A DNA stretch of 64,000 bases from Actinopolymorpha pittospori. GTDB lineage: Bacteria; Actinomycetota; Actinomycetes; Propionibacteriales; Actinopolymorphaceae. The stretch spans positions 4,092,001 through 4,156,000 of the forward strand of contig NZ_JADBEM010000001.1 of assembly GCF_014873875.1 (NCBI RefSeq). The letters run 5' to 3'. Below the pieces are notes generated by a model. That model did no database searches and was not told the origin of the DNA. It saw nothing but the letters and a program-made list of their open reading frames with translations. The position numbers and the translations under genes are program-made. Of this stretch, positions 1 through 64,000 are shown in pieces (positions within the stretch are counted from its first letter, which is position 1; each line of letters starts with the position of its first letter).

Positions 1-770
1 TTGCCGATCATGGCGTGGGAGTACGCATCGACGACGTGGACGTGGCCGATGCCGGTGTTCTGCGCAACGTCGACGCGGAGGAGCTCCGGCGCTCGCTCTC
101 CGGTAGGTACTTCGACGAACCGAGGCGACACGGGAAGTGGTTGGTGGGGCCGACGCGGCTCGCCCGAAGCGGGCATCAACCCGACGATCCCAGCCTGGTC
201 TTCCATTTCGGAATGACCGGCGGTCTCGTGTGGGCGGACCGCGACGGAGCCGAACGGCATCGCCACGACCGCATCGTGCTGGTGTTGTCGAACGGCGAGC
301 TGCGTTATCGCGACATGCGCAAACTCCAAGGAGTACGACTTTCTCGCACGGACACCGATGTCGGCGAACTGCTCGGAAATACCGGACCGGATGTGTTCGA
401 CCTCACGCCGGCCGAACTCGGGGCGCGCCTCGCGGGGCTCCGCCGTCAGGTCAAACCCGCGCTGATGGACCAGGAGGTCGTGGCGGGGCTTGGCAACCTG
501 TTGGTGGACGAGATCCTGTGGCGCTCACATCTGCATCCGGCTCGGCCGACCACGGACCTTTCGCGCGCCGATCGCGACCGGATGTACCGACGAATGCGAA
601 CCGTCCTGCGGACCAGCGTGGCGGTTGGGCACGTGCCGGGACGGTCCTCCTGGCTCACCGGAAACCGCGAGAAGGAAGGCGCGCCCTGCCCGCACTGCGG
701 CACACCGCTTCGGCATTCGCGCATCGGCGGACGTACCACCGTATGGTGCCCGCACTGCCAGGAACGCTGA
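1..770 (+). CDS. Fpg/Nei-family DNA glycosylase/AP lyase (5' end outside window)
   Basis: Base-excision repair enzyme of the MutM/Nei family; it removes oxidised bases and cleaves the abasic site. The reading frame is open to the left edge, so the N-terminal catalytic proline (usual start PELPEVE) lies outside the window. The visible part begins in the N-terminal beta-sandwich, with a run ending RRHGKWLV, then HFGMTGGL and YRDMRKLQGV. The helix-two-turn-helix region reads QEVVAGLGNLLVDEILW. The protein ends in an intact four-cysteine zinc finger, CPHC-x16-CPHC. The GTG at base 15 is an internal codon, not the true start. Whether the preferred substrate is 8-oxoguanine (MutM) or oxidised pyrimidines (Nei) cannot be decided without the N-terminus. 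Confidence 0.9.
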   Translation, partial: ADHGVGVRIDDVDVADAGVLRNVDAEELRRSLSGRYFDEPRRHGKWLVGPTRLARSGHQPDDPSLVFHFGMTGGLVWADRDGAERHRHDRIVLVLSNGELRYRDMRKLQGVRLSRTDTDVGELLGNTGPDVFDLTPAELGARLAGLRRQVKPALMDQEVVAGLGNLLVDEILWRSHLHPARPTTDLSRADRDRMYRRMRTVLRTSVAVGHVPGRSSWLTGNREKEGAPCPHCGTPLRHSRIGGRTTVWCPHCQER

Positions 771-892
771 CGAGCCGCCCGCCCGAGCGCGCACGGCGGC
801 GGGAGCGAGCAGTCCAGAAGGCAGCCGGAGCCGAGATCGCTTCGGGATGGTGGAGAGTGGACCGGAGACTCCTACGCAGGAAGGAGAACGCC

Positions 893-1462
893 ATGTGGGG
901 GAATCGGCCGACCGTTACCGGTCTGGCGGTGTCAACGACGACAGTCATGGCGCTGGGGGTCGGAAGCGTGGCCCTGGTAGGTGGCCAGTCCGCGTTGGGG
1001 GCGGACACGCAAGGCGCCGCTCGCGGCGCTCAACAGGCCCAGCAGGCTCCGGCGCCCCAAGTCGCACCGGGCGGTGTGCGTGCCGAGCCCGGCGGGCACG
1101 GCTGGGGCAAGGCGAGCCGGGTGCTGCACGGTGAGTTCGTCGTTCCGAAACGCGGCGGTGGATATGAGACGGTGAGGATTCAGCGGGGATCCCTGCAGAG
1201 TGCGTCTTCCACTGAAATCACGCTGCGGAGCGCGGACGGTTACCGCCAGACATACCGCCTTGGGTCCGACACCGTTGTCAACGCAGGGTCCGCGGGCCTT
1301 CGGTCGATCGGCCAGGGCGACATGGTGAGCGTGGCGGCGACCGTGAGCGGACACAGCGCGACCGCGCTCTACGTCGCGGACATCTCGCACCTGCGTTCGG
1401 CGTTCGAGAAGCACGCACCCAGCTCTCCTGATCATTCGGGCATGGGTGGCGCGGGCGACTGA
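893..1462 (+). CDS. Secreted DUF5666-like protein
   Basis: A 189-residue protein with a probable Sec signal peptide: positively charged start, a hydrophobic stretch at about residues 9-31, and a likely cleavage after SALGA. A Gln/Ala/Pro-rich linker follows (about residues 40-65). The C-terminal domain (about 80-165) has repeated short beta-type runs such as RGSLQSASSTEITLRSADG and GDMVSVAATV, resembling the DUF5666 fold found in secreted actinobacterial proteins. The ATG at 893 is preceded by AAGGAG (881-886), which fixes the start. The function is unknown. The gene stands alone and is followed by a long hairpin. Confidence 0.7.
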   Translation: MWGNRPTVTGLAVSTTTVMALGVGSVALVGGQSALGADTQGAARGAQQAQQAPAPQVAPGGVRAEPGGHGWGKASRVLHGEFVVPKRGGGYETVRIQRGSLQSASSTEITLRSADGYRQTYRLGSDTVVNAGSAGLRSIGQGDMVSVAATVSGHSATALYVADISHLRSAFEKHAPSSPDHSGMGGAGD

Positions 1463-1478
1463 ACGGCCCAGGTGTCTT

Positions 1479-1525
1479 CGTGACGGGGATCCGGTGGCGG
1501 GTGCCGTCGCCGGATCTCCGTCACG
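1479..1525 (+). terminator. Long hairpin after the secreted-protein gene
   Basis: Bases 1479-1494 pair with 1510-1525 to form a 16-bp stem (CGTGACGG/CCGTCACG at the base) with a single G-T position that would be a G-U wobble in RNA; the loop is 15 nt. It starts 16 nt after the stop codon at 1460-1462. There is no T-run, as is common in high-GC actinobacteria. It is probably an intrinsic terminator or an mRNA 3'-end stabiliser. Confidence 0.6.
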
Positions 1526-1788
1526 AGACGTGCCTCGTGCGTCGGAACAACAGCGGATGAACAAGGGCAAGTCAGGGCCAAGTCGGGGCCGCGCACGCGC
1601 CCGCGGTGGCCGCACCGCAAGTCGCCCTTGCCACGGGGATAGCCTGGATGACGTTCCGCCTCCGGTCACGACGAGACCGGGTGGCATCAAGGACTGGTGA
1701 GCCTCGACGTGGATGCCAACCGCGGCAGGCCTCCGCCGACGGAGTGACAGGTGTTCGACGACATCCGCGACCGACGAGGCGCGCGGCG
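1526..1788. other. Intergenic region upstream of the SDR gene
   Basis: Together with the preceding hairpin this is a stretch of about 325 bases without a convincing gene. Reading frames here have actinobacterial base composition but no start with a ribosome-binding site and no recognisable protein. It presumably carries the SDR promoter; no clear -35/-10 pair could be assigned. Confidence 0.4.
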
Positions 1789-2577
1789 ATGACGTGGTGG
1801 CTCTCCCTCGCCGACCGCACGGCCCTGGTCACCGGATCCGCGCGCGGGATCGGCCTGGAGATCGCTCGCGGGCTCGGCCTGGCCGGTGCTCGGGTCTTTC
1901 TCAACGGCCGCAGTGAGGACAACACCCGCCGGGCGGTCGAGTCCCTTCGCTCGGAACGTATCGCCGTCGAGTCCCTGTGCTTCGACGTCACCGACGAGGC
2001 GGCGGCGACCGCCGCGCTCGACTCCACACCGGCGGAGATCGACGTCCTCGTCAACAACGTCGGCCAGCGGGACCGCCGCGGAGTCTTCGAGATGACGCCG
2101 GCGGACTTTCGGCGGTTGCTCGAGTCCGACCTCATCTCGGCCTACATGTTGAGCCAGCTCGTGGCGACGCGGGTTGTCGAGCGCCATGCGACCGGCCGGA
2201 TCGTCAACATCTCCTCCACCATGGGTCAGCTCGGACGAGCGGACGACGCGGCCTACTCCACCGCGAAGGCGGGGTTGAACGGACTCACCCGCACGTTGGC
2301 GGCCGAGCTCGGCAGCCACGGGATCACCGTCAACGCCATCGCACCCGGACTGATGGCCACGGAGACCAACGCGCACGCGCTCGCGGATCCGGCGTGGACG
2401 GAGTGGGTCGAGCAGGTGACCGCGATCAGGCGCTGGGGACGTGCCGAGGACGTCTCCGGGATCGTCGCCTTTCTCGCCAGCGACGCTGCGAGCTACATCA
2501 CCGGCGAGACCATCGGTGTCAATGGTGGATTGACGGCGACGCTTCCGCGTCCACCGAAGTCGGCCACGCGCTTCTAG
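1789..2577 (+). CDS. Short-chain dehydrogenase/reductase (SDR)
   Basis: A 262-residue NAD(P)-dependent oxidoreductase of the classical SDR family. Visible motifs: cofactor-binding TGSARGIG (about residues 15-22), LVNNVGQ (NNxG-type), and the catalytic Ser and YSTAK pair (ISSTMGQLG...AAYSTAK). A C-terminal SDR signature, GETIGVNGG, is also present. It resembles gluconate 5-dehydrogenase and 3-oxoacyl-ACP reductase-like members, but the substrate cannot be deduced. The ATG at 1789 begins MTWWLSL just before the Rossmann fold, giving the normal family length. The stop overlaps the TetR gene on the other strand by 3-4 bases, so the two genes are convergent with no terminator between them. Confidence 0.88.
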   Translation: MTWWLSLADRTALVTGSARGIGLEIARGLGLAGARVFLNGRSEDNTRRAVESLRSERIAVESLCFDVTDEAAATAALDSTPAEIDVLVNNVGQRDRRGVFEMTPADFRRLLESDLISAYMLSQLVATRVVERHATGRIVNISSTMGQLGRADDAAYSTAKAGLNGLTRTLAAELGSHGITVNAIAPGLMATETNAHALADPAWTEWVEQVTAIRRWGRAEDVSGIVAFLASDAASYITGETIGVNGGLTATLPRPPKSATRF

Positions 2578-3176
2578 CTCCTGGTCGAGGGGGGTGGCAG
2601 GGTCGTGGCCGCCGGACGTAGGCCGTCGACGAGCAGGGCGAGGTATCTCCGTCGGTCCGCGCCCCGCGGGTCACCGGGGTGGATCGTGGCGAGTGCCATG
2701 ACCACGACTGCGGCGAGGTCACGGGCTTCCAACTCCGGGCGGACGAGATGCGCCGCGGCCGCCCTCCGTAGCGGCCGGTCCATGGCGGCGATGTAACGGT
2801 GCAGCAGTTGCGGGTCCGTCAGGTTCGCCTCGCGCGCCAGGGCACTCACCACCTGCCGCCCGGCGAGCACGTCCACCGTGGCCCGTAGGCACTTCACCAG
2901 ATCGTGCCACGGGTCGTCGGTCTCGGCCGCGCTCGCGGGCTCGATCTCGGTGGTGAGGACGTGGTCGACGACGGCTCGCACGAGTTGGTCGCGGGTGCGG
3001 AAGCGCCGGTAGAGGGTCGCGACGCCCACACCCGCACGCCGGGCCACCTCCTCGAGGGAGACGTCGGGGCCGTCCTCCTCGAAGGCCTGCCCCGCCGCGA
3101 CGATGATGCGTTCGTAGTTGCGCGCCGCGTCGACCCGCAGACCTCGCTCGCGCGTCGTCCTCGTTCGCACCGTCAT
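2574..3176 (-). CDS. TetR-family transcriptional regulator
   Basis: A 200-residue repressor-type protein. The N-terminal TetR helix-turn-helix is clear: IIVAAGQAFEEDGPDVSLEE then ARRAGVGVATLYRRFRTRDQ (about residues 24-66). The C-terminal ligand domain is generic and includes a segment with DPQLLHRYIAAMDRP. It lies 51 bp downstream of the P450 gene on the same strand, so it is probably cotranscribed with it and may control it; a role in controlling the convergent SDR gene is also possible. The ligand is unknown. Confidence 0.87.
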   Translation of the reverse strand: MTVRTRTTRERGLRVDAARNYERIIVAAGQAFEEDGPDVSLEEVARRAGVGVATLYRRFRTRDQLVRAVVDHVLTTEIEPASAAETDDPWHDLVKCLRATVDVLAGRQVVSALAREANLTDPQLLHRYIAAMDRPLRRAAAAHLVRPELEARDLAAVVVMALATIHPGDPRGADRRRYLALLVDGLRPAATTLPPPSTRS

Positions 3177-3227
3177 GGTCGCGTTGTCACCCTCCTTCGA
3201 CCGCCGTGAGGCGGCCGGTGTGCCGCC

Positions 3228-4430
3228 TCACCACGTGATGGGTAGGGAGTGAAGTCCGTAGACCACGTGGTAGGCGCGGAAGTCGATCTCGTCGTAGGGC
3301 ACGGCGAGCGCGAGGTCGGGGAAGCGGCGGAGCAACGCCGGGAAGGCGAGGCGCATCTCCATCCGGGCGAGCGGCGCACCGAGGCAGTGGTGGACGCCGT
3401 GGCCGAACGCGACATGGCCGGGAGCGCCTCGGCTGATGTCGAGCCGGTCGGGTTCGGCGACGAGTGCCGGGTCACGGTTGGCCGCGGGCAGTGCCAGCAC
3501 GAGGAGCTGACCCGCCGGGATGGTCTGGCCGGCGATCTCCACCTCGGTCGTCGTGGTCCTCGGCATCCCGGAGTGCACGATGGAAAGCCAACGCAGCAAC
3601 TCCTCGACGGCCGGCTCGACCTGGCTCGGGTCGTCGCGGACGGCGGCGAGTTGCTCGGGGTGACGCAGCAGCGCCAGGGTGCCGAGGCCGAGCATGTTCG
3701 ACGTCGTCTCGTGTCCGGCGATCAGGAGCAGCGAGGCGATGCCGACGAGTTCGGCCGCACTGAGGTCGTCACCGTGTTCGCGTACGAGCATGCCGAGCAT
3801 GTCCTCGCCGGGGTCGGCCTGGGCGCGCGCGACCAGGCTGGCCATGTAGGCACGCCCCTCGCGGCCGAGCGCCAGTCGTTCCTCGATGGGCAGGGACATG
3901 TCCAGCTGGCGGCTGGAACGGTGCTGGAACTCCGCCCGGTCGGCATAGGGAACGCCGAGCAGCTCGCAGATCACCAGCGACGGGACCGGAAGAGCGAAGT
4001 GGGAGACCAGGTCGGCAGGCTTGCCGGAGTTTTCGAGGTCGTCCAGCGCCGCGTCGACGATCTCGGCGATCCGTGGCTCCAGTCGCCGCATCCGCCGGAC
4101 GGTGAACTCCGGTGTGAGCATGCGGCGCAGGCGGCTGTGGTCGGGCGGGTCCATCCCGAGGAGCTGCCCGGCCCGCATGTCGGCGAGCTCCTCCTTGCTC
4201 ACGGAGGCGGCGCCCGGGGGCGGGTAGGCCTCCGAACGCTGGTTGCTGAACCGGGTGGGGTCGGCGAGGACCTCACGGACGTCTTCGTAGCGGGTCACGA
4301 GATAGGCCGGTTGGCCGAACGGTGTCACGACCTTGGTGACGCCCTCGTTCTCACGTGCCTGGGCGAGAGCCTCGACCGGATCGAACCGCGCGCGCTGCAT
4401 GTGAAGGGGCATCACCGGCACTTCGGTCAT
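3228..4430 (-). CDS. Cytochrome P450
   Basis: A 400-residue soluble class I (CYP105/107-like) P450 monooxygenase. Diagnostic motifs: I-helix oxygen-activation AGHETTS, K-helix ExxR within EELLRW, and the haem-thiolate loop FGHGVHHCLGAPLAR carrying the cysteine ligand. The ATG at 4430 (MTEVPVMPLHMQRA) follows GGAGAGG at the proper distance, so the longer upstream extension is rejected. No ferredoxin or ferredoxin reductase gene is adjacent; electron partners must come from elsewhere. It is followed 51 bp later by a TetR gene. The substrate cannot be predicted. Confidence 0.93.
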   Translation of the reverse strand: MTEVPVMPLHMQRARFDPVEALAQARENEGVTKVVTPFGQPAYLVTRYEDVREVLADPTRFSNQRSEAYPPPGAASVSKEELADMRAGQLLGMDPPDHSRLRRMLTPEFTVRRMRRLEPRIAEIVDAALDDLENSGKPADLVSHFALPVPSLVICELLGVPYADRAEFQHRSSRQLDMSLPIEERLALGREGRAYMASLVARAQADPGEDMLGMLVREHGDDLSAAELVGIASLLLIAGHETTSNMLGLGTLALLRHPEQLAAVRDDPSQVEPAVEELLRWLSIVHSGMPRTTTTEVEIAGQTIPAGQLLVLALPAANRDPALVAEPDRLDISRGAPGHVAFGHGVHHCLGAPLARMEMRLAFPALLRRFPDLALAVPYDEIDFRAYHVVYGLHSLPITW

Positions 4431-4603
4431 CGTTCGTCCTCTCCGCTGGTGGCTCGACAGTTCGACGCTACACCGAAGTGACAGGAGGCTATCGGTTCTC
4501 GGCGTAGTCCGATTTCGGCGGTTTCTACCGAACGTCCAGCCGCCCGGTCGGTCGAGGCGGCCGTGGCCGCCTCGACCGTCATCGTCCCTCGCTCGGCCGC
4601 TCC

Positions 4604-5731
4604 TCAACCGCTGACGGCGGCGAGGAGGGTGACCGCGACTGTGCCCACCACGGCCACGACCGCGACGGCGATGCTCGTCGGGTTACCGAGGTTGAAGGTC
4701 CAACCGATGCCCACCCGCTTCTGCACGAGGATCGCCGGGTCGTCCCGGTTGATGTAGAGGGTGCCGGCGAGCCGCCAGTACCGGTCGTCGTCGGTGTGCG
4801 CGGTGCCCGGCCGCTCGGGCTCCGCACCGTCGGTGGTGGCGATGCGGGTGCCGCCCTGGCCGGTGCGCACCGACACGCCTACGACGTACGCCGTGCCGAT
4901 CAGGGGCAGCAGCACCAGGCCGAGAACCGTCCAGCCCTGCGGCGTCTGGCCCTGCCACATCGGGATCATGCCGAGCAGGATGCTGGCGTTCGCGCAGGCG
5001 ATCAGGACCAGCAGGGCGCGGCCGATGCGGCGAAGGAACATGCGGTGCTGTTGGGCGGAACGCTGCGGTGCCGAGGGTTCCAGGTCGGCGCGGGAGCGGA
5101 ACGACCACACCAGCAGCCCGATGATGAGGACGGTGAGGAGCGCCTCGAGGACCACGGGCATCCCGACCACCCAGGGGGACTTGTCCCGCCACGCGTCGAC
5201 GGTGGTGCCGTTGGAGTGCCAGGGGACCCGTGCCGGCATGGACGGGTACATCGCGATGCCCGCGACGAGGGTGGCGAGCACCACCGCTACGGACAGCAGG
5301 GTCCAGACCCACGGGAAGTGCTCGGGTGTCGTGCGCAGCGAAGTGTCGACGGTGACGCGCTGTCGTACGTTGTCGTACCAGCGCTGCTCGGCCTTCGCCC
5401 GAAGGATCGAGGCCCGGGCGCGCAGGTAGAACACCACCACCGCGAGGACGAGCGGCAGGATCGGCGCGATGCCGACCGGCACGGCGGCCGCGGGCGAGCC
5501 CCCGTCGAACACCGACGAGAGCACGACGCTCGCGAGGAGCACCAACATGCCACTCACCAGCATGCGGTGCCGGAACGTCCGGTTCGCTTCGACGATCGCG
5601 TCGTCTCCCACCCGGTCGGCGGGTACGCGGACGCCGAACGGGAGGTCCGGCCGCTGGATCGATGGCATCAGCCAGGCCGACCCGGTCACGACGACGACCG
5701 GCGTGAGGCTTGTGGCGACGGCCAGAATCAT
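4604..5731 (-). CDS. DUF1648/DUF5808 integral membrane protein
   Basis: A 375-residue membrane protein with about eight hydrophobic segments. The central part carries a DUF1648-type motif (MPARVPWHSNG) and the C-terminus a DUF5808-type block (YWRLAGTLYINRDDP, then VGIGWTFNLGNP). Such proteins are often paired with YtrA-type GntR regulators, as here: the ATG at 5731 overlaps the stop of the regulator gene by 4 bp (ATGA), showing translational coupling. The exact role is unknown; relatives include SdpI-like immunity or signalling membrane proteins. Confidence 0.78.
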   Translation of the reverse strand: MILAVATSLTPVVVVTGSAWLMPSIQRPDLPFGVRVPADRVGDDAIVEANRTFRHRMLVSGMLVLLASVVLSSVFDGGSPAAAVPVGIAPILPLVLAVVVFYLRARASILRAKAEQRWYDNVRQRVTVDTSLRTTPEHFPWVWTLLSVAVVLATLVAGIAMYPSMPARVPWHSNGTTVDAWRDKSPWVVGMPVVLEALLTVLIIGLLVWSFRSRADLEPSAPQRSAQQHRMFLRRIGRALLVLIACANASILLGMIPMWQGQTPQGWTVLGLVLLPLIGTAYVVGVSVRTGQGGTRIATTDGAEPERPGTAHTDDDRYWRLAGTLYINRDDPAILVQKRVGIGWTFNLGNPTSIAVAVVAVVGTVAVTLLAAVSG

Positions 5732-6156
5732 GACTCCCCCTCTCGCGCGCTCTCCTGAGCGGCGAAGCTGCGTAGGACACCGCGGCAGATCTCGAGAACC
5801 TCTTCGTCGCTCACCCCGTGGGCGGACGCCTCGGCGAGCAGGGTCGTCGCCCGGGCGGTCCAGTCCGGTACGAAGTCCGGCTCCGGTGGACCCGACGTGC
5901 GGTCCCGCGAGACGACGGCGCCGGACTTGCGGTTGATGCGTAACAGCCCCTGCTGTCGCAGGAGGTCGTACCCCTTGTTCACGGTGTGGAAGTTGACGCC
6001 GAAGTCGCTGGCCAGCGCCCGTGTGGAGGGCAGCGGGCTGCCGGTCCGGAGCAGTCCGGCGGCGATCGCCTCGACGACGCGGTCGCGAAGCTGCTGGTAG
6101 ATCGGCACCTCGCTGTCCAGGTCCACTTCGAGGATCACTTGCGGCCTCACCTCCAT
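5728..6156 (-). CDS. GntR-family regulator, YtrA subfamily
   Basis: A 142-residue regulator. The winged-helix domain fills residues 8-80: PIYQQLRDRVVEAIAAGLL, LPSTRALASDFGVNFHTVNK, and the wing LLRQQGLLRINRKSGAVVS. Only a short C-terminal segment follows, as in YtrA-type GntR proteins that control ABC exporters. It is translationally coupled to the DUF1648 membrane protein and divergent from an ABC exporter operon; the shared 166-bp gap is the obvious place for its operator. Confidence 0.88.
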   Translation of the reverse strand: MEVRPQVILEVDLDSEVPIYQQLRDRVVEAIAAGLLRTGSPLPSTRALASDFGVNFHTVNKGYDLLRQQGLLRINRKSGAVVSRDRTSGPPEPDFVPDWTARATTLLAEASAHGVSDEEVLEICRGVLRSFAAQESAREGES

Positions 6157-6251
6157 CTGTTCGCAACGGTTGCACTCTGATGCGTTTGTTCGATTTGTTA
6201 TAGAACAGATTCACATCTGCGGGCAAGTTCTGGGTCCGAGCTTACGGCCAT

Positions 6252-6274
6252 CTGCTATACAACTACTAGCACAG
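6252..6274. promoter_or_regulatory. Candidate YtrA-type operator/promoter
   Basis: In the divergent gap, which is unusually AT-rich for this genome, an imperfect inverted repeat CTGCTA (6252-6257) and TAGCACAG (6267-6274) with 9 nt between lies about 50 bp before the ABC exporter start. YtrA-type repressors usually bind such widely spaced inverted repeats at ABC exporter promoters. Assignment is by position and symmetry only. Confidence 0.35.
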
Positions 6275-6322
6275 GTAGCCAAGCGCCATCAGAGCTCGCC
6301 CTCAGCACCTGGAAGGACCGGC

Positions 6323-7255
6323 ATGACCAGCGGCCACCTCTCGATCGACGTGACCAACCTGACCAAGCGTTTCCACGCGGTCACCGCGGTCTCGGACCTG
6401 AGCTTCACCGTCCGACCGGGCTCCATCACCGGTTTCCTCGGCCCGAACGGGTCGGGCAAGACCACGACGATGCGGATGATCCTCGGCCTCGTCGCTCCCA
6501 GCTCGGGCACCGCGACGATCGGTGGCCGGCGGTATCGCGACATCCCACGGCCGTCGGCGACGGTCGGCGCTGTGTTGGACGCCTCGGCGTTCCACCCCGG
6601 GCACACGGCGCGGGAGCATCTGCGGATCTACTGCGCGATGGGCGGGTATCCCGACCGCCGCGCGGACGAACTGCTCGCCGTCCTCGGGCTGGCTGACGCG
6701 GCGAACCGCCGGACGAGGCAGTTCTCCACCGGCATGCGCCAGCGGTTGAACCTCGCGACCGCGCTGCTCGGTGACCCGCGCGTGCTGCTGCTCGACGAAC
6801 CGAGCAACGGCCTCGACCCGGAGGGAATGGCGTGGCTGCGCGAGTTGCTGCGCGGCCTCGCCCGGGACGGCCGGACCATCCTCATCTCCAGCCACGTGCT
6901 CAGCGAGCTCCAGCAGATCGTCGACGACGTGGTGGTGATCCGCGGCGGACGGATGGTCGCCGCCGGATCCCTCGAGGAGCTCGCCAGCGGCACCCTGCCA
7001 CCTGTCCTCCTGCGTTCGCCGCAGGCCGACCAGCTCGCGACCCTCCTCAAGCAGCACGCCGCGGACGGCCTGGCGGCGAGCAGGGTCGAGGACGTCGAGC
7101 CGGGTCGGCTGCGGGTGCACGGCCTGCGCACCGAGCAGATCGCCGACCTCGCGGCCCGGGCCGACGTCCGTCTGTACGAGATCGGCACCGAGGCCTCCAA
7201 CCTCGAAGAGTGGTTCCTTTCGTTGGGTGACGACCGTCAGGGAGAGAACAGATGA
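6323..7255 (+). CDS. ABC exporter ATP-binding protein (DrrA/CcmA type)
   Basis: A 310-residue ATPase. Walker A GPNGSGKTT, signature FSTGM (variant of LSGGQ typical of DrrA-type exporters), Walker B VLLLDEPSNGLDP and the switch His in SSHVLSE are all present, so it should be catalytically competent. The C-terminal 80 residues form the accessory domain usual in this class. The ATG at 6323 follows GGAAGGA. It overlaps the permease gene by 4 bp (ATGA). The pair is divergent from a YtrA-type regulator; such sets often respond to peptide antibiotics or cell-envelope stress, but the substrate is unknown. Confidence 0.9.
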   Translation: MTSGHLSIDVTNLTKRFHAVTAVSDLSFTVRPGSITGFLGPNGSGKTTTMRMILGLVAPSSGTATIGGRRYRDIPRPSATVGAVLDASAFHPGHTAREHLRIYCAMGGYPDRRADELLAVLGLADAANRRTRQFSTGMRQRLNLATALLGDPRVLLLDEPSNGLDPEGMAWLRELLRGLARDGRTILISSHVLSELQQIVDDVVVIRGGRMVAAGSLEELASGTLPPVLLRSPQADQLATLLKQHAADGLAASRVEDVEPGRLRVHGLRTEQIADLAARADVRLYEIGTEASNLEEWFLSLGDDRQGENR

Positions 7256-8049
7256 GCAGGCTCGTCAAGGCGGAGTTGCGTAGGTTGCTCGCGACCAGGA
7301 TCTGGCAGGTGGGCCTGCTGTGCGCGGCCCTGTGCGGTGGCGGGCTGGTCGGGTTGCTGACGCTGATCGGACCGGAGAACTTCCAACCACCCATGCCAGG
7401 CGTGGACACCGAGGTAGGGGTGGGCACCATCCTCGGCATGGTCGGCTTCACGGTGTTCGTTCCGGCCGTGCTCGGCACACTGGCGGTGCCGTCGGAGTAC
7501 CGCCACCGCACGGTCACCTACACGTTCCTGTTCGCCCCGCGGCGCGGGCAGGTCCTGACGGCCAAGCTGGTCGCCTACGCCGCCGCCGGTCTGACGTACG
7601 GCGTGGTGCTCGCCGGCACCGCCGCCGCCGCGCTCTACGGCGGCGCGGCGGTCCACGGACTCACGCTCGGTCCGTCCACGGGGACGGTCCTCGAGGTCCT
7701 GACCAGGCTCGCCCTGTCCATGGCGGTGTACGTGCTGATCGGTGTGGGCGTCGGCGCGCTGATCCGCAACCAGGTGGCGGCGCTGCTCGTGGTCGTGGGC
7801 TACTTCTACATGGGGGAGACGCTGCTGTCGATGATCCCCTGGGTCAACCAGCTCTACCCGCTCCTGCCCGGTGGAGCCACCGCCGCTCTCACCGGATTCA
7901 CCTACGTCACCGACGCGATGGCCACCGAGATCGGTACGACCTCCATCGATCTGCTGTCCCCCACGGGCGGGGGTCTGCTGCTCGCGGGGTACGCGGTGGC
8001 CGCCGCGGCGCTCGCCGTCGCGGTACCGATGCGGCGCGACGTCCAGTGA
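7252..8049 (+). CDS. ABC-2-type exporter permease
   Basis: A 265-residue membrane protein with six predicted hydrophobic segments and the ABC-2 pattern, including the soluble coupling stretch VPSEYRHRTVTYTFLFAPRR between the first helices, which is characteristic of this exporter family. Its ATG overlaps the stop of the ATPase gene (ATGA), so the two are expressed together. The substrate is not predictable. Confidence 0.85.
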   Translation: MSRLVKAELRRLLATRIWQVGLLCAALCGGGLVGLLTLIGPENFQPPMPGVDTEVGVGTILGMVGFTVFVPAVLGTLAVPSEYRHRTVTYTFLFAPRRGQVLTAKLVAYAAAGLTYGVVLAGTAAAALYGGAAVHGLTLGPSTGTVLEVLTRLALSMAVYVLIGVGVGALIRNQVAALLVVVGYFYMGETLLSMIPWVNQLYPLLPGGATAALTGFTYVTDAMATEIGTTSIDLLSPTGGGLLLAGYAVAAAALAVAVPMRRDVQ

Positions 8050-8129
8050 GGGGTGGCGGGGCAGCGTCCGGTGCGGCGTCCGGCGTCCGGCGTGCGGCGT
8101 TCGGTGGCTGGTGGCTGGTGCGGCGACGG

Positions 8130-8891
8130 TCAGCCGGGGTGGAACGCCCTGCTCCTGACCACGCTCTGCACCTCGTAGATGGATCCCTGCCGCGCATGCG
8201 TGGGTAGGGGGATCCGGACCGGGACGGGTTCGAGCCGGGGTTCGAGGACGGGGTCGCCCCGCAGCAACCGGCTGTTGAACTCGTCCCAGTCGCCCGACCC
8301 GACCAGCGGCCAGGCGTCGGCGGCGGCGTACTCCGCGAGGAGGAACCGTCGTGGCCGCGTGGAGGTGTTCGGCGCCGACCCGTGCAGGAGCCGGGCGTGG
8401 TGCACGGAGATGCCGCCGGCGTGCAGTTCGATGGGGACCGCCCGCTCCAGCAGCCCGTCCGGGGCGGTGACCGCGCCGGCGAAGTACCCGTCCTGGTGGT
8501 GGTCGAGGACCGGTCCGTGGTGAGACCCCGGCACGACCATCAGGCGCTTCGTCGTCCTGTAACGGATCCTGGCACCGATCAGTTCGGCGACGATGTCCAG
8601 GATCCGCCGGTGGCGCAGCACCCGGTCGTACACGTCGTGTTGGTGGTGTGGGGCCTTCAGCCGGCGGAGCCTGGGACGTTCGGGGGAGTGGCCCGGTTCG
8701 AGGTCGAAGACCTCCGTATGCGTGGTGACCTGACGCGAGCGTTCGACGAACTCCTCGGTGACGGCTCGCAGTTCGGCGACCTCCGCCGTGGTGAGGACGT
8801 TCTCCACGGCGATGTAGCCACGGTCGTGGTAGGCGGCCACCTGGTCGGCACCAAGGGCCGCCTGCTCCTCCACGGAGTGTCCGGCGCTCAT
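8130..8891 (-). CDS. PhyH-type dioxygenase homologue with internal deletion of the iron-binding core
   Basis: A 253-residue member of the phytanoyl-CoA dioxygenase (PhyH) family. The N-terminal half is normal (AAYHDRGYIAVENVLT; GHSPERPRLRRLK; IVAELIGARIRYRTTK) and the C-terminal half is normal (MVVPGSHHGPVLDHHQDG; SVHHARLLHGSAPNTS). In the family, the segment between the IRYRTTK-type strand and the VPGSH loop holds the WHQD-type motif that supplies two of the three Fe(II) ligands. Here RTTKRL runs straight into MVVPGSH (around 8535-8550), an apparent in-frame loss of about 40-45 residues. The reading frame is otherwise intact. Activity as a 2-oxoglutarate oxygenase is therefore doubtful. The gene follows a sugar importer operon, 140 bp after its last permease. 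Confidence 0.75.
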   Translation of the reverse strand: MSAGHSVEEQAALGADQVAAYHDRGYIAVENVLTTAEVAELRAVTEEFVERSRQVTTHTEVFDLEPGHSPERPRLRRLKAPHHQHDVYDRVLRHRRILDIVAELIGARIRYRTTKRLMVVPGSHHGPVLDHHQDGYFAGAVTAPDGLLERAVPIELHAGGISVHHARLLHGSAPNTSTRPRRFLLAEYAAADAWPLVGSGDWDEFNSRLLRGDPVLEPRLEPVPVRIPLPTHARQGSIYEVQSVVRSRAFHPG

Positions 8892-9031
8892 GTCGTCCTC
8901 CTTCGGGGGCAGACGAGGGTCGCCCAGGACATGCCTGGGCTGTCTCCTCGACAACACGCGCCGGGACGCGTGGGCGCAAGGGCTCGCGGTGGCCGAAACC
9001 AGTCGCGGGTGGCGCCCACGCCCCCGCTCGC

Positions 9032-9910
9032 TCAGGCCTTCAGGCCGGTGGAGGCGAGCCCTTCGATGAAGTAACGCTGGCAGAACGCGAAGACCAGCAG
9101 GACCGGCACGATCGTCATCGTCGCCGCCGCCATCAGTGCGCTCACCTGGGTGAAGAACTGTCCCTGGAACAACGCGAGGGCGACCGGGAGGGTCTGCAAC
9201 TCGGGTGAGTTGATGAAGATGAGCGGCCCGAGCAGGTCGTTCCAGGACTCCACGAAGGTGAAGATGCCCACCGCGGCCAGTGCCGGCTTGGCGAGTGGCA
9301 GCATGATCCGCCAGTAGATCGTGAGCGTGCCCGCGCCGTCGACCTTCGCGGCGTCCTCGAGTTCCTGCGGCAGCGACTTGAAGAACTGCCGCAGCAGGAA
9401 GGTGCCGAAGATCGGCGTGAACGCGCGCGGAACCCACAGCGGGTACTGCGTGTCCAGCCAGCCGACGTCACGGAACACGATGTACTGCGGGATGAGGTAG
9501 GCGACGTGCGGAATCAGCGAGCTGCCGAGCAGCAACAGGAACAACGTGTCCCGGCCCCGAAACCGCAGCCGCGCGAACGCGTAGCCGGCCAGCGGCGCGG
9601 TCACCAGCAGGCCCACCACGCTGAGCGCCGCGACCTTCACACTGTTGAGGAAGTACGGCAGGATCACCTCCCACGCCTGGGCGTAGTTGGCCATGGTGAC
9701 GGTGCTCGGCACGAACTTCGGCGGCACGGTGAAGACGTCCGCCTCGGGTTTGAGTGACGAGCTGACCATCCAGATGAGCGGTAACAGAAATCCCAGCGCC
9801 AGCAGGATCATCGCGAGGTAGTAGGCCACGGTCGCGGCCCGTCCGAGCACCGATCTTCCCGCGGCGGTGCTGAACGACCTCGCGAGCGCGGGCTCGCTCG
9901 TCGCCGACAT
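9032..9910 (-). CDS. Carbohydrate ABC importer permease, MalG type
   Basis: A 292-residue inner-membrane subunit with six hydrophobic segments. The EAA loop that docks the ATPase reads EDAAKVDGAGTLTIYWRIML. An N-terminal cytoplasmic tail precedes the first helix. It pairs with the MalF-type permease 70 bp upstream and the binding lipoprotein. No ATPase gene is present in the cluster, which is usual in actinobacteria where a shared MsiK-like ATPase serves many importers. Confidence 0.92.
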   Translation of the reverse strand: MSATSEPALARSFSTAAGRSVLGRAATVAYYLAMILLALGFLLPLIWMVSSSLKPEADVFTVPPKFVPSTVTMANYAQAWEVILPYFLNSVKVAALSVVGLLVTAPLAGYAFARLRFRGRDTLFLLLLGSSLIPHVAYLIPQYIVFRDVGWLDTQYPLWVPRAFTPIFGTFLLRQFFKSLPQELEDAAKVDGAGTLTIYWRIMLPLAKPALAAVGIFTFVESWNDLLGPLIFINSPELQTLPVALALFQGQFFTQVSALMAAATMTIVPVLLVFAFCQRYFIEGLASTGLKA

Positions 9911-9980
9911 CGTCGGTGTTCTCCTTCGACTCGTTGGATCAGGGCTCTCGTACGGCTTGTCCTACGGCCTGTCACAGCTC

Positions 9981-10928
9981 CTAGTCGTAGTGGACCCAGC
10001 GGCGCTGAAGCTTCCACTGGATCACGGTGGCCGCGGCGATGACGGCGAACATGATCCACGCCATCGCACTGGCGTAGCCGACCTTCCCGGCACCGAACGC
10101 GGTCTGGTAGAGGTTCAGCATGAAGACGTTGGTCGCGTTGTTCGGGCCGCCCTGCGTCATCACGAAGACGATGCCGAAGACCTGGAACGTCCCGATGAAC
10201 TGCGTGATGAGAACGAAGAACGTCGAGGGTGTGAGGAGTGGGAGGGTGACGTGCCACAGCCTGCGCCAGGCGCCTGCTCCGTCGACCTTGGCCGCGGCGT
10301 ACAACGTGTCCGGAATGCCCTGCAGGCCGGCGAGGAACACGACCATCGGATAGCCGACGCCCTGCCACACGCTCGCCACGATGAGGGCGACCATCGCCCA
10401 ACCCGACTGGGCGAGCCAGGAGGTGCCCTGGATGCCCACCATCGCGAGGAGGCCGTTGAGGACGCCGTTGTCGGGAGCGTAGAACCAGTACCACACGAAG
10501 CCGACGGCCACCGAGTTCGCGACGTACGGAACGAAGAACGCCAGCCGGAAGACGCCCATCGCCGGCAGTCTGCGGTTGCAGAGCAGAGCCAGCACGAGCG
10601 CGAGGAGGGTCGTGAGGGGGATCGCGCCGGCCATGAAGACGAAGGTGTTCCGGACGATCCGATGGAACAGTTCGTCGGAGAAGAGCAGCGTCGTGTAGTT
10701 GCGCAGTCCGACGAAGTGGCGGGGAGAGATTCCGTCCCAGTCCGTGAGTGACGTGACGGTCGTCATCAGGATCGGGTAGAGCTGGAAGACCGCGATCCCC
10801 GCCACGACGGGGGCGACGAAGAGGTAGCCGAACATCGCCTCCCGTCGTGCCGCGAAACCGCCGCCACGGCGAGCCGGTGGTTCCCTTCGGTGCCGGAGAC
10901 CGCTCCTGGTCGTCGTCTGTGTCGTCAT
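9981..10928 (-). CDS. Carbohydrate ABC importer permease, MalF type
   Basis: A 315-residue permease subunit with six hydrophobic segments and the EAA loop AAAKVDGAGAWRRLWHVTLP. The N-terminal tail is Arg-rich (RREPPARRGGGFAARREAMF), typical of the first permease in these operons. It starts 9 bp after the stop of the solute-binding protein gene, which marks a tight operon. Confidence 0.92.
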   Translation of the reverse strand: MTTQTTTRSGLRHRREPPARRGGGFAARREAMFGYLFVAPVVAGIAVFQLYPILMTTVTSLTDWDGISPRHFVGLRNYTTLLFSDELFHRIVRNTFVFMAGAIPLTTLLALVLALLCNRRLPAMGVFRLAFFVPYVANSVAVGFVWYWFYAPDNGVLNGLLAMVGIQGTSWLAQSGWAMVALIVASVWQGVGYPMVVFLAGLQGIPDTLYAAAKVDGAGAWRRLWHVTLPLLTPSTFFVLITQFIGTFQVFGIVFVMTQGGPNNATNVFMLNLYQTAFGAGKVGYASAMAWIMFAVIAAATVIQWKLQRRWVHYD

Positions 10929-10937
10929 GGCACCAGC

Positions 10938-12245
10938 TCAACTACTTCCACGCATGGCCTGCTCGACCTTGGCCCGCAGCGGAGGCAGAGCGTCCGCGGC
11001 CTTCGTCTTGCAGTTGTAAACGTCGTCGAGCACGGGGCGATAGATGTTCTTCGCGCCTTCGGCGCCCTTGATCTTGCCGGGCAACACCGACTTGTCGGCC
11101 GCGTCGACGAACAGGCCGACGTGCGCCGGCGGCTTGTCGCTGGGCTTGAGGAGTGCCGCTGCCTTGCGCGCACCCGGAACGAAGTAGTTGGTCCTCGCGA
11201 AGTTCTCCGCCCCCTCGCCCTCGGAGAGGAACCGGAGCAGCTCCCACGCCCCGTCCGGATTCGCCGCCCGCTTGGGGATGCACCAGGTCAGCTGGCTGCC
11301 GTAGGTCATCTGCTGCTTCATCGCCGGGATGGGTGCGATGTCCCAGTCGAAGTTCTTGACGTTCTGACTGGCGTACGACGTGAACGTCGAGGTCGCCTCG
11401 ACCATGGCGAGCTGGCCGGCGACGAACATCTGGTTGGAACGCTGGTCCTGCTTGAGGGATGCCCAGTCGGGCTGTACGTGGGCGGCGCAGGTCAGGTCGG
11501 CCACGCGCTGGACAGCGTCGAGCCCTTCCGGGCCAGCGAGAGTAAAGCGCTTTCCATCCGCCGAGAACGGACCGTCACCGCCGTTGTTGACGGGGTGGAC
11601 CACTTCGTAACCCGTGTCCTGGACGATCGCCGCGCCCCACTGGCCCTGCTTGGTGAGGCGGCGGGCGCGGTCGAGGAAGTCGTCCCAGGTCCAGCCGTCG
11701 GCGGTCCAGGTGGTCGGCGGCAGCTCCACTCCCGCCTTCTCGAACATCGTGCGGTTGTAGAAGATGACGCGAGGTTGGATGCCCACGCTCCACGCGGGCA
11801 CGGTGCCGTCGGCCTGCCGGCCCATGTCGTAGACCGCTGGGAAGTAGTCACTGCGATCCAGCTTGTCCCGCTTGAGATACGTCGCCAGATCGGTCAGCTG
11901 GCCGGTGGCACCGTAGTTGGGAATGTTGTCGTCGTCCACACGCATCAGGTCGGGCGGATCGCCGGATCCCAACAGTGCGCGGGTCTTCGCCCAGTAGTTC
12001 GTCATCGTGGGCGTGTACTGGATCTTGATCTCGATCCCGGTCTTGGCGGTGAACTTCTCGAACGCGTCGTTCCAGGGCGTTCCAGTGGGTGGATCCCAGT
12101 TCATGACCGTGAGGGTCTTGGCCGAGGCCCGGTCTCCGCCGCCACCGCCACAGGCCGCGACAACCGGGGCCGCGGCGAGGGATCCGGTGAGAAGGGCGAT
12201 GCTCTTGAGGACACTTCGACGACTCGTCGGTGCGGGCAGTGTCAT
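10938..12245 (-). CDS. Extracellular solute-binding lipoprotein (carbohydrate ABC importer)
   Basis: A 435-residue family 1 extracellular solute-binding protein. The N-terminus has a twin-arginine-like SRRSVLK followed by a hydrophobic stretch and the lipobox VVAACGGG, so it is probably exported folded and lipid-anchored. The body shows typical features: GSGDPPDLMRVDDDN, PAWSVGIQPRVIFYNRTMFE and GAWELLRFLSEGEGAENFA. The ATG at 12245 is preferred to an upstream in-frame start because AAGGGA lies just before it and it places the signal peptide at the N-terminus. First gene of the importer operon; the sugar ligand is unknown. Confidence 0.92.
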   Translation of the reverse strand: MTLPAPTSRRSVLKSIALLTGSLAAAPVVAACGGGGGDRASAKTLTVMNWDPPTGTPWNDAFEKFTAKTGIEIKIQYTPTMTNYWAKTRALLGSGDPPDLMRVDDDNIPNYGATGQLTDLATYLKRDKLDRSDYFPAVYDMGRQADGTVPAWSVGIQPRVIFYNRTMFEKAGVELPPTTWTADGWTWDDFLDRARRLTKQGQWGAAIVQDTGYEVVHPVNNGGDGPFSADGKRFTLAGPEGLDAVQRVADLTCAAHVQPDWASLKQDQRSNQMFVAGQLAMVEATSTFTSYASQNVKNFDWDIAPIPAMKQQMTYGSQLTWCIPKRAANPDGAWELLRFLSEGEGAENFARTNYFVPGARKAAALLKPSDKPPAHVGLFVDAADKSVLPGKIKGAEGAKNIYRPVLDDVYNCKTKAADALPPLRAKVEQAMRGSS

Positions 12246-12772
12246 GGCGAAAACATCCCTTGGATTGGCGTCTCTTACGAACTGGACGTGGTCGGCGACC
12301 GGCATGAACCACCCCCGCGAGGAGATGGCTTGCGGCGCACGTCATGCCCTAAGCCGCTTCGGCGGGGCTTCGGCAAGGACGCGTTGCGGATGCGGCCAAC
12401 TCTGGCCGCCCTTTCGCATAGGTGAATCCCATCCACCCATGCGAATCGTTTGGAGCTTAACCAGACCCGTCGGAGGGCAGCAAGTTTCGGATGCGAGGGT
12501 GGCCGAACCCGGGCACGCCGTGCGAGCGAGGCAGGAGCTGGTCCAGGAGTCAGGCGGGAGCGGGTGTCCTCGATCGGCCGCGGGGCAGACGGACCGACAC
12601 GACCTGCGGCCCAGGTGGCCGATGTCGGTCGGGTTCGCGGTCTCGGGCAGGAGAAACCCGCATCGCGCAAGCGCTGCTCCCCCATCGGTCGTCCACGCCT
12701 CGACCACCTTCGGATTGGCAACGTCGCGCGCGTCTCGACGAGCGATGAGCCGCCGTCGGCGCTGCGACCACC
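12246..12772. other. Divergent intergenic region (527 bp)
   Basis: This lies between the importer operon (minus strand) and the first GAF protein gene (plus strand) and must hold both promoters. It contains two copies of the short word GCTTCGGC near 12356-12371 and a slightly AT-richer patch near 12436-12462. No open frame has a good ribosome-binding site or resembles a protein, and no clear operator was found. Confidence 0.4.
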
Positions 12773-14446
12773 ATGAAGCGCTGCGACTACGATGAAGCGG
12801 TGCCCGGCGCCGGAGAATCCGGCGGGAGCCGCTCCACGGTCGCCCCACTCACCGATGGGCTCGCTCCCGACCTGGCCCTGACCCTGCGTTCGATCGTCGA
12901 GTCGGCGGCCGAGCAGGTGTCTGCCCAGTTCGCCATCCTGATCGCGAGCATTCCCGGCGAACACGTCTCGACGTTCGTCACCTTCGGCTTTCCGGAGGAG
13001 CCTGACAGAACACGCGAACTCCGCGCGCTCGACAGCATCGACGATCTCCCTGAGTTGACCGGCCTGTCGTGCATCGAGGACATCGACCGGTATCGCGCCG
13101 CCCACGCTCTTCCACCGCGTTCGTCGGTACTCACCAACCTGATCGGTGCGCCGATCTATCTGGACGAACAGCCCCTTGGCTGTCTCTATCTTGCGAACAA
13201 ACGCGGACCGCGTGCCTTCACGGGTGAGGACGAGGAGCCGGTGCTCGCGATGGCGACCGCCGCGGCCGCCGCGATCGAGAACGCCCGGCTGTTCCGCGTC
13301 GAGCAGCGCCGCCAGCAGTGGTTGGAGGCGGCGCTGGAGATGACGCGGGTCCTGCTCAGCGACGTGGGACGCATCCAGGCCGCGCGGGTCGCGGTCCGGC
13401 TGCTACGAGGGGTCGCCGCCGCCGACTACGCCGCCTTCGTGCTCCTCGACGACGCCTACCAGGGGGGCGCGATCGCGTTCGAGGCGGTGGACGGTCTCGA
13501 CATGGGTCACCTCGCCGGAACGCCCGGACGGCTCCAGGGCATAACCGCCCGGGTCGCGGCGACCGGCGAGGGTGTGGTCAGTCCCCGGATCACCGAGGAG
13601 CCGGACTTCGACCCGCCGGCGCCGGTGGCCAAGGCGCTGTCGGTGCTGGGGCCGGGCATGTATCTCCCGCTCGCCGCGGCGGGGAGGGTGTTCGGTGTCC
13701 TCATCATCGGATGGCGGCGTGGCGCGTCCGACGACCACGTCGCTCCCACCGAGGTTCGGATGGTGGAGATGATCGCCGGCCAGGTGGCCCTGGCCCTGCA
13801 GGAGGTTCAGGCGCGAAGCCTGGTGATGGAGGACCGGGACCGGATCGCCCATGACCTCCGCGAGGTCACGGTCGGTCGGCTCTTCGCCGTCGACGCCCAT
13901 CTTCTCGGCACCGTCGCGATGATCTCCGAGCGTGACGCCCGGGATCGGGTCAACGACGCGATCGACGAACTGCGCGACACCAACCAGCAACTGCGTTCGG
14001 CGATCTCCACCCTGGACCAGGCAGAGACGTCGGAGCCGCGTCCGGCCAGCGATCTGATGATCGACGAGATCGACGCGGCCCGCACCACCTTCGGTTTCAC
14101 TCCACGCCTGATCATCCACGGATCGCTGGACCGCGACCTTCCGCCCTACCTGGGACGTGAGCTCGCGGGAGGTCTCCGCGAGGCGCTGGTCAACGCTGCG
14201 AGCCACGAGGCGCCGAGCAGCGTCGAGGTCGACGTGACGGTGACCGCCAGCCAGGTCAGCGTCCTGGTGAGCGACGACGGTCGGCAGCGGGAACAGCAGC
14301 CAACCCCCGGGGCGCTGGGCCAGCTCCGGGCGAGATCGGAACGACTCGGCGGGTCCTGTGGCGTACGGCAGGGCGCGACTCCCGGCACCACGGTCGTGGA
14401 GTGGAAGGTACCGCTGACCATCCCGCGGGCGTCCGGCCCCCGGTAG
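12773..14446 (+). CDS. GAF-GAF sensor with degenerate histidine-kinase core (DevS-like paralogue 1)
   Basis: A 557-residue cytoplasmic protein. GAF-A spans about residues 35-175 (IGAPIYLDEQPLGCLYLANK) and GAF-B about 195-345 (GPGMYLPLAAAGRVFGVLII). The kinase dimerisation region follows: DRIAHDLREVTVGRLFAVDA. In DevS/NarL-type kinases the phospho-accepting His is in a DLHD box; here that box reads DLRE. The ATPase domain keeps the N-box asparagine (REALVNAASHE) and a DDG, but the glycine-rich lid is poor (TPGALGQLRARSERLGG). By alignment from memory the haem-binding His of DevS GAF-A is also replaced. No response regulator is nearby. It may be a signalling protein working without autophosphorylation. 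Confidence 0.82.
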   Translation: MKRCDYDEAVPGAGESGGSRSTVAPLTDGLAPDLALTLRSIVESAAEQVSAQFAILIASIPGEHVSTFVTFGFPEEPDRTRELRALDSIDDLPELTGLSCIEDIDRYRAAHALPPRSSVLTNLIGAPIYLDEQPLGCLYLANKRGPRAFTGEDEEPVLAMATAAAAAIENARLFRVEQRRQQWLEAALEMTRVLLSDVGRIQAARVAVRLLRGVAAADYAAFVLLDDAYQGGAIAFEAVDGLDMGHLAGTPGRLQGITARVAATGEGVVSPRITEEPDFDPPAPVAKALSVLGPGMYLPLAAAGRVFGVLIIGWRRGASDDHVAPTEVRMVEMIAGQVALALQEVQARSLVMEDRDRIAHDLREVTVGRLFAVDAHLLGTVAMISERDARDRVNDAIDELRDTNQQLRSAISTLDQAETSEPRPASDLMIDEIDAARTTFGFTPRLIIHGSLDRDLPPYLGRELAGGLREALVNAASHEAPSSVEVDVTVTASQVSVLVSDDGRQREQQPTPGALGQLRARSERLGGSCGVRQGATPGTTVVEWKVPLTIPRASGPR

Positions 14447-14485
14447 TGGTGGGGGAGCTGCTCCGGAGCTGGAGCGCGTCAGGGG

Positions 14486-14842
14486 TCAGGGCGGGTCCGG
14501 ATGTGCGTCCAGGCCCGAGACCTCGGCGTAACCCACCCGCGGCGGACTGGCGGATTGGGCGAGGCGGGCTACGAAGGTGGGCTCGTCCACGACCTCGACG
14601 CCAACGGGATGGAAAGGACGTCCGGCGTCAAGAACCGCGCCGCGGACGATTCGCAGGGCGTCAACCGCGGCTTGCCTGAGGGTGCTCGCCTCGAGGGAGA
14701 GTGACGCCGAGACCCTTCCGATCTCATGCTCTCGACCTACGGAGGTGTTGTAGGAGGACAGTGCCGCGGCGATGGAGAGCAGATCGATGTCCGACATGGC
14801 GCTTCCGTCGCGCCACTCGACCCGAGCTACCCAACTGGTCAT
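14486..14842 (-). CDS. Small protein of unknown function between the two GAF genes
   Basis: A 118-residue soluble protein on the strand opposite to the two sensor genes. The ATG at 14842 (MTSWVARVEWRDGSAMSDID) has a strong GGAGGAGGGGAAG ribosome-binding site about 7 nt upstream, supporting a real gene. It is acidic in its first half and ends in a short Pro/Asp tail. It has an SVSLEA-like strand pattern, with a segment VGREHEIGRVSASLSLEAST. No family could be named. Its position suggests a functional link to the sensors, but this is inference. Confidence 0.65.
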   Translation of the reverse strand: MTSWVARVEWRDGSAMSDIDLLSIAAALSSYNTSVGREHEIGRVSASLSLEASTLRQAAVDALRIVRGAVLDAGRPFHPVGVEVVDEPTFVARLAQSASPPRVGYAEVSGLDAHPDPP

Positions 14843-15003
14843 CAGTCTCTTCCCCTCCTCCCACGCTACGGCGCGGTGGTGACCGGCACCTACGACGGGC
14901 ACCCCTACGCCGCAGGTGAAACCGGACATCGCTCGCCGATGCCGCGGCTGGTGCGATAACGGCCGAACGTCGATGACCGCATGGACCTATTACGCTGAAA
15001 CAC

Positions 15004-16668
15004 GTGGCCGGAGCTGAAGAGTCCGGAAGGGGGCCGAACGCGGGTGCGGCGGAATCGACCGTCGCGCAGGACCGCGTCGGCGTCGATTTCCCCTCGGCCG
15101 CCACCCGCTATCTCGAACAGCTGCTGGAATCCGCCGCGCATCTGGTCCGGGCCCGCTTCGGGCTGTTGGCGCTCACGGCGGAGGACGGAGCGGTGAACGG
15201 TCTGTTCACCTGCGGACTCCTCTGTTCCGACGGTGGCTTCTCCGAACGGTTTCCGGAGCTTCGTGAGATCCATGACGTACTGGCCAAGTCGCCTCGGCCG
15301 CAACGCATCGCCGATCTCGCGGAGCACAGGGAGAGCCGCCAGCTGCCGACGTATGAGTCGTCGATCACCAGCGTGCTCGCGGTTCCTGTCAATCTGCGCG
15401 AGCGGGCGTACGGCCAGCTCTATCTGATGAACAAACAGGGCGTCCGCGAGTTCACCGAGAGCGATGTGGCGGCCGTGTCGGCGCTGGCCACGGCCGCCGC
15501 GGCGGCGGTGGAGAACGCCCAGCTGCTCAGCAGCCACACCCGCCGTCAACAGTGGCTGTCGGCGAGCCTGGAGAGCACCCGCCTGTTGCTGGGTGAGATG
15601 GACCGGCACGAGGCCCTTCGCATGATGGCGAGGAAGGTACGCCAGGTCTCCGGAGCCGACTACGTCGCGATCACGGCGGCCCATCCCGCCTATCCGGAGG
15701 ACCTGCTCGTGTTCGAGGCGGTCGAGGGCCTCGGCCTGGACTACCTCGTCGGACATCCGGTACCACGGGTGGGCTACGCCGCCGCCGTCATCGAGACCGG
15801 CGTCAGTGTGGTGAGCCCGAACATCACCCTCGAGGACGGCTTCGGCCCGCCACCCGTCGTCTCCGAGGCGATGTCCGTTCTGGGGCCCGGGATGTATCTG
15901 CCGCTCACGGCCGGTGGCGAGGTCCTCGGCACGCTGATCGTCGCGTGGCGCCACGGCTCCCCCTACGAGCGGACGGCGATCGCCGAGGCGCAGGCCGTGG
16001 AGGTCTTCGCCAACCACGCGGCACTCGCGCTCCGCCAACTCCAGGAGCGGGAGCAGGTACTCGACGACAGAGAGCGGGTGGCAGGCGACCTGCGCGACGG
16101 TGTGCTGGAGCGGCTGTTCGCGATCGGCACACACCTGCACGGTGCCGCGGGCATCCTCGCCCAGCCCGACGTCCAACATCGACTCAACGAGGCGATCGAC
16201 CATCTCGATGAGACCACCCGCCAGATCCGCTCCTCGATCTTCCCGCATCACCTGGAGGAACCGACAGAACAGCGTCTGGCGAGCGTGCAGGTCCTGGAGG
16301 AGATCGATGCCGCGCGGGTCATCCTCGGATTCACGCCACGGCTCGTCGTCCATGGCGCCGTCGACCGTAGCCTGCGTCCCAGCATCGCGCACGAACTCGT
16401 CATGGCGGTGCGAGAGGCGCTGCACAACGCGGCCGCCCACCAGGGTTCGCAGCTTGTCGAGGTCGCGGTGGAGGTCGCGGAGAACCAGCTCAACGTGACG
16501 GTGACCGACGACGGCACGGTGGACGAACCCGCGATGCCCTCCAACGCGTTGCACCAGCTACGGGACAGGGCGCGACGCCTGGGAGGTTCCTGCTCGTCCA
16601 GGCCTCGCCCCGCGGGTGGGACAACCGTCCGGTGGAGCATCCCGTTGCCGGCGCACACCGGACCCTAG
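15004..16668 (+). CDS. GAF-GAF sensor with degenerate histidine-kinase core (DevS-like paralogue 2)
   Basis: A 554-residue paralogue of the upstream GAF protein, with the same order: GAF-A (about residues 30-180), GAF-B (about 200-345), dimerisation region and ATPase domain. The box that normally carries the phospho-accepting His reads RVAGDLRDGVLERLFA, with Arg in the His position. The N-box is conserved (REALHNAAAHQ) and the end of the ATPase domain reads LHQLRDRARRLGGS. GAF-B shares GPGMYLPLTAGGEVLGTLIV with its paralogue. It starts with GTG at 15004. The matching His-to-Arg change in both copies argues against a sequencing error. Confidence 0.82.
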   Translation: MAGAEESGRGPNAGAAESTVAQDRVGVDFPSAATRYLEQLLESAAHLVRARFGLLALTAEDGAVNGLFTCGLLCSDGGFSERFPELREIHDVLAKSPRPQRIADLAEHRESRQLPTYESSITSVLAVPVNLRERAYGQLYLMNKQGVREFTESDVAAVSALATAAAAAVENAQLLSSHTRRQQWLSASLESTRLLLGEMDRHEALRMMARKVRQVSGADYVAITAAHPAYPEDLLVFEAVEGLGLDYLVGHPVPRVGYAAAVIETGVSVVSPNITLEDGFGPPPVVSEAMSVLGPGMYLPLTAGGEVLGTLIVAWRHGSPYERTAIAEAQAVEVFANHAALALRQLQEREQVLDDRERVAGDLRDGVLERLFAIGTHLHGAAGILAQPDVQHRLNEAIDHLDETTRQIRSSIFPHHLEEPTEQRLASVQVLEEIDAARVILGFTPRLVVHGAVDRSLRPSIAHELVMAVREALHNAAAHQGSQLVEVAVEVAENQLNVTVTDDGTVDEPAMPSNALHQLRDRARRLGGSCSSRPRPAGGTTVRWSIPLPAHTGP

Positions 16669-17191
16669 GAGCGATCTCGTCGGTTTCCCAGCGACGACGG
16701 TCGTGACGACAACGCCGTCGGTCCGTCGAGGCTCGCGCCCCTTTGATGGGAAGATGCTCACGCTCGTGTGGGTGACAGCGACGCGGCGCGGTGAGACTGT
16801 GGACGTGGGCTCGCCGGCGGGGCCAGTGCCATCTACCGGCGGCGGGCCCACCATCTGGTAGCGGGTAGTCGTCGTCCCGCCCGGCCGCCGATGGTGTCAC
16901 TGAGGTGAGTGGCCTCACCCGCGGGTTGCCGCGCCATGGCGGCCAAGCGCCGGACGCGGCAACCCGCGCCCCGCCACCGGGTGACGCCCGGCTCGGTGAG
17001 GAAACCGCACTTTGCCGTCAGGGATCCATCAGGGATCCGTCAAGGCCGTCGCTCCTCGGGCGTGGTGTGAGTTGGATGAAGGCCTGCTGCTTGTCCTACC
17101 GGCATGCCGCCGGAGTTTCGCGGGAGGTCACGATGATCGCGATCCCGGTCGCGTCGTTCCCAGCCTTTACCCCCGGCCGTCGGAGACGGTG
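16669..17191. other. Intergenic region (523 bp) with hairpins
   Basis: No convincing gene. It contains the large inverted repeat listed separately, a smaller hairpin just before it (GGTGAG and CTCACC around 16904-16919), and a short direct repeat TCAGGGATCC near 17019-17039. The right part presumably holds the promoter of the small-membrane-protein/CBS operon. Confidence 0.4.
16920..16968. terminator. Perfect 14-bp inverted repeat
   Basis: Bases 16920-16933 (CGCGGGTTGCCGCG) are exactly complementary to 16955-16968, with a 21-nt loop. It stands about 250 bp after the second GAF gene and 220 bp before the next operon. It may be a factor-assisted terminator or a structured leader; there is no T-run. 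Confidence 0.5.
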
Positions 17192-17602
17192 ATGCGTGGG
17201 GGAGCCGTGGAGCCGCGTCGCGTCTTCCGGACGGGTGGTTGGCAGCCGCCACGTCCGGCGCGCAGATACCAGCCGTGGCCGGTCATTCTCGTCCACGGAC
17301 TCCTCGCCGGAGCCCTGGTCAGCGTCCTGGTCGCGGTCGCGGCGATGCCCTTCGTCGGTGCGTACCTTCTTCTCGCGGTCGCCTTGATGGTCGTCGGCTC
17401 GGCTCTGCCCCGTCTCCCCGCCGCGGTGGTGGCGTTGCTGGACGGGTTGCTCATCGAGTTGGTGGTGCAGTGGGGAGAGGCGTCGCCGGGTTCGGTCGCG
17501 CTCGGCGGTCTGCGGATCGCGGCGCTGGTGGGGGCGACGGTCGGCCTCTCCGAACTGGTCAGGTACCGGCTGCGCCGGCGAGCGGACCTGGACGCGGACT
17601 GA
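17192..17602 (+). CDS. Small multi-span membrane protein
   Basis: A 136-residue protein with an Arg/Pro-rich N-terminal tail (about residues 1-32) followed by roughly four hydrophobic segments (starting VILVHGLLAGALVSVLVAVA) and a basic C-terminus. The ATG at 17192 follows GGAGACGGTG; a longer in-frame start upstream lacks a ribosome-binding site. Its stop overlaps the start of a 34-residue membrane peptide (TGATG), and a CBS protein and a permease follow. No family recognised. Confidence 0.6.
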   Translation: MRGGAVEPRRVFRTGGWQPPRPARRYQPWPVILVHGLLAGALVSVLVAVAAMPFVGAYLLLAVALMVVGSALPRLPAAVVALLDGLLIELVVQWGEASPGSVALGGLRIAALVGATVGLSELVRYRLRRRADLDAD

Positions 17603-17706
17603 TGGGCAGGTTCGTCCTCGTGGTCGCGGTCCTGGCGGTGTGGGCAGCCATGGTGTGGGGATCGGAGTGGCTCTACTCCCGCCATGGATCCCGCCGCGGG
17701 AGATGA
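17602..17706 (+). CDS. 34-residue single-span membrane peptide
   Basis: A tiny ORF starting MGRFVLVVAVLAVWAAMVWG, with one hydrophobic segment (residues 4-20) and a basic tail ending HGSRRGR. Its ATG overlaps the preceding stop codon in a TGATG junction, the same coupling seen at other operon joints in this window, which supports translation. It could be a small accessory subunit of the neighbouring membrane protein or permease. Function unknown. Confidence 0.5.
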   Translation: MGRFVLVVAVLAVWAAMVWGSEWLYSRHGSRRGR

Positions 17707-17831
17707 TCGAACTCACCTGATCGCCCCCTCGGGCAGCGCCTGCCGCGAGAGTTCTGGGATAAACTCCGTCACTGGTGTGCCGGGAAGCCTGGTCGGCGTC
17801 GTTCAGCGACGCCGAGTGAGAGGAGCTTCCC

Positions 17832-18278
17832 GTGAGGGCACGAGATCTGGCTGCCGACTACCCGACCGTAAGAGTGGACAGTGCGGCGATCGAGGCGGCA
17901 CGGCTGTTGGCGGGGGAGAACCTGCCGGGTCTGGTGGTGGTGGATCACAGGGGCAGGCCGGTCACGGTGCTGCCGGGGACGCAGGTGCTGCGGCTCGGCG
18001 TCCCGGCCTACTGCCAGGAGGATCCGGCGCTCGCGCGGGTGGTCGACGAGGCGCACGCCGACGTCTTTCTGCGGGAGTTGGCTGACCGAACGGTGGCGGA
18101 GTGTCTGCCTGAACGGCCGCGTGAGCTTCCGGTGGTCGACTCCGACGCGACGGTCCTGGAGATCGCCGCGTTGATGGCACGCACCCGTAGTCCGTTGGTG
18201 GCCGTCGTCGACGTCAGCGGTTCCCTGTCCGGGGTGGTCACCCTGGACGCGCTGCTGGACCGGATGCTGGCGACGTGA
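17832..18278 (+). CDS. CBS-domain pair protein
   Basis: A 148-residue protein made of two CBS motifs: residues 1-60 (MRARDLAADYPTVRVDSAAI, then GLVVVDHRGRPVTVLPGTQV) and about 85-148 (ELPVVDSDATVLEIAALMA, then GVVTLDALLDRMLA). CBS pairs bind adenine nucleotides and regulate transporters or enzymes. GTG start at 17832 after AGGAG. The stop overlaps the permease start (GTGA), so this is most likely a cytoplasmic regulatory subunit of that permease. Confidence 0.85.
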   Translation: MRARDLAADYPTVRVDSAAIEAARLLAGENLPGLVVVDHRGRPVTVLPGTQVLRLGVPAYCQEDPALARVVDEAHADVFLRELADRTVAECLPERPRELPVVDSDATVLEIAALMARTRSPLVAVVDVSGSLSGVVTLDALLDRMLAT

Positions 18279-19567
18279 GCGCCACCGCCTGGATCGCGAT
18301 CGCGGTCTTCGCCCTGGCCTATGTGCTGATCGCGACTGAGTGGGTGCACCGGCTGGCCGCCGCCATCGGCGGCGCCTGCGTCATGCTCGTGCTCGGCATC
18401 ACCGACCCCGATCACGCTTTCTTCTCCCCACACTCGGGTATCGACTGGAACGTCATCTTCCTGCTGATCGGGATGATGCTGATCGTCGCGGTTCTCAAAC
18501 GGACGGGGCTGTTCGAGTTCCTCGCGATCTGGGCGGTCAAACGTGCCCGCGGTCAGCCGTTCCGGGTCATGGTCATCCTCGTCCTGGTCACCGGCCTGGC
18601 CTCGGCGGCCCTGGACAACGTCACCACCGTGCTGCTGATCGCGCCGGTGACGTTTCTGGTCTGTGGTCGGCTCGGTGTGCCGGTGGCGCCGTACCTCATC
18701 GCGGAGGTGATGGCCTCCAACATCGGGGGTACGGCGACGCTGATCGGTGATCCGCCCAACATCATCATCGCCTCGCGCGCCGGGCTCACCTTCAACGACT
18801 TTCTGATTCACCTGGCACCGTTCGTCGTTGTGGTGCTGGTGGTCTTCATCGGCCTGTGCCGCGTGCTGTTCCGTTCGGCGTTCCAGGTGGACGCGGAGCG
18901 GGCGGCGTCGGTGATGGAGCTTCGCGAACGCGACGCCATCCGCGACGCACGTCTGCTCATGGTTTCGCTGGCCGTGCTGGGAGTGGTGCTGCTGGCGTTC
19001 GTGACCCACACGATCCTGCACCTGGAGCCCTCGGTGGTGGCTCTGGTTGGTGGACTGGCGTTGTTGGCGCTGTCGCGACTCGACGCCGCCGAGGTGGTCC
19101 GCGACGTCGAGTGGCCCACGCTGGCGTTCTTCGCCGCACTGTTCGTCATGGTGGGTGGCCTGTCGGCGACCGGTGTGATCGACACGGTCGCCAAGGCGGC
19201 CACCGACGCCATGGCCGACCGGCTCGGCGTGGCGACCATGGTGCTGCTCTGGGGGTCGGCGGGCCTGTCGGCCATCGTCGACAACATCCCCTACGTCGCC
19301 ACCATGTCGCCGATCGTCGCGGACCTCGTCTCGGCCAGTGACGCCGGAGCACGTGGGCAGGTGCTGTGGTGGGCGCTCGCCCTCGGTGCCGACCTGGGCG
19401 GCAACGCCACCGCCATCGGTGCCTCGGCCAACGTCGTGATGCTCGGTCTCGCCGAGAAGGCGGGCCGTCCCATCTCCTTCTGGGAGTTCACCCGCTACGG
19501 CCTGGTCGTCACGGCGGTCACCATCGCGCTGGCCGTGCCGTACCTCTGGTTCCGCTACCTCCTCTGA
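18275..19567 (+). CDS. ArsB/NhaD-family (ion transporter superfamily) permease
   Basis: A 430-residue integral membrane protein with about 11-12 hydrophobic segments. Family signatures are LDNVTTVLLIAPVTFLV, NIGGTATLIGDPPNIIIA (the conserved GDPPN loop), VDNIPYVATMSPI and DLGGNATAIGASANVV, two inverted repeats typical of ArsB/NhaD/SLC13-like carriers. The substrate could be an anion such as arsenite or a dicarboxylate, or Na+/H+; no arsenic genes are near. It is coupled to the CBS gene through a GTGA overlap. Confidence 0.88.
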   Translation: MSATAWIAIAVFALAYVLIATEWVHRLAAAIGGACVMLVLGITDPDHAFFSPHSGIDWNVIFLLIGMMLIVAVLKRTGLFEFLAIWAVKRARGQPFRVMVILVLVTGLASAALDNVTTVLLIAPVTFLVCGRLGVPVAPYLIAEVMASNIGGTATLIGDPPNIIIASRAGLTFNDFLIHLAPFVVVVLVVFIGLCRVLFRSAFQVDAERAASVMELRERDAIRDARLLMVSLAVLGVVLLAFVTHTILHLEPSVVALVGGLALLALSRLDAAEVVRDVEWPTLAFFAALFVMVGGLSATGVIDTVAKAATDAMADRLGVATMVLLWGSAGLSAIVDNIPYVATMSPIVADLVSASDAGARGQVLWWALALGADLGGNATAIGASANVVMLGLAEKAGRPISFWEFTRYGLVVTAVTIALAVPYLWFRYLL

Positions 19568-19613
19568 CACCGGCCGGGAAGTATCGACACACTGCAACGG
19601 AAGGAAGGAAGCC

Positions 19614-20486
19614 GTGCGAAGGCAGGCCGCGCGAACTGCGATCGGGCCGATGGCCCTGGTGGCGGCGGAACAGTACCGACCCGTGCCCGAACGCCTGGTC
19701 CAGGACGGGTTGGCCCGCAGGCTGCTCCCCGGCGCGGCCCGGTGGCTCGCGGCATCGACGCGGTGGCGTCCGATCGGCGACTTGCTGATCAGGGTGACCG
19801 AAGGGAAGGGGCGCGGACTGACCGCCAGCCTGCTGTGCCGGAAGCGCTATGTCGACGACACCCTCCAGGAGGCGCTGGTGGCCGGGATCGAGGCCGTCGT
19901 CGTCCTCGGCGCCGGCCTGGACACGCTGGCGTACCGGCACCCGGAGTTGCAGCGCTGTCGGGTCTTCGAGGTGGACCTGCCCGAGAACATCGCGTACAAG
20001 CGGGCCAGGCTCACCGCCGTGTTCGGTCGCGTGCCCCACCACGTCAGTCTGGTGCCGATCGACCTCGACTCCGCGGACCTCATGGAGGTCCTCGCAGCCC
20101 ACGGTTACGAGCCGGCGTGGAAGGCGTTCTTCTCGTGGGAGGGCGTGACCCAGTACCTCAGCGAGGATGGCGTTCGAAGGACACTGTCGGCACTCGCGAG
20201 TGCCGCCGCCGGAAGCCGGCTCGTATTCACCTTCGTCCGCAGGGACTTCCTGGACGGCTTGCACTTCTACGCCGCGGAGCCGGCGTACCAGGAGTTCTGC
20301 GTCAGGAGGCGGTTGTGGCGGTTCGGCCTCGCCCCGGAGGGGGTCGGCGCCTTCCTCGCGGAGTACGGCTGGCGGGAGGTCGAACAGCTCTCCGGGATGT
20401 GCCTACGCGCCCGCTACGTCGAGCCGACCGGACGCGCGCTGCCGGTCTCGGAGATCGAGCGATCCGTGCACGCCGAGAAGCTGTGA
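19614..20486 (+). CDS. SAM-dependent methyltransferase, TIGR00027/LCMT-like family
   Basis: A 290-residue class I methyltransferase. The SAM-binding motif VVVLGAGLDTLAYR, the acidic loop VFEVDLPENIAYKR and SWEGVTQYLSEDGV are the family hallmarks of the actinobacterial TIGR00027 group, related to leucine carboxyl methyltransferase. GTG start at 19614 follows GGAAGGAAGGAAG. The group is often linked to polyketide or lipid methylation but the substrate is unknown. It is followed 38 bp later by an alpha/beta hydrolase in the same direction, probably one operon. Confidence 0.85.
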   Translation: MRRQAARTAIGPMALVAAEQYRPVPERLVQDGLARRLLPGAARWLAASTRWRPIGDLLIRVTEGKGRGLTASLLCRKRYVDDTLQEALVAGIEAVVVLGAGLDTLAYRHPELQRCRVFEVDLPENIAYKRARLTAVFGRVPHHVSLVPIDLDSADLMEVLAAHGYEPAWKAFFSWEGVTQYLSEDGVRRTLSALASAAAGSRLVFTFVRRDFLDGLHFYAAEPAYQEFCVRRRLWRFGLAPEGVGAFLAEYGWREVEQLSGMCLRARYVEPTGRALPVSEIERSVHAEKL

Positions 20487-20524
20487 CGTCGTCGGGACCC
20501 GGATCCTTTGGGAGAGGAAGGCCT

Positions 20525-21391
20525 ATGGAAGGTCTCGACGGCGGGGTGGAACGCGAGACGGCGGTGGCGCGACTCGACGCGGGGGTGGTGGAGTACCGGC
20601 TGGAGCGACGTGGCGAGACGTCCGTGCTGGTGTTCCACGGTGGTCACATGCGGGCCGGGCTCCCCTTGGGCGAGGAGGTCTTCGCGGAACTCGGGTGCAC
20701 GGTGCTGGTGCCGTCCCGCCCCGGATACGGGCGGACGCCCGTCGGCACCGGCAGATCTCCGGCCGGGTTCGCCGATGCCAGCCGGGAGTTGTGCCGCCAC
20801 CTCGGCATCGAAGGCGTGGACGCCGTGGTGGGCGTCTCGGCGGGAGGACGGACCGCGATGGCGATGGCCGCGCGGCACCCGGAGCTTGTCCGACGGCTGA
20901 TCCTGCAGAGTTCGGTGGGTTTCCTGCCCTGGCCGGACCCGCGTACTCGGCTGATGGCTTCCGTCGCCTTCAACCCGGTGACCGAACGCGCGACGTGGGC
21001 GGCCGTGGCAGCCATGATGCGCCACGTGCCCGCGCTCGGCCTCCGGACGCTGGTGGGTGACCTGTCCAGCGAACCGGTGAACGTCGCTTTCGCGAGTCTC
21101 GGCACCGAGCATCGGGACCTGCTGCGTTGGCTGTTCTCCCGGATGCGGTCGGGGCGGGGTTTCCTGAACGACCTTCGCCAGGTCGGTGCTGACGGGCTGG
21201 AGATCAGCCAGCCGACGCTGGTCGTCGCGAGTCGCAAGGACGGCTCCGTGCCGTTCGCGCACGCCGAGTCGCTCGTCGGACGGATTCCGAACGCCGTGCT
21301 GGTGGCGAGTGAGGCAGCGAGCCACTTCATCTGGCTGGGCAGCGACTATCCCGCCATCGCCGAGCGGATCTCGCGCTTCGTAGCGTCGTGA
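20525..21391 (+). CDS. Alpha/beta-fold hydrolase
   Basis: A 288-residue hydrolase. The oxyanion strand reads VLVFHGGHMRAG, the nucleophile elbow is GVSAGG (Ser), the likely acid is in VASRKDGSVPF and the catalytic His in EAASHFIWLG. ATG at 20525 after GAGAGGAAGG. It sits directly behind the methyltransferase and may act with it. The substrate is unknown. Confidence 0.85.
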   Translation: MEGLDGGVERETAVARLDAGVVEYRLERRGETSVLVFHGGHMRAGLPLGEEVFAELGCTVLVPSRPGYGRTPVGTGRSPAGFADASRELCRHLGIEGVDAVVGVSAGGRTAMAMAARHPELVRRLILQSSVGFLPWPDPRTRLMASVAFNPVTERATWAAVAAMMRHVPALGLRTLVGDLSSEPVNVAFASLGTEHRDLLRWLFSRMRSGRGFLNDLRQVGADGLEISQPTLVVASRKDGSVPFAHAESLVGRIPNAVLVASEAASHFIWLGSDYPAIAERISRFVAS

Positions 21392-21473
21392 CGGTTGGAC
21401 GCGGCGAGGAATTTACCTGGTTGGGAGTTTCTTGGGATTCCCTCCGTGCCCGCCCGATCACAAGATGCGGCGG

Positions 21474-21498
21474 GTTTGTAATTGCAAACATATTGCGA
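21474..21498. promoter_or_regulatory. Candidate Nur box in the cbiM promoter region
   Basis: TTGCAA (21482-21487), 5 nt, TTGCGA (21493-21498) matches the form recalled for the Streptomyces nickel uptake regulator box, TTGCAA-N5-TTGCAA, with one mismatch. It overlaps a near-palindrome GTTTGTAATTGCAAAC starting at 21474. This is the most AT-rich stretch for several kilobases and lies about 60 bp upstream of the cbiM start. No cobalamin riboswitch is present here. Confidence 0.55.
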
Positions 21499-21557
21499 CA
21501 AGAATGGGCCCTCGACATCTCGCGGTCGCCCGGCCGCGGCGTCGAGGAGGGATCTTC

Positions 21558-22649
21558 GTGCACATCCCGGACGGCTACCTGAGCCCGCAGACCAGTGCGG
21601 TGTTCACCGTGGCGATGGTCCCGATGTGGTGGCAGTCCGCGCGCCGGGTGCGCCGGGTGGTCAAGAGCCGTTACGTCCCGCTCCTCGCCCTGGGCGCGGC
21701 GTTCTCGTTCGTGATCATGATGTTCAACGTCCCGATCCCGGACGGCACGACGGCCCACGCCGTCGGGGGCGGGTTGATCGCGATCTTGCTGGGGCCCTGG
21801 GCGGGCTGCGTCGCGGTGTCGATCGCCCTGCTGATCCAGGCGCTGTTCTTCGGCGACGGGGGAGTGCTGGTCTTTCCCGCCAACGCGTTCAACATGGCCG
21901 TGGTGTTGCCGTTCGTGGCGTACGGCGTCTACCGCCTGCTGTCGCGCAACGCCGCCTTGACGTCGCGGCGGCGGATCGTGGCGGGCGCGGTCGGCGCCTA
22001 CGTCGGTCTCAACGCCGCCGCGCTGGCGGCCGCGGTGGAGTTCGGGCTCCAGCCCGACCTGTTCCACCGTGCTGACGGGATGCCGTTGTACGCGCCGTTC
22101 CACCTGGCGCAGACGATCCCCGCGATGATGCTCGCGCACCTCGTCGTGGCCGGGGTGGTGGAGGCGATCCTCACCGCCGGCGTCGTCGCCTACCTCCAAC
22201 GCGCCAACGTCCCGTTGCTACGGATCAACGCGCCGGACGTCCCGCTGACCGACGCGGAGGTCCGGCGTCGCCCGGTCAGTCCGGTGAAGGCCGGTCTCGC
22301 GACCCTGGTGATCTTCGCGGTCGTGAGCCCGCTGGGGCTGCTCGCGCCGGGCGGTGCCTTCGGTGAGGACGCGCCCGAAGATCTGGACCTCGCGAAGTAC
22401 CACCTGTCCGCGGTGCCCACCGGCCTCGCGAAGTACACCGACTTCTGGGGCCACACGCTGCTGCCCGGTTACGGGAACGGCGGCGCGTGGCAGTACATCC
22501 TGTCCGCCGTCGTGGGCATGGCGGTGATCGCGGCCCTGGTCGCCGCCCTCGCGTGGGGCCTGCGCAGGCTGCGCGGTGGCGAGGTGGAGGCACGTGACCT
22601 CGACGAGCCGGAGCGGGTGGCGGACGGCCAGGAGACGTTGTCGAAGTGA
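21558..22649 (+). CDS. cbiM: Cobalt/nickel ECF transporter S component CbiM/NikM with C-terminal CbiN-like extension
   Basis: A 363-residue membrane protein that binds the metal ion in group I ECF importers. The start is GTG at 21558, after GAGGAGGGA, giving the N-terminus (M)HIPDGYLSP; in the family the metal is held by the amino terminus and His2, so the precise start matters. The CbiM part covers residues 1-235 and has about seven hydrophobic segments. The C-terminal part adds two more helices separated by an extracytoplasmic loop, like a fused CbiN/NikN. It overlaps cbiQ by 4 bp (GTGA). Cobalt versus nickel cannot be told from sequence; the B12 genes downstream suggest cobalt, the candidate Nur box suggests nickel control. 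Confidence 0.9.
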   Translation: MHIPDGYLSPQTSAVFTVAMVPMWWQSARRVRRVVKSRYVPLLALGAAFSFVIMMFNVPIPDGTTAHAVGGGLIAILLGPWAGCVAVSIALLIQALFFGDGGVLVFPANAFNMAVVLPFVAYGVYRLLSRNAALTSRRRIVAGAVGAYVGLNAAALAAAVEFGLQPDLFHRADGMPLYAPFHLAQTIPAMMLAHLVVAGVVEAILTAGVVAYLQRANVPLLRINAPDVPLTDAEVRRRPVSPVKAGLATLVIFAVVSPLGLLAPGGAFGEDAPEDLDLAKYHLSAVPTGLAKYTDFWGHTLLPGYGNGGAWQYILSAVVGMAVIAALVAALAWGLRRLRGGEVEARDLDEPERVADGQETLSK

Positions 22650-23590
22650 GTGCCGTGACCGAGGCCAGGTCGCCTGGGACCACACCACAGTGGTTGCTGC
22701 GAGGAGAGCTCGCGCTGTGCCCGTGTGGCTGCATCGGCAAACGTCGCAAGGGCAGCTTCGTGGCCAAGACGCTCACCGGCCTGGCAGGAGTCGTCGGCCA
22801 GGCGATCTTCAGCGAGGACGTGGCGGGCCGCAAGGGCCTGTTGCAGCGGATCGACCCGCGCGTCAAGCTCGTCACGACGCTGGTGCTTCTCGTCGCGGTG
22901 GCGTTCCTGCGCCAGCTTCCGCTGCTCGCGCTCGCCTACGTGGGCACCGTCGCCCTCGCCGCGGGGTCAGGGCTGTCGGTCGGCTTCTTTCTCAAGCGGG
23001 TCTGGCTGTTCGTCCCGATCTTCACCGGCATCGTGGTGGCGCCGGCCACCCTGTCGATCGTCACCCATGGCGAGGTGATTCTCCCGCTGTGGCACTGGCA
23101 CGGCCACGTCGAGGGCATCACCGCGCAGGGCCTGCACGGAGCCGCTCTGATCATCCTCCGGGTGGCGACGTCGGTGTCGCTGGTCGTCCTGTTGACGTTG
23201 ACGACGCCGTGGGTGCGGCTGCTGGCCGGGCTCCGCGCGCTCGGTGTACCCCGGATGTTCGTCCTCACCATCGGCATTGCCTACCGCTACCTGTTCCTGC
23301 TCCTCGACTCGGTGGACGACATGTACACCGCCCGCAAGGCACGCACGCTCGGTCCGGAGACCGACGTCCGGGAAGGGCGGCGCTTCGTGGCCGCCGGCGC
23401 GGGAGCGTTGTTCGGTCGCGCCCACCAACTGTCCGTCGAGGTCCACCAGGCGATGACCGCCCGCGGGTACGTCGGAAACGCCCGCACCCTGGAACGCTTC
23501 CAGGTCGCCGGAGTCGACCTGGCCTGGTCGGTCGTCGTGGTGGCGGTCGCGGCCGCCCTGCTGCTCGTCGACCACGGAATGGGAGCCTGA
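22646..23590 (+). CDS. cbiQ: ECF transporter T component CbiQ
   Basis: A 314-residue membrane coupling subunit. An N-terminal extension carries a cysteine motif, CPCGCIGKRRKGSF (about residues 25-38), before the usual CbiQ start (RIDPRVKLVTTLVLLV). The C-terminal cytoplasmic coupling helices include ALGVPRMFVLTIGIAYRY and VHQAMTARGYVG. It is linked to cbiM by a GTGA overlap and to cbiO by a 4-nt gap. The Cys-rich extension is a feature of the actinobacterial subgroup and could sense or hand over metal; this is inference. Confidence 0.92.
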   Translation: MSAVTEARSPGTTPQWLLRGELALCPCGCIGKRRKGSFVAKTLTGLAGVVGQAIFSEDVAGRKGLLQRIDPRVKLVTTLVLLVAVAFLRQLPLLALAYVGTVALAAGSGLSVGFFLKRVWLFVPIFTGIVVAPATLSIVTHGEVILPLWHWHGHVEGITAQGLHGAALIILRVATSVSLVVLLTLTTPWVRLLAGLRALGVPRMFVLTIGIAYRYLFLLLDSVDDMYTARKARTLGPETDVREGRRFVAAGAGALFGRAHQLSVEVHQAMTARGYVGNARTLERFQVAGVDLAWSVVVVAVAAALLLVDHGMGA

Positions 23591-23594
23591 CCCG

Positions 23595-24425
23595 GTGCCG
23601 CACGACCGTCACCCCGCCGATCACCCCGCCGACCAGGCCGCCGAGCACGGCGAGCCGCTCTTTCACTGCCGCGATCTGCGGCACGCCTACCTCGGCCGGT
23701 TCACCGCGCTGGACGGCGTCGACCTGCGGGTACGCCGCGGTGAGACGGTCGCTCTCCTGGGTGCCAACGGGTGTGGCAAGTCCACCTTGCTCAAGGTCCT
23801 GGACGGGCTGCTCTTCCCCGACTCGGGGACGTTCACGGCGTTCGGTGAGACGGTGACCGAGGACAAGCTGGAGGACGAGCAGTTCAACCGGGGCTTCCGG
23901 TCGCGGGTGGGTTTCGTCTTCCAACACTCCGACGCGCAGGTGTTCTCGCCCAGCGTCCGGGAGGAGATCGCCTTCGGCTGTCTCCAGCTCGGGCTGAGCA
24001 CCGAGGAGACGCGGGCGCGCGTCGACGACGTGCTGGCGATGCTCGACATCGAGGATCTGGCCGACCGGGCACCCTTCCAGCTCTCCGGCGGGCAGAAGAA
24101 GCGCGTGGCGCTCGGCTCGGTGTTGGTGATGAACCCCGAGGTGCTGCTCTTCGACGAGCCGACGGCGGCGCTCGACCCGAGGACGCAGTTCTGGCTGATC
24201 GAGCTGATCGGTGAGTTGCACGCGGTGGGCAAGACGATCGTCCTCGCCACCCACGACCTGGACGCGCTGCGGGAAACGGCCGACCGTTGCGTCGTCTTCT
24301 CCGAGGAACACCAAGTGGTCGCCGACGGCCCCACCGACGAGATCCTGCTCGACCGGCAGCTGCTGCTGGATGTCAACCTCGTCCACCCACGCAGCCACCT
24401 CGACGTCGGCGCCCAGGGCGGCTGA
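23595..24425 (+). CDS. cbiO: ECF transporter ATPase CbiO
   Basis: A 276-residue ATPase of the cobalt/nickel importer. Walker A GANGCGKST, Q-loop FVFQHSDAQVFSPSV, signature LSGGQKKR, Walker B VLLFDEPTAALDP and the switch His in ATHDLDAL are complete. The His/Asp-rich start (PHDRHPADHPADQAAEHG) is a possible metal-binding tail. GTG start at 23595. Confidence 0.93.
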   Translation: MPHDRHPADHPADQAAEHGEPLFHCRDLRHAYLGRFTALDGVDLRVRRGETVALLGANGCGKSTLLKVLDGLLFPDSGTFTAFGETVTEDKLEDEQFNRGFRSRVGFVFQHSDAQVFSPSVREEIAFGCLQLGLSTEETRARVDDVLAMLDIEDLADRAPFQLSGGQKKRVALGSVLVMNPEVLLFDEPTAALDPRTQFWLIELIGELHAVGKTIVLATHDLDALRETADRCVVFSEEHQVVADGPTDEILLDRQLLLDVNLVHPRSHLDVGAQGG

Positions 24426-24505
24426 GGTCGCGTGACCGCCAAGCCTGTCCACGTGACCGGTAGAGTGCGCGTCCGTCCCCTCCCGCGCGCCCGAGGTGTC
24501 CCGCA

Positions 24506-25825
24506 GTGAGCTCCGCACCACCCGCACCCACACCGGTGCCGCCCACGGTGCCGCCCACGGTGACGGTCGTCGGGATCGGGGCTGACGGCTGGGACGGACT
24601 CGCGGCGACCTCGCGGGCGGCGCTCCACGACGCGGAGGTGCTGGTCGGTGGCGCTCGGCAGCTCGCCCTGCTTCCCGCGTCGTGTCCCGGCGAGCGGGTG
24701 ACCTGGCCGACTCCGCTGCGACCCGCCGTACCCAGGATCCTCACCGCGCACGCCGGACGCCGGATCGCCGTCCTGGCCAGCGGCGACCCCATGTTCTACG
24801 GCATCGGGCGGGCTCTGTGCGACGTGGCCGGGGCCGACGCGGTGCGCGTCCTGCCCCATCCGTCCTCGGTGTCCTACGCCTGCGCGCGGCTCGGCTGGGC
24901 GGTCGAGGACATCGAGGTCGTCACCCTCGTCGGCCGACCGATCGCGGGTCTCGCCGCCGGCCTACACGAGGGGCGGCGGCTCCTGGTGCTCAGTGCCGGC
25001 GCGGCCACCCCGGCGCAGGTCGCGGCCCTGTTGTGCGAGCACGGCTTCGGGCCGAGCCGGATGCGGGTCCTCGAACAGCTCGGCGGCGCGCGGGAACGCC
25101 ACGTCGACGCGACGGCGCAGGACTGGGCAACGCCACCCGATGATCTGCCGCACGTCGTCGATCCGCTGAACGTCGTCGCGGTCGAGTGTCGACGCGCACC
25201 CGGTGCCCGCCGACTGGGCGCCGTACCCGGCCTGCCCGACGACGCGTACGAGCACGACGGCCAGCTCACCAAGCGGCACGTCCGCGCGGCGACCCTCGCG
25301 GCGCTCGCGCCCGCACCCGGTGAGCTCCTGTGGGACGTCGGCGGGGGCGCCGGATCCATCGCGATCGAGTGGATGCGCACCCACCGGTCCTGTCGCGCCG
25401 TCACCGTCGAACGCGATTCGAGCCGCTCCGAACGCATCGTCCGCAACGCCGTACGGCTCGGCGTTCCGACCCTGCAGGTGGTCACCGGGTCGGCGCCGGA
25501 CGCGCTCGCGGACCTTGCGGCGCCGGACGCCGTGTTCGTCGGCGGAGGACTGACCGTCCCCGGTGTGCTGGAGGCCTGCTGGGACGCCCTGCCCGCCGGC
25601 GGACGGCTGGTGGCCAACACCGTGACGCTGGAGTCCGAGGCGCTGCTCGCGCGGTGGTACCACCGCCACGGTGGGGAGCTGGTACGCCTCGCGGTCGCGC
25701 ATGCCGCACCGGTCGGCGGGTTCACCGGCTGGCGGCAGGCCATGCCGGTCACCCAGTGGGCCGTCCGCAAGGACCCGGACCGCGCGGCCCACCCGGACCA
25801 CACCCCCGCGGGAGTCGACGGATGA
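24506..25825 (+). CDS. cobL: Precorrin-6Y C5,15-methyltransferase (decarboxylating), CobL/CbiET fusion
   Basis: A 439-residue bifunctional corrin-ring enzyme: it methylates C5 and C15 and decarboxylates the C12 acetate of precorrin-6B. The N-terminal CbiE domain (about residues 18-215) has TVVGIGADGWDGL and LASGDPMFYGIGRAL; the C-terminal CbiT domain (about 240-420) has the SAM site LLWDVGGGAGSIAIEWMR. GTG start at 24506, 80 bp after cbiO. Its stop overlaps cobM (ATGA). Confidence 0.93.
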   Translation: MSSAPPAPTPVPPTVPPTVTVVGIGADGWDGLAATSRAALHDAEVLVGGARQLALLPASCPGERVTWPTPLRPAVPRILTAHAGRRIAVLASGDPMFYGIGRALCDVAGADAVRVLPHPSSVSYACARLGWAVEDIEVVTLVGRPIAGLAAGLHEGRRLLVLSAGAATPAQVAALLCEHGFGPSRMRVLEQLGGARERHVDATAQDWATPPDDLPHVVDPLNVVAVECRRAPGARRLGAVPGLPDDAYEHDGQLTKRHVRAATLAALAPAPGELLWDVGGGAGSIAIEWMRTHRSCRAVTVERDSSRSERIVRNAVRLGVPTLQVVTGSAPDALADLAAPDAVFVGGGLTVPGVLEACWDALPAGGRLVANTVTLESEALLARWYHRHGGELVRLAVAHAAPVGGFTGWRQAMPVTQWAVRKDPDRAAHPDHTPAGVDG

Positions 25826-26571
25826 CTGTGTACTTCATCGGCGCCGGTCCCGGCGCCGCGGACCTGATCACGGTGCGCGGCGCGCGGACGCTCGCCAGGT
25901 GCCAGGTGTGCCTGTACGCCGGCAGCCTTGTCCCCGTGGAGCTGCTCGCGGAGTGTCCACCGGGCGCGCACCTGGTCGACACCGCCCAGCTCGACCTCGA
26001 CCAGATCACCGCGGAGCTCGTCCGGGCGCACGAGGAGGGCCACGACGTGGCCCGGCTGCACTCCGGCGACCCGTCGGTCTTCAGCGCCGTCGCCGAACAG
26101 ATGCGCCGGTTGGACGCGGCAGGGGTGCCGTACGAGGTGGTGCCGGGGGTGCCGGCGTTCGCCGCCGCCGCGGCCGCCCTGAAGCGGGAGCTGACCGTCC
26201 CGACGGTCGGTCAGACGGTCATCCTCACCCGCGTCGCGGCCCGCGCCACCCCGATGCCGGACGGCGAGGACCTCGCCACCCTCGGCCGGAGCGGGGCACT
26301 GCTGGTCCTGCATCTGGCCGCGAGGTACGTCGACCGGGTGGTGGAGGAGTTGGTGCCCCACTACGGAGCCGACTGCCCGGCCGCCGTGGTCGCCTACGCG
26401 AGCCGCCCCGAGGAGGTCGTCCTGCGCGGTCCGCTCGGTCACATCGCGGAGCAGACGAAGGCCGCGGGCATCCTCCGCACCGCGGTCATCATGGTCGGCC
26501 GGTCACTCGGGGCGGAACAGTTCCGCGACAGCCACCTCTACTCACCGCAGCGGGAGCGGTCAGCTCCTTGA
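25822..26571 (+). CDS. cobM: Precorrin-4 C11-methyltransferase
   Basis: A 249-residue SAM-dependent tetrapyrrole methylase that converts precorrin-4 to precorrin-5. Motifs: VYFIGAGPGAADLITVRGAR, YAGSLVP, ARLHSGDPSVFSAVAEQM and VVPGVPAFAAAAAAL. Translationally coupled to cobL through ATGA. It ends 11 bp before the convergent cbiD stop. Confidence 0.94.
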   Translation: MTVYFIGAGPGAADLITVRGARTLARCQVCLYAGSLVPVELLAECPPGAHLVDTAQLDLDQITAELVRAHEEGHDVARLHSGDPSVFSAVAEQMRRLDAAGVPYEVVPGVPAFAAAAAALKRELTVPTVGQTVILTRVAARATPMPDGEDLATLGRSGALLVLHLAARYVDRVVEELVPHYGADCPAAVVAYASRPEEVVLRGPLGHIAEQTKAAGILRTAVIMVGRSLGAEQFRDSHLYSPQRERSAP

Positions 26572-26582
26572 GGGATCGCGTC

Positions 26583-27746
26583 TCACCGTGCCCGCGGGGG
26601 AGGAGTGGCCCGGCTGGGTTCGCTGCGACCGACGATGCCGCCGGCGCGGTCGACGCAGATCACGTCGACGGTGACCGGCGCGCCGCGAAGCACCCGAAGG
26701 GCCTCGTCCCGCGCGGCCACGGCCACGACGTCGCCGAGCGGCACGCCACGCGCGACGCAGAGCTGGAGCGCGGCGAGCCCGGTGTTGGCGTCGGCGACCT
26801 CCGCCGCCAGCGCCTCCTCGGCGCCGGCCTCCCGCGCGAGCCTCGCCAGGAAGCCCTTGTCGACCTGGGAACGCGCGGAGTGCAGGTCGAGGTGGCCGGC
26901 GGCGAGTTTGGACAGCTTCGCGAACCCGCCACAGATGGTCAACCGGTCGACCGGGTGCCGGCGGACGTACTTGAGCACCGCACCGGCGAAATCACCCATG
27001 TCGAGAAGGGCGTCCTCGGGCAGGTCGTACTCCGCGACGGCGGTCCGCTCCGAGGTCGAGCCGGTACAGCCCGCCACATGGGTGCGCCCGGCCGCGCGCG
27101 CGACGTCGACGCCGCGGCGGATCGAGTCGATCCAGGCCGAGCAGGAGTACGGCACCACGACGCCCGTCGTGCCCAGGATGGACAGCCCGCCGAGGATGCC
27201 GAGCCGGGGGTTCCAGGTGGACCGGGCGATCTCCTCGCCGTTGTCGACCGAGATGGTGATCTCGACGTCGCCACCGCCGTCGTGGCGCTTGGCCACCGCC
27301 GCCACGTGGTCGCGCATCAGCTGCCGGGGAACGGGGTTGATGGCGGGCTCTCCGACGTCCAGAGGCAGGCCCGGTTTGGTGACGGTGCCGACCCCTGGTC
27401 CGGCGCGGAAGACGACACCCGCGCCGGGCGGCAGTAGGCGGACCGTGGCCCGGACCAGCGCGCCGTGGGTGACGTCCGGATCGTCACCGGCGTCCTTGAC
27501 GACGCCCGCTGTCGCCTGCCCGTCGAGGAGTTCCTCCACCGCCAGCGCGAACGCGGGGGTCTGGCCCTGCGGCAGGGTGATGCTGACCGGGTCGGGGAAC
27601 TCACCGGTCAGCAGCGCGGTGTAGGCCGCCGTGGTGGCCGCGGTCGCGCAGGCACCGGTGGTCCAGCCCGGTCGCAGCCCGGTGTGCTTGAGTTGGGCGC
27701 TGCGCCCACCGGCCTCACTCACGGCCTCACCCACGGCCTCACCCAC
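26583..27746 (-). CDS. cbiD: Cobalt-precorrin-5B C1-methyltransferase CbiD
   Basis: Up to 387 residues. It methylates C1 with loss of the C2 acetaldehyde in the anaerobic-type pathway; in actinobacteria it stands in for CobF. Signatures: LRPGWTTGACATAATTAAYT, TKPGLPLDVGEPAINPVPR, and GTTGVVVPYSCSAWIDSI. The start is uncertain: three tandem 12-bp repeats (27711-27746) offer GTG codons at 27746, 27734 and 27722, giving VGEA-VGEA-VSEA, and the conserved protein begins only near RSAQLKHTGLRPG. The most upstream start leaves 11 bp to divergent cobK. Confidence 0.9.
   Translation of the reverse strand: MGEAVGEAVSEAGGRSAQLKHTGLRPGWTTGACATAATTAAYTALLTGEFPDPVSITLPQGQTPAFALAVEELLDGQATAGVVKDAGDDPDVTHGALVRATVRLLPPGAGVVFRAGPGVGTVTKPGLPLDVGEPAINPVPRQLMRDHVAAVAKRHDGGGDVEITISVDNGEEIARSTWNPRLGILGGLSILGTTGVVVPYSCSAWIDSIRRGVDVARAAGRTHVAGCTGSTSERTAVAEYDLPEDALLDMGDFAGAVLKYVRRHPVDRLTICGGFAKLSKLAAGHLDLHSARSQVDKGFLARLAREAGAEEALAAEVADANTGLAALQLCVARGVPLGDVVAVAARDEALRVLRGAPVTVDVICVDRAGGIVGRSEPSRATPPPRAR
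27711..27746. repeat. Three tandem 12-bp repeats at the cbiD start
   Basis: Units at 27711-27722, 27723-27734 and 27735-27746 read GGCCTCACTCAC, GGCCTCACCCAC, GGCCTCACCCAC. They lie in the cbiD N-terminus (as VGEA-type repeats) and next to the cobK ribosome-binding site. Copy-number change would keep the cbiD frame. Confidence 0.8.
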
Positions 27747-27757
27747 GGAAGGCTCGC

Positions 27758-28561
27758 ATGTCCATGCCGTCGCCTCGCCATGTGCTGATCCTCGGCGGGA
27801 CGACCGAGGCGCGCCGGCTCGCGGAGATCCTGCACCCCGCGCGTGCCGGGGATGCGGGGTGCGAGCGCCCGCTGCCCGGCGTACGGGTCACGACGTCGCT
27901 CGCGGGACGCGTCTCCCGGCCGACCCTGCCCCCGGGGGACGTCCGGGTCGGAGGGTTCGGCGGCGCGGACGGCCTGGCCCAGTGGCTGCGCGAGCACCAC
28001 GTGGACGCGCTCATCGACGCCACTCATCCTTTCGCGGGGACGATCAGTTTCAACGCGGTCTCGGCCGCCGACTCCGCCCATGTTCCCCTGTTGGCTCTGC
28101 GTCGACCCGGCTGGGTCCCGGTCGCCGGCGACGACTGGCACGGTGTCGCGTCCCTGGAGGAGGCGGCCGGCGTCCTTCCCGATCTCGGCTCCCGCGTGTT
28201 CCTCACCACCGGCCGGACGGGGCTCGCCGCCTTCGCCCACCTCACCCGGCAGTGGTTCCTGGTGCGGTCGGTGGAGGCCCCTGGGGGGCCGCGGCCACCG
28301 CGCACGGAGGTGCTGCTCACGCGCGGACCGTTCACCCTGGCCGGCGAACGCGAGGTGCTGCGGACGTACGGCATCGACGTCCTGGTCACCAAGGACAGCG
28401 GCGGAGCGGCCACCGCACCCAAGCTGGCCGCGGCCCGAGAGGCTGGGATCCCGGTCGTCGTCGTACGCCGGCCGGCCACGCCCGAGGGTGTGGCGGTGGT
28501 GGCCGACCCGGACGAGGCGGTGGCCTGGCTGGTCCGGCGCCTTTCTCAGGCCTGCGGATAG
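27758..28561 (+). CDS. cobK: Precorrin-6A reductase CobK/CbiJ
   Basis: A 267-residue NADPH-dependent reductase of the corrin ring. The nucleotide-binding start is HVLILGGTTEARRLAEIL; further motifs are DALIDATHPFAGTISFNAV, FLTTGRTGLAAF and the C-terminal LVTKDSGGAAT. ATG at 27758 after GGAAGG. The 3' end overlaps cobIJ on the opposite strand by 16 bp. Confidence 0.92.
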   Translation: MSMPSPRHVLILGGTTEARRLAEILHPARAGDAGCERPLPGVRVTTSLAGRVSRPTLPPGDVRVGGFGGADGLAQWLREHHVDALIDATHPFAGTISFNAVSAADSAHVPLLALRRPGWVPVAGDDWHGVASLEEAAGVLPDLGSRVFLTTGRTGLAAFAHLTRQWFLVRSVEAPGGPRPPRTEVLLTRGPFTLAGEREVLRTYGIDVLVTKDSGGAATAPKLAAAREAGIPVVVVRRPATPEGVAVVADPDEAVAWLVRRLSQACG

Positions 28562-30096
28562 CGGCGCGGAGTCCAGACGATCTCCGCGCCGTCGCCCCGG
28601 CGTACGGTCCGGGTCTTCGACGAGCCGACGATCAGGATCGTGCGCATGTCGATCTCCGCCGGGTCGAGGTCGGCGAGCCGGACGACGCGGACGCTCTCCT
28701 CCGCGCCGCCGACGTCGCGACCCACCACGACCGGTGTGTCCGGCGCCCGGTGTTCGAGCAGCAGTTCGCGGGTCTTGCCGACCTGCCAGGTGCGGCTTCG
28801 CGACCCCGGGTTGTAGAGCGCGAGGACCAGGTCGGCCGCCGCGGCGGCGTGCAGCCGCTCCGCGATGACCTCCCAGGGCTTGAGCCGGTCGGAGAGGGAG
28901 ATCGCGGCGTAGTCGTGGCCGAGCGGCGCGCCCGCGCGGGCGGCCGCGGCATTGGCGGCGGTGACGCCGGGAAGGACCCGCACCGGTACGTCGAGGTACG
29001 GCTCCCGGGAGGCGGCCTCGAGCACCGCCGTCGCCATCGCGAACACACCCGGGTCCCCGCCGGACACGACGGCCACCCGGCGCCCGCGTCGAGCCAGGTC
29101 GAGCGCGAACTCCGCGCGCTCCGCCTCCACCCGGTTGTCCGAGCCGTGGCGCCCCTGGCCCGGGCGGACGGGCACGCGGTCGAGGTAGGTCTGGTAGCCC
29201 ACGAGGTCGTCGGCGGCGGCCAGGGCGCCTCGCGTCTCCGGGGTGAGCCAGCGCGGACCCGCCGGGCCGGTACCGACCACGACGACCTCGCCGCGAGTGC
29301 CGTTCGCCGTCCCGGCCCGGGTCACCTGAATCTCGTCCGTGGCGCCCGGACGCGAGGAGTCCCGGTCACCGGTCCGACTGGGCAGCACCGCCACCGAGAA
29401 GTACGGCACGGTCTCGGCGTCGGTCTCGGCCAACGGACCCGTCCGCTCGCCCGCCATCGTCGCGCGCTCGACGTAGTGGGCCTCGTCGAGCCGACCGGCC
29501 CGTTCGACCGCCCGGCGTACGGCGGGGAAGGTGCGGCCGAGCTTCATCACCACGGCGGCGTCGGTCCCGTCCAGCCGGGCGAGGAGTTCCTCCTCGGGCA
29601 GCGTCCCCGGGAGGATCGTCAGCACCTCCTCGCCCTCGGCCAGCGGCGTTCCGAGCCGGGCCGCGGCGGCGCTCACGGACGTGACGCCCGGGATCACCTC
29701 GGTCGGGTAGCGGTCGGCCAGTCGTTTGTGCATGTGCATGTACGAGCCGTAGAAGAGCGGGTCACCCTCGGCGATCACCGCGACGGTGCGGCCGGCGTCG
29801 AGATGGGCCGCGAGTCGCGCCGCGGCCTCGGCGTAGAACTCCTCGATCGCTCCCCGGTAACCGCCGGGATGGTCGGTGGCCTCCGTCGTGACGGGATAGA
29901 CCAGCGCCTCCTCGAGGTGGTCGGGGCGGATGTGCTTCGCCGCGATCGAGCGCGCGATGGACCGGCCGTGCCGGGCGCTGTGGTAGGCGATCACGTCCGC
30001 CGCGGCGATGACCTCGACCGCGCGGAGGGTCATCAGGGCGGGGTCGCCCGGCCCCAGACCGACGCCGTACAGCCGGCCCGGCTGCCGTTCGCTCAC
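28546..30096 (-). CDS. cobIJ: Fused precorrin-2 C20- and precorrin-3B C17-methyltransferase (CobI-CobJ)
   Basis: A 516-residue fusion of two tetrapyrrole methylases. The CobI part (residues 1 to about 245) starts [20 protein letters not shown] and has [19 protein letters not shown]. The CobJ part (about 265-516) starts [19 protein letters not shown] and has [20 protein letters not shown] and DRLKPWEVI. CobI adds the C20 methyl; CobJ methylates C17 and contracts the ring after CobG action. GTG start at 30096 overlaps the cobH stop (GTGA). The fusion is common in actinobacteria. Confidence 0.93.
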
Positions 30097-30743
30097 TCTT
30101 CCTCGCTCGCGATCGCGTTGATCGCCGCCACCGCGATGGCACTGCCACCCCGGCGGCCGCGCACGACCAGGTGGTCCAGCCTCGACGGGTGCGCGACGAG
30201 GGCGTCCTTGGACTCGGCGGCTCCGACGAAGCCCACGGGTACGCCGATCACGGCCGCGGGCCGCGGCGCCCCGTCCTCGATGAGTTCGAGGAGCCGGAAC
30301 AGTGCGGTGGGCGCGTTGCCGACGGCGACGACCGCGCCGTCGAGGTGTTCGCGCCACAGTTCCAGCGCCGCCGCGGTGCGGGTGGTGCCGAGCTTCGCCG
30401 CGAGTGCGGGTACGGCGGGATCGGCGAGCGTACACACGACGTCGTTGCCGGCGGGCAGCCGTCGGCGGGTCACCCCGCTGGCCACCATGGAGACGTCGCA
30501 CAGGATGGGCGCGCCGGACCGCAGCGCCTCGCGGGCGCGCGTCACGACGTTCGGCGTCCAGGCGAGATCCTGGACCAGGTCGACCATGCCACAGGCGTGG
30601 ATCATCCGGACCGCGACCTGGCTGACGTCGGGTGGCAGCGTCGCGAGGTCGGCCTCGGCACGGATGGTGGCGAAGGACTGGCGGTAGATCGCCGCACCGT
30701 CCTTCTCGTACTCGAACACTCTGCTCACACTCTTCCCACTCAC
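30093..30743 (-). CDS. cobH: Precorrin-8X methylmutase CobH/CbiC
   Basis: A 216-residue enzyme that moves the C11 methyl to C12, forming hydrogenobyrinate. The conserved catalytic His is in [32 protein letters not shown] and [18 protein letters not shown] are further family motifs. GTG start at 30743 overlaps the cobG stop (GTGA), and the stop overlaps cobIJ. Confidence 0.94.
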
Positions 30744-32179
30744 CGTGGTGACCTCATCGACACGTCCGGACGCACGGCCGTCCGCGCTGCCGCCACCGTA
30801 GCCGCGAGGTCGGCGGGCGCGACGAGGGCCGTGCCCAGGCGTTCGCCGTGAACGGTCACGTCGTAGCCCGCTCCGGTCGCGACCACATCGACCCATTCGC
30901 CGCGCGGATGCCCGCAGCGGCGTTCGCAGCCGGACCAGTACACGGGCAGCCCACCCCCGGTGCCGTCTGCGCCTGCGCCGCTGGTGCCCCCGGTGACACC
31001 GGTGCCGTCTGCGCCGCCGATGCCACCGAGTGTCGCGGCGACGTCGGAGCGTACGTCCGCCAGCGACCTGGCGCAGCCCGGTCGGCCGATGCACGCGCCG
31101 ACGCCGGTCCAGGGGGACTCCGGGATCGTGACGAGTCCGTCGTCAGAACGTCCCGACGGTCCGGCGAGTTCGGCCATCCGCTCCCGGGCGGTGGCGGGAG
31201 ACAGGCCGGGAACGAGGACGCCCCGCCAGGGCGTGAGGCGTACCTCGCCGGCTCCGTCGTCGGCGGCGACAGACGCGAGCCGGAGCCACCGTGACGCGCT
31301 GAGCCGGCCGAGGGGCGCCAGGACCGACAGGGTGGCGGTCCCGTCGGGGGCGGGGACGATGCCGGGCGCCGGCCCAGCCGACCCGTTCGACCCAGCCGGT
31401 TCGGCCACCTCGGGGAGGTCCGCGGCGACCGCGGTGGCGACGTGCGCGTCGACGCCGTGGGTCCGGAGAGCCCGCCGCACCTCGGCCGCCAGCGGTGCCG
31501 GGTCCGGGACCTCGTGCCAACGCCAGACCCTGGTCCCACTCGCACTGGCGGCGGCGAGGAAGGCCTCGGCTGCCAGCAGGGCGGCCAGGGGCGCCGCGTC
31601 GCCAGGCACCGCGATCGCCGCCGGGTTCGACCCGAGGCGGAGCAGCGCCACTCCGGCGTCGGACGCGAGGAGAGTCACGTCGGGGTCGAGTGCGGCGACG
31701 TCGCCACGCCCGTCGTCCACGGCGAAGAGGAAGCGCCCCGACAGGCGCGTCGCCGGCGCGCTGGCGCACACCAGACGGTCGAGTTCGCGGACCCAGGGCC
31801 GGACGTCGCCGCGTCCCCGGCCGTCCAGGCCGGACAGCGGGCTCGCGACGATGTTGCGGGCGCGGTCGTGCTGGGGCGAGGGGAGCAGGTCGGAGGTGCT
31901 CAGCAGGTCGGCGAGTTCGGCGCCGCACCCCTCCGCCAGCCCGCGTACCTGCACGTTGCCACGCGAGGTGAGGTGCAGTTCACCGTCACCGAGTCGTCGC
32001 GCGAGATCGGCCAGCGTCCGCGCCTGCCGCACGGTGAGGATGCCCCCGGGAACACGGATCCGGGCGAGCGCTCCGTCGTCGGCGGAGTGCAGCCGCAGGG
32101 AGCCCGGACACGCGTCACCACGGTCCCGGACGGGAGCGTCCCGGCCGGCGGGAGTGGTGGAGCCGGGATCGGAGGACAC
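30740..32179 (-). CDS. cobG: Precorrin-3B synthase CobG
   Basis: A 479-residue sulfite/nitrite-reductase-like protein that uses O2 and an Fe-S centre to hydroxylate precorrin-3A at C20 in the aerobic pathway. Two ferredoxin-like halves are visible: [18 protein letters not shown] with [14 protein letters not shown], and [16 protein letters not shown]. The 4Fe-4S cysteines fall in [12 protein letters not shown] and [11 protein letters not shown]. Between these pairs is a glycine/threonine-rich run of about 20 residues (positions about 395-415) not expected in the family. GTG start at 32179. First gene of the minus-strand cobG-cobH-cobIJ operon. Confidence 0.92.
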
Positions 32180-32236
32180 GACCGGCGAGCATACCGAGCC
32201 ACACCGGCGACGGCGTGGCGTCCGGTCTCGCCCCTA

Positions 32237-32372
32237 CTATGTTCCTGCGCGGGCCAGTTGGCCCGCCATCGCCAGCGACGGCGACATGGGAGGAAGCCCG
32301 GTGCGAATCCGGCGCGGTCCCGCCACTGTGAGCCCGGCAGCAGCCGGGTGAGTCAGGAACTCCCGCCGTCCT
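32237..32372 (+). ncRNA. Cobalamin riboswitch upstream of cobN
   Basis: This leader shows the conserved adenosylcobalamin riboswitch pattern: GGGAGGAAGCCCGGTGCGAA, CCCGCCACTGTGA, paired GCCCGGCAGCAGCCGGGT, and the B12 box AGTCAGGAACTCCCGCC (about 32351-32367). It is followed by a hairpin CGGGG...CCCCG at about 32382-32399 that directly abuts the GAGGAAGG ribosome-binding region of cobN. High B12 should reduce cobN expression, probably at the level of translation. Confidence 0.93.
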
Positions 32373-32417
32373 CCACCGCCCGGGGCGTGGACACCCCGAG
32401 GAAGGCCAGAAGTTCGC

Positions 32418-35400
32418 ATGATCCTGCTCCTGTCGACGTCCGACACCGACCTCCTCAGCGCCCGCGCCGCCCAGGGCCCGGTGACCTACCGCTTCGCCAA
32501 TCCCGCCCGCCTCGCACTCGCGGACCTGCCGGCCCTCCTGGACGGCGCGCACCTGGTCGTCGTACGACTGCTCGGCGGGATCCGCGCCTGGCAGGAAGGG
32601 CTCGACGTCCTGCTCGCGGACGGCCGCCCGGTCGTCGTCCTCACCGGTGAACAGGCGCCCGACGCCCAGTTGATGGAGGCGTCGACGGTTCCGATCGGCA
32701 TCGCCGCCGAGGCGCACGCCTACCTCGCCCACGGCGGGCCGGCCAACCTGGAGCAGCTCGCGAGGTTCCTCTCCGACACCGTCCTGCTCACCGGCCACGG
32801 CTTCGAGCCGCCGACACCCGCCCCGACCTGGGGCCGGCTGGAGCGTCCGGAGCCCGACGTCGACGGGCCGACCGTCGCGGTCCTGTACTACCGCGCGCAT
32901 CACATGAGCGGGAACACCGCGTTCGTCGACGCGTTGTGCGCCGCGATCGAGGACGCCGGTGGGCGTGCGCTGCCGCTGTACGTCGCGTCGCTGCGGACGC
33001 CGGAGCCCGCGCTCGTCGAGGCGCTCGGTGCCGCCGACGCCATCGTCACGACGGTGCTCGCGGCGGGTGGTACCCGGCCGGCCGAGGCGTCCGCGGGTGG
33101 TGACGACGAGTCGTGGGACGCCGGCGCGCTCACCGGCCTGGACGTACCGATCCTGCAGGCCCTGTGTCTCACCGGCTCGCGCGCCGCGTGGGAGGCCAGT
33201 GACGAGGGCGTCTCACCGCTCGACGCCGCGAGCCAGATCGCGGTGCCGGAGTTCGACGGCCGGCTGATCACCGTGCCGTTCTCGTTCAAGGAGATCGACG
33301 AGGACGGGCTCCCGTCCTACGTCGCCGACCCGGAGCGCACGGCCCGCGTCGCCGGGATCGCCGTCCGCCACGCGCGCCTGCGGCACGTCCCGGCTGCGCG
33401 GAAGCGGCTGGCGCTGGTCCTCTCGGCGTACCCGACCAAGCACTCCCGGATCGGCAACGCGGTCGGCCTGGACACCCCGGCGAGCGCCGTCGCGCTGCTG
33501 CGCAGGCTCGTGAAGGAGGGCTACGACTTCGGTACGGAGGAGGTCCCGGGCCTCGACTCCGGCGACGGCGACGAACTCGTTCGCGCGCTGATCGAGGCGG
33601 GCGGCCACGACCAGGCCTGGCTCACCGAGGAGCAACTGGCTCGCAACCCCGTCCGGATCGCGGCGGCCGACTACCGGCGGTGGTACGCCACCCTGCCCGC
33701 GCAGCTACGCGCGGCGGTGGAGGAGCACTGGGGTCCGGCACCGGGGGAGATGTTCGTCGACCGCAGTGCCAATCCCGACGGCGACATCGTGCTCGCCGCC
33801 CTGCGCCGCGGAAACCTGCTCGTTGTCATCCAGCCACCGCGGGGCTTCGGCGAGAACCCGATCGCGATCTACCACGATCCCGACCTCCCGCCCTCGCACC
33901 ACTACCTCGCCGCCTACCGCTGGATCGCCGCGCCCGAGTCGGACGGCGGCTTCGGCGCGGACGCCATGGTGCACCTGGGCAAGCACGGCAACCTCGAGTG
34001 GCTGCCCGGCAAGAACGCCGGCCTGTCCGCCGCCTGCGGGCCGGACGCCGCCCTCGGTGACCTGCCCCTCGTCTATCCCTTCCTCGTCAACGACCCGGGT
34101 GAGGGAACCCAGGCCAAGCGACGCGCGCACGCCACCCTCGTCGACCACCTCGTCCCACCGATGGCCCGCGCGGAGTCCTACGGCGACATCGCCCGGCTGG
34201 AACAACTCCTGGACGAGCACGCCCAGATCGCCGCCATGGACCCGGGGAAGCTCCCCGCGATCCGGGCCCAGATCTGGACCCTGATCCAGGCGGCCCGCCT
34301 CGACCACGACCTGGGACTCGCGGAGCGCCCGGGCGACGACGGGTTCGACGACTTCCTCCTGCACGTCGACGGCTGGCTCTGCGAGGTCAAGGACGCGCAG
34401 ATCCGCGACGGCCTGCACGTGCTCGGCAACCCGCCGACCGGTGCCGATCGCGTCAACCTCGTGTTGGCGATCCTGCGCGCCCGCCAGATCTGGGGCGGCA
34501 CGACCGCGCTGCCCGGCCTGCGGGAGGCACTCGGCCTGGACGAGTCCGAGGCCAGCCGCGTCTGCGTCGACGAGGCGGAGGAGCGTGCCCGAGCGCTGGT
34601 CCAGGCGATGGAGGACGCCGACTGGGACCCGGCCGCGGTCGCCTCCGTCAGCGCGGACCAACCCGCGGGGGTGGCCGACATCCTCGACTTCGCCGCCCGC
34701 GAGGTCGTCCCGCGGCTCGCCGCCACGGTCGACGAACTCGACCACACCGTGCACGCCTTGGACGGCGGTTTCGTCCCGGCCGGCCCGTCCGGTTCGCCCC
34801 TGCGCGGCCTGGTCAACGTGCTGCCGACCGGCCGCAACTTCTACTCCGTCGACCCCAAGGCCGTCCCGTCCCGGCTCGCCTGGGAGACCGGCCAGGCGCT
34901 CGCCGACTCCCTCCTCGAGCGGTACCGCGCCGACCACGGCGACTGGCCCACCTCCGTCGGGCTGTCGTTGTGGGGGACGAGTGCGATGCGGACCTCCGGG
35001 GACGACGTGGCGGAGGCCCTCGCGCTGCTCGGGATCCGCCCGGTCTGGGACGACGCCTCCCGGCGCGTCACCGGCCTCGAACCCGTCCCGTTCGAGGAGT
35101 TGGGCCGGCCCCGGATCGACGTCACGCTGCGCGTCTCCGGCTTCTTCCGCGACGCGTTCCCGCACACCATCGGCCTGCTCGACGACGCCGTACGCCTCGC
35201 CGCGGCGCTGGACGAACCCGCCGACCACAACCACGTACGCGCCCACACCCAGGCCGACCTCGCCCAGCACGGTGACGAACGCTGGGCCACCACCCGCATC
35301 TTCGGCTCCCGCCCCGGCACCTACGGCGCGGGCCTGCTGCAGCTCATCGACTCCCGCGACTGGCGTACCGACGCCGACCTCGCCGAGGTCTACACGGTGT

Positions 35401-36014
35401 GGGGCGGCTACGCCTACGGCCGCGACCTCGACGGCAGGCCGGCCCGGGAGGAGATGGAGACGGCGTACCGCCGGATCGCCGTCGCGGCCAAGAACACCGA
35501 CACCCGCGAGCACGACATCGCCGACTCCGACGACTACTTCCAGTACCACGGCGGCATGGTGGCCACCGTCCGCGCGCTGCGTGGCAGCGCTCCCGAGGCC
35601 TACATCGGCGACTCGACCCGGCCGGAGACGGTCCGCACCCGCACGCTCGTCGAGGAGACCTCCCGGGTCTTCCGGGCCCGAGTCGTGAACCCGCGCTGGA
35701 TCGAGGCGATGCGCCGGCACGGGTACAAGGGCGCGTTCGAACTCGCCGCGACCGTCGACTACCTGTTCGGCTACGACGCCACCACGGGCGTGATCGCGGA
35801 CTGGATGTACGACAAGCTCACCCAGACCTACGTCCTCGACCCGCAGAACCGCGCGTTCCTCGAGCAGGCGAACCCCTGGGCCCTGCACGGCATCGCCGAA
35901 CGCCTGCTCGAGGCCGAGTCGCGCGGCATGTGGGCCGAGCCCGACCCGAAGGTGATCGACGCGCTCCGGCAGGTGTTCCTGGAGACCGAGGGCGACCTGG
36001 AGGGCGGTGACTGA
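32418..36014 (+). CDS. cobN: Cobaltochelatase subunit CobN
   Basis: A 1198-residue large subunit of the ATP-dependent aerobic cobalt chelatase, which inserts Co2+ into hydrogenobyrinate a,c-diamide together with CobS/CobT or ChlI/ChlD-like subunits encoded elsewhere. The start MILLLSTSDTDLLSARAA and motifs such as LSAYPTKHSRIGNAVGLDTP, DAMVHLGKHGNLEWLPGKNA, and NVLPTGRNFYSVDPKAVPSR are family hallmarks (shared with magnesium chelatase subunit H). Length is normal. The riboswitch lies just upstream. The 3' end overlaps the kinase gene by 8 bp. Confidence 0.96.
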   Translation: MILLLSTSDTDLLSARAAQGPVTYRFANPARLALADLPALLDGAHLVVVRLLGGIRAWQEGLDVLLADGRPVVVLTGEQAPDAQLMEASTVPIGIAAEAHAYLAHGGPANLEQLARFLSDTVLLTGHGFEPPTPAPTWGRLERPEPDVDGPTVAVLYYRAHHMSGNTAFVDALCAAIEDAGGRALPLYVASLRTPEPALVEALGAADAIVTTVLAAGGTRPAEASAGGDDESWDAGALTGLDVPILQALCLTGSRAAWEASDEGVSPLDAASQIAVPEFDGRLITVPFSFKEIDEDGLPSYVADPERTARVAGIAVRHARLRHVPAARKRLALVLSAYPTKHSRIGNAVGLDTPASAVALLRRLVKEGYDFGTEEVPGLDSGDGDELVRALIEAGGHDQAWLTEEQLARNPVRIAAADYRRWYATLPAQLRAAVEEHWGPAPGEMFVDRSANPDGDIVLAALRRGNLLVVIQPPRGFGENPIAIYHDPDLPPSHHYLAAYRWIAAPESDGGFGADAMVHLGKHGNLEWLPGKNAGLSAACGPDAALGDLPLVYPFLVNDPGEGTQAKRRAHATLVDHLVPPMARAESYGDIARLEQLLDEHAQIAAMDPGKLPAIRAQIWTLIQAARLDHDLGLAERPGDDGFDDFLLHVDGWLCEVKDAQIRDGLHVLGNPPTGADRVNLVLAILRARQIWGGTTALPGLREALGLDESEASRVCVDEAEERARALVQAMEDADWDPAAVASVSADQPAGVADILDFAAREVVPRLAATVDELDHTVHALDGGFVPAGPSGSPLRGLVNVLPTGRNFYSVDPKAVPSRLAWETGQALADSLLERYRADHGDWPTSVGLSLWGTSAMRTSGDDVAEALALLGIRPVWDDASRRVTGLEPVPFEELGRPRIDVTLRVSGFFRDAFPHTIGLLDDAVRLAAALDEPADHNHVRAHTQADLAQHGDERWATTRIFGSRPGTYGAGLLQLIDSRDWRTDADLAEVYTVWGGYAYGRDLDGRPAREEMETAYRRIAVAAKNTDTREHDIADSDDYFQYHGGMVATVRALRGSAPEAYIGDSTRPETVRTRTLVEETSRVFRARVVNPRWIEAMRRHGYKGAFELAATVDYLFGYDATTGVIADWMYDKLTQTYVLDPQNRAFLEQANPWALHGIAERLLEAESRGMWAEPDPKVIDALRQVFLETEGDLEGGD

Positions 36015-37155
36015 CCGGCGGGTCGACGGGCGACCGAGGCCGGCGACCGGGTGGCGGCGTATGGGGGCTGGAGACCGCTGGGAACACCTGGCCGCCCAGA
36101 TGAGCAGGGTGACGGTGCCGCGCAGGGACCTCCTCATCGCGGCACTGGTGCTCGCCGTGCTGTGGGTGCCGCCCATCATCGCGGCCGGTGGCTGGGTCCG
36201 GGCCTGCACCGGGATCGTGCTGGCCGCCCTGACCGGCGCCGCGCTCGTGCTCACCAGGCGAGCACCCGTCGTGACGACCGCGGTGGTCGCGGCCACGACC
36301 CTGGTGGGTACGGCCGCCGGTGTCTGCCAGGACCCGATGCTCGCCACCGCCTGGTGTCTCTACCTGGTGGCCGTGGAACGCGGCCCGCACGCGCGGGCCC
36401 TGGTCATCACGCTGGTCGGCGTACTCGCGGGACTCGCCGCGGCGACCGCGGTCTCGCCCGGCCTCGGCACGCGGGTGGTCATGGCCACGGCCGCGTTGTG
36501 TCTGGCGTGGCTGGTCGGTACCGCCGTCGGTCGCCAGGTAGCTTCCGCGCGGGAGGCGGAGCGGATGCGGGTGCAGTTGAACATGGCTCGTGACATGCAC
36601 GACGTCGTGGGGCACGCGCTCGGGGTGATCGCCGCCGAGGCCGGCGTGACCCGGGGACTGCCGGACGCGCCCGAGGCCGAGCTGCGCGGGGCCCTCGCCG
36701 ACATCGAGTCGCACGCCCGGGACGCCCTCGAGGAGGTGCAGGGTCTGGTGCGTACTCTGCGAGATCCCGGACCCGGGCTGAGCGGGCTGCCCGCGATCAT
36801 CGCGACCACCCGCGCCGCCGGGGTCGCCGTGCACGCCCGGCTGGAACCGCACGGCCCGGTCGACGCCGAGGTCGGCGCGGCGGTGGTGCGGATCGCGCAG
36901 GAGGCGCTGAGCAACGTGGTGCGGCACGCCCCGGAGGCGCGCTGCACGGTCGAGTTGTGGGAGAGCGAGGACACCATCGCTCTGCGGGTACGCGACAGCG
37001 GCGCGCCGGGGACGGCGCCGGTCGCCCCCGGTACGGGGTACGGCCTGCGCGGCATGCGGGAACGCGCCGCGGCCCTGGGCGGCACGGTGGCGTGGGGCGG
37101 CACCGCGGCGGGCGGCTTCGAGGTCGAGGCGCGGCTACCGATGCGAAGGAGCTGA
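36007..37155 (+). CDS. NarL-type sensor histidine kinase
   Basis: Up to 382 residues with about five hydrophobic segments in the N-terminal half (residues 40-180). The kinase core is complete: ARDMHDVVGHALGVIAAEAG with the phospho-accepting His, N-box IAQEALSNVVRHAP, and lid GYGLRGMRERAAALGG. The GTG start at 36007 overlaps cobN by 8 bp; in-frame ATG codons at 36061 and 36100 are alternatives. It is the cognate partner of the response regulator 2 bp downstream. The complete kinase boxes contrast with the two GAF proteins at 12.8-16.7 kb. Confidence 0.9.
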   Translation: MTDRRVDGRPRPATGWRRMGAGDRWEHLAAQMSRVTVPRRDLLIAALVLAVLWVPPIIAAGGWVRACTGIVLAALTGAALVLTRRAPVVTTAVVAATTLVGTAAGVCQDPMLATAWCLYLVAVERGPHARALVITLVGVLAGLAAATAVSPGLGTRVVMATAALCLAWLVGTAVGRQVASAREAERMRVQLNMARDMHDVVGHALGVIAAEAGVTRGLPDAPEAELRGALADIESHARDALEEVQGLVRTLRDPGPGLSGLPAIIATTRAAGVAVHARLEPHGPVDAEVGAAVVRIAQEALSNVVRHAPEARCTVELWESEDTIALRVRDSGAPGTAPVAPGTGYGLRGMRERAAALGGTVAWGGTAAGGFEVEARLPMRRS

Positions 37156-37157
37156 CG

Positions 37158-37811
37158 ATGGCGATCTCGGTCCTGCTCGCGGACGACGACGCGCGCTTCC
37201 GCGGGATCTACCGCAAGCTCTTCGACCGCACCGAGGGCTTCCGCACCGCCGGGGAGGCGGCCGACGGCGCGGAGGCCGCCCGGCTGTGCGTCGCGCTGAA
37301 GCCGGACATCGCGCTGCTGGACGTCCAGATGCCCGGCGCCGACGGCTTGGAGGCGGTGCGGCGGATCCTGCCAGCCACCGACACCCGCGTGGTCATGCTG
37401 ACCACGTTCGACCTGGACGAGTACGTGCACGAAGCGCTGACGCTGGGCGCCTCGGGGTTCCTGCTCAAGAACGCCGCCCCGCAGGAGGTGCTGCAGGCGG
37501 TCCGGACCGTGTACGACGGGCACGCGATGCTCGCGCCAGAGGTCACCACCCGGCTGCTGCACGCCTTCGCACCACGCCGGCCGCAGCGCAGGCACCAGTT
37601 CGCCGCGCAGGTGCTCTCCGAGCGGGAGGTGCAGGTCATCCGGTACGTCGCGCGCGGCTACTCGAACCAGCAGATCGCCGACGAGCTGTTCCTGAGCCTG
37701 GAGACCTTTCGGACCTACCTGCGCCGTACCTTCGCCAAGCTCGACGTGCGGGACCGCACCCAGCTGGCCGTGCTGGCCTACGAGGCGGGGCTGCTGCACG
37801 AGCAGCGCTGA
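37158..37811 (+). CDS. NarL/LuxR-type response regulator
   Basis: A 217-residue regulator. Receiver domain (1-120) with acidic pair LLADDDARF, phospho-acceptor in IALLDVQMPGADG and Lys in GFLLKNAAP; the LuxR-type helix-turn-helix (about 150-210) reads LSEREVQVIRYVARGYSNQQ then IADELFLSLETFRTYLRR. It probably controls the ABC exporter genes that follow. Confidence 0.94.
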   Translation: MAISVLLADDDARFRGIYRKLFDRTEGFRTAGEAADGAEAARLCVALKPDIALLDVQMPGADGLEAVRRILPATDTRVVMLTTFDLDEYVHEALTLGASGFLLKNAAPQEVLQAVRTVYDGHAMLAPEVTTRLLHAFAPRRPQRRHQFAAQVLSEREVQVIRYVARGYSNQQIADELFLSLETFRTYLRRTFAKLDVRDRTQLAVLAYEAGLLHEQR

Positions 37812-37870
37812 ACCACGTTGTCTACTTCCGGGGGACGCGAGGCTCCGGCCGCGGACGGGACGCTGGGCGG

Positions 37871-38581
37871 GTGATCGAGGTAGCTCATCTCACCAAGCGC
37901 TACGGGGCCAAGGCCGCCGTGGACGACATCAGCTTCACCGTCCCGCCGGGACGGGTGACCGGCTTCCTGGGGCCGAACGGTGCGGGCAAGTCGACCACCC
38001 TGCGCATCCTGCTGGGCCTGGACCGGGCCGATGCCGGGACCGCGCTGATCGACGGCAAGGCGTACCGCGATCTGCGCAACCCGCTGCACAGGGTGGGTGC
38101 CCTGCTGGACGGCGCCGGTCCGGTGCCCGAACGGCGGGCTGTCGACCACCTGACCTGGATCGCCCAGTCCAACCGCATCCCGCGCCGGCGCGTGCACGAG
38201 GTGCTCGACGTCGTCGGACTCGGCGGTGTCGCCAGGCAGCAGGTCAGGAAGTACTCGCTGGGTATGGGCCAGCGGCTCGGGCTGGCCGCGGCGCTGCTCG
38301 GTGATCCGGAGATCCTCGTGCTCGACGAGCCGGTCAACGGCCTGGACCCCGACGGGATCCGCTGGGTGCGGACCTTCCTGCGCGACCACGCCGCCCGCGG
38401 CCGTACGGTGCTGCTGTCCAGCCACCTGATGACCGAGATGGCCGACACCGCCGACGAGGTGGTCGTGATCGCCCGGGGACGCATCGCCGCGCACGGTCCG
38501 CTCGACGAGATCACCGCGGGACACGCGTCGCTGGAGAGCGCCTTCTTCGCTCTCACCGGCGATCGGGGCCCGGGGTGGTGA
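37871..38581 (+). CDS. ABC exporter ATP-binding protein
   Basis: A 236-residue ATPase with Walker A GPNGAGKST, signature YSLGM (exporter-type variant), Walker B ILVLDEPVNGLDP and switch His in SSHLMTEM. GTG start at 37871. The stop overlaps the next gene (GTGA). It forms an exporter with the two permeases downstream, next to a two-component system, an arrangement typical of antibiotic or envelope-stress detoxification modules. Confidence 0.9.
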   Translation: MIEVAHLTKRYGAKAAVDDISFTVPPGRVTGFLGPNGAGKSTTLRILLGLDRADAGTALIDGKAYRDLRNPLHRVGALLDGAGPVPERRAVDHLTWIAQSNRIPRRRVHEVLDVVGLGGVARQQVRKYSLGMGQRLGLAAALLGDPEILVLDEPVNGLDPDGIRWVRTFLRDHAARGRTVLLSSHLMTEMADTADEVVVIARGRIAAHGPLDEITAGHASLESAFFALTGDRGPGW

Positions 38582-39378
38582 CCGCCGTGCTCGCCGCCAC
38601 CCGCGCCGAACTCACCAAGATCCTCACCCTGCGCGGCACGTGGATCGGCACCGGCGTCATCCTCGCCCTGCACGTGCTGATCGCGGCGGCGAACCTGCGA
38701 CTGAACACCGAGGCGGTCGCCGCCATCACCCCGGACGGCCGCATCGAACGGTTCACCGGCCAGCCGCGCCCGGCGCACCAGGCGATCGTCGACCTGCTGG
38801 TCGCCTCGTCGTTCCAGATGAGCCTGTTCCTGCCCAGCCTGGCGGCGGTGCTGGCGGGACAGGAGTTCCGGGCACACCAGCTCGGGCAGTCGGTGCTGGC
38901 GGTGCCGCGCCGGGTGGTGCTGGTCACCGCGAAGACCGTCGCCGTCGCCGCGTACCTGCTGGTCGTGTCGATGGTGATCGCCGGCATCAGCACCGTCTTC
39001 ATGTACGCCGCTGTCAGGGGCTGGGATGCGGGAGTCGTCACCAGTGGCGACGCCCTGCGCGGCCAGGGCCGGTTCCTGGTCTTCGCCGTGCTGTCGGCCC
39101 TGGTCGGGTCCGCCGTCACGGTCATCGCGCGCAGCGCGCTGATCGGCATCGTCGTCGCCGTGGCGCTCATCGTGGTCACCATGACCCAGGTGCTCGCGGT
39201 GTCCGTGCCCGCGCTGGACGCGCTGTTCCCGTTCAGCGCCGGGCGCAACCTGCTGCTCGACCCCGAGGACACCAAGCTCACCGCCGGCCCGGCGCACGCC
39301 CTGGTTGTGCTGGTGTTGTGGCCGGCCCTCACCACCGCGGTCGCCGGGCTGGCGCTGAGCCGCAGGGACGCCCGGTGA
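38578..39378 (+). CDS. ABC-2-type exporter permease 1
   Basis: A 266-residue membrane protein with about six hydrophobic segments; ABC-2-type pattern with AGQEFRAHQLGQSVLAVPRR in the first cytoplasmic loop. GTG at 38578 overlaps the ATPase stop as GTGA; GTG at 38575 is an in-frame alternative one codon earlier. It overlaps permease 2 by 4 bp. Confidence 0.87.
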   Translation: MTAVLAATRAELTKILTLRGTWIGTGVILALHVLIAAANLRLNTEAVAAITPDGRIERFTGQPRPAHQAIVDLLVASSFQMSLFLPSLAAVLAGQEFRAHQLGQSVLAVPRRVVLVTAKTVAVAAYLLVVSMVIAGISTVFMYAAVRGWDAGVVTSGDALRGQGRFLVFAVLSALVGSAVTVIARSALIGIVVAVALIVVTMTQVLAVSVPALDALFPFSAGRNLLLDPEDTKLTAGPAHALVVLVLWPALTTAVAGLALSRRDAR

Positions 39379-40097
39379 GCGCGCTGCTGACCGCGGAGCT
39401 GACCAAGGTCCGTACGCTGCCGTCCACCTGGATCGCGCTGGCGCTCACAGTGGTCGCGAACACGGTGCTCGGCGTCCTCGCCGCCACCGATACCGTCCGG
39501 ATCGCCTCCGCGGCCGGCGACGTCGCCGTCGGCCAGCTCGGCACCCTGATGCTCGCCCCGGTGTACGTGTTCGTCGCGATCGCGGTCTTCGCGGCCGGCA
39601 CGGAGTACCGCGGCGGCCAGCTTCGCGTCAGCCTGGCCGCCGCGCCGGACCGGACCCGATGGTTCGGGGCGAAGCTGGCCGTGAGCGCCGCGGTCGCGCT
39701 GGTCGCCGCGATCCCCGCCGTACTGCCCGGCCTGCTCGTCGAGAACGGCGCCGCGGGTGATCTCACCTCCGAACGCACCGCCAGGGACCTGCTCGCGCTG
39801 CTGACCGGCTATCTGCTGCTGAGCCTGGTCGGCTTCGGCTTCGCGTTCCTCGCTCGCGGCTTCGTCACGCCCCTGGCCGTCCTGGTCGTCCTGCCGGTGC
39901 TGGTCTCGACGACGATCGGCGGCCTGTTCCCCCAGGTCGTCAGGTTTCTGCCGCACGAGGCGACGCTCAGCTTCCTCGGCCGGGCCGCCGACCCGGCGAC
40001 GACACTGGGCCGGGGCGCCGGCCTGCTCGTGCTCACCGGCTGGGCGCTGCTGTTCGTGGGCGCCGCCTGGGCCCTGGTCGTGCGCCGCGACACCTGA
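39375..40097 (+). CDS. ABC-2-type exporter permease 2
   Basis: A 240-residue membrane protein, related in layout to permease 1 (start SALLTAELTKVRTLPSTWIA, loop AGTEYRGGQLRVSLAAAPDR). Six hydrophobic segments. The start overlaps the previous stop in a GTGA junction. Two different permeases with one ATPase suggests a heterodimeric exporter channel. Confidence 0.85.
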   Translation: MSALLTAELTKVRTLPSTWIALALTVVANTVLGVLAATDTVRIASAAGDVAVGQLGTLMLAPVYVFVAIAVFAAGTEYRGGQLRVSLAAAPDRTRWFGAKLAVSAAVALVAAIPAVLPGLLVENGAAGDLTSERTARDLLALLTGYLLLSLVGFGFAFLARGFVTPLAVLVVLPVLVSTTIGGLFPQVVRFLPHEATLSFLGRAADPATTLGRGAGLLVLTGWALLFVGAAWALVVRRDT

Positions 40098-40214
40098 CCC
40101 GCTGTCGTCGTCGCTGTCGTCCTCGCGGGAATCTTCACCCGGTATGCGTGTCTTGTCGCAGGTCTGGTCCGTCCGGGCTCGGCACTGGCGCGGTAAGGAA
40201 TACTTGGCCGGTAC

Positions 40215-40224
40215 GGTAATTACC
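40215..40224. promoter_or_regulatory. Palindrome in the alaS upstream region
   Basis: The perfect 10-bp palindrome GGTAATTACC sits about 45 bp before the alaS start in a locally AT-rich patch. It could be an operator or part of a promoter. There is no sign of a T-box leader. Confidence 0.3.
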
Positions 40225-40267
40225 CTGCCTGAGCCGGCGCGCTGGTCGCCGGTGGAGATCGAAGAGA

Positions 40268-42943
<2,676 letters not shown>

Positions 42944-42962
42944 CGCGAGGCCGCGGTACGCC

Positions 42963-44186
42963 TCAGGTCAGGGACTGGCTCGCCCGGCGGAGGAGGGCAC
43001 GCTCGGCGGTGTTGTCCGTCCGGTCGATCGCGGCGTCGTACGCCCGCGCGGCCTCGCCGTCCCGGCCGAGCCGCCGGAGCAGGTCGGCGCGGATGGCGTG
43101 GAAGAGGTGGTAGGCGTCGAGGTCGAGGTCGTCGACCAGGGCGAGCGCCGCCTCCGGCCCGTCGACCTCGGCGACCGCGACCGCTCGGTTGAGCGCCACG
43201 ACCGGGCTCGGCCCGAGCGCCAGCAACTGGTCGTACAACCGCACCACCTGGCGCCAGTCGGTGTCCCGCGCGGTGGCCGCGTCGGCGTGCACGGCGTTGA
43301 TCGCCGCCTGGATCTGGTACGGCCCGGGCTGGTCGCGGCGTAGGCACGCCCGGACGAGGGCATGCCCCTCGGCGATGAGGTCGCGGTCCCAGCGGCCGCG
43401 GTCCTGGTCGGCCAGCCGGACGAAGGTGCCGTCCGGGCCGGTGCGCGCGGCCCGCCGCGACTCGAGGAGGAGCATCAGCGCGAGCAGCCCGACGGCCTCG
43501 GGTTCGTCGGGCATCAGTTCGACGAGGAGCCGGCCGAGCCGGATCGCCTCCAGGCACAGGTCGGCGCGGACGAGCTGGTCACCGGAGCTCGCCGTGTGTC
43601 CCTCGTTGAAGATGAGGTAGACGACGGCGAGGACGGCGCGGAGACGATCCGGCAGGTCGGCCTCGCGCGGGACGCGGTAGGGGATGCGCGCGTCGCGGAT
43701 CTTGCCCTTGGCCCGGACCAGCCGCTGGGCCATCGTCGACTCGGGTACCAGGAAGGCGCGGGCGATCTCCGCTGTCGTGAGCCCGCCGAGCAGCCGCAGT
43801 GTCAAGGCGACCTGGACACCCGGAGCGAGCGCGGGATGGGCGCAGGTGAAGAGCAGCCGGAGCCGGTCGTCGCGCACAGCACCCTCCTCGGGCGGTTCGT
43901 CGCGAGCCTGGAGCAGGGCGGCCTGGGCATGCCGGTCGTCGCGGGAGGCCTCCCGGCGGAGCCGGTCGATCGCGCGGTTGCGAGCGGTGGTGATGATCCA
44001 CCCCGCCGGGCTCGGGGGCACGCCGTCGTCCGGCCACCGTTGGACCGCGGCGGCGAACGCGTCCTGGACCGCTTCCTCGGCGAGGTCGATGTCGCCGAAG
44101 ACGCGGACCAGGACCGCGACCGCCCGGCCGTACTCCGCGCGGAAGACGCGTTCGACTCCCGTCCCCTCGGGCTGGTTCTCGGACAC
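42963..44186 (-). CDS. ECF sigma factor, ECF42 type with C-terminal extension
   Basis: A 407-residue sigma factor. Sigma region 2 lies at about residues 10-80 ([36 protein letters not shown]) and region 4 at about 110-170 ([20 protein letters not shown]). A long C-terminal extension with TPR-like helices follows (DUF6596-type, including [12 protein letters not shown]), which defines the ECF42 group. No anti-sigma factor is present; regulation is thought to involve the extension itself. GTG start at 44186. It is 20 bp downstream of a DGPF-domain gene, the usual partner of this group. Confidence 0.92.
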
Positions 44187-44206
44187 GACCTAGAGTTCCC
44201 GGCGGC

Positions 44207-44584
44207 TCATCCGCAGTGCCCGAACTCCATCGGCCGGACCTCGATCGGCAGGGTGGTCGCCCGTGCGAGCTTGCGACCCCATTCGAGTGCCGCGTCGAGG
44301 TCGGGGGCCTGGATCACGGTGAAACCACCGATGTGCTCCTTGCCCTCGACGAACGGGCCATCGGTCGTCAGGACGTCCTTGCCCCTGTCGTTTCGGTCGA
44401 CCCGCACCACCGTCGCCGTGCTCGGTGCACACAGGCCGCCGGAGAACACCCAGGCACCTGCCTCCCGCAGCTCCGCGTTCAGCTTCTCCAGGTCGCGCAT
44501 GATCGGCTCGAGGACCTCCGGCGGCGGCGGGTCGCCGTCGGGCTGGTAGATGCTGAGCAGGTACTGCCTCATGTCGGTTGTCAT
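44207..44584 (-). CDS. YCII-related/DGPF-domain protein
   Basis: A 125-residue protein of the YCII/DGPF family. The defining motif reads TTDGPFVEGKEHIGGFTVIQ, and the fold signature begins RQYLLSIYQPDG. ATG at 44584 is preceded by GGAGG. These proteins are the conserved neighbours and known targets of ECF42 sigma factors; the biochemical role is unknown. Cotranscription with the sigma gene is likely. Confidence 0.9.
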   Translation of the reverse strand: MTTDMRQYLLSIYQPDGDPPPPEVLEPIMRDLEKLNAELREAGAWVFSGGLCAPSTATVVRVDRNDRGKDVLTTDGPFVEGKEHIGGFTVIQAPDLDAALEWGRKLARATTLPIEVRPMEFGHCG

Positions 44585-44635
44585 GGTCGTTCCTCCGGAC
44601 GTCGGCGCCGGCATCGTTCCGGCTCTCACCCCCTA

Positions 44636-44662
44636 CACGAACGGACGTCGGCCGGATCGACA
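44636..44662 (-). promoter_or_regulatory. Candidate ECF42-dependent promoter of the DGPF gene
   Basis: On the minus strand TGTCGA (44662-44657), 17 nt, CGTG (44639-44636). As recalled, ECF42 promoters carry TGTCGA at -35 and CGAC/CGTC at -10; the -35 matches exactly and the -10 at 3 of 4. It ends about 50 bp before the ATG. Nothing else was recognised in the 220-bp gap. Confidence 0.45.
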
Positions 44663-44804
44663 GGGGGGGAGGGCCGCACCTCCAGAATTCCCTACCACGC
44701 GCCGCGGTTCGACCACCCCCGCCGGACATGTCGGACAAACCACCGGCCCGTCCGGCTGTGCCTGGCCGGGCCAGGACGCGCCGGCCGTACCGACATCTGG
44801 TGGG

Positions 44805-45635
44805 TCAGGCCGCCGCCCGCCACGCCTGGGCGAGGCAGTCGGCGAGCTCGTCCGCCAGCTCGGGTGTCGCCGCGACGACGCCACTCCAGCGGCGGGTGAG
44901 GTCGGTGTCGAGCTCGATCGGCCGGCCGTGGACGTCTCTGACGGCGCCGCCCGCCGCGCGCACCAGGACGACGGCGGAGGCGAGATCGACCAGCCGGTGG
45001 GTGTCGGTGCAGGCGTCGGCGAAGGCGTCCGTCGCGCCCGTGGCCACCAGTGCCGCCTCCAGGCAGGAGGAGGACAGGATGCGAACCCGCGCGGCGCGTT
45101 CGACCGCACGCCACCAGGCGGCGGAGGCCTGGGGGTTCGCCGGATGGGGGCGCAGCAGGGACAGCGCGGCGCCGTCCAGGCTGGTGCGGCCGCTGGTGCG
45201 CAGGCCGGAGGAGGTGTCGCCGGCCGCCGACCAGCGCCAGCCCGTCTCCGTCCAGACGGTCAGGGCCTGGGTGAACTCCCCGTCGGTCGCGAGCGCGGCG
45301 CTGAAGGCCGACAGCGGTACGCCGGCCGCCGCGTTCGCCGAGCCGTCGAGCGGGTCCATGACCAGGGTGTACGCCGAGCCCCGGTCGATCCAGCCGCTCT
45401 CCTCGGTCAGGATGTTGACGCCGGTGCCCTCGACGGCGGACAGGATCGCGTCCTCGACGATTCGGTCCACCCGCATCGTCGGTGTCGCGTCGGCGCCCAT
45501 CGCCACGGGTTCGGCCAGGTCGCCGGGACCCAGCCGGAGCCGGGCGTCGTTGACCGCGGTGACGCTCGCCTCGGCGGCGATGGCGAGGGCCGGGTGCAGG
45601 CCGGGGACGTCGCGCCAACCGGTGCCGGGCATCAT
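44805..45635 (-). CDS. Inositol monophosphatase-family protein coupled to the C-P lyase operon
   Basis: A 276-residue metal-dependent phosphatase of the IMPase/FBPase superfamily. Metal-binding motifs are present: ILTEESGWIDRG and VMDPLDGSANAAAG (DPxDGxxN type). The C-terminal acidic motif region reads DTHRLVDLASAVVLVRAAGG. ATG at 45635 overlaps the phnM stop (ATGA), so it belongs to the C-P lyase operon as its last gene. The operon lacks phnN and phnP, which process the ribosyl phosphate product in E. coli; this enzyme may act on a late intermediate (inference). Confidence 0.85.
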   Translation of the reverse strand: MMPGTGWRDVPGLHPALAIAAEASVTAVNDARLRLGPGDLAEPVAMGADATPTMRVDRIVEDAILSAVEGTGVNILTEESGWIDRGSAYTLVMDPLDGSANAAAGVPLSAFSAALATDGEFTQALTVWTETGWRWSAAGDTSSGLRTSGRTSLDGAALSLLRPHPANPQASAAWWRAVERAARVRILSSSCLEAALVATGATDAFADACTDTHRLVDLASAVVLVRAAGGAVRDVHGRPIELDTDLTRRWSGVVAATPELADELADCLAQAWRAAA

Positions 45636-46795
45636 GCCGCCACCAGTTCTCGGGTGTCGTTCGCGGTCCAGGTACCACGCACGGTGGGCCAGCCGGCGTC
45701 GACCGTCGCGAGTGCGAGGTCGGCGCGCAGGCCGACCTCGAGTCGACCCCGGTCGGTGAACCCGGCGACCCGCGCCGCTCCGTCGGTGACGAGGCGGACG
45801 GCGGCCGGGAGGTCGGCGAGTCCCTCGCTCGCCAGCCGGAACGCCGCACCCACCATGGTGAACGGCATGTAGTCGCTGGAAAGGCCGTCGACCAGGCCGT
45901 GGGCGACGAGCTCGGCCGCGGAGACGTTGCCGCTGTGTGAGCCGCCGCGCAGCACGTTGGGCGCGCCGGCGACGATGAGCAGGCCGTGCTCCCGGGCCGC
46001 GAGCGCCGCCTCCAGCGTGGTCGGGAACTCCGCCACCCCGAGGCCGCAGGCCGCGAGCTCGTCGACCTCCGCACGGGTGACCAGGTCGTGGGCGAGCATC
46101 CGGACGGCGTCGCGGCGTTCGAGCAGCCACGCCAGGGCCACGGCGCGGTGACCGATCTGCTCGTCCCGGCGGGCGATCAGCTCCTGCACCTCGGCGCGGG
46201 CGGCCTCGTGGTCCTCCCGCCCGCTCAGGTAGAGCCGGATGTAGGCGTCGAGGTCGCGGAACTGACCCTGGCCGGGCGTGTGGTCCTCGTAACTCACCAG
46301 CGGCGGGATGTCGGCGCCGGCGTACAGCTCGAGGGTCTGACCGAGCGCGGTGAGCCCGTCGGGGTCGCGGGCGTCCAGGCGGAACAGCATCCGGTGGTCG
46401 ATCTGGGCCTGCCCGGAGCTCATCCGCTCGCGGATCGCACGTTCGCGGGCGCGAGCCCCGTCGATGCTTCGGCCCTTGCGGTTGTCGGAGTAGAAGCCGG
46501 TGGCGTGGAAGACGGTCGTGATGCCGGAGGCACGCACCCGGCCCTCGAAGCTGGCCAGGCCGAACCCGACCTCGAACAGCACGCTCGGTCGCGGCTGCAG
46601 CTCCTTCTCCAGGCCGTCGCTGTGGGTGTCGACCAGACCGGGCAGCAGGAACGCGCCCCGCCCGTCGACCGCGTCGGCGGGTCCGGGTCCGGTGGAGATC
46701 TCGGCGAGGACACCGTCCTCGGCGACCACCACCGCGTCGTCGAGGATGCGGTCGGGGAGGACCGCGCGGACGTGACGAATCGTGAGTCGGCTCAT
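45632..46795 (-). CDS. phnM: Alpha-D-ribose 1-methylphosphonate 5-triphosphate diphosphatase PhnM
   Basis: A 387-residue amidohydrolase-fold enzyme that releases pyrophosphate from the ribosyl phosphonate triphosphate before C-P bond cleavage. Family motifs: LLPGLVDTHSDGLEKELQPR with the metal-binding DTHSD, FHATGFYSDNRKGRSI, YEDHTPGQGQFRD, and APNVLRGGSHSGNVSA. ATG at 46795 overlaps the phnL stop by 4 bp. Confidence 0.95.
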   Translation of the reverse strand: MSRLTIRHVRAVLPDRILDDAVVVAEDGVLAEISTGPGPADAVDGRGAFLLPGLVDTHSDGLEKELQPRPSVLFEVGFGLASFEGRVRASGITTVFHATGFYSDNRKGRSIDGARARERAIRERMSSGQAQIDHRMLFRLDARDPDGLTALGQTLELYAGADIPPLVSYEDHTPGQGQFRDLDAYIRLYLSGREDHEAARAEVQELIARRDEQIGHRAVALAWLLERRDAVRMLAHDLVTRAEVDELAACGLGVAEFPTTLEAALAAREHGLLIVAGAPNVLRGGSHSGNVSAAELVAHGLVDGLSSDYMPFTMVGAAFRLASEGLADLPAAVRLVTDGAARVAGFTDRGRLEVGLRADLALATVDAGWPTVRGTWTANDTRELVAA

Positions 46796-47631
46796 CGAGC
46801 CACCTCCAGGTCGTACGACGGATCGTGCAGGATCTGGCTCGGCGCGCCAATCGCGACGACGCGGCCACCACCAAGGACGACCACCCGGTCGGCCAGCCGC
46901 TCGATGGCGTCCAGGTCGTGGAAGACCGAGAGCACCGCGACGCCGCTGCCGGCGAGGCGTTCGATGAGGGCGAGGACCGCTTCGCGGTTGACCGGGTCGA
47001 GGGCCGACACCGGCTCGTCCAGGAGCAGCAACCTCGGCGGAGAGATCAACCCGGACGCGAGATTGACCCGTTGCTTCTGCCCGCCGGACAGCAGCGTCGG
47101 GTACATCGCCCACAGCTTGGGTTCGATGTTCAGGCGGGCGAGCGCGTCCTCCGCGGCCTCCCGCGCGGCGGGCACCGACAGGCCGCGGGCGACGCCGGCG
47201 CGTGCCACGACATCGACGGTCGCCCGGCGCGGCTCGGCGCGCAGGAACTGCGACACGTAACCGATCTCGCGACCGCGCAGCGCGGCGACCGAGGCGTCGG
47301 GCAGCCCGGCGAGGTCGACCTCGCGACCATCGCCCCGACGGAACACGATCGCGCCGCCGCCGGGCAGGTACGTCCGGTAGACACAGCGCAGCAAGGTGGA
47401 CTTGCCGGCGCCACTCGCGCCGGCCAGCACGACGTGTTCGCCCGCGTGGACATCCAGGTCGACACCCGAGAGAGCCTCGACCCGCCGCCCGTCGATGGTG
47501 TGGAGGACGAACTCCTTGGTCAGGCCACGGATGGACAGGACGACATCGGGGCCGTGCGGGCCGACCGGGTCGGTCGAAGCGTCCGGGCCGGGTGAGCTGT
47601 CCGGGCCGGGTGAGCTGTCCGGACTGGGCAT
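46792..47631 (-). CDS. phnL: C-P lyase complex ATP-binding-cassette protein PhnL
   Basis: A 279-residue ABC-type protein, part of the C-P lyase machinery rather than a transporter. Walker A GASGAGKST, the PhnL-typical YVSQFLRAEPRR, signature LSGGQKQR, Walker B LLLLDEPVSALDP and switch His FHDLDAIE are intact. ATG at 47631 is chosen because a strong AAGGAGGT lies 7 nt upstream, overlapping the phnK stop; an ATG at 47649 would overlap phnK. The N-terminus is a Ser/Pro/Asp repeat (SSPGPD twice) encoded by tandem 18-mers. Confidence 0.93.
   Translation of the reverse strand: MPSPDSSPGPDSSPGPDASTDPVGPHGPDVVLSIRGLTKEFVLHTIDGRRVEALSGVDLDVHAGEHVVLAGASGAGKSTLLRCVYRTYLPGGGAIVFRRGDGREVDLAGLPDASVAALRGREIGYVSQFLRAEPRRATVDVVARAGVARGLSVPAAREAAEDALARLNIEPKLWAMYPTLLSGGQKQRVNLASGLISPPRLLLLDEPVSALDPVNREAVLALIERLAGSGVAVLSVFHDLDAIERLADRVVVLGGGRVVAIGAPSQILHDPSYDLEVAR
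47581..47616. repeat. Tandem 18-bp repeats in the phnL 5' end
   Basis: Bases 47581-47598 and 47599-47616 are identical 18-mers (GTCCGGGCCGGGTGAGCT), followed by a partial degenerate copy. They encode the SSPGPD repeats in the dispensable-looking N-terminal tail of PhnL. Confidence 0.8.
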
Positions 47632-47645
47632 GGCGGTTACCTCCT

Positions 47646-48533
47646 TCATCCGCGGGCCGCCGCGACGAGGCGCTGGCTGTAGGGGTGCTGCGGGTCCTCG
47701 AACACCTGGTCGGTGAGCCCGGTCTCGACGATGCGGCCGTGCTGCATCACCGCGACGCGGTTGGTGAGCATCTCGATGACGGAGAAGTCGTGGGAGATCA
47801 CCAACGCGGCGAGACCGTACTCCTCCAGCAGGCTGCGGACGAGATCGAGGACGCCGGCCGCGACCGAGGCGTCGAGCCCGGTGGTGGGCTCGTCGAGCAG
47901 GACGACGGGCGGCCGGTTGGCGAGCGCCTTCGCGAGCTGGACCCGTTGCCGCATGCCGCCGGAGAACGTCCGGACCAGGTGGTCCATCCGGACCAGCGGC
48001 ACCTCCGTGCGGGTCAGGAGTTCGCCGGCCCGTTCCCGGATCCGGCCGAAGTGCCGCCAGCCGGCGGCGGTCAGCCGTTCGGCCACGTTCCCGCCCGCGG
48101 TCACACCGAGGTCGAGCCCGGCCGCGGGGTCCTGGTAGACGACCGACACCTGGTCGACGCGCAGCTTGCGGCGGGCCGCGGGGGAGAGGGACAGGATGTT
48201 GGTGAGGCCGCCGTCGACGGTGCGCAGGTACGCCGCACCGGCGCTCGCCTGCTCGTCGCCGGAGATGCACCGGACGACGGTGGACTTTCCGGAGCCGGAC
48301 TCGCCCACGATGCCGAGCGCCTCGCCGGGCGCCACCTCGAAGGAGACGTCCCAGGCGGCGACCACCGCGCCGGTGAGCGGGCTGATCACCGTGTCGTGCT
48401 CCGGCCCGGTCCCGGGCACGGCCTCGGCGCCGCCGGACCCGAAGATCCGGCCCAGGCCCTCGACCTTCAGGGCCCACGCGGGCGCGGCTTCCTCGCTGCC
48501 GACGGGGCGGGTCTCTTCCGCGACGAGGGTCAC
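47646..48533 (-). CDS. phnK: C-P lyase complex ATP-binding-cassette protein PhnK
   Basis: A 295-residue ABC-type protein that docks on the PhnGHIJ core. Walker A GESGSGKST, signature FSGGMRQR, Walker B VVLLDEPTTGLD, switch His ISHDFSVIE, and C-terminal EDPQHPYSQRL. An insertion of about 25 residues (GSGGAEAVPGTGPEHDTV) near the N-terminus separates the first two strands. GTG at 48533 overlaps the phnJ stop (GTGA). Confidence 0.93.
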   Translation of the reverse strand: MTLVAEETRPVGSEEAAPAWALKVEGLGRIFGSGGAEAVPGTGPEHDTVISPLTGAVVAAWDVSFEVAPGEALGIVGESGSGKSTVVRCISGDEQASAGAAYLRTVDGGLTNILSLSPAARRKLRVDQVSVVYQDPAAGLDLGVTAGGNVAERLTAAGWRHFGRIRERAGELLTRTEVPLVRMDHLVRTFSGGMRQRVQLAKALANRPPVVLLDEPTTGLDASVAAGVLDLVRSLLEEYGLAALVISHDFSVIEMLTNRVAVMQHGRIVETGLTDQVFEDPQHPYSQRLVAAARG

Positions 48534-49450
48534 GATGCCTCCCTGTTCTCGGTGGTCCCGTCGGTGGTCCCGTTGGTGGTCCGCGCCGCCCGAGCGGCGC
48601 GGATCCGGCGGTCGCACCAGTCGGTGTCGCTGCACAGCCAGGTCTCGGTCCCGTTGGTCGCGGGAACGGAGACGAGGAAGGCCTCCTCCGCGCCGCAGCG
48701 TCGGCAGCTGGCCCCGGGGGTTCGCTCGACCTCGAACGGCACGTCCTCGAAGGTCAGCGGCTCGACGTCGGTGTGCGGCGGAACGGCGTAGATCCGCTTC
48801 TCCCGGCCGGCGCCGAACAACGTGAGGTGCTCGGCCTGGTTCAGCTTCGGTACGTCCCAGCGGGGGATCGGCGTGGTGGCGAGGACGTACCGCCCGTCGA
48901 CCAGGCACGGATAACCCGTCGTCTTGGTGACGACGCCGTTGCGCACGATGTCCTCGTACAGCGCGACCCACATCCGGGAGTACTCCGCCTCCGCGTGCAT
49001 CCGCTGCTGTTCGCGCATGTCGCGTTCGACGCCGCGCAGGGGTTCGGGCACCGGCACCTGCAGCACCAGCGTCTGGTCGGCCCGCAGCGGATCCTCGGGA
49101 ACGCGGTGCCGGCTCTGGATGATGGTCGCCACCCGCGAGTCGGACTCCTCCTCACAGCCGGTGTGCCCGACGATGAGGCGGCGCAGGTTCACCGCGTTCA
49201 CGCCCGCGTCGTCGCCCTGGTCGATGACCTTCACCGCGTCGTCCGGGCCGACGATGGCGAGGGTGATCTGCAGGCCGCCCGACCCCCAGCCGCGGGACAC
49301 GGGCATCTCCCGGGAGCCGAACGGCACCTGGTAACCGGGTACGGCGACCGCGGTCAGGATCGCCCGGCGGATCTCCCGCTTGCTCACCTCGTCCAGCAGT
49401 CCGAACGTCGCTTCCTGCCCGACACTGTCGAGCACCGTGCTGAGCGTCAT
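48530..49450 (-). CDS. phnJ: Alpha-D-ribose 1-methylphosphonate 5-phosphate C-P lyase PhnJ
   Basis: A 306-residue radical SAM enzyme that cleaves the carbon-phosphorus bond. The glycyl-radical region is REMPVSRGWGSGGLQ. The 4Fe-4S/thiyl cysteines are conserved in order: CRRC, then LCSDTDWC about 21 residues later, matching the Cys241/244/266/272 pattern of E. coli PhnJ. A C-terminal Thr/Asn-rich tail (NGTTDGTTENREAS) is extra. ATG overlaps the phnI stop. Confidence 0.96.
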   Translation of the reverse strand: MTLSTVLDSVGQEATFGLLDEVSKREIRRAILTAVAVPGYQVPFGSREMPVSRGWGSGGLQITLAIVGPDDAVKVIDQGDDAGVNAVNLRRLIVGHTGCEEESDSRVATIIQSRHRVPEDPLRADQTLVLQVPVPEPLRGVERDMREQQRMHAEAEYSRMWVALYEDIVRNGVVTKTTGYPCLVDGRYVLATTPIPRWDVPKLNQAEHLTLFGAGREKRIYAVPPHTDVEPLTFEDVPFEVERTPGASCRRCGAEEAFLVSVPATNGTETWLCSDTDWCDRRIRAARAARTTNGTTDGTTENREAS

Positions 49451-50718
49451 GGTGTCCCTCCTGTCGACGCGGACACCGGGTCGTCGGCGCCCGGGCCGGC
49501 GCTCACCGAGGAGATGCAGTCCTCCTCCGGCGGCGCTTCGGCGAGCAGGCCGTCAACGTCGGCTTGCGCTGCCTCCCGGCGGTCCATCTCGGCCAGCGCG
49601 GCCGCGACCGCTCGCTTGCGCTCCACCATCGAGCGGAAGGTCACGTAGTGCGGCAGCTTCAGGTGTTCGAGGAAGCCGGAGGAGTCGAGTCCGTCGGTGG
49701 TGAGCAGGATCGACTGGTGCAACGCGGAGCGGCCGCGGTCGCGCCAGGCGGAGATGTCGAGGTTGGCCATCGCGATCGCCTTGCGTTCGTTGTGGCCGAA
49801 GCACAGGCCGTACCCGACGTCAAACTTCGTGCGGTCCTCGTCCAGGCCGTCGAGGTCCTCGATCGCCTCGGTCTCGGTGGCCCGGACCGTCCCGATGTCG
49901 ACCGACCCGCCGGTGTGCGGGTGGGCGATACGGACCGGCAGGTAGCCGTGCCGGACCTCCCCGAGGGTGACCTCGTGGATGTAGCCGTCCGGCCCGAGGA
50001 CGTTGCGGTACCACAGGTTCATCAGGGCACCGGTCTCCGCGCGGGACATCGCCGCGAGCCACGCCGAGCGTGGCGCGCCCGGTCGCGCGGGTTTGCGGGT
50101 GATGTCGAAGGGTTCCGGATCCTCGCCGGTACGCCGTTCGACGGCAAGGTCCAGCGAGCGCAGCAGCTCCAGCAACCTCGGCGGCCGGCGGTGGTCCACC
50201 TGTTCGTCCGCGGCGGAGTCCGGTGCGGCGGTGTCAACCGAGGCTTGCGATCCGGTGTCAGCGGAGTCCTCGGCACGACGAGCCTGGTCGCGGTGGGCTT
50301 CGGCCCGCGCGTCGGCCTCGGGGGTGAGGTCGATCAGGCGTCCGGTGTAGTCCAGGGTCCGGCCGAGGAGCTGCGGCCCCGGCGGTGTGCGGTAGGCCGG
50401 GACGATGCGGCGCAACAGCACCATCTCGTCCGCGTCCACGGGCACGGTGTAGGCGAGCCGGGGCAGGGTCGAACGGTAGGCGCGCAGCAGTTGCGCGGCC
50501 TCGAGCACGTCGCCCTCGGCCTGGCGGAAGGCGCGGGCGGCGAGCTCCGGCGCCCAGAGCCCGCCCTCGCCCTGCACCCGGTCGACCGCCAGCCGGAGCC
50601 GTTCGGTGATCTGGTCCAGGCCGAGCCAGTCACTCTCACCCGTCAGCCGGCGGCGGCGGACCAGCGCCTCCGCGGCCCGGATCGCGTCGAGCCCGCCACG
50701 GGCTCCCGAGTAGCCCAT
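49447..50718 (-). CDS. phnI: C-P lyase core component PhnI
   Basis: A 423-residue nucleosidase-type core subunit that, with PhnG, H and L, joins the phosphonate to ribose triphosphate. Motifs: MGYSGARGGLDAIRAAEALV, VGYGLCFGHNERKAIAMANL and HYVTFRSMVERKRA. A variable Ala/Asp/Ser-rich insertion lies at about residues 150-175. The ATG joins the phnH stop as TGATG. Confidence 0.95.
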   Translation of the reverse strand: MGYSGARGGLDAIRAAEALVRRRRLTGESDWLGLDQITERLRLAVDRVQGEGGLWAPELAARAFRQAEGDVLEAAQLLRAYRSTLPRLAYTVPVDADEMVLLRRIVPAYRTPPGPQLLGRTLDYTGRLIDLTPEADARAEAHRDQARRAEDSADTGSQASVDTAAPDSAADEQVDHRRPPRLLELLRSLDLAVERRTGEDPEPFDITRKPARPGAPRSAWLAAMSRAETGALMNLWYRNVLGPDGYIHEVTLGEVRHGYLPVRIAHPHTGGSVDIGTVRATETEAIEDLDGLDEDRTKFDVGYGLCFGHNERKAIAMANLDISAWRDRGRSALHQSILLTTDGLDSSGFLEHLKLPHYVTFRSMVERKRAVAAALAEMDRREAAQADVDGLLAEAPPEEDCISSVSAGPGADDPVSASTGGTP

Positions 50719-51386
50719 CAGAGCACCTTCCTCTCCTGCGCCGTCTCGTGTGCCATCTCCTGTGCCGTGTCATGGGCGCTCTCGGTCGGCTCGGCGATCC
50801 GGATCCGCACACTTCGCGGCACCGAGACCAGCACGCCGTCCGCCGCGACCAGGTGGACGTCGACCCCGGCCGGGAAGTCGCTGTTGACCCGCGCCAGCGC
50901 GGTCACCACCGTGTTGTCGAGCCCGGTCACGGCCACGGTGCGTTCACCCGGTACGCCCGGACCGGACAGCGCGAGCCGCAGCGGTCCCGTCTCGGCGTCC
51001 AGCCGCTCGACGGCGATCACCAGCCGGGCGCCGTCTTCGGGCGCGTACGCCGTACCTCGACGCAGCGTGGTGACCTCCTTCGCCGTCACCGGGCGAAGGG
51101 CGACCACCATGTCGGCCTCGGCCGCCGTCGCGGGAGGCGCACCGGTGACGGCGTACACCGGGTCGGCCCAGCCCGCGCCGTCCTCCAGGACGGCGACCCG
51201 GACCTCGACGTCGGCGAGCGCGACGGCGGGCAGCGACGCGGGTGGCACGCCGGGTGGAAACTCCAGCTGGGCCAGTGTTCCTGGCCGCGCGAGGCTGTCC
51301 AGGAGCTGGTCGAAGACGCGCTGGGCGGCCGATGGGTTCAGCCGTATGGCGCGCGCCCGTTCGCCGAGTGTCTGCGTGCCGGTCAC
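50718..51386 (-). CDS. phnH: C-P lyase core component PhnH
   Basis: A 222-residue core subunit of the PhnGHIJ complex. Family pattern: AQRVFDQLLDSLARPGTL, VTAKEVTTLRRGTAYAPEDG and SGPGVPGERTVAVTGL. The C-terminus has a short repeat (HDTAQEMAHETAQE). GTG at 51386 overlaps the phnG stop (GTGA). Confidence 0.93.
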   Translation of the reverse strand: MTGTQTLGERARAIRLNPSAAQRVFDQLLDSLARPGTLAQLEFPPGVPPASLPAVALADVEVRVAVLEDGAGWADPVYAVTGAPPATAAEADMVVALRPVTAKEVTTLRRGTAYAPEDGARLVIAVERLDAETGPLRLALSGPGVPGERTVAVTGLDNTVVTALARVNSDFPAGVDVHLVAADGVLVSVPRSVRIRIAEPTESAHDTAQEMAHETAQERKVL

Positions 51387-51838
51387 GAGTCCAGCTCCTC
51401 GAAACGCACCTCGGTCGGCGCGATCTCGGCCCACTCCGCGCGCGCCGCCCGCGCCTCCCGCTCGGCGACCCGGCGGCACAACGCCTCGACGGAGGCACGG
51501 TCCGCGCCGTCCGGTGCCTCCGCGGCGGCGTCCAGGATCGCGGCCGCAAGGGCCGCTTGACGGTCGTCGCCCAGTCGCATGCACCAGCCGCGGTGGCCAC
51601 CGAGCTCGACCTCGGTCCGAGTCACCAGAACCTCACCGAGATAGAAACGCTCGGCGGCGACGGGCTCGCGTACCTGCATCATCACCATGCCGACCTCCGG
51701 GCCGGACAGCACCACCGGGTCGCCCTTTCTGGCAAGGGTTTCCTCGGCCAGCGGCTCGAGTTCCTCCGGCAGCGCCCGGGCGAGCAGCGACGCCCGCTCC
51801 TCGCGGCTCAATGTGTCTTCGGTGGCTGTTCCCGTCAC
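51383..51838 (-). CDS. phnG: C-P lyase core component PhnG
   Basis: A 151-residue core subunit. Family motifs: SREERASLLARALPEELEPL, VGMVMMQVREPVAAERFYLG and EVELGGHRGWCMRLGDD. GTG at 51838 overlaps the phnF stop (GTGA), placing the whole phnFGHIJKLM-IMPase run in one translationally coupled operon. Confidence 0.94.
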   Translation of the reverse strand: MTGTATEDTLSREERASLLARALPEELEPLAEETLARKGDPVVLSGPEVGMVMMQVREPVAAERFYLGEVLVTRTEVELGGHRGWCMRLGDDRQAALAAAILDAAAEAPDGADRASVEALCRRVAEREARAARAEWAEIAPTEVRFEELDS

Positions 51839-52554
51839 CCTTCCTCCTCGATCTGGAAGACCATGCGGATCACGTGTGGGTTGGACCAGGTGTAGGAGTA
51901 CTCACCGAGTTGGGTGGTGCCCTTGACCCGGTTCAGGCTCTCGGCGTACCAGCAGGGGCGGGGCGCCTCGTCCCCCAGCAGGTCCGCGACGTCCCGGTCG
52001 GGCACGTCGAGCAGGACCTGGTGGCGGTACCTCTGCAGCTGGACGCCGTAGACCTGGGACACCAGCGTGTGCAGGGAGAAGTCGTCGCCGAGGTGCTCCT
52101 CCAGACCGGGCAGCCGGTCGCCCGGCAGCACGCTGGTGAGGACACCGGCGACCTCGCCGTCGACGAGGTTCAGTCGGCGTACCTCGACGATCGACCCACC
52201 GTCGGCGATCTCGGGCTCGTAGGAGTGGACGGGCTCGGGATCGCGGCGCCGCACCGAGAGCAACCGGGTACCGGGCCTGGCACCCGCCGCGGCAACCGTC
52301 GCGGTGAAGCTCGGCACGATGTGCTTGCTGATGGTGTAGTCGATGCGGCGGCGGACGAACGTGCCCGAGCCGCGCACCCGCTGGACGAGATACCGGTGCT
52401 CCAACTCCTGCAGCGCCGCCCGTGCGGTGAGCCGGCTGACGCCGTGGCTCGCGACCAGCTCGTACTCCGAGGCCACGCGGGTGCCGGGAGGCGTGTCCCG
52501 GAGCTGGTCGGCGAGCCGGTCCGCGAGCTCGAGATAGGTCGACCGAGTTGTCAT
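51835..52554 (-). CDS. phnF: GntR/HutC-family regulator PhnF
   Basis: A 239-residue regulator. Winged helix at about residues 5-72 (LELADRLADQLRDTPPGTRV; VSRLTARAALQELEHRYLVQ; RVRGSGTFVRRRIDYTI) followed by a UTRA-type effector domain (about 90-239, with GSIVEVRRLNLVDGE). PhnF proteins repress phosphonate genes. ATG at 52554; a perfect 12-bp palindrome covers the start codon, which suggests autoregulation. Confidence 0.92.
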   Translation of the reverse strand: MTTRSTYLELADRLADQLRDTPPGTRVASEYELVASHGVSRLTARAALQELEHRYLVQRVRGSGTFVRRRIDYTISKHIVPSFTATVAAAGARPGTRLLSVRRRDPEPVHSYEPEIADGGSIVEVRRLNLVDGEVAGVLTSVLPGDRLPGLEEHLGDDFSLHTLVSQVYGVQLQRYRHQVLLDVPDRDVADLLGDEAPRPCWYAESLNRVKGTTQLGEYSYTWSNPHVIRMVFQIEEEG

Positions 52555-52559
52555 GACAA
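52548..52559. promoter_or_regulatory. Palindromic candidate PhnF operator at the phnF start codon
   Basis: TTGTCATGACAA is a perfect 12-bp palindrome containing the GTnnnnAC core used by HutC-type GntR repressors, and it contains the phnF ATG. Binding here would block transcription or translation initiation of phnFGHIJKLM. Confidence 0.6.
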
Positions 52560-52664
52560 GTACGCTGCCGCCCCCAGGTTGCCCGCACCGGTGATCGTCG
52601 TGTCGGAACGGTGAACGACCGGCGAGCGGCTGGTGGTCGACCATGGCGGCGGGCGTGTCGTCGC

Positions 52665-52718
52665 TCAGCTGAGCGCGTGCTGGAGCCGGCTTGGTACCGC
52701 TGGAGCCGCGCCCGCCAT
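52665..52718 (-). pseudogene. Possible 5' relic of phnE
   Basis: An 17-residue frame, MAGAAPAVPSRLQHALS, starts at a TGATG junction with the phnC stop, exactly where phnE would be expected to begin, and ends at once. The remaining 110 bp to phnF hold no membrane-protein coding. It may be the remnant of a deleted permease gene; the protein is too short to prove homology. Confidence 0.3.
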
Positions 52719-53599
52719 CAGCTCGCCCGGATCCGGATGCGGTTCCTGCTCCGGTCGGGTTCGCGGGTGTCACTGTCCGCGTCCCGGTACACCGCCTCGA
52801 CCTGTGCGCGCTGCAGGCCGGCGGTCGACCGGTCCAGCACGACGCGACCGGCCCGCAGGCCGATGATCCGGTCCGACCAGCCGATGGCGAGCTCCACCTG
52901 GTGCAGGCTGCACACCACCGTGAGCCGGTCCTCCGCGCAGACCCGCACCAGGACGTCGAGCACCTGGGCGGCCGACTCCGGGTCCAGCGAGGCCACCGGC
53001 TCGTCGGCGAGCACCAACTCCGGGCCCTGCATCAGCGTCCGCGCGATCGCGACCCGCTGCTGCTGCCCACCGGAGAGCGTGTCGGCCCGCTGGAAGGCGC
53101 GGTCGGCCAGGCCCACCCGGTCGAGTTGCTCCAGCGCCGATCGCCGCAGGGTCCTGGACCAACTGAGCACGCCGTATCTCGGGCCCGTGACCCGACCGAG
53201 GGCGCCGGTGAGGACGTTCGCCATGGCCGTCAGCCGTCCGACCAGATGGAACTGCTGGAAGACCATGCCGACGCGGCGGCGCAACCGGCGCAGGCTCGCG
53301 CCACGCGCCTGGGTGACGTCGACGCCGAGGACCTCGACGCGCCCGGAGGTCGCCGGGCTCAGGCCGTTCAGCGTTCGGAGCAAGGTGGACTTGCCGCCGC
53401 CGGATCGACCCACCAGCGCGATGAGCTCGCCGGGACCGATGCGCAGGCTGATCCGGTCGCACGCGACGACCGAGTCGAAGGTCTTCACCAGGTCCTCGAC
53501 GACCACGACGTCCTGGTTGCCGCTCTCCCCACGCGTGGGCGGCACGGAGCGAGGGCCCGGCTGCGCGGGCTGGCCCGGCACCAACTCGGCGGAGTTCAC
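52718..53599 (-). CDS. phnC: Phosphonate ABC importer ATPase PhnC
   Basis: A 293-residue ATPase with Walker A GRSGGGKST, PhnC-typical VGMVFQQFHLVGRLTAMANV, signature LSGGQQQR, Walker B LVLADEPVASLDP and switch His CSLHQVELAI. GTG at 53599 overlaps the phnD stop (GTGA). It looks functional, but its permease PhnE is absent and its binding protein PhnD is damaged, so it may be an orphan. Confidence 0.92.
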   Translation of the reverse strand: MNSAELVPGQPAQPGPRSVPPTRGESGNQDVVVVEDLVKTFDSVVACDRISLRIGPGELIALVGRSGGGKSTLLRTLNGLSPATSGRVEVLGVDVTQARGASLRRLRRRVGMVFQQFHLVGRLTAMANVLTGALGRVTGPRYGVLSWSRTLRRSALEQLDRVGLADRAFQRADTLSGGQQQRVAIARTLMQGPELVLADEPVASLDPESAAQVLDVLVRVCAEDRLTVVCSLHQVELAIGWSDRIIGLRAGRVVLDRSTAGLQRAQVEAVYRDADSDTREPDRSRNRIRIRAS

Positions 53600-54213
53600 G
53601 AGGTCGCCTCGCACTGCTCGTCCTGGGTGGTCGCGCAGACCTTCCGGACGGGATCGAAGGTCTTGTCCTGCGCCGCCACGTAGCCCCCCATGCCGGCCTT
53701 CCCGGCGACGACGCACGACTTCGCGTCCGCACACTTGCCATTCTCGACCAGCCAGTCCTTGTTCAACTTGGTGAGGAACGTCTCGGAGATCTTCTTCCGC
53801 ACGTCCTCGGGAAGCGCGTTCCGCATCGCCACAGGTGAGCTCGGGATGGCCGGGCTGCGCCACACCACCTTGATCTCGCCGGCCCTGAGGTTTCCGGTGG
53901 AGGGCATCGTCGTGTCGACCATCGTGTCGGAGGCGAAGCCCACGTCACACTTACCGGACCTGACCGACTGCACCGAAAGGTCGTGCGCACCGGCCATCAC
54001 CGGTGTCAGCTTGGCACCGACCGTGCGCGCAAGGACATAGGAGAACGGGCCGAGCATGCCGACGTCCACCGTCCCGGACTTCAGGCCTTCGATGACGCCG
54101 TTGTAGTTCGTCGTCTGCTTGAACTCGACCTGCCGTCCGGTCTCCTCCTCGAGCATCTCGATCACCGTTTTCCACGACTGGCGGGGATCGGTCTGCTGTC
54201 GGCCAGATTTCAT
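53596..54213 (-). pseudogene. phnD: Phosphonate-binding protein PhnD, truncated and internally deleted
   Basis: The remaining frame encodes 205 residues, versus roughly 300-350 for intact PhnD. The protein begins inside the first domain (QSWKTVIEMLEEETGRQVEF), and a stop codon two codons before the ATG cuts off any signal peptide or lipobox. FSYVLARTVGAKLTPV then runs directly into MAGAHDLSVQSVRSGKCDVG; in the family these are separated by about 60 residues (the VCFVDPASTSG-type region). The C-terminal domain is preserved (FASDTMVD; SSPVAMRNALPEDVR; paired cysteines CADAKSC). Without secretion signal and hinge region it cannot work as a periplasmic receptor. Confidence 0.85.
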
Positions 54214-54274
54214 CAGCTACTCCGGTATGGGTGCTGTCGGGGGGTGTCTGGGCGGCACCGACGCTAGGACCGAG

Positions 54275-54286
54275 TTGATAAGACAA
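54275..54286. promoter_or_regulatory. Second candidate PhnF site upstream of phnD
   Basis: On the minus strand TTGTCTTATCAA matches the phnF-start palindrome TTGTCATGACAA at 9 of 12 positions, keeping the outer TTGTC and CAA. It lies about 60 bp before the phnD remnant and 200 bp before the divergent transferase gene. Confidence 0.4.
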
Positions 54287-54473
54287 GGCGATGCCAGCAT
54301 GATGAGTGCTGCACGCTTGGATGAACGCGGGGCGACCTGGCGCAGGGATCCCGGCCCTGACCCGCCGCGGAAGTCCTGTGCAGCAAGGAACCTGAGCCTC
54401 CCGGCCGGGTCGAATTCACGTGCGCGTGGGTGAGTGGTAACCGGCTCTTTCTGGCATTCCGGCACTCGCGCAC

Positions 54474-54490
54474 TAGCGTGGGGCCCCATG
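54474..54490 (+). promoter_or_regulatory. Leaderless-type promoter of the hexapeptide transferase
   Basis: A -10-like TAGCGT (54474-54479) is followed after 8 nt by the ATG at 54488, and there is no ribosome-binding site. This is the arrangement of leaderless actinobacterial genes, where the transcript starts at the A of ATG. Confidence 0.55.
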
Positions 54491-55147
54491 CCAGAGGCGA
54501 TGAGGCTCGGTCCGGAGCCGCTGGTCCATCCGACCGCACACGTTCGAAACTGCCAACTCGGCGAGTACGTCGAGATCGGTCCACACGCTTCGCTGGCCGA
54601 AACCGTGATGGGTGACTATTCCTATGTCATGCAGGGCGGCGTCATGTGGCACGCGGAGATCGGGAAGTTCGCCTCGATCGCGGCGTACACACGGATCAAC
54701 GCCCCGAACCATCCGACCTGGCGAGCATCCCAACATCACTTCACCTACCGTTCGATCGACTACGGCCTCGCCGACACCAACGACGCGGAGTTCTTCGATT
54801 GGCGGCGAGCGCATTCCGTCCGTCTCGGACACGACGTCTGGATCGGCCACGGCGCGGTCGTGCTGCCCGGCGTCACGGTCGGCACGGGTGCGGTCGTGGG
54901 CGCCGGGGCGGTGGTGACCCGCGACGTGCCGGCCTACACCACGGTGGCCGGCTCGCCGGCGCGGGTGATCCGGAAACGGTTCGACGCCCCGATCGCCGAC
55001 CGGCTGCTGGCCCTGGCCTGGTGGGACTGGCCGCGCGATCGGCTCCGCGAGGCGCTCACCGCCTTCCGGGAACTCGACGCCGCGGAGTTCTGCGAACGGT
55101 TCGAGGGCGCCGGGAGTCCGCTGTCGCACGCGAGCACCTCGCCCTGA
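54488..55147 (+). CDS. Phosphonate-metabolism hexapeptide-repeat transferase
   Basis: A 219-residue left-handed beta-helix acyltransferase. Hexapeptide repeats run from about residue 10 to 60 ([19 protein letters not shown]) and again at 118-160 ([20 protein letters not shown], then [18 protein letters not shown]); between them is a catalytic-type loop with [20 protein letters not shown]. This matches the phn-associated transferase family (TIGR03308-like) found beside C-P lyase genes. It is divergent from the phn operon. Its acceptor is not known. Confidence 0.88.
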
Positions 55148-55160
55148 GGGTGGCTCCTGG

Positions 55161-55177
55161 TAGCTTGCGGCCCCATG
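55161..55177 (+). promoter_or_regulatory. Leaderless-type promoter of the DinB-like gene
   Basis: TAGCTT (55161-55166), 8 nt ending in GGCCCC, then ATG at 55175: the same element, spacing and GGCCCCATG context as at the preceding transferase gene. No ribosome-binding site. Confidence 0.5.
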
Positions 55178-55618
55178 GAGAGGTGGGGTGCGGAGCGCTA
55201 CGGAAACCCGTGCCGCGAATGCGGTTTCGACTGATCGATCACCATGATGAACGTGCTGGGCGCGGTGCTCAAGGCCAAGTACGACTACCCCAACCTGCTG
55301 GCCCTGCGGGCGGGGACCGAGCGACACCCCGACCTGTCCTGGACGGCGGCCGGCTACGCCGCGCACCTCGCTGACACTCTTCGACTCTGGTCCGAGCGGC
55401 TCGTCGGCGCCTACGTGTCGGGCGTCGTGGACGTCGTCCCTTGTGACCCGGACCTGCTCGCGCAGGTCCGGGGCTACAACCAGATGTCCGTGGGCGCCGT
55501 GCTGTGGTCGGTCGAGGAGGCCGCCAACTCCTGGATCGAGGCGGCCCCGGAGGCGATCAAGAACAACGTCGTCCTACGGGTGGTGACCGGCCCGGGCGAC
55601 TCCCCGCGCCGGTGGTGA
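55175..55618 (+). pseudogene. DinB-like protein interrupted by an in-frame UGA
   Basis: The frame from ATG 55175 reads MERWGAERYGNPCRECGFD, then TGA (55232-55234), then continues in frame as SITMMNVLGAVLKAKYDYPN to a stop at 55618. In relatives the CxECGFD start is followed by Trp, so TGG to TGA is the simplest explanation. The downstream part (124 residues from ATG 55244) has DinB-like helices (SWTAAGYAAHLADTLRLWSE). The C-terminus (GPGDSPRRW) also lacks the final helix expected. Re-initiation at 55244 could give a shortened product. Confidence 0.65.
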
Positions 55619-55792
55619 TGTCAACAGAGCCTTGTCAGGGGAGAAGCTCGAGGAGCACCGGACGCAGCGCGGCGGGGATTCATGAGCACGCCGTGGTCCT
55701 CGAGGACCGGGCGAGCCCCGATGAGAACAGGCTCACACGCCTGCGGTGGCCCGGTCCCGCGAACCACACTGGCGGCGAGGAGGGAGCTTCGG

Positions 55793-56269
55793 ATGTCTGA
55801 GACCGCCGCCACCGTCGCCGACCTGTTCCGTCGCGAGCCGGGGACGGAGCGCCCTCGAATCGAGCAGATCCGCGCCGTGTGGGCGTGGCTGTCGTTCCTT
55901 CGGGTGCAGTCCCTGATCCGGCCCGAGGTCGAGGGCGCCTACCGCGCCGCCGAGTGGGCGATCGGCCTGACCGACGTTCCGCCGGTGACCGGCGCGAGGT
56001 ACCACACGCCGTCGTTCATCGTGGAGGCCGCGTGGACGCGGCCGGGGGAGCACGACATCATCAAACCCGCGACCGACCAGCTCATCGCCGGTGAGATCAA
56101 CACCGCCGGCGCCATCGCGGAGGCCGGTGCGGACCCCGTGAAGCGGGAGTACGCCGGCGGCACCTACGCCCTGCTCGCCTGGTGGGCGGGCATCGTCGAG
56201 CTCGCGGAGTTCCTGACGCCGAACTCCGTCCAACTCGCCGCACGTCCGATGGGTGTCCCGGAGTCCTGA
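55793..56269 (+). CDS. Protein of unknown function
   Basis: A 158-residue soluble, mainly helical protein. ATG at 55793 is preceded by GAGGAGGGA. Notable stretches are ETAATVADLFRREPGTERPR, TGARYHTPSFIVEAAWTRPG and LLAWWAGIVELAEFLTPNSV. No family recognised. It lies 43 bp before a cyclase-family hydrolase in the same direction and is probably its operon partner. The DUF, if any, cannot be named. Confidence 0.65.
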   Translation: MSETAATVADLFRREPGTERPRIEQIRAVWAWLSFLRVQSLIRPEVEGAYRAAEWAIGLTDVPPVTGARYHTPSFIVEAAWTRPGEHDIIKPATDQLIAGEINTAGAIAEAGADPVKREYAGGTYALLAWWAGIVELAEFLTPNSVQLAARPMGVPES

Positions 56270-56312
56270 CCCTCCGGCTCGCACCGTGGCCCGGCAAGGG
56301 GAGGCGGGGATC

Positions 56313-57254
56313 TTGACGGCCAAGCTCGCGGACAACGATGTCATCGACTTCCTGCGGGACCTGTCGAACTGGGGCCGATGGGGCGAGGACGACCGGCTCG
56401 GCACCCTCAACCTGATCACCGAGGACGTCCGCGTCCAGGCGGCCGGTCTGGTCCGGGACGGGACCGCAGTGTCGTTGGCGTTCGACATCGATCCGGAGAA
56501 TCCGGACGTGCTCGGTCGTGGCAGCGTCGTGCAGCGCTTCATGCAGCTGAACGAGGTGGAGGCGATCTACGGGCAGCCGGCGCGCTTCGACGCGGTCCGG
56601 GAGTACGTCGGGCTCATCGGCCACGGCTCGCTCACCCACCTGGACGCGCTGGCCCACTTCTCCTGGGACGGCAAGAACTACAACGGCTTTCCCGCCTCCG
56701 CCGTACGCTCCGCCGCGGGTTCCACCCAACTGTCGATCCACCAGGTCGACAAGGGGTTCTTCACCCGCGGTGTCCTGCTCGACGTCGCCGGGACGCTCGG
56801 CGTGCCCTGGCTCGACCCAGGACGCGCCATCACGCCGGAGGAGATCGCGGCCACGCAGAAGCGCGAGGGCGTCACCGTGCGACCAGGGGACGCGCTGTTC
56901 GTCCGTACCGGCAACTTCGCCCGGATCGCCGCCGAGGGGGCGCACCCGGAAGGCCATCTCGCGGGGCTCAGCGCCGCGAACCTTCCGTTCCTGCGGGAAC
57001 GTGACGTCGCGCTGCTCTCCTCCGACGGCGCGCAGGACGTCTTCCCCGGTGAGTCGAGCAACCTCGATCTCGCGATGCCCATCCACACCGTCGGTATCGT
57101 CGCGCTCGGGCTCTGGCTGATCGACAACGCCGCGCTGGACGAACTCGCGCGGACGTGCGAGCAGAAGAACCGCTGGGAGTTCCTGGTGTGCGTCCAGCCC
57201 TGGCGGTTCGTCGGTGTGACGTCCAGCGTCGTCAACCCGGTCGCGATCTTCTGA
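56313..57254 (+). CDS. Cyclase-family (kynurenine-formamidase-like) metal hydrolase
   Basis: A 313-residue protein of the cyclase family. The metal-binding motif is GHGSLTHLDALAHFSWDGK (HxxTHxDxxxH type), and GPGD/VRPGDALFVRTGNFARI and MPIHTVGIVALGLWL fit the family. The TTG at 56313 has GGGGAGGC nearby and puts the start just before AKLADNDVIDFLRDLSNWGR; GTG at 56286 or 56253 (the latter overlapping the previous gene) are in-frame alternatives. Members hydrolyse amides or esters such as N-formylkynurenine; the substrate here is open. Confidence 0.85.
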   Translation: MTAKLADNDVIDFLRDLSNWGRWGEDDRLGTLNLITEDVRVQAAGLVRDGTAVSLAFDIDPENPDVLGRGSVVQRFMQLNEVEAIYGQPARFDAVREYVGLIGHGSLTHLDALAHFSWDGKNYNGFPASAVRSAAGSTQLSIHQVDKGFFTRGVLLDVAGTLGVPWLDPGRAITPEEIAATQKREGVTVRPGDALFVRTGNFARIAAEGAHPEGHLAGLSAANLPFLRERDVALLSSDGAQDVFPGESSNLDLAMPIHTVGIVALGLWLIDNAALDELARTCEQKNRWEFLVCVQPWRFVGVTSSVVNPVAIF

Positions 57255-57286
57255 CGCCGTTCCCTCCCGGCGTCGCGCGCGCTGGC

Positions 57287-58114
57287 TCAGGCCAGGATGA
57301 CGCGGGTGCCGCGTTGCTCGATCTGGCGGACGAGGTCGGGAGCCGCGGTGTCGTCGGTGACGAGGACGTCGACGTCGTTCATGTCGCACACGGTCGCGAG
57401 CGCCACCCGACCGATCTTCTTCCCGTCGGCCAGCACCACCCGCCTGCGGGCCCGCCGGCACATGAGGGCGTTGACGCGGGCGCCACCGGGGTCGTAGTTG
57501 GTGCATCCCGCGCCCGCGTCCACCCCGTCGACGCCGACGAACGCCACGTCGAGGTTGCAGCTCTCCAGGAAGGACTCGGCACTGGCGCCGACGGTCTCGT
57601 AACTGCTGCTGCGCGCTTCGCCACCGGCCGCCAGCACCCGGATACGAGGGTTGCCCACCAGATCCAGGGCGATGTTGAGCGCGTTGGTGACGACGGTGAT
57701 GCCGTCATCGCTGTCGGTGAGAAGGCGCGTGAACTCGGTGACGGTGGTTCCGCCTGTGACTCCTATCACGCGGGCGCCGTTCAGGAACTGCCGCGCGGCC
57801 GCGGCGATTCGTCGCTTTTGGGGGAGTTCCTGCATGGCCTTGTAGCGGACGGGAAGGTCGTGGAAGGCGGCGTGCGTGGTCGCGCCGCCGCGGGTGCGAG
57901 CGAGCAGTCGCTGCTCCTCCAGCAGGGCCAGATCGCGCCGTGCCGTAGCAGTGGACACGCCGAACCGCTCGGCCAGGGTCCGGACATCCAAGTTCCCGTC
58001 CGCAACCAAAGCGGACAGGATCTCGTTCAGTCTCTGAGCGCGACGCACAGCGGCATCGTAGCCATGTGCAGCATGAATGCCTATATGGCGTAAGTTTGAG
58101 CGATCATGTTGCAA
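57287..58114 (-). CDS. DeoR/GlpR-family transcriptional regulator
   Basis: Up to 275 residues. DeoR-type helix-turn-helix: RLNEILSALVADGNLDVRTL, ERFGVSTATARRDLALLEEQ, then RTRGGATTH; the C-terminal sugar-phosphate sensing domain has VIGVTGGTTVTEFTRLL and VFVGVDGVDAG-like sequence. The annotated frame opens with TTG at 58114 but the conserved protein begins at about residue 23; GTG at 58048 is a more likely start. It is divergent from the sugar-isomerase gene, with an 18-bp palindrome between, so it probably represses the glycoside locus. Confidence 0.9.
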   Translation of the reverse strand: MQHDRSNLRHIGIHAAHGYDAAVRRAQRLNEILSALVADGNLDVRTLAERFGVSTATARRDLALLEEQRLLARTRGGATTHAAFHDLPVRYKAMQELPQKRRIAAAARQFLNGARVIGVTGGTTVTEFTRLLTDSDDGITVVTNALNIALDLVGNPRIRVLAAGGEARSSSYETVGASAESFLESCNLDVAFVGVDGVDAGAGCTNYDPGGARVNALMCRRARRRVVLADGKKIGRVALATVCDMNDVDVLVTDDTAAPDLVRQIEQRGTRVILA

Positions 58115-58129
58115 GTTTGCTCAAACTTG
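58092..58129. promoter_or_regulatory. Candidate DeoR operator: half-site plus 18-bp palindrome
   Basis: CAAGTTTG (58112-58119), CT, CAAACTTG (58122-58129) is a perfect inverted repeat. A further copy of the half-site, AAGTTTGAGC, lies at 58093-58101, about 20 bp (two helical turns) upstream. DeoR regulators typically bind repeated half-sites of this kind. The site is 60 bp before the SIS gene start. Confidence 0.65.
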
Positions 58130-58190
58130 CGCCTCCGGTCCGTCTAAGGACCTTGACTGCGCAGTACTCGGCCTTTTAACGTCCCGCTCC

Positions 58191-59069
58191 ATGAGCAGTT
58201 ACGCGCAAGAAGTGCGCAGTCAACCTGAACTTTGGCGACAAGCCAGCGCACTCGCGACAACTGCGACCCACCACCTGCCGCCCCACGGAGCCCGGCTCGC
58301 CGTCGCCGGCTGCGGGACCTCGCTGTTCATCGCCGACGCCTTCGCCCAGCTTCGGGAGGGCCGCGGCCACGGTGAGACGGACGCCCTCGTCCCGACCGCC
58401 GACCGGGTGACCCGCGCCTATGAGGCCGTCCTGGCCCTGTCCCGGTCCGGGACGACGACCGAGGTGACGAACTGGCTGGAGGCCCAGGCGCCCGCGCTCG
58501 ACCGGTACGCGCTCGTCGGGGTCGCCGGTACCCCTGTCGCCCGCGCGGCCCCCAACCCGCTCGTGCTCGACTTCGCCGACGAGCGCTCGATCGTCCAGAC
58601 GAGGTTCGCGACGTCGACGCTGGCCCTACTCCGCGCCTCCCTCGGTGAGGACGTACTGCCCCTGGCCGACGGCGCCGAGGCGGTTCTCGCCAAGGGCGCA
58701 CCGTTCGACGCCGGGCGCTTCGACCACTTCGTGTTCCTCGGCGAGGGCTTCGCGAGCGCCCTGTCGCAGGAGGCCGCGCTGAAGATGCGCGAGACCACCG
58801 GCGCGTGGACGGAGGCCTACCTCGCCTCGGAGTACCGCCACGGCCCGGTCAGCGCGGCCACCTCGCGCACGCTCGTGTGGGTGCTCGGACAGGTTCCCGC
58901 GCACGTGCTCGACCACGTACGCGAGTCCGACGCCACCGTCTGGACCACGGGGGAGGACCCCATGGTCGAACTTGTCCGCGTCCACCTCCAGGCCGAGGTC
59001 GAGGCCGCCCATCGCGGCCGCGACGTCGACAATCCACCGCTCCTGTCCCGGTCGGTGATTCTTTCCTGA
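58191..59069 (+). CDS. SIS-domain sugar isomerase/deaminase-like protein
   Basis: A 292-residue protein with two SIS (phosphosugar-binding) domains: the first has RLAVAGCGTSLFIADAFAQL and LALSRSGTTTEVTNWLEAQA; the second has VFLGEGFASALSQEAALKMR and ASEYRHGPVSAA. This resembles the isomerase half of GlmS and AgaS/FrlB-type enzymes that act on amino-sugar phosphates or glycated substrates. ATG at 58191 follows an AT-rich TTTTAAC with no clear ribosome-binding site. First gene of the locus. Confidence 0.88.
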   Translation: MSSYAQEVRSQPELWRQASALATTATHHLPPHGARLAVAGCGTSLFIADAFAQLREGRGHGETDALVPTADRVTRAYEAVLALSRSGTTTEVTNWLEAQAPALDRYALVGVAGTPVARAAPNPLVLDFADERSIVQTRFATSTLALLRASLGEDVLPLADGAEAVLAKGAPFDAGRFDHFVFLGEGFASALSQEAALKMRETTGAWTEAYLASEYRHGPVSAATSRTLVWVLGQVPAHVLDHVRESDATVWTTGEDPMVELVRVHLQAEVEAAHRGRDVDNPPLLSRSVILS

Positions 59070-59157
59070 GCGCGGTCTCCGCCCTCAGCCAAGACTCGCC
59101 GTCGCCGGCTGTTCGCACGTTCGTGGACATCCACACCCACCACAGAAGGCGCCACAG

Positions 59158-60489
59158 ATGACCTCGATCCGAGCAAAGCGCGTACCGCGCGCGTTCACCG
59201 CCATCGCCGCAGTCGCCAGCCTCGCCCTCGTGGCCGCGGGCTGCGGGAACGGCTCCAACACCGCGTCGGACGCCACCAAGGACGTCACGATCACGGTGGC
59301 CCTCGCCGTCGACCCGCCGCCCAAGGCGGCGCTCGCGGAGTTCACCAAGGAGACCGGCATCAAGGTCACCTGGTCGACCGTGGACTGGGACAGCCTGCAG
59401 ACCAAGATCGCCGCCGCGGCGACCGCGAAGACCTACTTCGCCGACGCGACCGACGTCGACTGGTCGCGGGTTGGCCAGCTGGGCAAGCTCGGCTGGTTCT
59501 ACCCGATGGGCCAGTACGTCGACACCAAGGCGCTCGCGAAGGACATGCCGCAGCTGACGTCGTTCACGTCGGACGGCAACGTGGTGGGTATCCCCTTCGA
59601 CGCATCGTTCCTCGTCACCACCGTGAACAAGAAGATGTTCCAGGCGGCTGGTGTGGACCCGGCGCCGAAGACCATGACGGAGTACACCAACGACCTTCGC
59701 AAGATCAAGCAGAAGGGCATCGCGCAGTACCCGCTTGACATCCCGTTCGCCGCGGCCGAGGGCCTGTCGACGTACTGGTACCAGACCACCGCCGCCTTCG
59801 GTGGGACGGTCCTGGACGGCAAGGGCAAGCCGCAGTTCGAAAAGCCCGGCTCGCCTGGGTACAAGGCTGCGCAGTGGATGGTGGACGCCATCAAGGGCGG
59901 ACTCGTTCCTCCGGGCAACATCAACGTGTCCGACAGCCAGGGCCAGCAGACCCTGATGGCGAAGGGCCGGACCGCGAGCGTCTTCGGCGACTACTCCGGC
60001 AACGTGGGCACGCTCTACGACGTTCCGGCCTCCTCCTCCGTGGTCGGTCAGGTCGAGTACCTCGCGACGCCGGGTGTCTCCGGTCCCGGTGCGAACCTCA
60101 GCAACCCGGACGGCATCGGCATCCCGAAGACCGCGAAGTACCCCGCGGCCGCCGCGAAGTTCATCCAGTGGTTCACCTCCGCGAAGAACCAGGCGGACTT
60201 CGCCGGTGCGCGTGGGGCGGCGCACGCTCTCCCGTCGTACAACATGCCGTCCCGCCTCACCGCGGTGAACCAGCTGACCAAGGCGGGACAGCTCAAGGGC
60301 GGAGCGCAGCTCGCCGACATGCTCAAGAACAGCTCGCGTCCGGTGTTCCCGGAGGGTGCGCCGTCCTGGTACCCGAACTTCTCCAACGCCGTCTACACGA
60401 ACCTGCACAGCGCGGCGACCGGCACCATCTCCGTCCCGGCGGCGATCAAGGCCATTGCGGACACGGCGAACAAGCTGGCGCAGGGCTGA
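59158..60489 (+). CDS. Extracellular solute-binding lipoprotein (glycoside locus)
   Basis: A 443-residue family 1 binding protein. Signal peptide with lipobox LVAAGCGNG (Cys about residue 29). Body motifs: VTWSTVDWDSLQTKIAAAAT, GIPFDASFLVTTVNKKMFQA, and NPDGIGIPKTAKYPAAAAKF. It delivers a carbohydrate to the two permeases downstream. Base composition is slightly less GC-rich than its neighbours, as is common for this class. Confidence 0.93.
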   Translation: MTSIRAKRVPRAFTAIAAVASLALVAAGCGNGSNTASDATKDVTITVALAVDPPPKAALAEFTKETGIKVTWSTVDWDSLQTKIAAAATAKTYFADATDVDWSRVGQLGKLGWFYPMGQYVDTKALAKDMPQLTSFTSDGNVVGIPFDASFLVTTVNKKMFQAAGVDPAPKTMTEYTNDLRKIKQKGIAQYPLDIPFAAAEGLSTYWYQTTAAFGGTVLDGKGKPQFEKPGSPGYKAAQWMVDAIKGGLVPPGNINVSDSQGQQTLMAKGRTASVFGDYSGNVGTLYDVPASSSVVGQVEYLATPGVSGPGANLSNPDGIGIPKTAKYPAAAAKFIQWFTSAKNQADFAGARGAAHALPSYNMPSRLTAVNQLTKAGQLKGGAQLADMLKNSSRPVFPEGAPSWYPNFSNAVYTNLHSAATGTISVPAAIKAIADTANKLAQG

Positions 60490-60523
60490 TGTCCGACCGC
60501 TTCACGCAGAGGGGAGGGCGCTG

Positions 60524-61486
60524 GTGACTGCCGTGCCCATGGAGGGGCAACCCTCCGAAACCACCAGCGCCGCCTCCGGGGGCGGGCGGGGCCCGAAGCC
60601 CCGCACGAGCCGGGTGGGCAAGGATCCACGGGTCCTGCCCTACCTGCTGGTGACGCCGCTCGCGGTCTTCATCGTGGGGCTGGCGTTGGTCCCGGCGGGC
60701 TTCACCCTGGTCGAGTCGTTCTTCACCGTGAACGCGCTCGACCCACCGACCCGGTTCAGCGGGTTGGCGAACTTCCAGCACCTGTTCGCCAACCCGGCGA
60801 TCCGCCACAGCATCGGCAACACGCTGCTGTACGTCCTCATCGGCGTCGCGTTGTCCACGGCGCTCGGTATCGCGATGGCGGTCGTTCTGCAGCGGAAGTT
60901 CTGGGGACGGTCGGCGGTGATCGCGCTGATCGTGTTGCCGTGGGCGCTGCCCGGCGTGGTCGAGGGCCTGGTCTGGAGCGGGATCTACGACCCGAACTCC
61001 GGTCTGCTCAACAGCTTCCTCACCTCGGTACACCTGATCGACAACTACCAGGTCTTCCTCGGCCAGCACGGGCTGCTCACCATCGCGCTGATCGAGATCG
61101 TGCAGGTCTGGCAGATGACCCCGCTGTCGACGCTGCTGATCCTCGCGGTGCTGCAGGTGATTCCGGACGACATCTATGAGGCGGCGCGCCTGGACGGCTG
61201 CAACGCCTGGTCGGCGTTCCGCTACATCACCCTGCCGCTCGCCCGGGCCGGGATCGCGATCGCCATGGTGCAGGCGGTGGTCGCGACGCTCAACGTGTTC
61301 GACCAGCCCTACGTGCTGAACGGCGCCGCGACGACAGGTGTCTCGCTGACCATGCAGACGTACTTCATCAGCTTCCAGAACCTCGACTTCGGTCAGGGCT
61401 ATGCGCTGTCACTGCTGATCACCGTGGTCACCGTGCTCGTCTCCCTCGTCGTGGTCCGAGCGGTGTACAGGAAGGTCGAGTTCTGA
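60524..61486 (+). CDS. Carbohydrate ABC importer permease, MalF type
   Basis: A 320-residue permease with six hydrophobic segments and the EAA loop YEAARLDGCNAWSAFRYITL. GTG at 60524 after GAGGGGAGGG; ATG at 60539 is an in-frame alternative. Joined to the next permease by TGATG. No ATPase in the locus, consistent with a shared MsiK-like ATPase. Confidence 0.92.
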   Translation: MTAVPMEGQPSETTSAASGGGRGPKPRTSRVGKDPRVLPYLLVTPLAVFIVGLALVPAGFTLVESFFTVNALDPPTRFSGLANFQHLFANPAIRHSIGNTLLYVLIGVALSTALGIAMAVVLQRKFWGRSAVIALIVLPWALPGVVEGLVWSGIYDPNSGLLNSFLTSVHLIDNYQVFLGQHGLLTIALIEIVQVWQMTPLSTLLILAVLQVIPDDIYEAARLDGCNAWSAFRYITLPLARAGIAIAMVQAVVATLNVFDQPYVLNGAATTGVSLTMQTYFISFQNLDFGQGYALSLLITVVTVLVSLVVVRAVYRKVEF

Positions 61487-62322
61487 TGCGGACGCGAATC
61501 TCGCCGGCGCGGCTCATCGGCGTCGTCCTGATCCTGCTGTGGTCGTTGGTGCCCATCTACTGGGTCATCAACATCAGCCTGCAGAGTGAGTCGGAGGCTC
61601 GTTCCAAGCCGTCGCACTACCTGCCTCCCCACCCGTCCCTGCACAACTTCGCCACCCTGCTCGGCTCGGGTTCGGAGATCGGGAACCAGATCCGGTCCTC
61701 GTCGGTGAACATCGTGATCGAGTGCGCCATCGCCACGATCGTGACCGTGGTGATCGCCACCATGGCGGCGTACGCCTTCGCGCGGTTGAAGTTCCGCGGC
61801 AGCAACATCCTCTTCTACGCCCTGCTCGCGACGATGGCGTTCCCGGTCTACACCACCTTGATCCCGCTCTACCGGATCATGAGTGACCTCGGCCTGGTCA
61901 ACACCTACACGGGCATCGTGCTGGTCTACGTCTCGGGCTTCCTGCCGCTTTCGACGTGGATCCTCTACAACTACTTCCAGAGCCTGCCCGAGAGTCTGGA
62001 GGAAGCCGGACTCGTGGACGGCGCGACGCGACTGCAGGTGCTCTGGCACGTCCTGCTGCCGCTCGCCCGGCCCGGAATCGTCTCCACGACGATCATCACG
62101 TTCCTGTTCGCGTGGGCGCAGTTCCTCTTCCCGCTCGTACTGTCCAGTGACCTGTCCACCCAGCCGTTGACGGTGACGATCTCCGCGTTGCAGGGCCGGC
62201 ACACCGTGCCGTTCTCCCTGTTGAGTGCCGCGGGCGTCCTCGCCATCGCGGTGCCGGCGGTCATCGCCCTGGTGCTGAACCGCTACATCGTGAGCGGTCT
62301 GCTGGCCGGCAGCGTGAAGTAG
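61486..62322 (+). CDS. Carbohydrate ABC importer permease, MalG type
   Basis: A 278-residue permease with six hydrophobic segments; EAA loop EEAGLVDGATRLQVLWHVLL. Typical MalG start RTRISPARLIGVVLILLWSL. ATG overlaps the stop of the MalF-type gene by one base. Confidence 0.93.
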   Translation: MRTRISPARLIGVVLILLWSLVPIYWVINISLQSESEARSKPSHYLPPHPSLHNFATLLGSGSEIGNQIRSSSVNIVIECAIATIVTVVIATMAAYAFARLKFRGSNILFYALLATMAFPVYTTLIPLYRIMSDLGLVNTYTGIVLVYVSGFLPLSTWILYNYFQSLPESLEEAGLVDGATRLQVLWHVLLPLARPGIVSTTIITFLFAWAQFLFPLVLSSDLSTQPLTVTISALQGRHTVPFSLLSAAGVLAIAVPAVIALVLNRYIVSGLLAGSVK

Positions 62323-62377
62323 CGGTCGACCGGGCGAGTCGAACCCGGTCGACCCGTGTGATCCGAGAGGGATCCTG

Positions 62378-63733
62378 ATGGCTGACAACAGCTTTGTTCT
62401 CATCGGCGCGGGAAGCACCGTCTTCACGCCCGGACTGCTCACCGACCTGGCGTCGTCCAGGGTCTTCGACGGATGGACGGTTCACCTCGTCGACCTCGAC
62501 GCCCAGGCGGCGCAGACGATGGCCCGGCTCGGCGCGCGGATCGCGGCCGAGCACGGGTCGACTCTCAAGACCGTCGCGCACACCGACCGTCGCGAGGCCC
62601 TGCCCGGTGCGAGCTTTGTGACGACGACCATCGCGGTCGGCGGAGCCGCGGGATGGCGACACGACATGAACGTGCCGCTGAAGTACGGCATCCGCCAGAC
62701 CGTGGGCGACAGCGTGGGACCGGGTGGCGTGCTGCGCGCCCTCCGCCACGTGCCCGAGCTCGTCGCCATCGCGCGCGACATCGAGGAGCTCGCTCCGCAA
62801 GCCTGGCTTGTCAACTACTCCAACCCGCTGACGGCGAACGTCCGGGGCATCACCCGGGAGACCGGCGTCAACGCCATCGGGCTGTGCCACGGCACCATGC
62901 ACACGAAAGCGGCGCTCGCGAAGGACCTGGGCCTGGAGTCCGGCGACGTGCACGCCGTCTTCGCGGGGCTGAACCACCTGTGCTGGCTGCTCGACCTGCG
63001 CCACGGAGCCGAGGACCTCTATCCGCGGCTGCGCGCTCTGGTCGAGGAGCGGGCCGGTGACATCTCCTCGGAGGCGACCCGCCACGAGGGCGTGCACCTC
63101 CCGGTGTCGGCGGACCTGATGCGGACCTTCGGGTTGTACCCGGCGCCGGGTGACCGCCACGTCGCGGAGTTCTTCGCGTGGTACCTCGGTGGTGCCGGCG
63201 AGGGGACGCTGCCGTGGGGCATGCAGGGCGGCCACGACATGACCATCGAGTACATCGGCGAGAAGTCGGACCTGTGGGACCGGCTGCACGCCCAGGCCGA
63301 CGGGAGCGTCCCGCTGGCCGGCAAGGACGACCAGGAGGCCGAGCGGCTCGTCTCCATCGCCGAGGCTCTCGTCACCGGTCAGGACATGGTTGAACTCGCG
63401 GTCAACATGCCCAACCAGGGCAAGATCGCCAACCTGCCCTCGACCGCCGTGGTGGAGGTCCCGGCTGTGGTCGGCGCCGCGGGCATCAACGGCCTCAGCA
63501 TCGGCGACCTGCCCCCGGCGATCGCCGCGACGCTCACGACGCGGGCGCAGCAGCAGGAGATCACGGTGGACGCGGCCCTGCGGGGAGACCGCCAACTCGC
63601 CATCCAGGCGCTGGCGCTGGACCCGCTGGTGCCGGACACCCAGACGGCGCGGGCGATCCTGGACGACGCGATCGAGGCGCACGGCGCGACCATGGAGCGG
63701 TTCCGGGCCAAGCCCGAGGACGCCTCGCTGTAG
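62378..63733 (+). CDS. Glycoside hydrolase family 4 enzyme
   Basis: A 451-residue GH4 enzyme, which hydrolyses glycosides through an NAD+-dependent oxidation/elimination mechanism with a divalent metal. NAD-binding start FVLIGAGSTVFTPGLLTDLA; LVNYSNPLTANVRGI; metal ligands in GLCHGTMH (Cys) and GLNHLCWLLDLRH (His); QGKIANLPSTAVVEVPAVV. It is followed by a terminator. The family covers alpha-galactosidase, alpha-glucosidase and 6-phospho-glycosidase; the specificity here is not determinable, but the lipoprotein importer (not PTS) favours an unphosphorylated glycoside. Confidence 0.93.
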   Translation: MADNSFVLIGAGSTVFTPGLLTDLASSRVFDGWTVHLVDLDAQAAQTMARLGARIAAEHGSTLKTVAHTDRREALPGASFVTTTIAVGGAAGWRHDMNVPLKYGIRQTVGDSVGPGGVLRALRHVPELVAIARDIEELAPQAWLVNYSNPLTANVRGITRETGVNAIGLCHGTMHTKAALAKDLGLESGDVHAVFAGLNHLCWLLDLRHGAEDLYPRLRALVEERAGDISSEATRHEGVHLPVSADLMRTFGLYPAPGDRHVAEFFAWYLGGAGEGTLPWGMQGGHDMTIEYIGEKSDLWDRLHAQADGSVPLAGKDDQEAERLVSIAEALVTGQDMVELAVNMPNQGKIANLPSTAVVEVPAVVGAAGINGLSIGDLPPAIAATLTTRAQQQEITVDAALRGDRQLAIQALALDPLVPDTQTARAILDDAIEAHGATMERFRAKPEDASL

Positions 63734-63766
63734 GGCTTCGCCTGTGTAGCAAGCCTGACGTGCGAA

Positions 63767-63810
63767 CGCGGGCCGGGAGTGAGGATCAGTCCCCGTCCTC
63801 CCGGCCCGCG
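63767..63810. terminator. Strong bidirectional terminator
   Basis: Bases 63767-63779 (CGCGGGCCGGGAG) pair perfectly with 63798-63810; loop 18 nt; followed by CTGCTTTGTTT. It lies between the GH4 gene and a convergent permease gene and can serve both. Confidence 0.85.
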
Positions 63811-63848
63811 CTGCTTTGTTTACTCGTTTCGGCTGCTCGCCTACTCGC

Positions 63849-64000
63849 TTACCCGACCCGGCGCACCATCGGCAGGTTGGACCGGGTGAAAAGCCCGGCG
63901 CCGAGGATCGCCAGGACCGGTACGCCGACCACCACGATGCCGAGCAGCGTCCACGGAATGTCGATGATCGGCGTCTACTGCCCTTCGCCGGTGGTCAGCG
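63849..64000 (-). pseudogene. 3' end of an FtsX-like ABC permease with an in-frame stop
   Basis: Reading leftward, the frame ending in TAA (63849-63851) encodes TPIIDIPWTLLGIVVVGVPV then LAILGAGLFTRSNLPMVRRV, the typical last transmembrane helix and tail of actinobacterial FtsX-like (MacB-type) permeases. Directly before it, codon 63977-63975 is TAG, and the frame continues beyond it as LTTGEGQ to the window edge. The stop would remove the final helix. The 5' part lies outside the window, so the state of the whole gene is unknown. Confidence 0.6.

Follow-up and report, generated by a model that had tools for sequence, protein, structure and literature searches.

In Escherichia coli, phosphonates are processed by PhnG-H-I-L and PhnM, and the C-P bond is cleaved by PhnJ. 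Two C-P lyase operons are reportedly present in Pseudomonas stutzeri, as White and Metcalf are said to have described in 2004. That the importer beside C-P lyase genes may be broken, or may lie elsewhere, is already in print: passages of one paper describe the phn operon of E. coli K-12 as cryptic, with an 8-bp insertion in phnE (PMC6469041), and passages of another place phnDCE and phnFGHIJKLMN of Arthrobacter glacialis in separate clusters (PMC7866108). Here we describe a C-P lyase operon that stands beside the remains of an importer.

The operon lies in a 64-kb window (the whole stretch of DNA that was analysed; positions 4,092,001-4,156,000 of the contig), to which all feature positions refer. 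The source genome is a single contig of 10,562,590 bases, with a completeness of 99.05 and a contamination estimate of 8.3. On the minus strand the genes run phnD'-phnC-(163-nt gap)-phnF-G-H-I-J-K-L-M and end with a gene of the inositol-monophosphatase (IMPase) family; a phn-linked hexapeptide transferase gene (TIGR03308; 293.9 bits, cut-off 201.65) is divergent, on the plus strand at 54434..55147, its start not fixed. A reading made from the sequence alone had the genes joined by 4-bp overlaps. This holds for most joints (phnD'/phnC, phnF/phnG, phnG/phnH, phnI/phnJ, phnJ/phnK, phnL/phnM and phnM/IMPase, and phnK/phnL too if phnL starts at the ATG at 47649); however, phnH and phnI overlap by 1 bp only, and 163 nt (52555..52717) separate the stop of phnC from the start of phnF. 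The IMPase-family gene (44805..45635, minus strand), unnamed in the earlier reading, overlaps phnM by 4 bp and ends at position 44805.

The core was described as intact, and all eight of its genes, on the minus strand throughout, indeed give full-length family matches. phnF (51835..52554), a GntR-type regulator gene, is recognised by its position, by a palindrome and by a TIGR02325 match of 68.4 bits, which is under the cut-off of 156.8. It is followed by phnG (51383..51838), phnH (50718..51386, the start taken from the overlap), phnI (49447..50718), phnJ (48530..49450), phnK (47646..48533, here not fused to phnJ), phnL (46792..47649, alternative start at 47631) and phnM (45632..46795). PhnG, PhnH, PhnI and PhnJ are over their Pfam cut-offs and PhnM is over those of two NCBIfam models; PhnK, PhnL and the TIGR02318 match of PhnM fall below equivalog cut-offs. 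The proteins whose joint presence defines a C-P lyase operon by gene content, PhnG, H, I, M, J, K and L, are all encoded. The cysteines of the C-P lyase subunit PhnJ are conserved, as had been noted: in an alignment with E. coli PhnJ (4xb6), C249, C252, C273 and C279, and also G39, stand opposite C241, C244, C266, C272 and G32, the E. coli residues given in passages of PMC9947105.

Divergence from three outgroup loci was compared with that of the intact operon of a member of the same family of organisms (G007, locus L024), for proteins other than PhnL and, in the case of PhnK and PhnM, without values for locus L056. Against the outgroups PhnJ reaches 70-71% in the window and 67-68% in G007; for PhnI the values are 68-69% and 58-62%, while PhnG, PhnH, PhnK and PhnM are as similar to the outgroups as the G007 copies or closer. 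PhnF is slightly more diverged (36-40% in the window, 39-42% in G007). Since the majority of core proteins have diverged no further than their counterparts in G007, no clear decay is visible, and to judge from this conservation the core phnF-M may still be expressed and active. PhnP gave no match over the cut-off in the genome (best 26.5 bits against 272.25). An IMPase-profile match occurs somewhere in 46 of the 59 loci that have at least 5 kb after phnJ, and the IMPase-family gene of the window is, by its position, a possible stand-in for a late step of the pathway.

The importer is in a different state. phnC (52718..53599, minus strand), which encodes the importer ATPase, is whole and is the only intact importer gene at the locus, as the sequence-only reading had it: the TIGR02315 match reaches 281.2 bits (cut-off 266.1), and Walker A, signature and Walker B motifs are present. 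The truncated binding-protein gene phnD' (53596..54213, minus strand) encodes 205 aa. No signal peptide is seen by eye in its open frame, and an in-frame TAG stands two codons before the ATG. Residue 5 aligns to residue 47 of the G007 PhnD, and thus some 42 residues at the signal-peptide end are gone. The internal gap was likewise correctly read. The PF12974 match is in two pieces (profile positions 11-66 and 137-239), and two landmarks that are 84 residues apart in G007, as in the Spongiactinospora loci L032, L033 and L056, are 17 apart in phnD', as counted by hand on the translation. The 67 missing codons include the STSG motif, which aligns with STS in PtxB and PhnD proteins of known structure and which we take to bind the phosphonate group. 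The gap amounts to 201 bp, is in frame, and corresponds to a G007 segment with CCGGT at both breakpoints, a pattern suggestive of deletion by short homology. The remaining part of PhnD' has diverged no further from the outgroups than intact PhnD has (43-45% compared with 41-46%); this fits a recent loss, but also a retained function. By these features the window PhnD' is not a secreted or lipid-anchored protein with a complete binding fold.

The absence of phnE was also borne out: no phnE profile match of at least 60 bits occurs in the 64 kb, and none of the 19 genome-wide matches to TIGR01097 (PhnE) falls inside the window. In relatives, two phnE domains occupy the place of the 163-nt gap. 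Among 80 named PhnJ loci, 21 have phnD, phnC and phnF in the order and strand of the window, and phnE lies between phnC and phnF in every one, as two profile matches in 20 and as three pieces in L084. The stretch that holds it measures 1702-3314 nt between profile edges, compared with 163 nt in the window. The window is therefore most likely derived from a D-C-E-E-F type from which phnE was lost. The idea that some phnE sequence survives between phnC and phnF was considered and rejected, the matches (best E 1.8e-5, composition correction off) being weak, arginine-rich and to out-of-frame extensions of phnE frames.

A palindrome, TTGTCATGACAA (52548..52559, minus strand), spans the start codon of phnF and is a candidate PhnF operator; it also crosses the phnF ATG in L024 and in the Spongiactinospora loci L032, L033 and L056. 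The form TTGTCNNGACAA is found between -150 and +30 of phnF in 27 of 53 loci (L024 plus the named loci with a phnF match and at least 150 bases ahead of it) and elsewhere at 2 sites in 1,392,388 bases. In the 10.56-Mb genome its only exact occurrence is at the window phnF (backwards control, 0); the genome scan found none at the other importers, and so no sign of shared regulation. Because TTGTCATGACAA is conserved at the phnF start, and was spared by the phnE deletion, the core probably keeps its own regulated start, one that is probably under the control of PhnF, which may bind the candidate palindrome. Upstream of phnD' is an imperfect operator-like copy, TTGTCTTATCAACTCGGTC (54268..54286, minus strand), a weak and circular match. 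A repeat-mediated origin of this second site was set aside, as the search pattern had been built from both copies.

C-P lyase is sparsely distributed among relatives. PhnJ occurs in 15 of 396 genomes drawn from the phylum and 11 of 394 drawn from the class, the genome under study (G000) being in both sets and the only PhnJ-bearing one with two copies; it occurs in 2 of 117 relatives, G000 counted, and in none of the five genus-mates listed. In the 48 of the 80 named loci with at least 9 kb on each side of phnJ, phnE is present in 38 and absent from 10 (17 phnE-less loci with short flanks stand outside this count), so absence of a local phnE is not rare. Of the ten genomes without a local phnE, eight, all Saccharopolyspora, have PhnE over the cut-off elsewhere. 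Nocardia alni (L088) and Streptantibioticus ferralitis (L098) each have a C-P lyase operon and no PhnE over the cut-off in the genome, and are the more promising cases of a C-P lyase that truly lacks an importer.

The closest relatives differ from gene to gene. PhnD', PhnC, PhnF, PhnH and PhnM have their best or near-best matches in G007 or Spongiactinospora, whose importers are complete (directly upstream of phnF in Spongiactinospora; nearby on the other strand in G007), while PhnG, PhnI, PhnJ, PhnK and PhnL match other actinobacterial loci best. The operon thus looks mosaic in ancestry, and a single D-C-E-E-F ancestor for the whole of it is unproved.

Of the 106 PhnJ frames examined, in 106 loci of which some are short, 44 also contain PhnK: at L022:10252-12360, in the genome under study, and in 43 of the 80 named loci. 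This frequency rules out the fusion as a peculiarity of the operon at L022. Our literature search found no paper on the shared frame, which would fit a direct PhnJ-PhnK contact.

The sequence-only reading had the locus keep its chemistry and lose its importer. This stands for the window but not for the cell. A genome-wide search returned what that reading had named as evidence against it, a complete phnDCE elsewhere, in four sets. Full-length PhnD occurs at four further places (177-192 bits; two weaker partial matches, of 51.3 bits at L006 and 35.4 bits at L008, are outside this count), and PhnE is over the cut-off at the same four loci, side by side with PhnD and with phnC at each. L020 has phnDCE, a GntR regulator and a TIGR03364 oxidoreductase; L021 has phnDCE and a phosphonate HD-domain oxygenase-like gene, below the cut-off of that model. 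L022 (operon B) is the second C-P lyase operon of the genome and is complete, importer included: an RpiR-type regulator, phnD (whose start looks signal-like by eye), phnC and a fused phnE-E, then phnG, phnH, phnI, the PhnJ-PhnK fusion, phnL and phnM. The genome's two PhnJ copies are those of the window and of operon B. L023 (cluster C; 7377-14644) is the mirror image of the window operon in its losses. It has kept its importer (phnD, phnC, fused phnE-E), continues with phnG and a phnH cut near its end, and passes directly, at about 12.1 kb of L023, to the C-terminal part of phnK (roughly 148 residues, 84% identical to B), then phnL and phnM, with an RpiR-type gene on the opposite strand; phnJ is missing, and phnI gave no match in the cluster. 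In the fused phnE-E of B and C only the first domain is over the cut-off. The proteins of B and C are 41-84% alike, and the two are therefore not recent copies of each other.

On these data we think it likely that the importer of a D-C-E-E-F-G-H-I-J-K-L-M operon was deleted, that it was redundant, and that the intact core is fed by paralogous PhnDCE systems. The ancestor would have been an actinobacterial C-P lyase operon of this type. Recent deletions would have taken out the two phnE domains, the start of phnD and, further inside that gene, 67 codons, leaving phnF-M with its own PhnF-controlled start. The other four PhnDCE systems, or at least one of them, would take up phosphonate, PhnG-H-I-L and PhnM would process it, and PhnJ would cleave it. 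The second complete operon and the three further phnDCE sets would make the window importer redundant; with four other importers and operon B, its loss was probably local and harmless, and may have been neutral. The core is probably fed in trans. Entry by another route, one of three options raised earlier, is accordingly the favoured one, the four paralogous importers having been found and the feeding step being what we infer. According to passages of PMC7866108, the cargo of a PhnDCE system can instead be phosphate (M. smegmatis), so phosphonate is unproved as the substrate of the other importers.

It is also conceivable, if unlikely, that the genome holds a split system, in which cleavage from the window (PhnF type) is coupled to differently regulated uptake (RpiR type) across three clusters with complementary losses. 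Their contents are complementary: the window has chemistry without importer, cluster C importer without phnI and phnJ, and operon B both. The open-licence literature that we searched yielded no description of such a three-cluster pattern, which is no claim of its absence.

Unlikely too is that the operon as a whole is being lost, the importer having gone first and the core being unused since operon B suffices. Operon B is complete, cluster C shows that half of such a cluster can be lost in the same genome, and the lack of PhnJ in the genus-mates listed implies that such operons come and go. Yet the core frames are full length and mostly as conserved as in the intact relative (PhnF a little less so), and the palindrome survives, although recent non-use would not yet leave marks. 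Decay from the transport end, as raised earlier, fits the importer genes, but the core is without clear decay and keeps its operator-like site. That the gaps are assembly errors is very improbable: there is one assembly only, with the contamination estimate noted above, but it is a single contig of high completeness, the phnD gap is in frame and matches short homology at its ends in G007, and at the phnE gap the palindrome and the genes on either side are undisturbed. Least probable of all is that the core acts on phosphonates of the cell's own making, an earlier suggestion that the missing importer beside the core would fit but that goes unsupported, given the four importers in the genome, the lack of any PEP mutase over the cut-off (best 129.9 against 319.55 bits, in a search that none of 14 control genomes passed and that is thus without a positive control), and the absence, from the two best matches (L106 and L107), of what we take to be the PEP-mutase motif.

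With an importer-less C-P lyase operon and several importers in one genome, phosphonate use is not safely read from a single locus. In this genome nature has set up a test of whether one C-P lyase can be served by the PhnDCE importer of another, and TTGTCNNGACAA is put forward as a possible PhnF operator in C-P lyase operons of actinobacteria.

Among known systems, eight Saccharopolyspora loci (L062, L064, L067, L068, L070, L075, L079 and L080) resemble the window in having no phnE in the fetched flanks. There, however, phnD matches nearly the whole profile and stands directly before phnF, and the flanks gave no phnC match, whereas in the window phnC is whole and phnD broken. Pseudomonas stutzeri is said to have two C-P lyase operons per genome, as here, where there is in addition a third cluster with a deleted core and an operon without importer. 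Arthrobacter glacialis, as portrayed in the passages cited, shares with the window a core without an adjoining importer and an importer elsewhere; its layout is one of separation only, whereas the truncated phnD and lone phnC of the window indicate that an adjacent importer was once present. E. coli K-12 is like the window in that the importer is broken in an operon that also holds the C-P lyase genes, but its defect is a reversible frameshift in phnE, whereas in the window phnE is gone, phnD is truncated, and a second operon and other importers are at hand.
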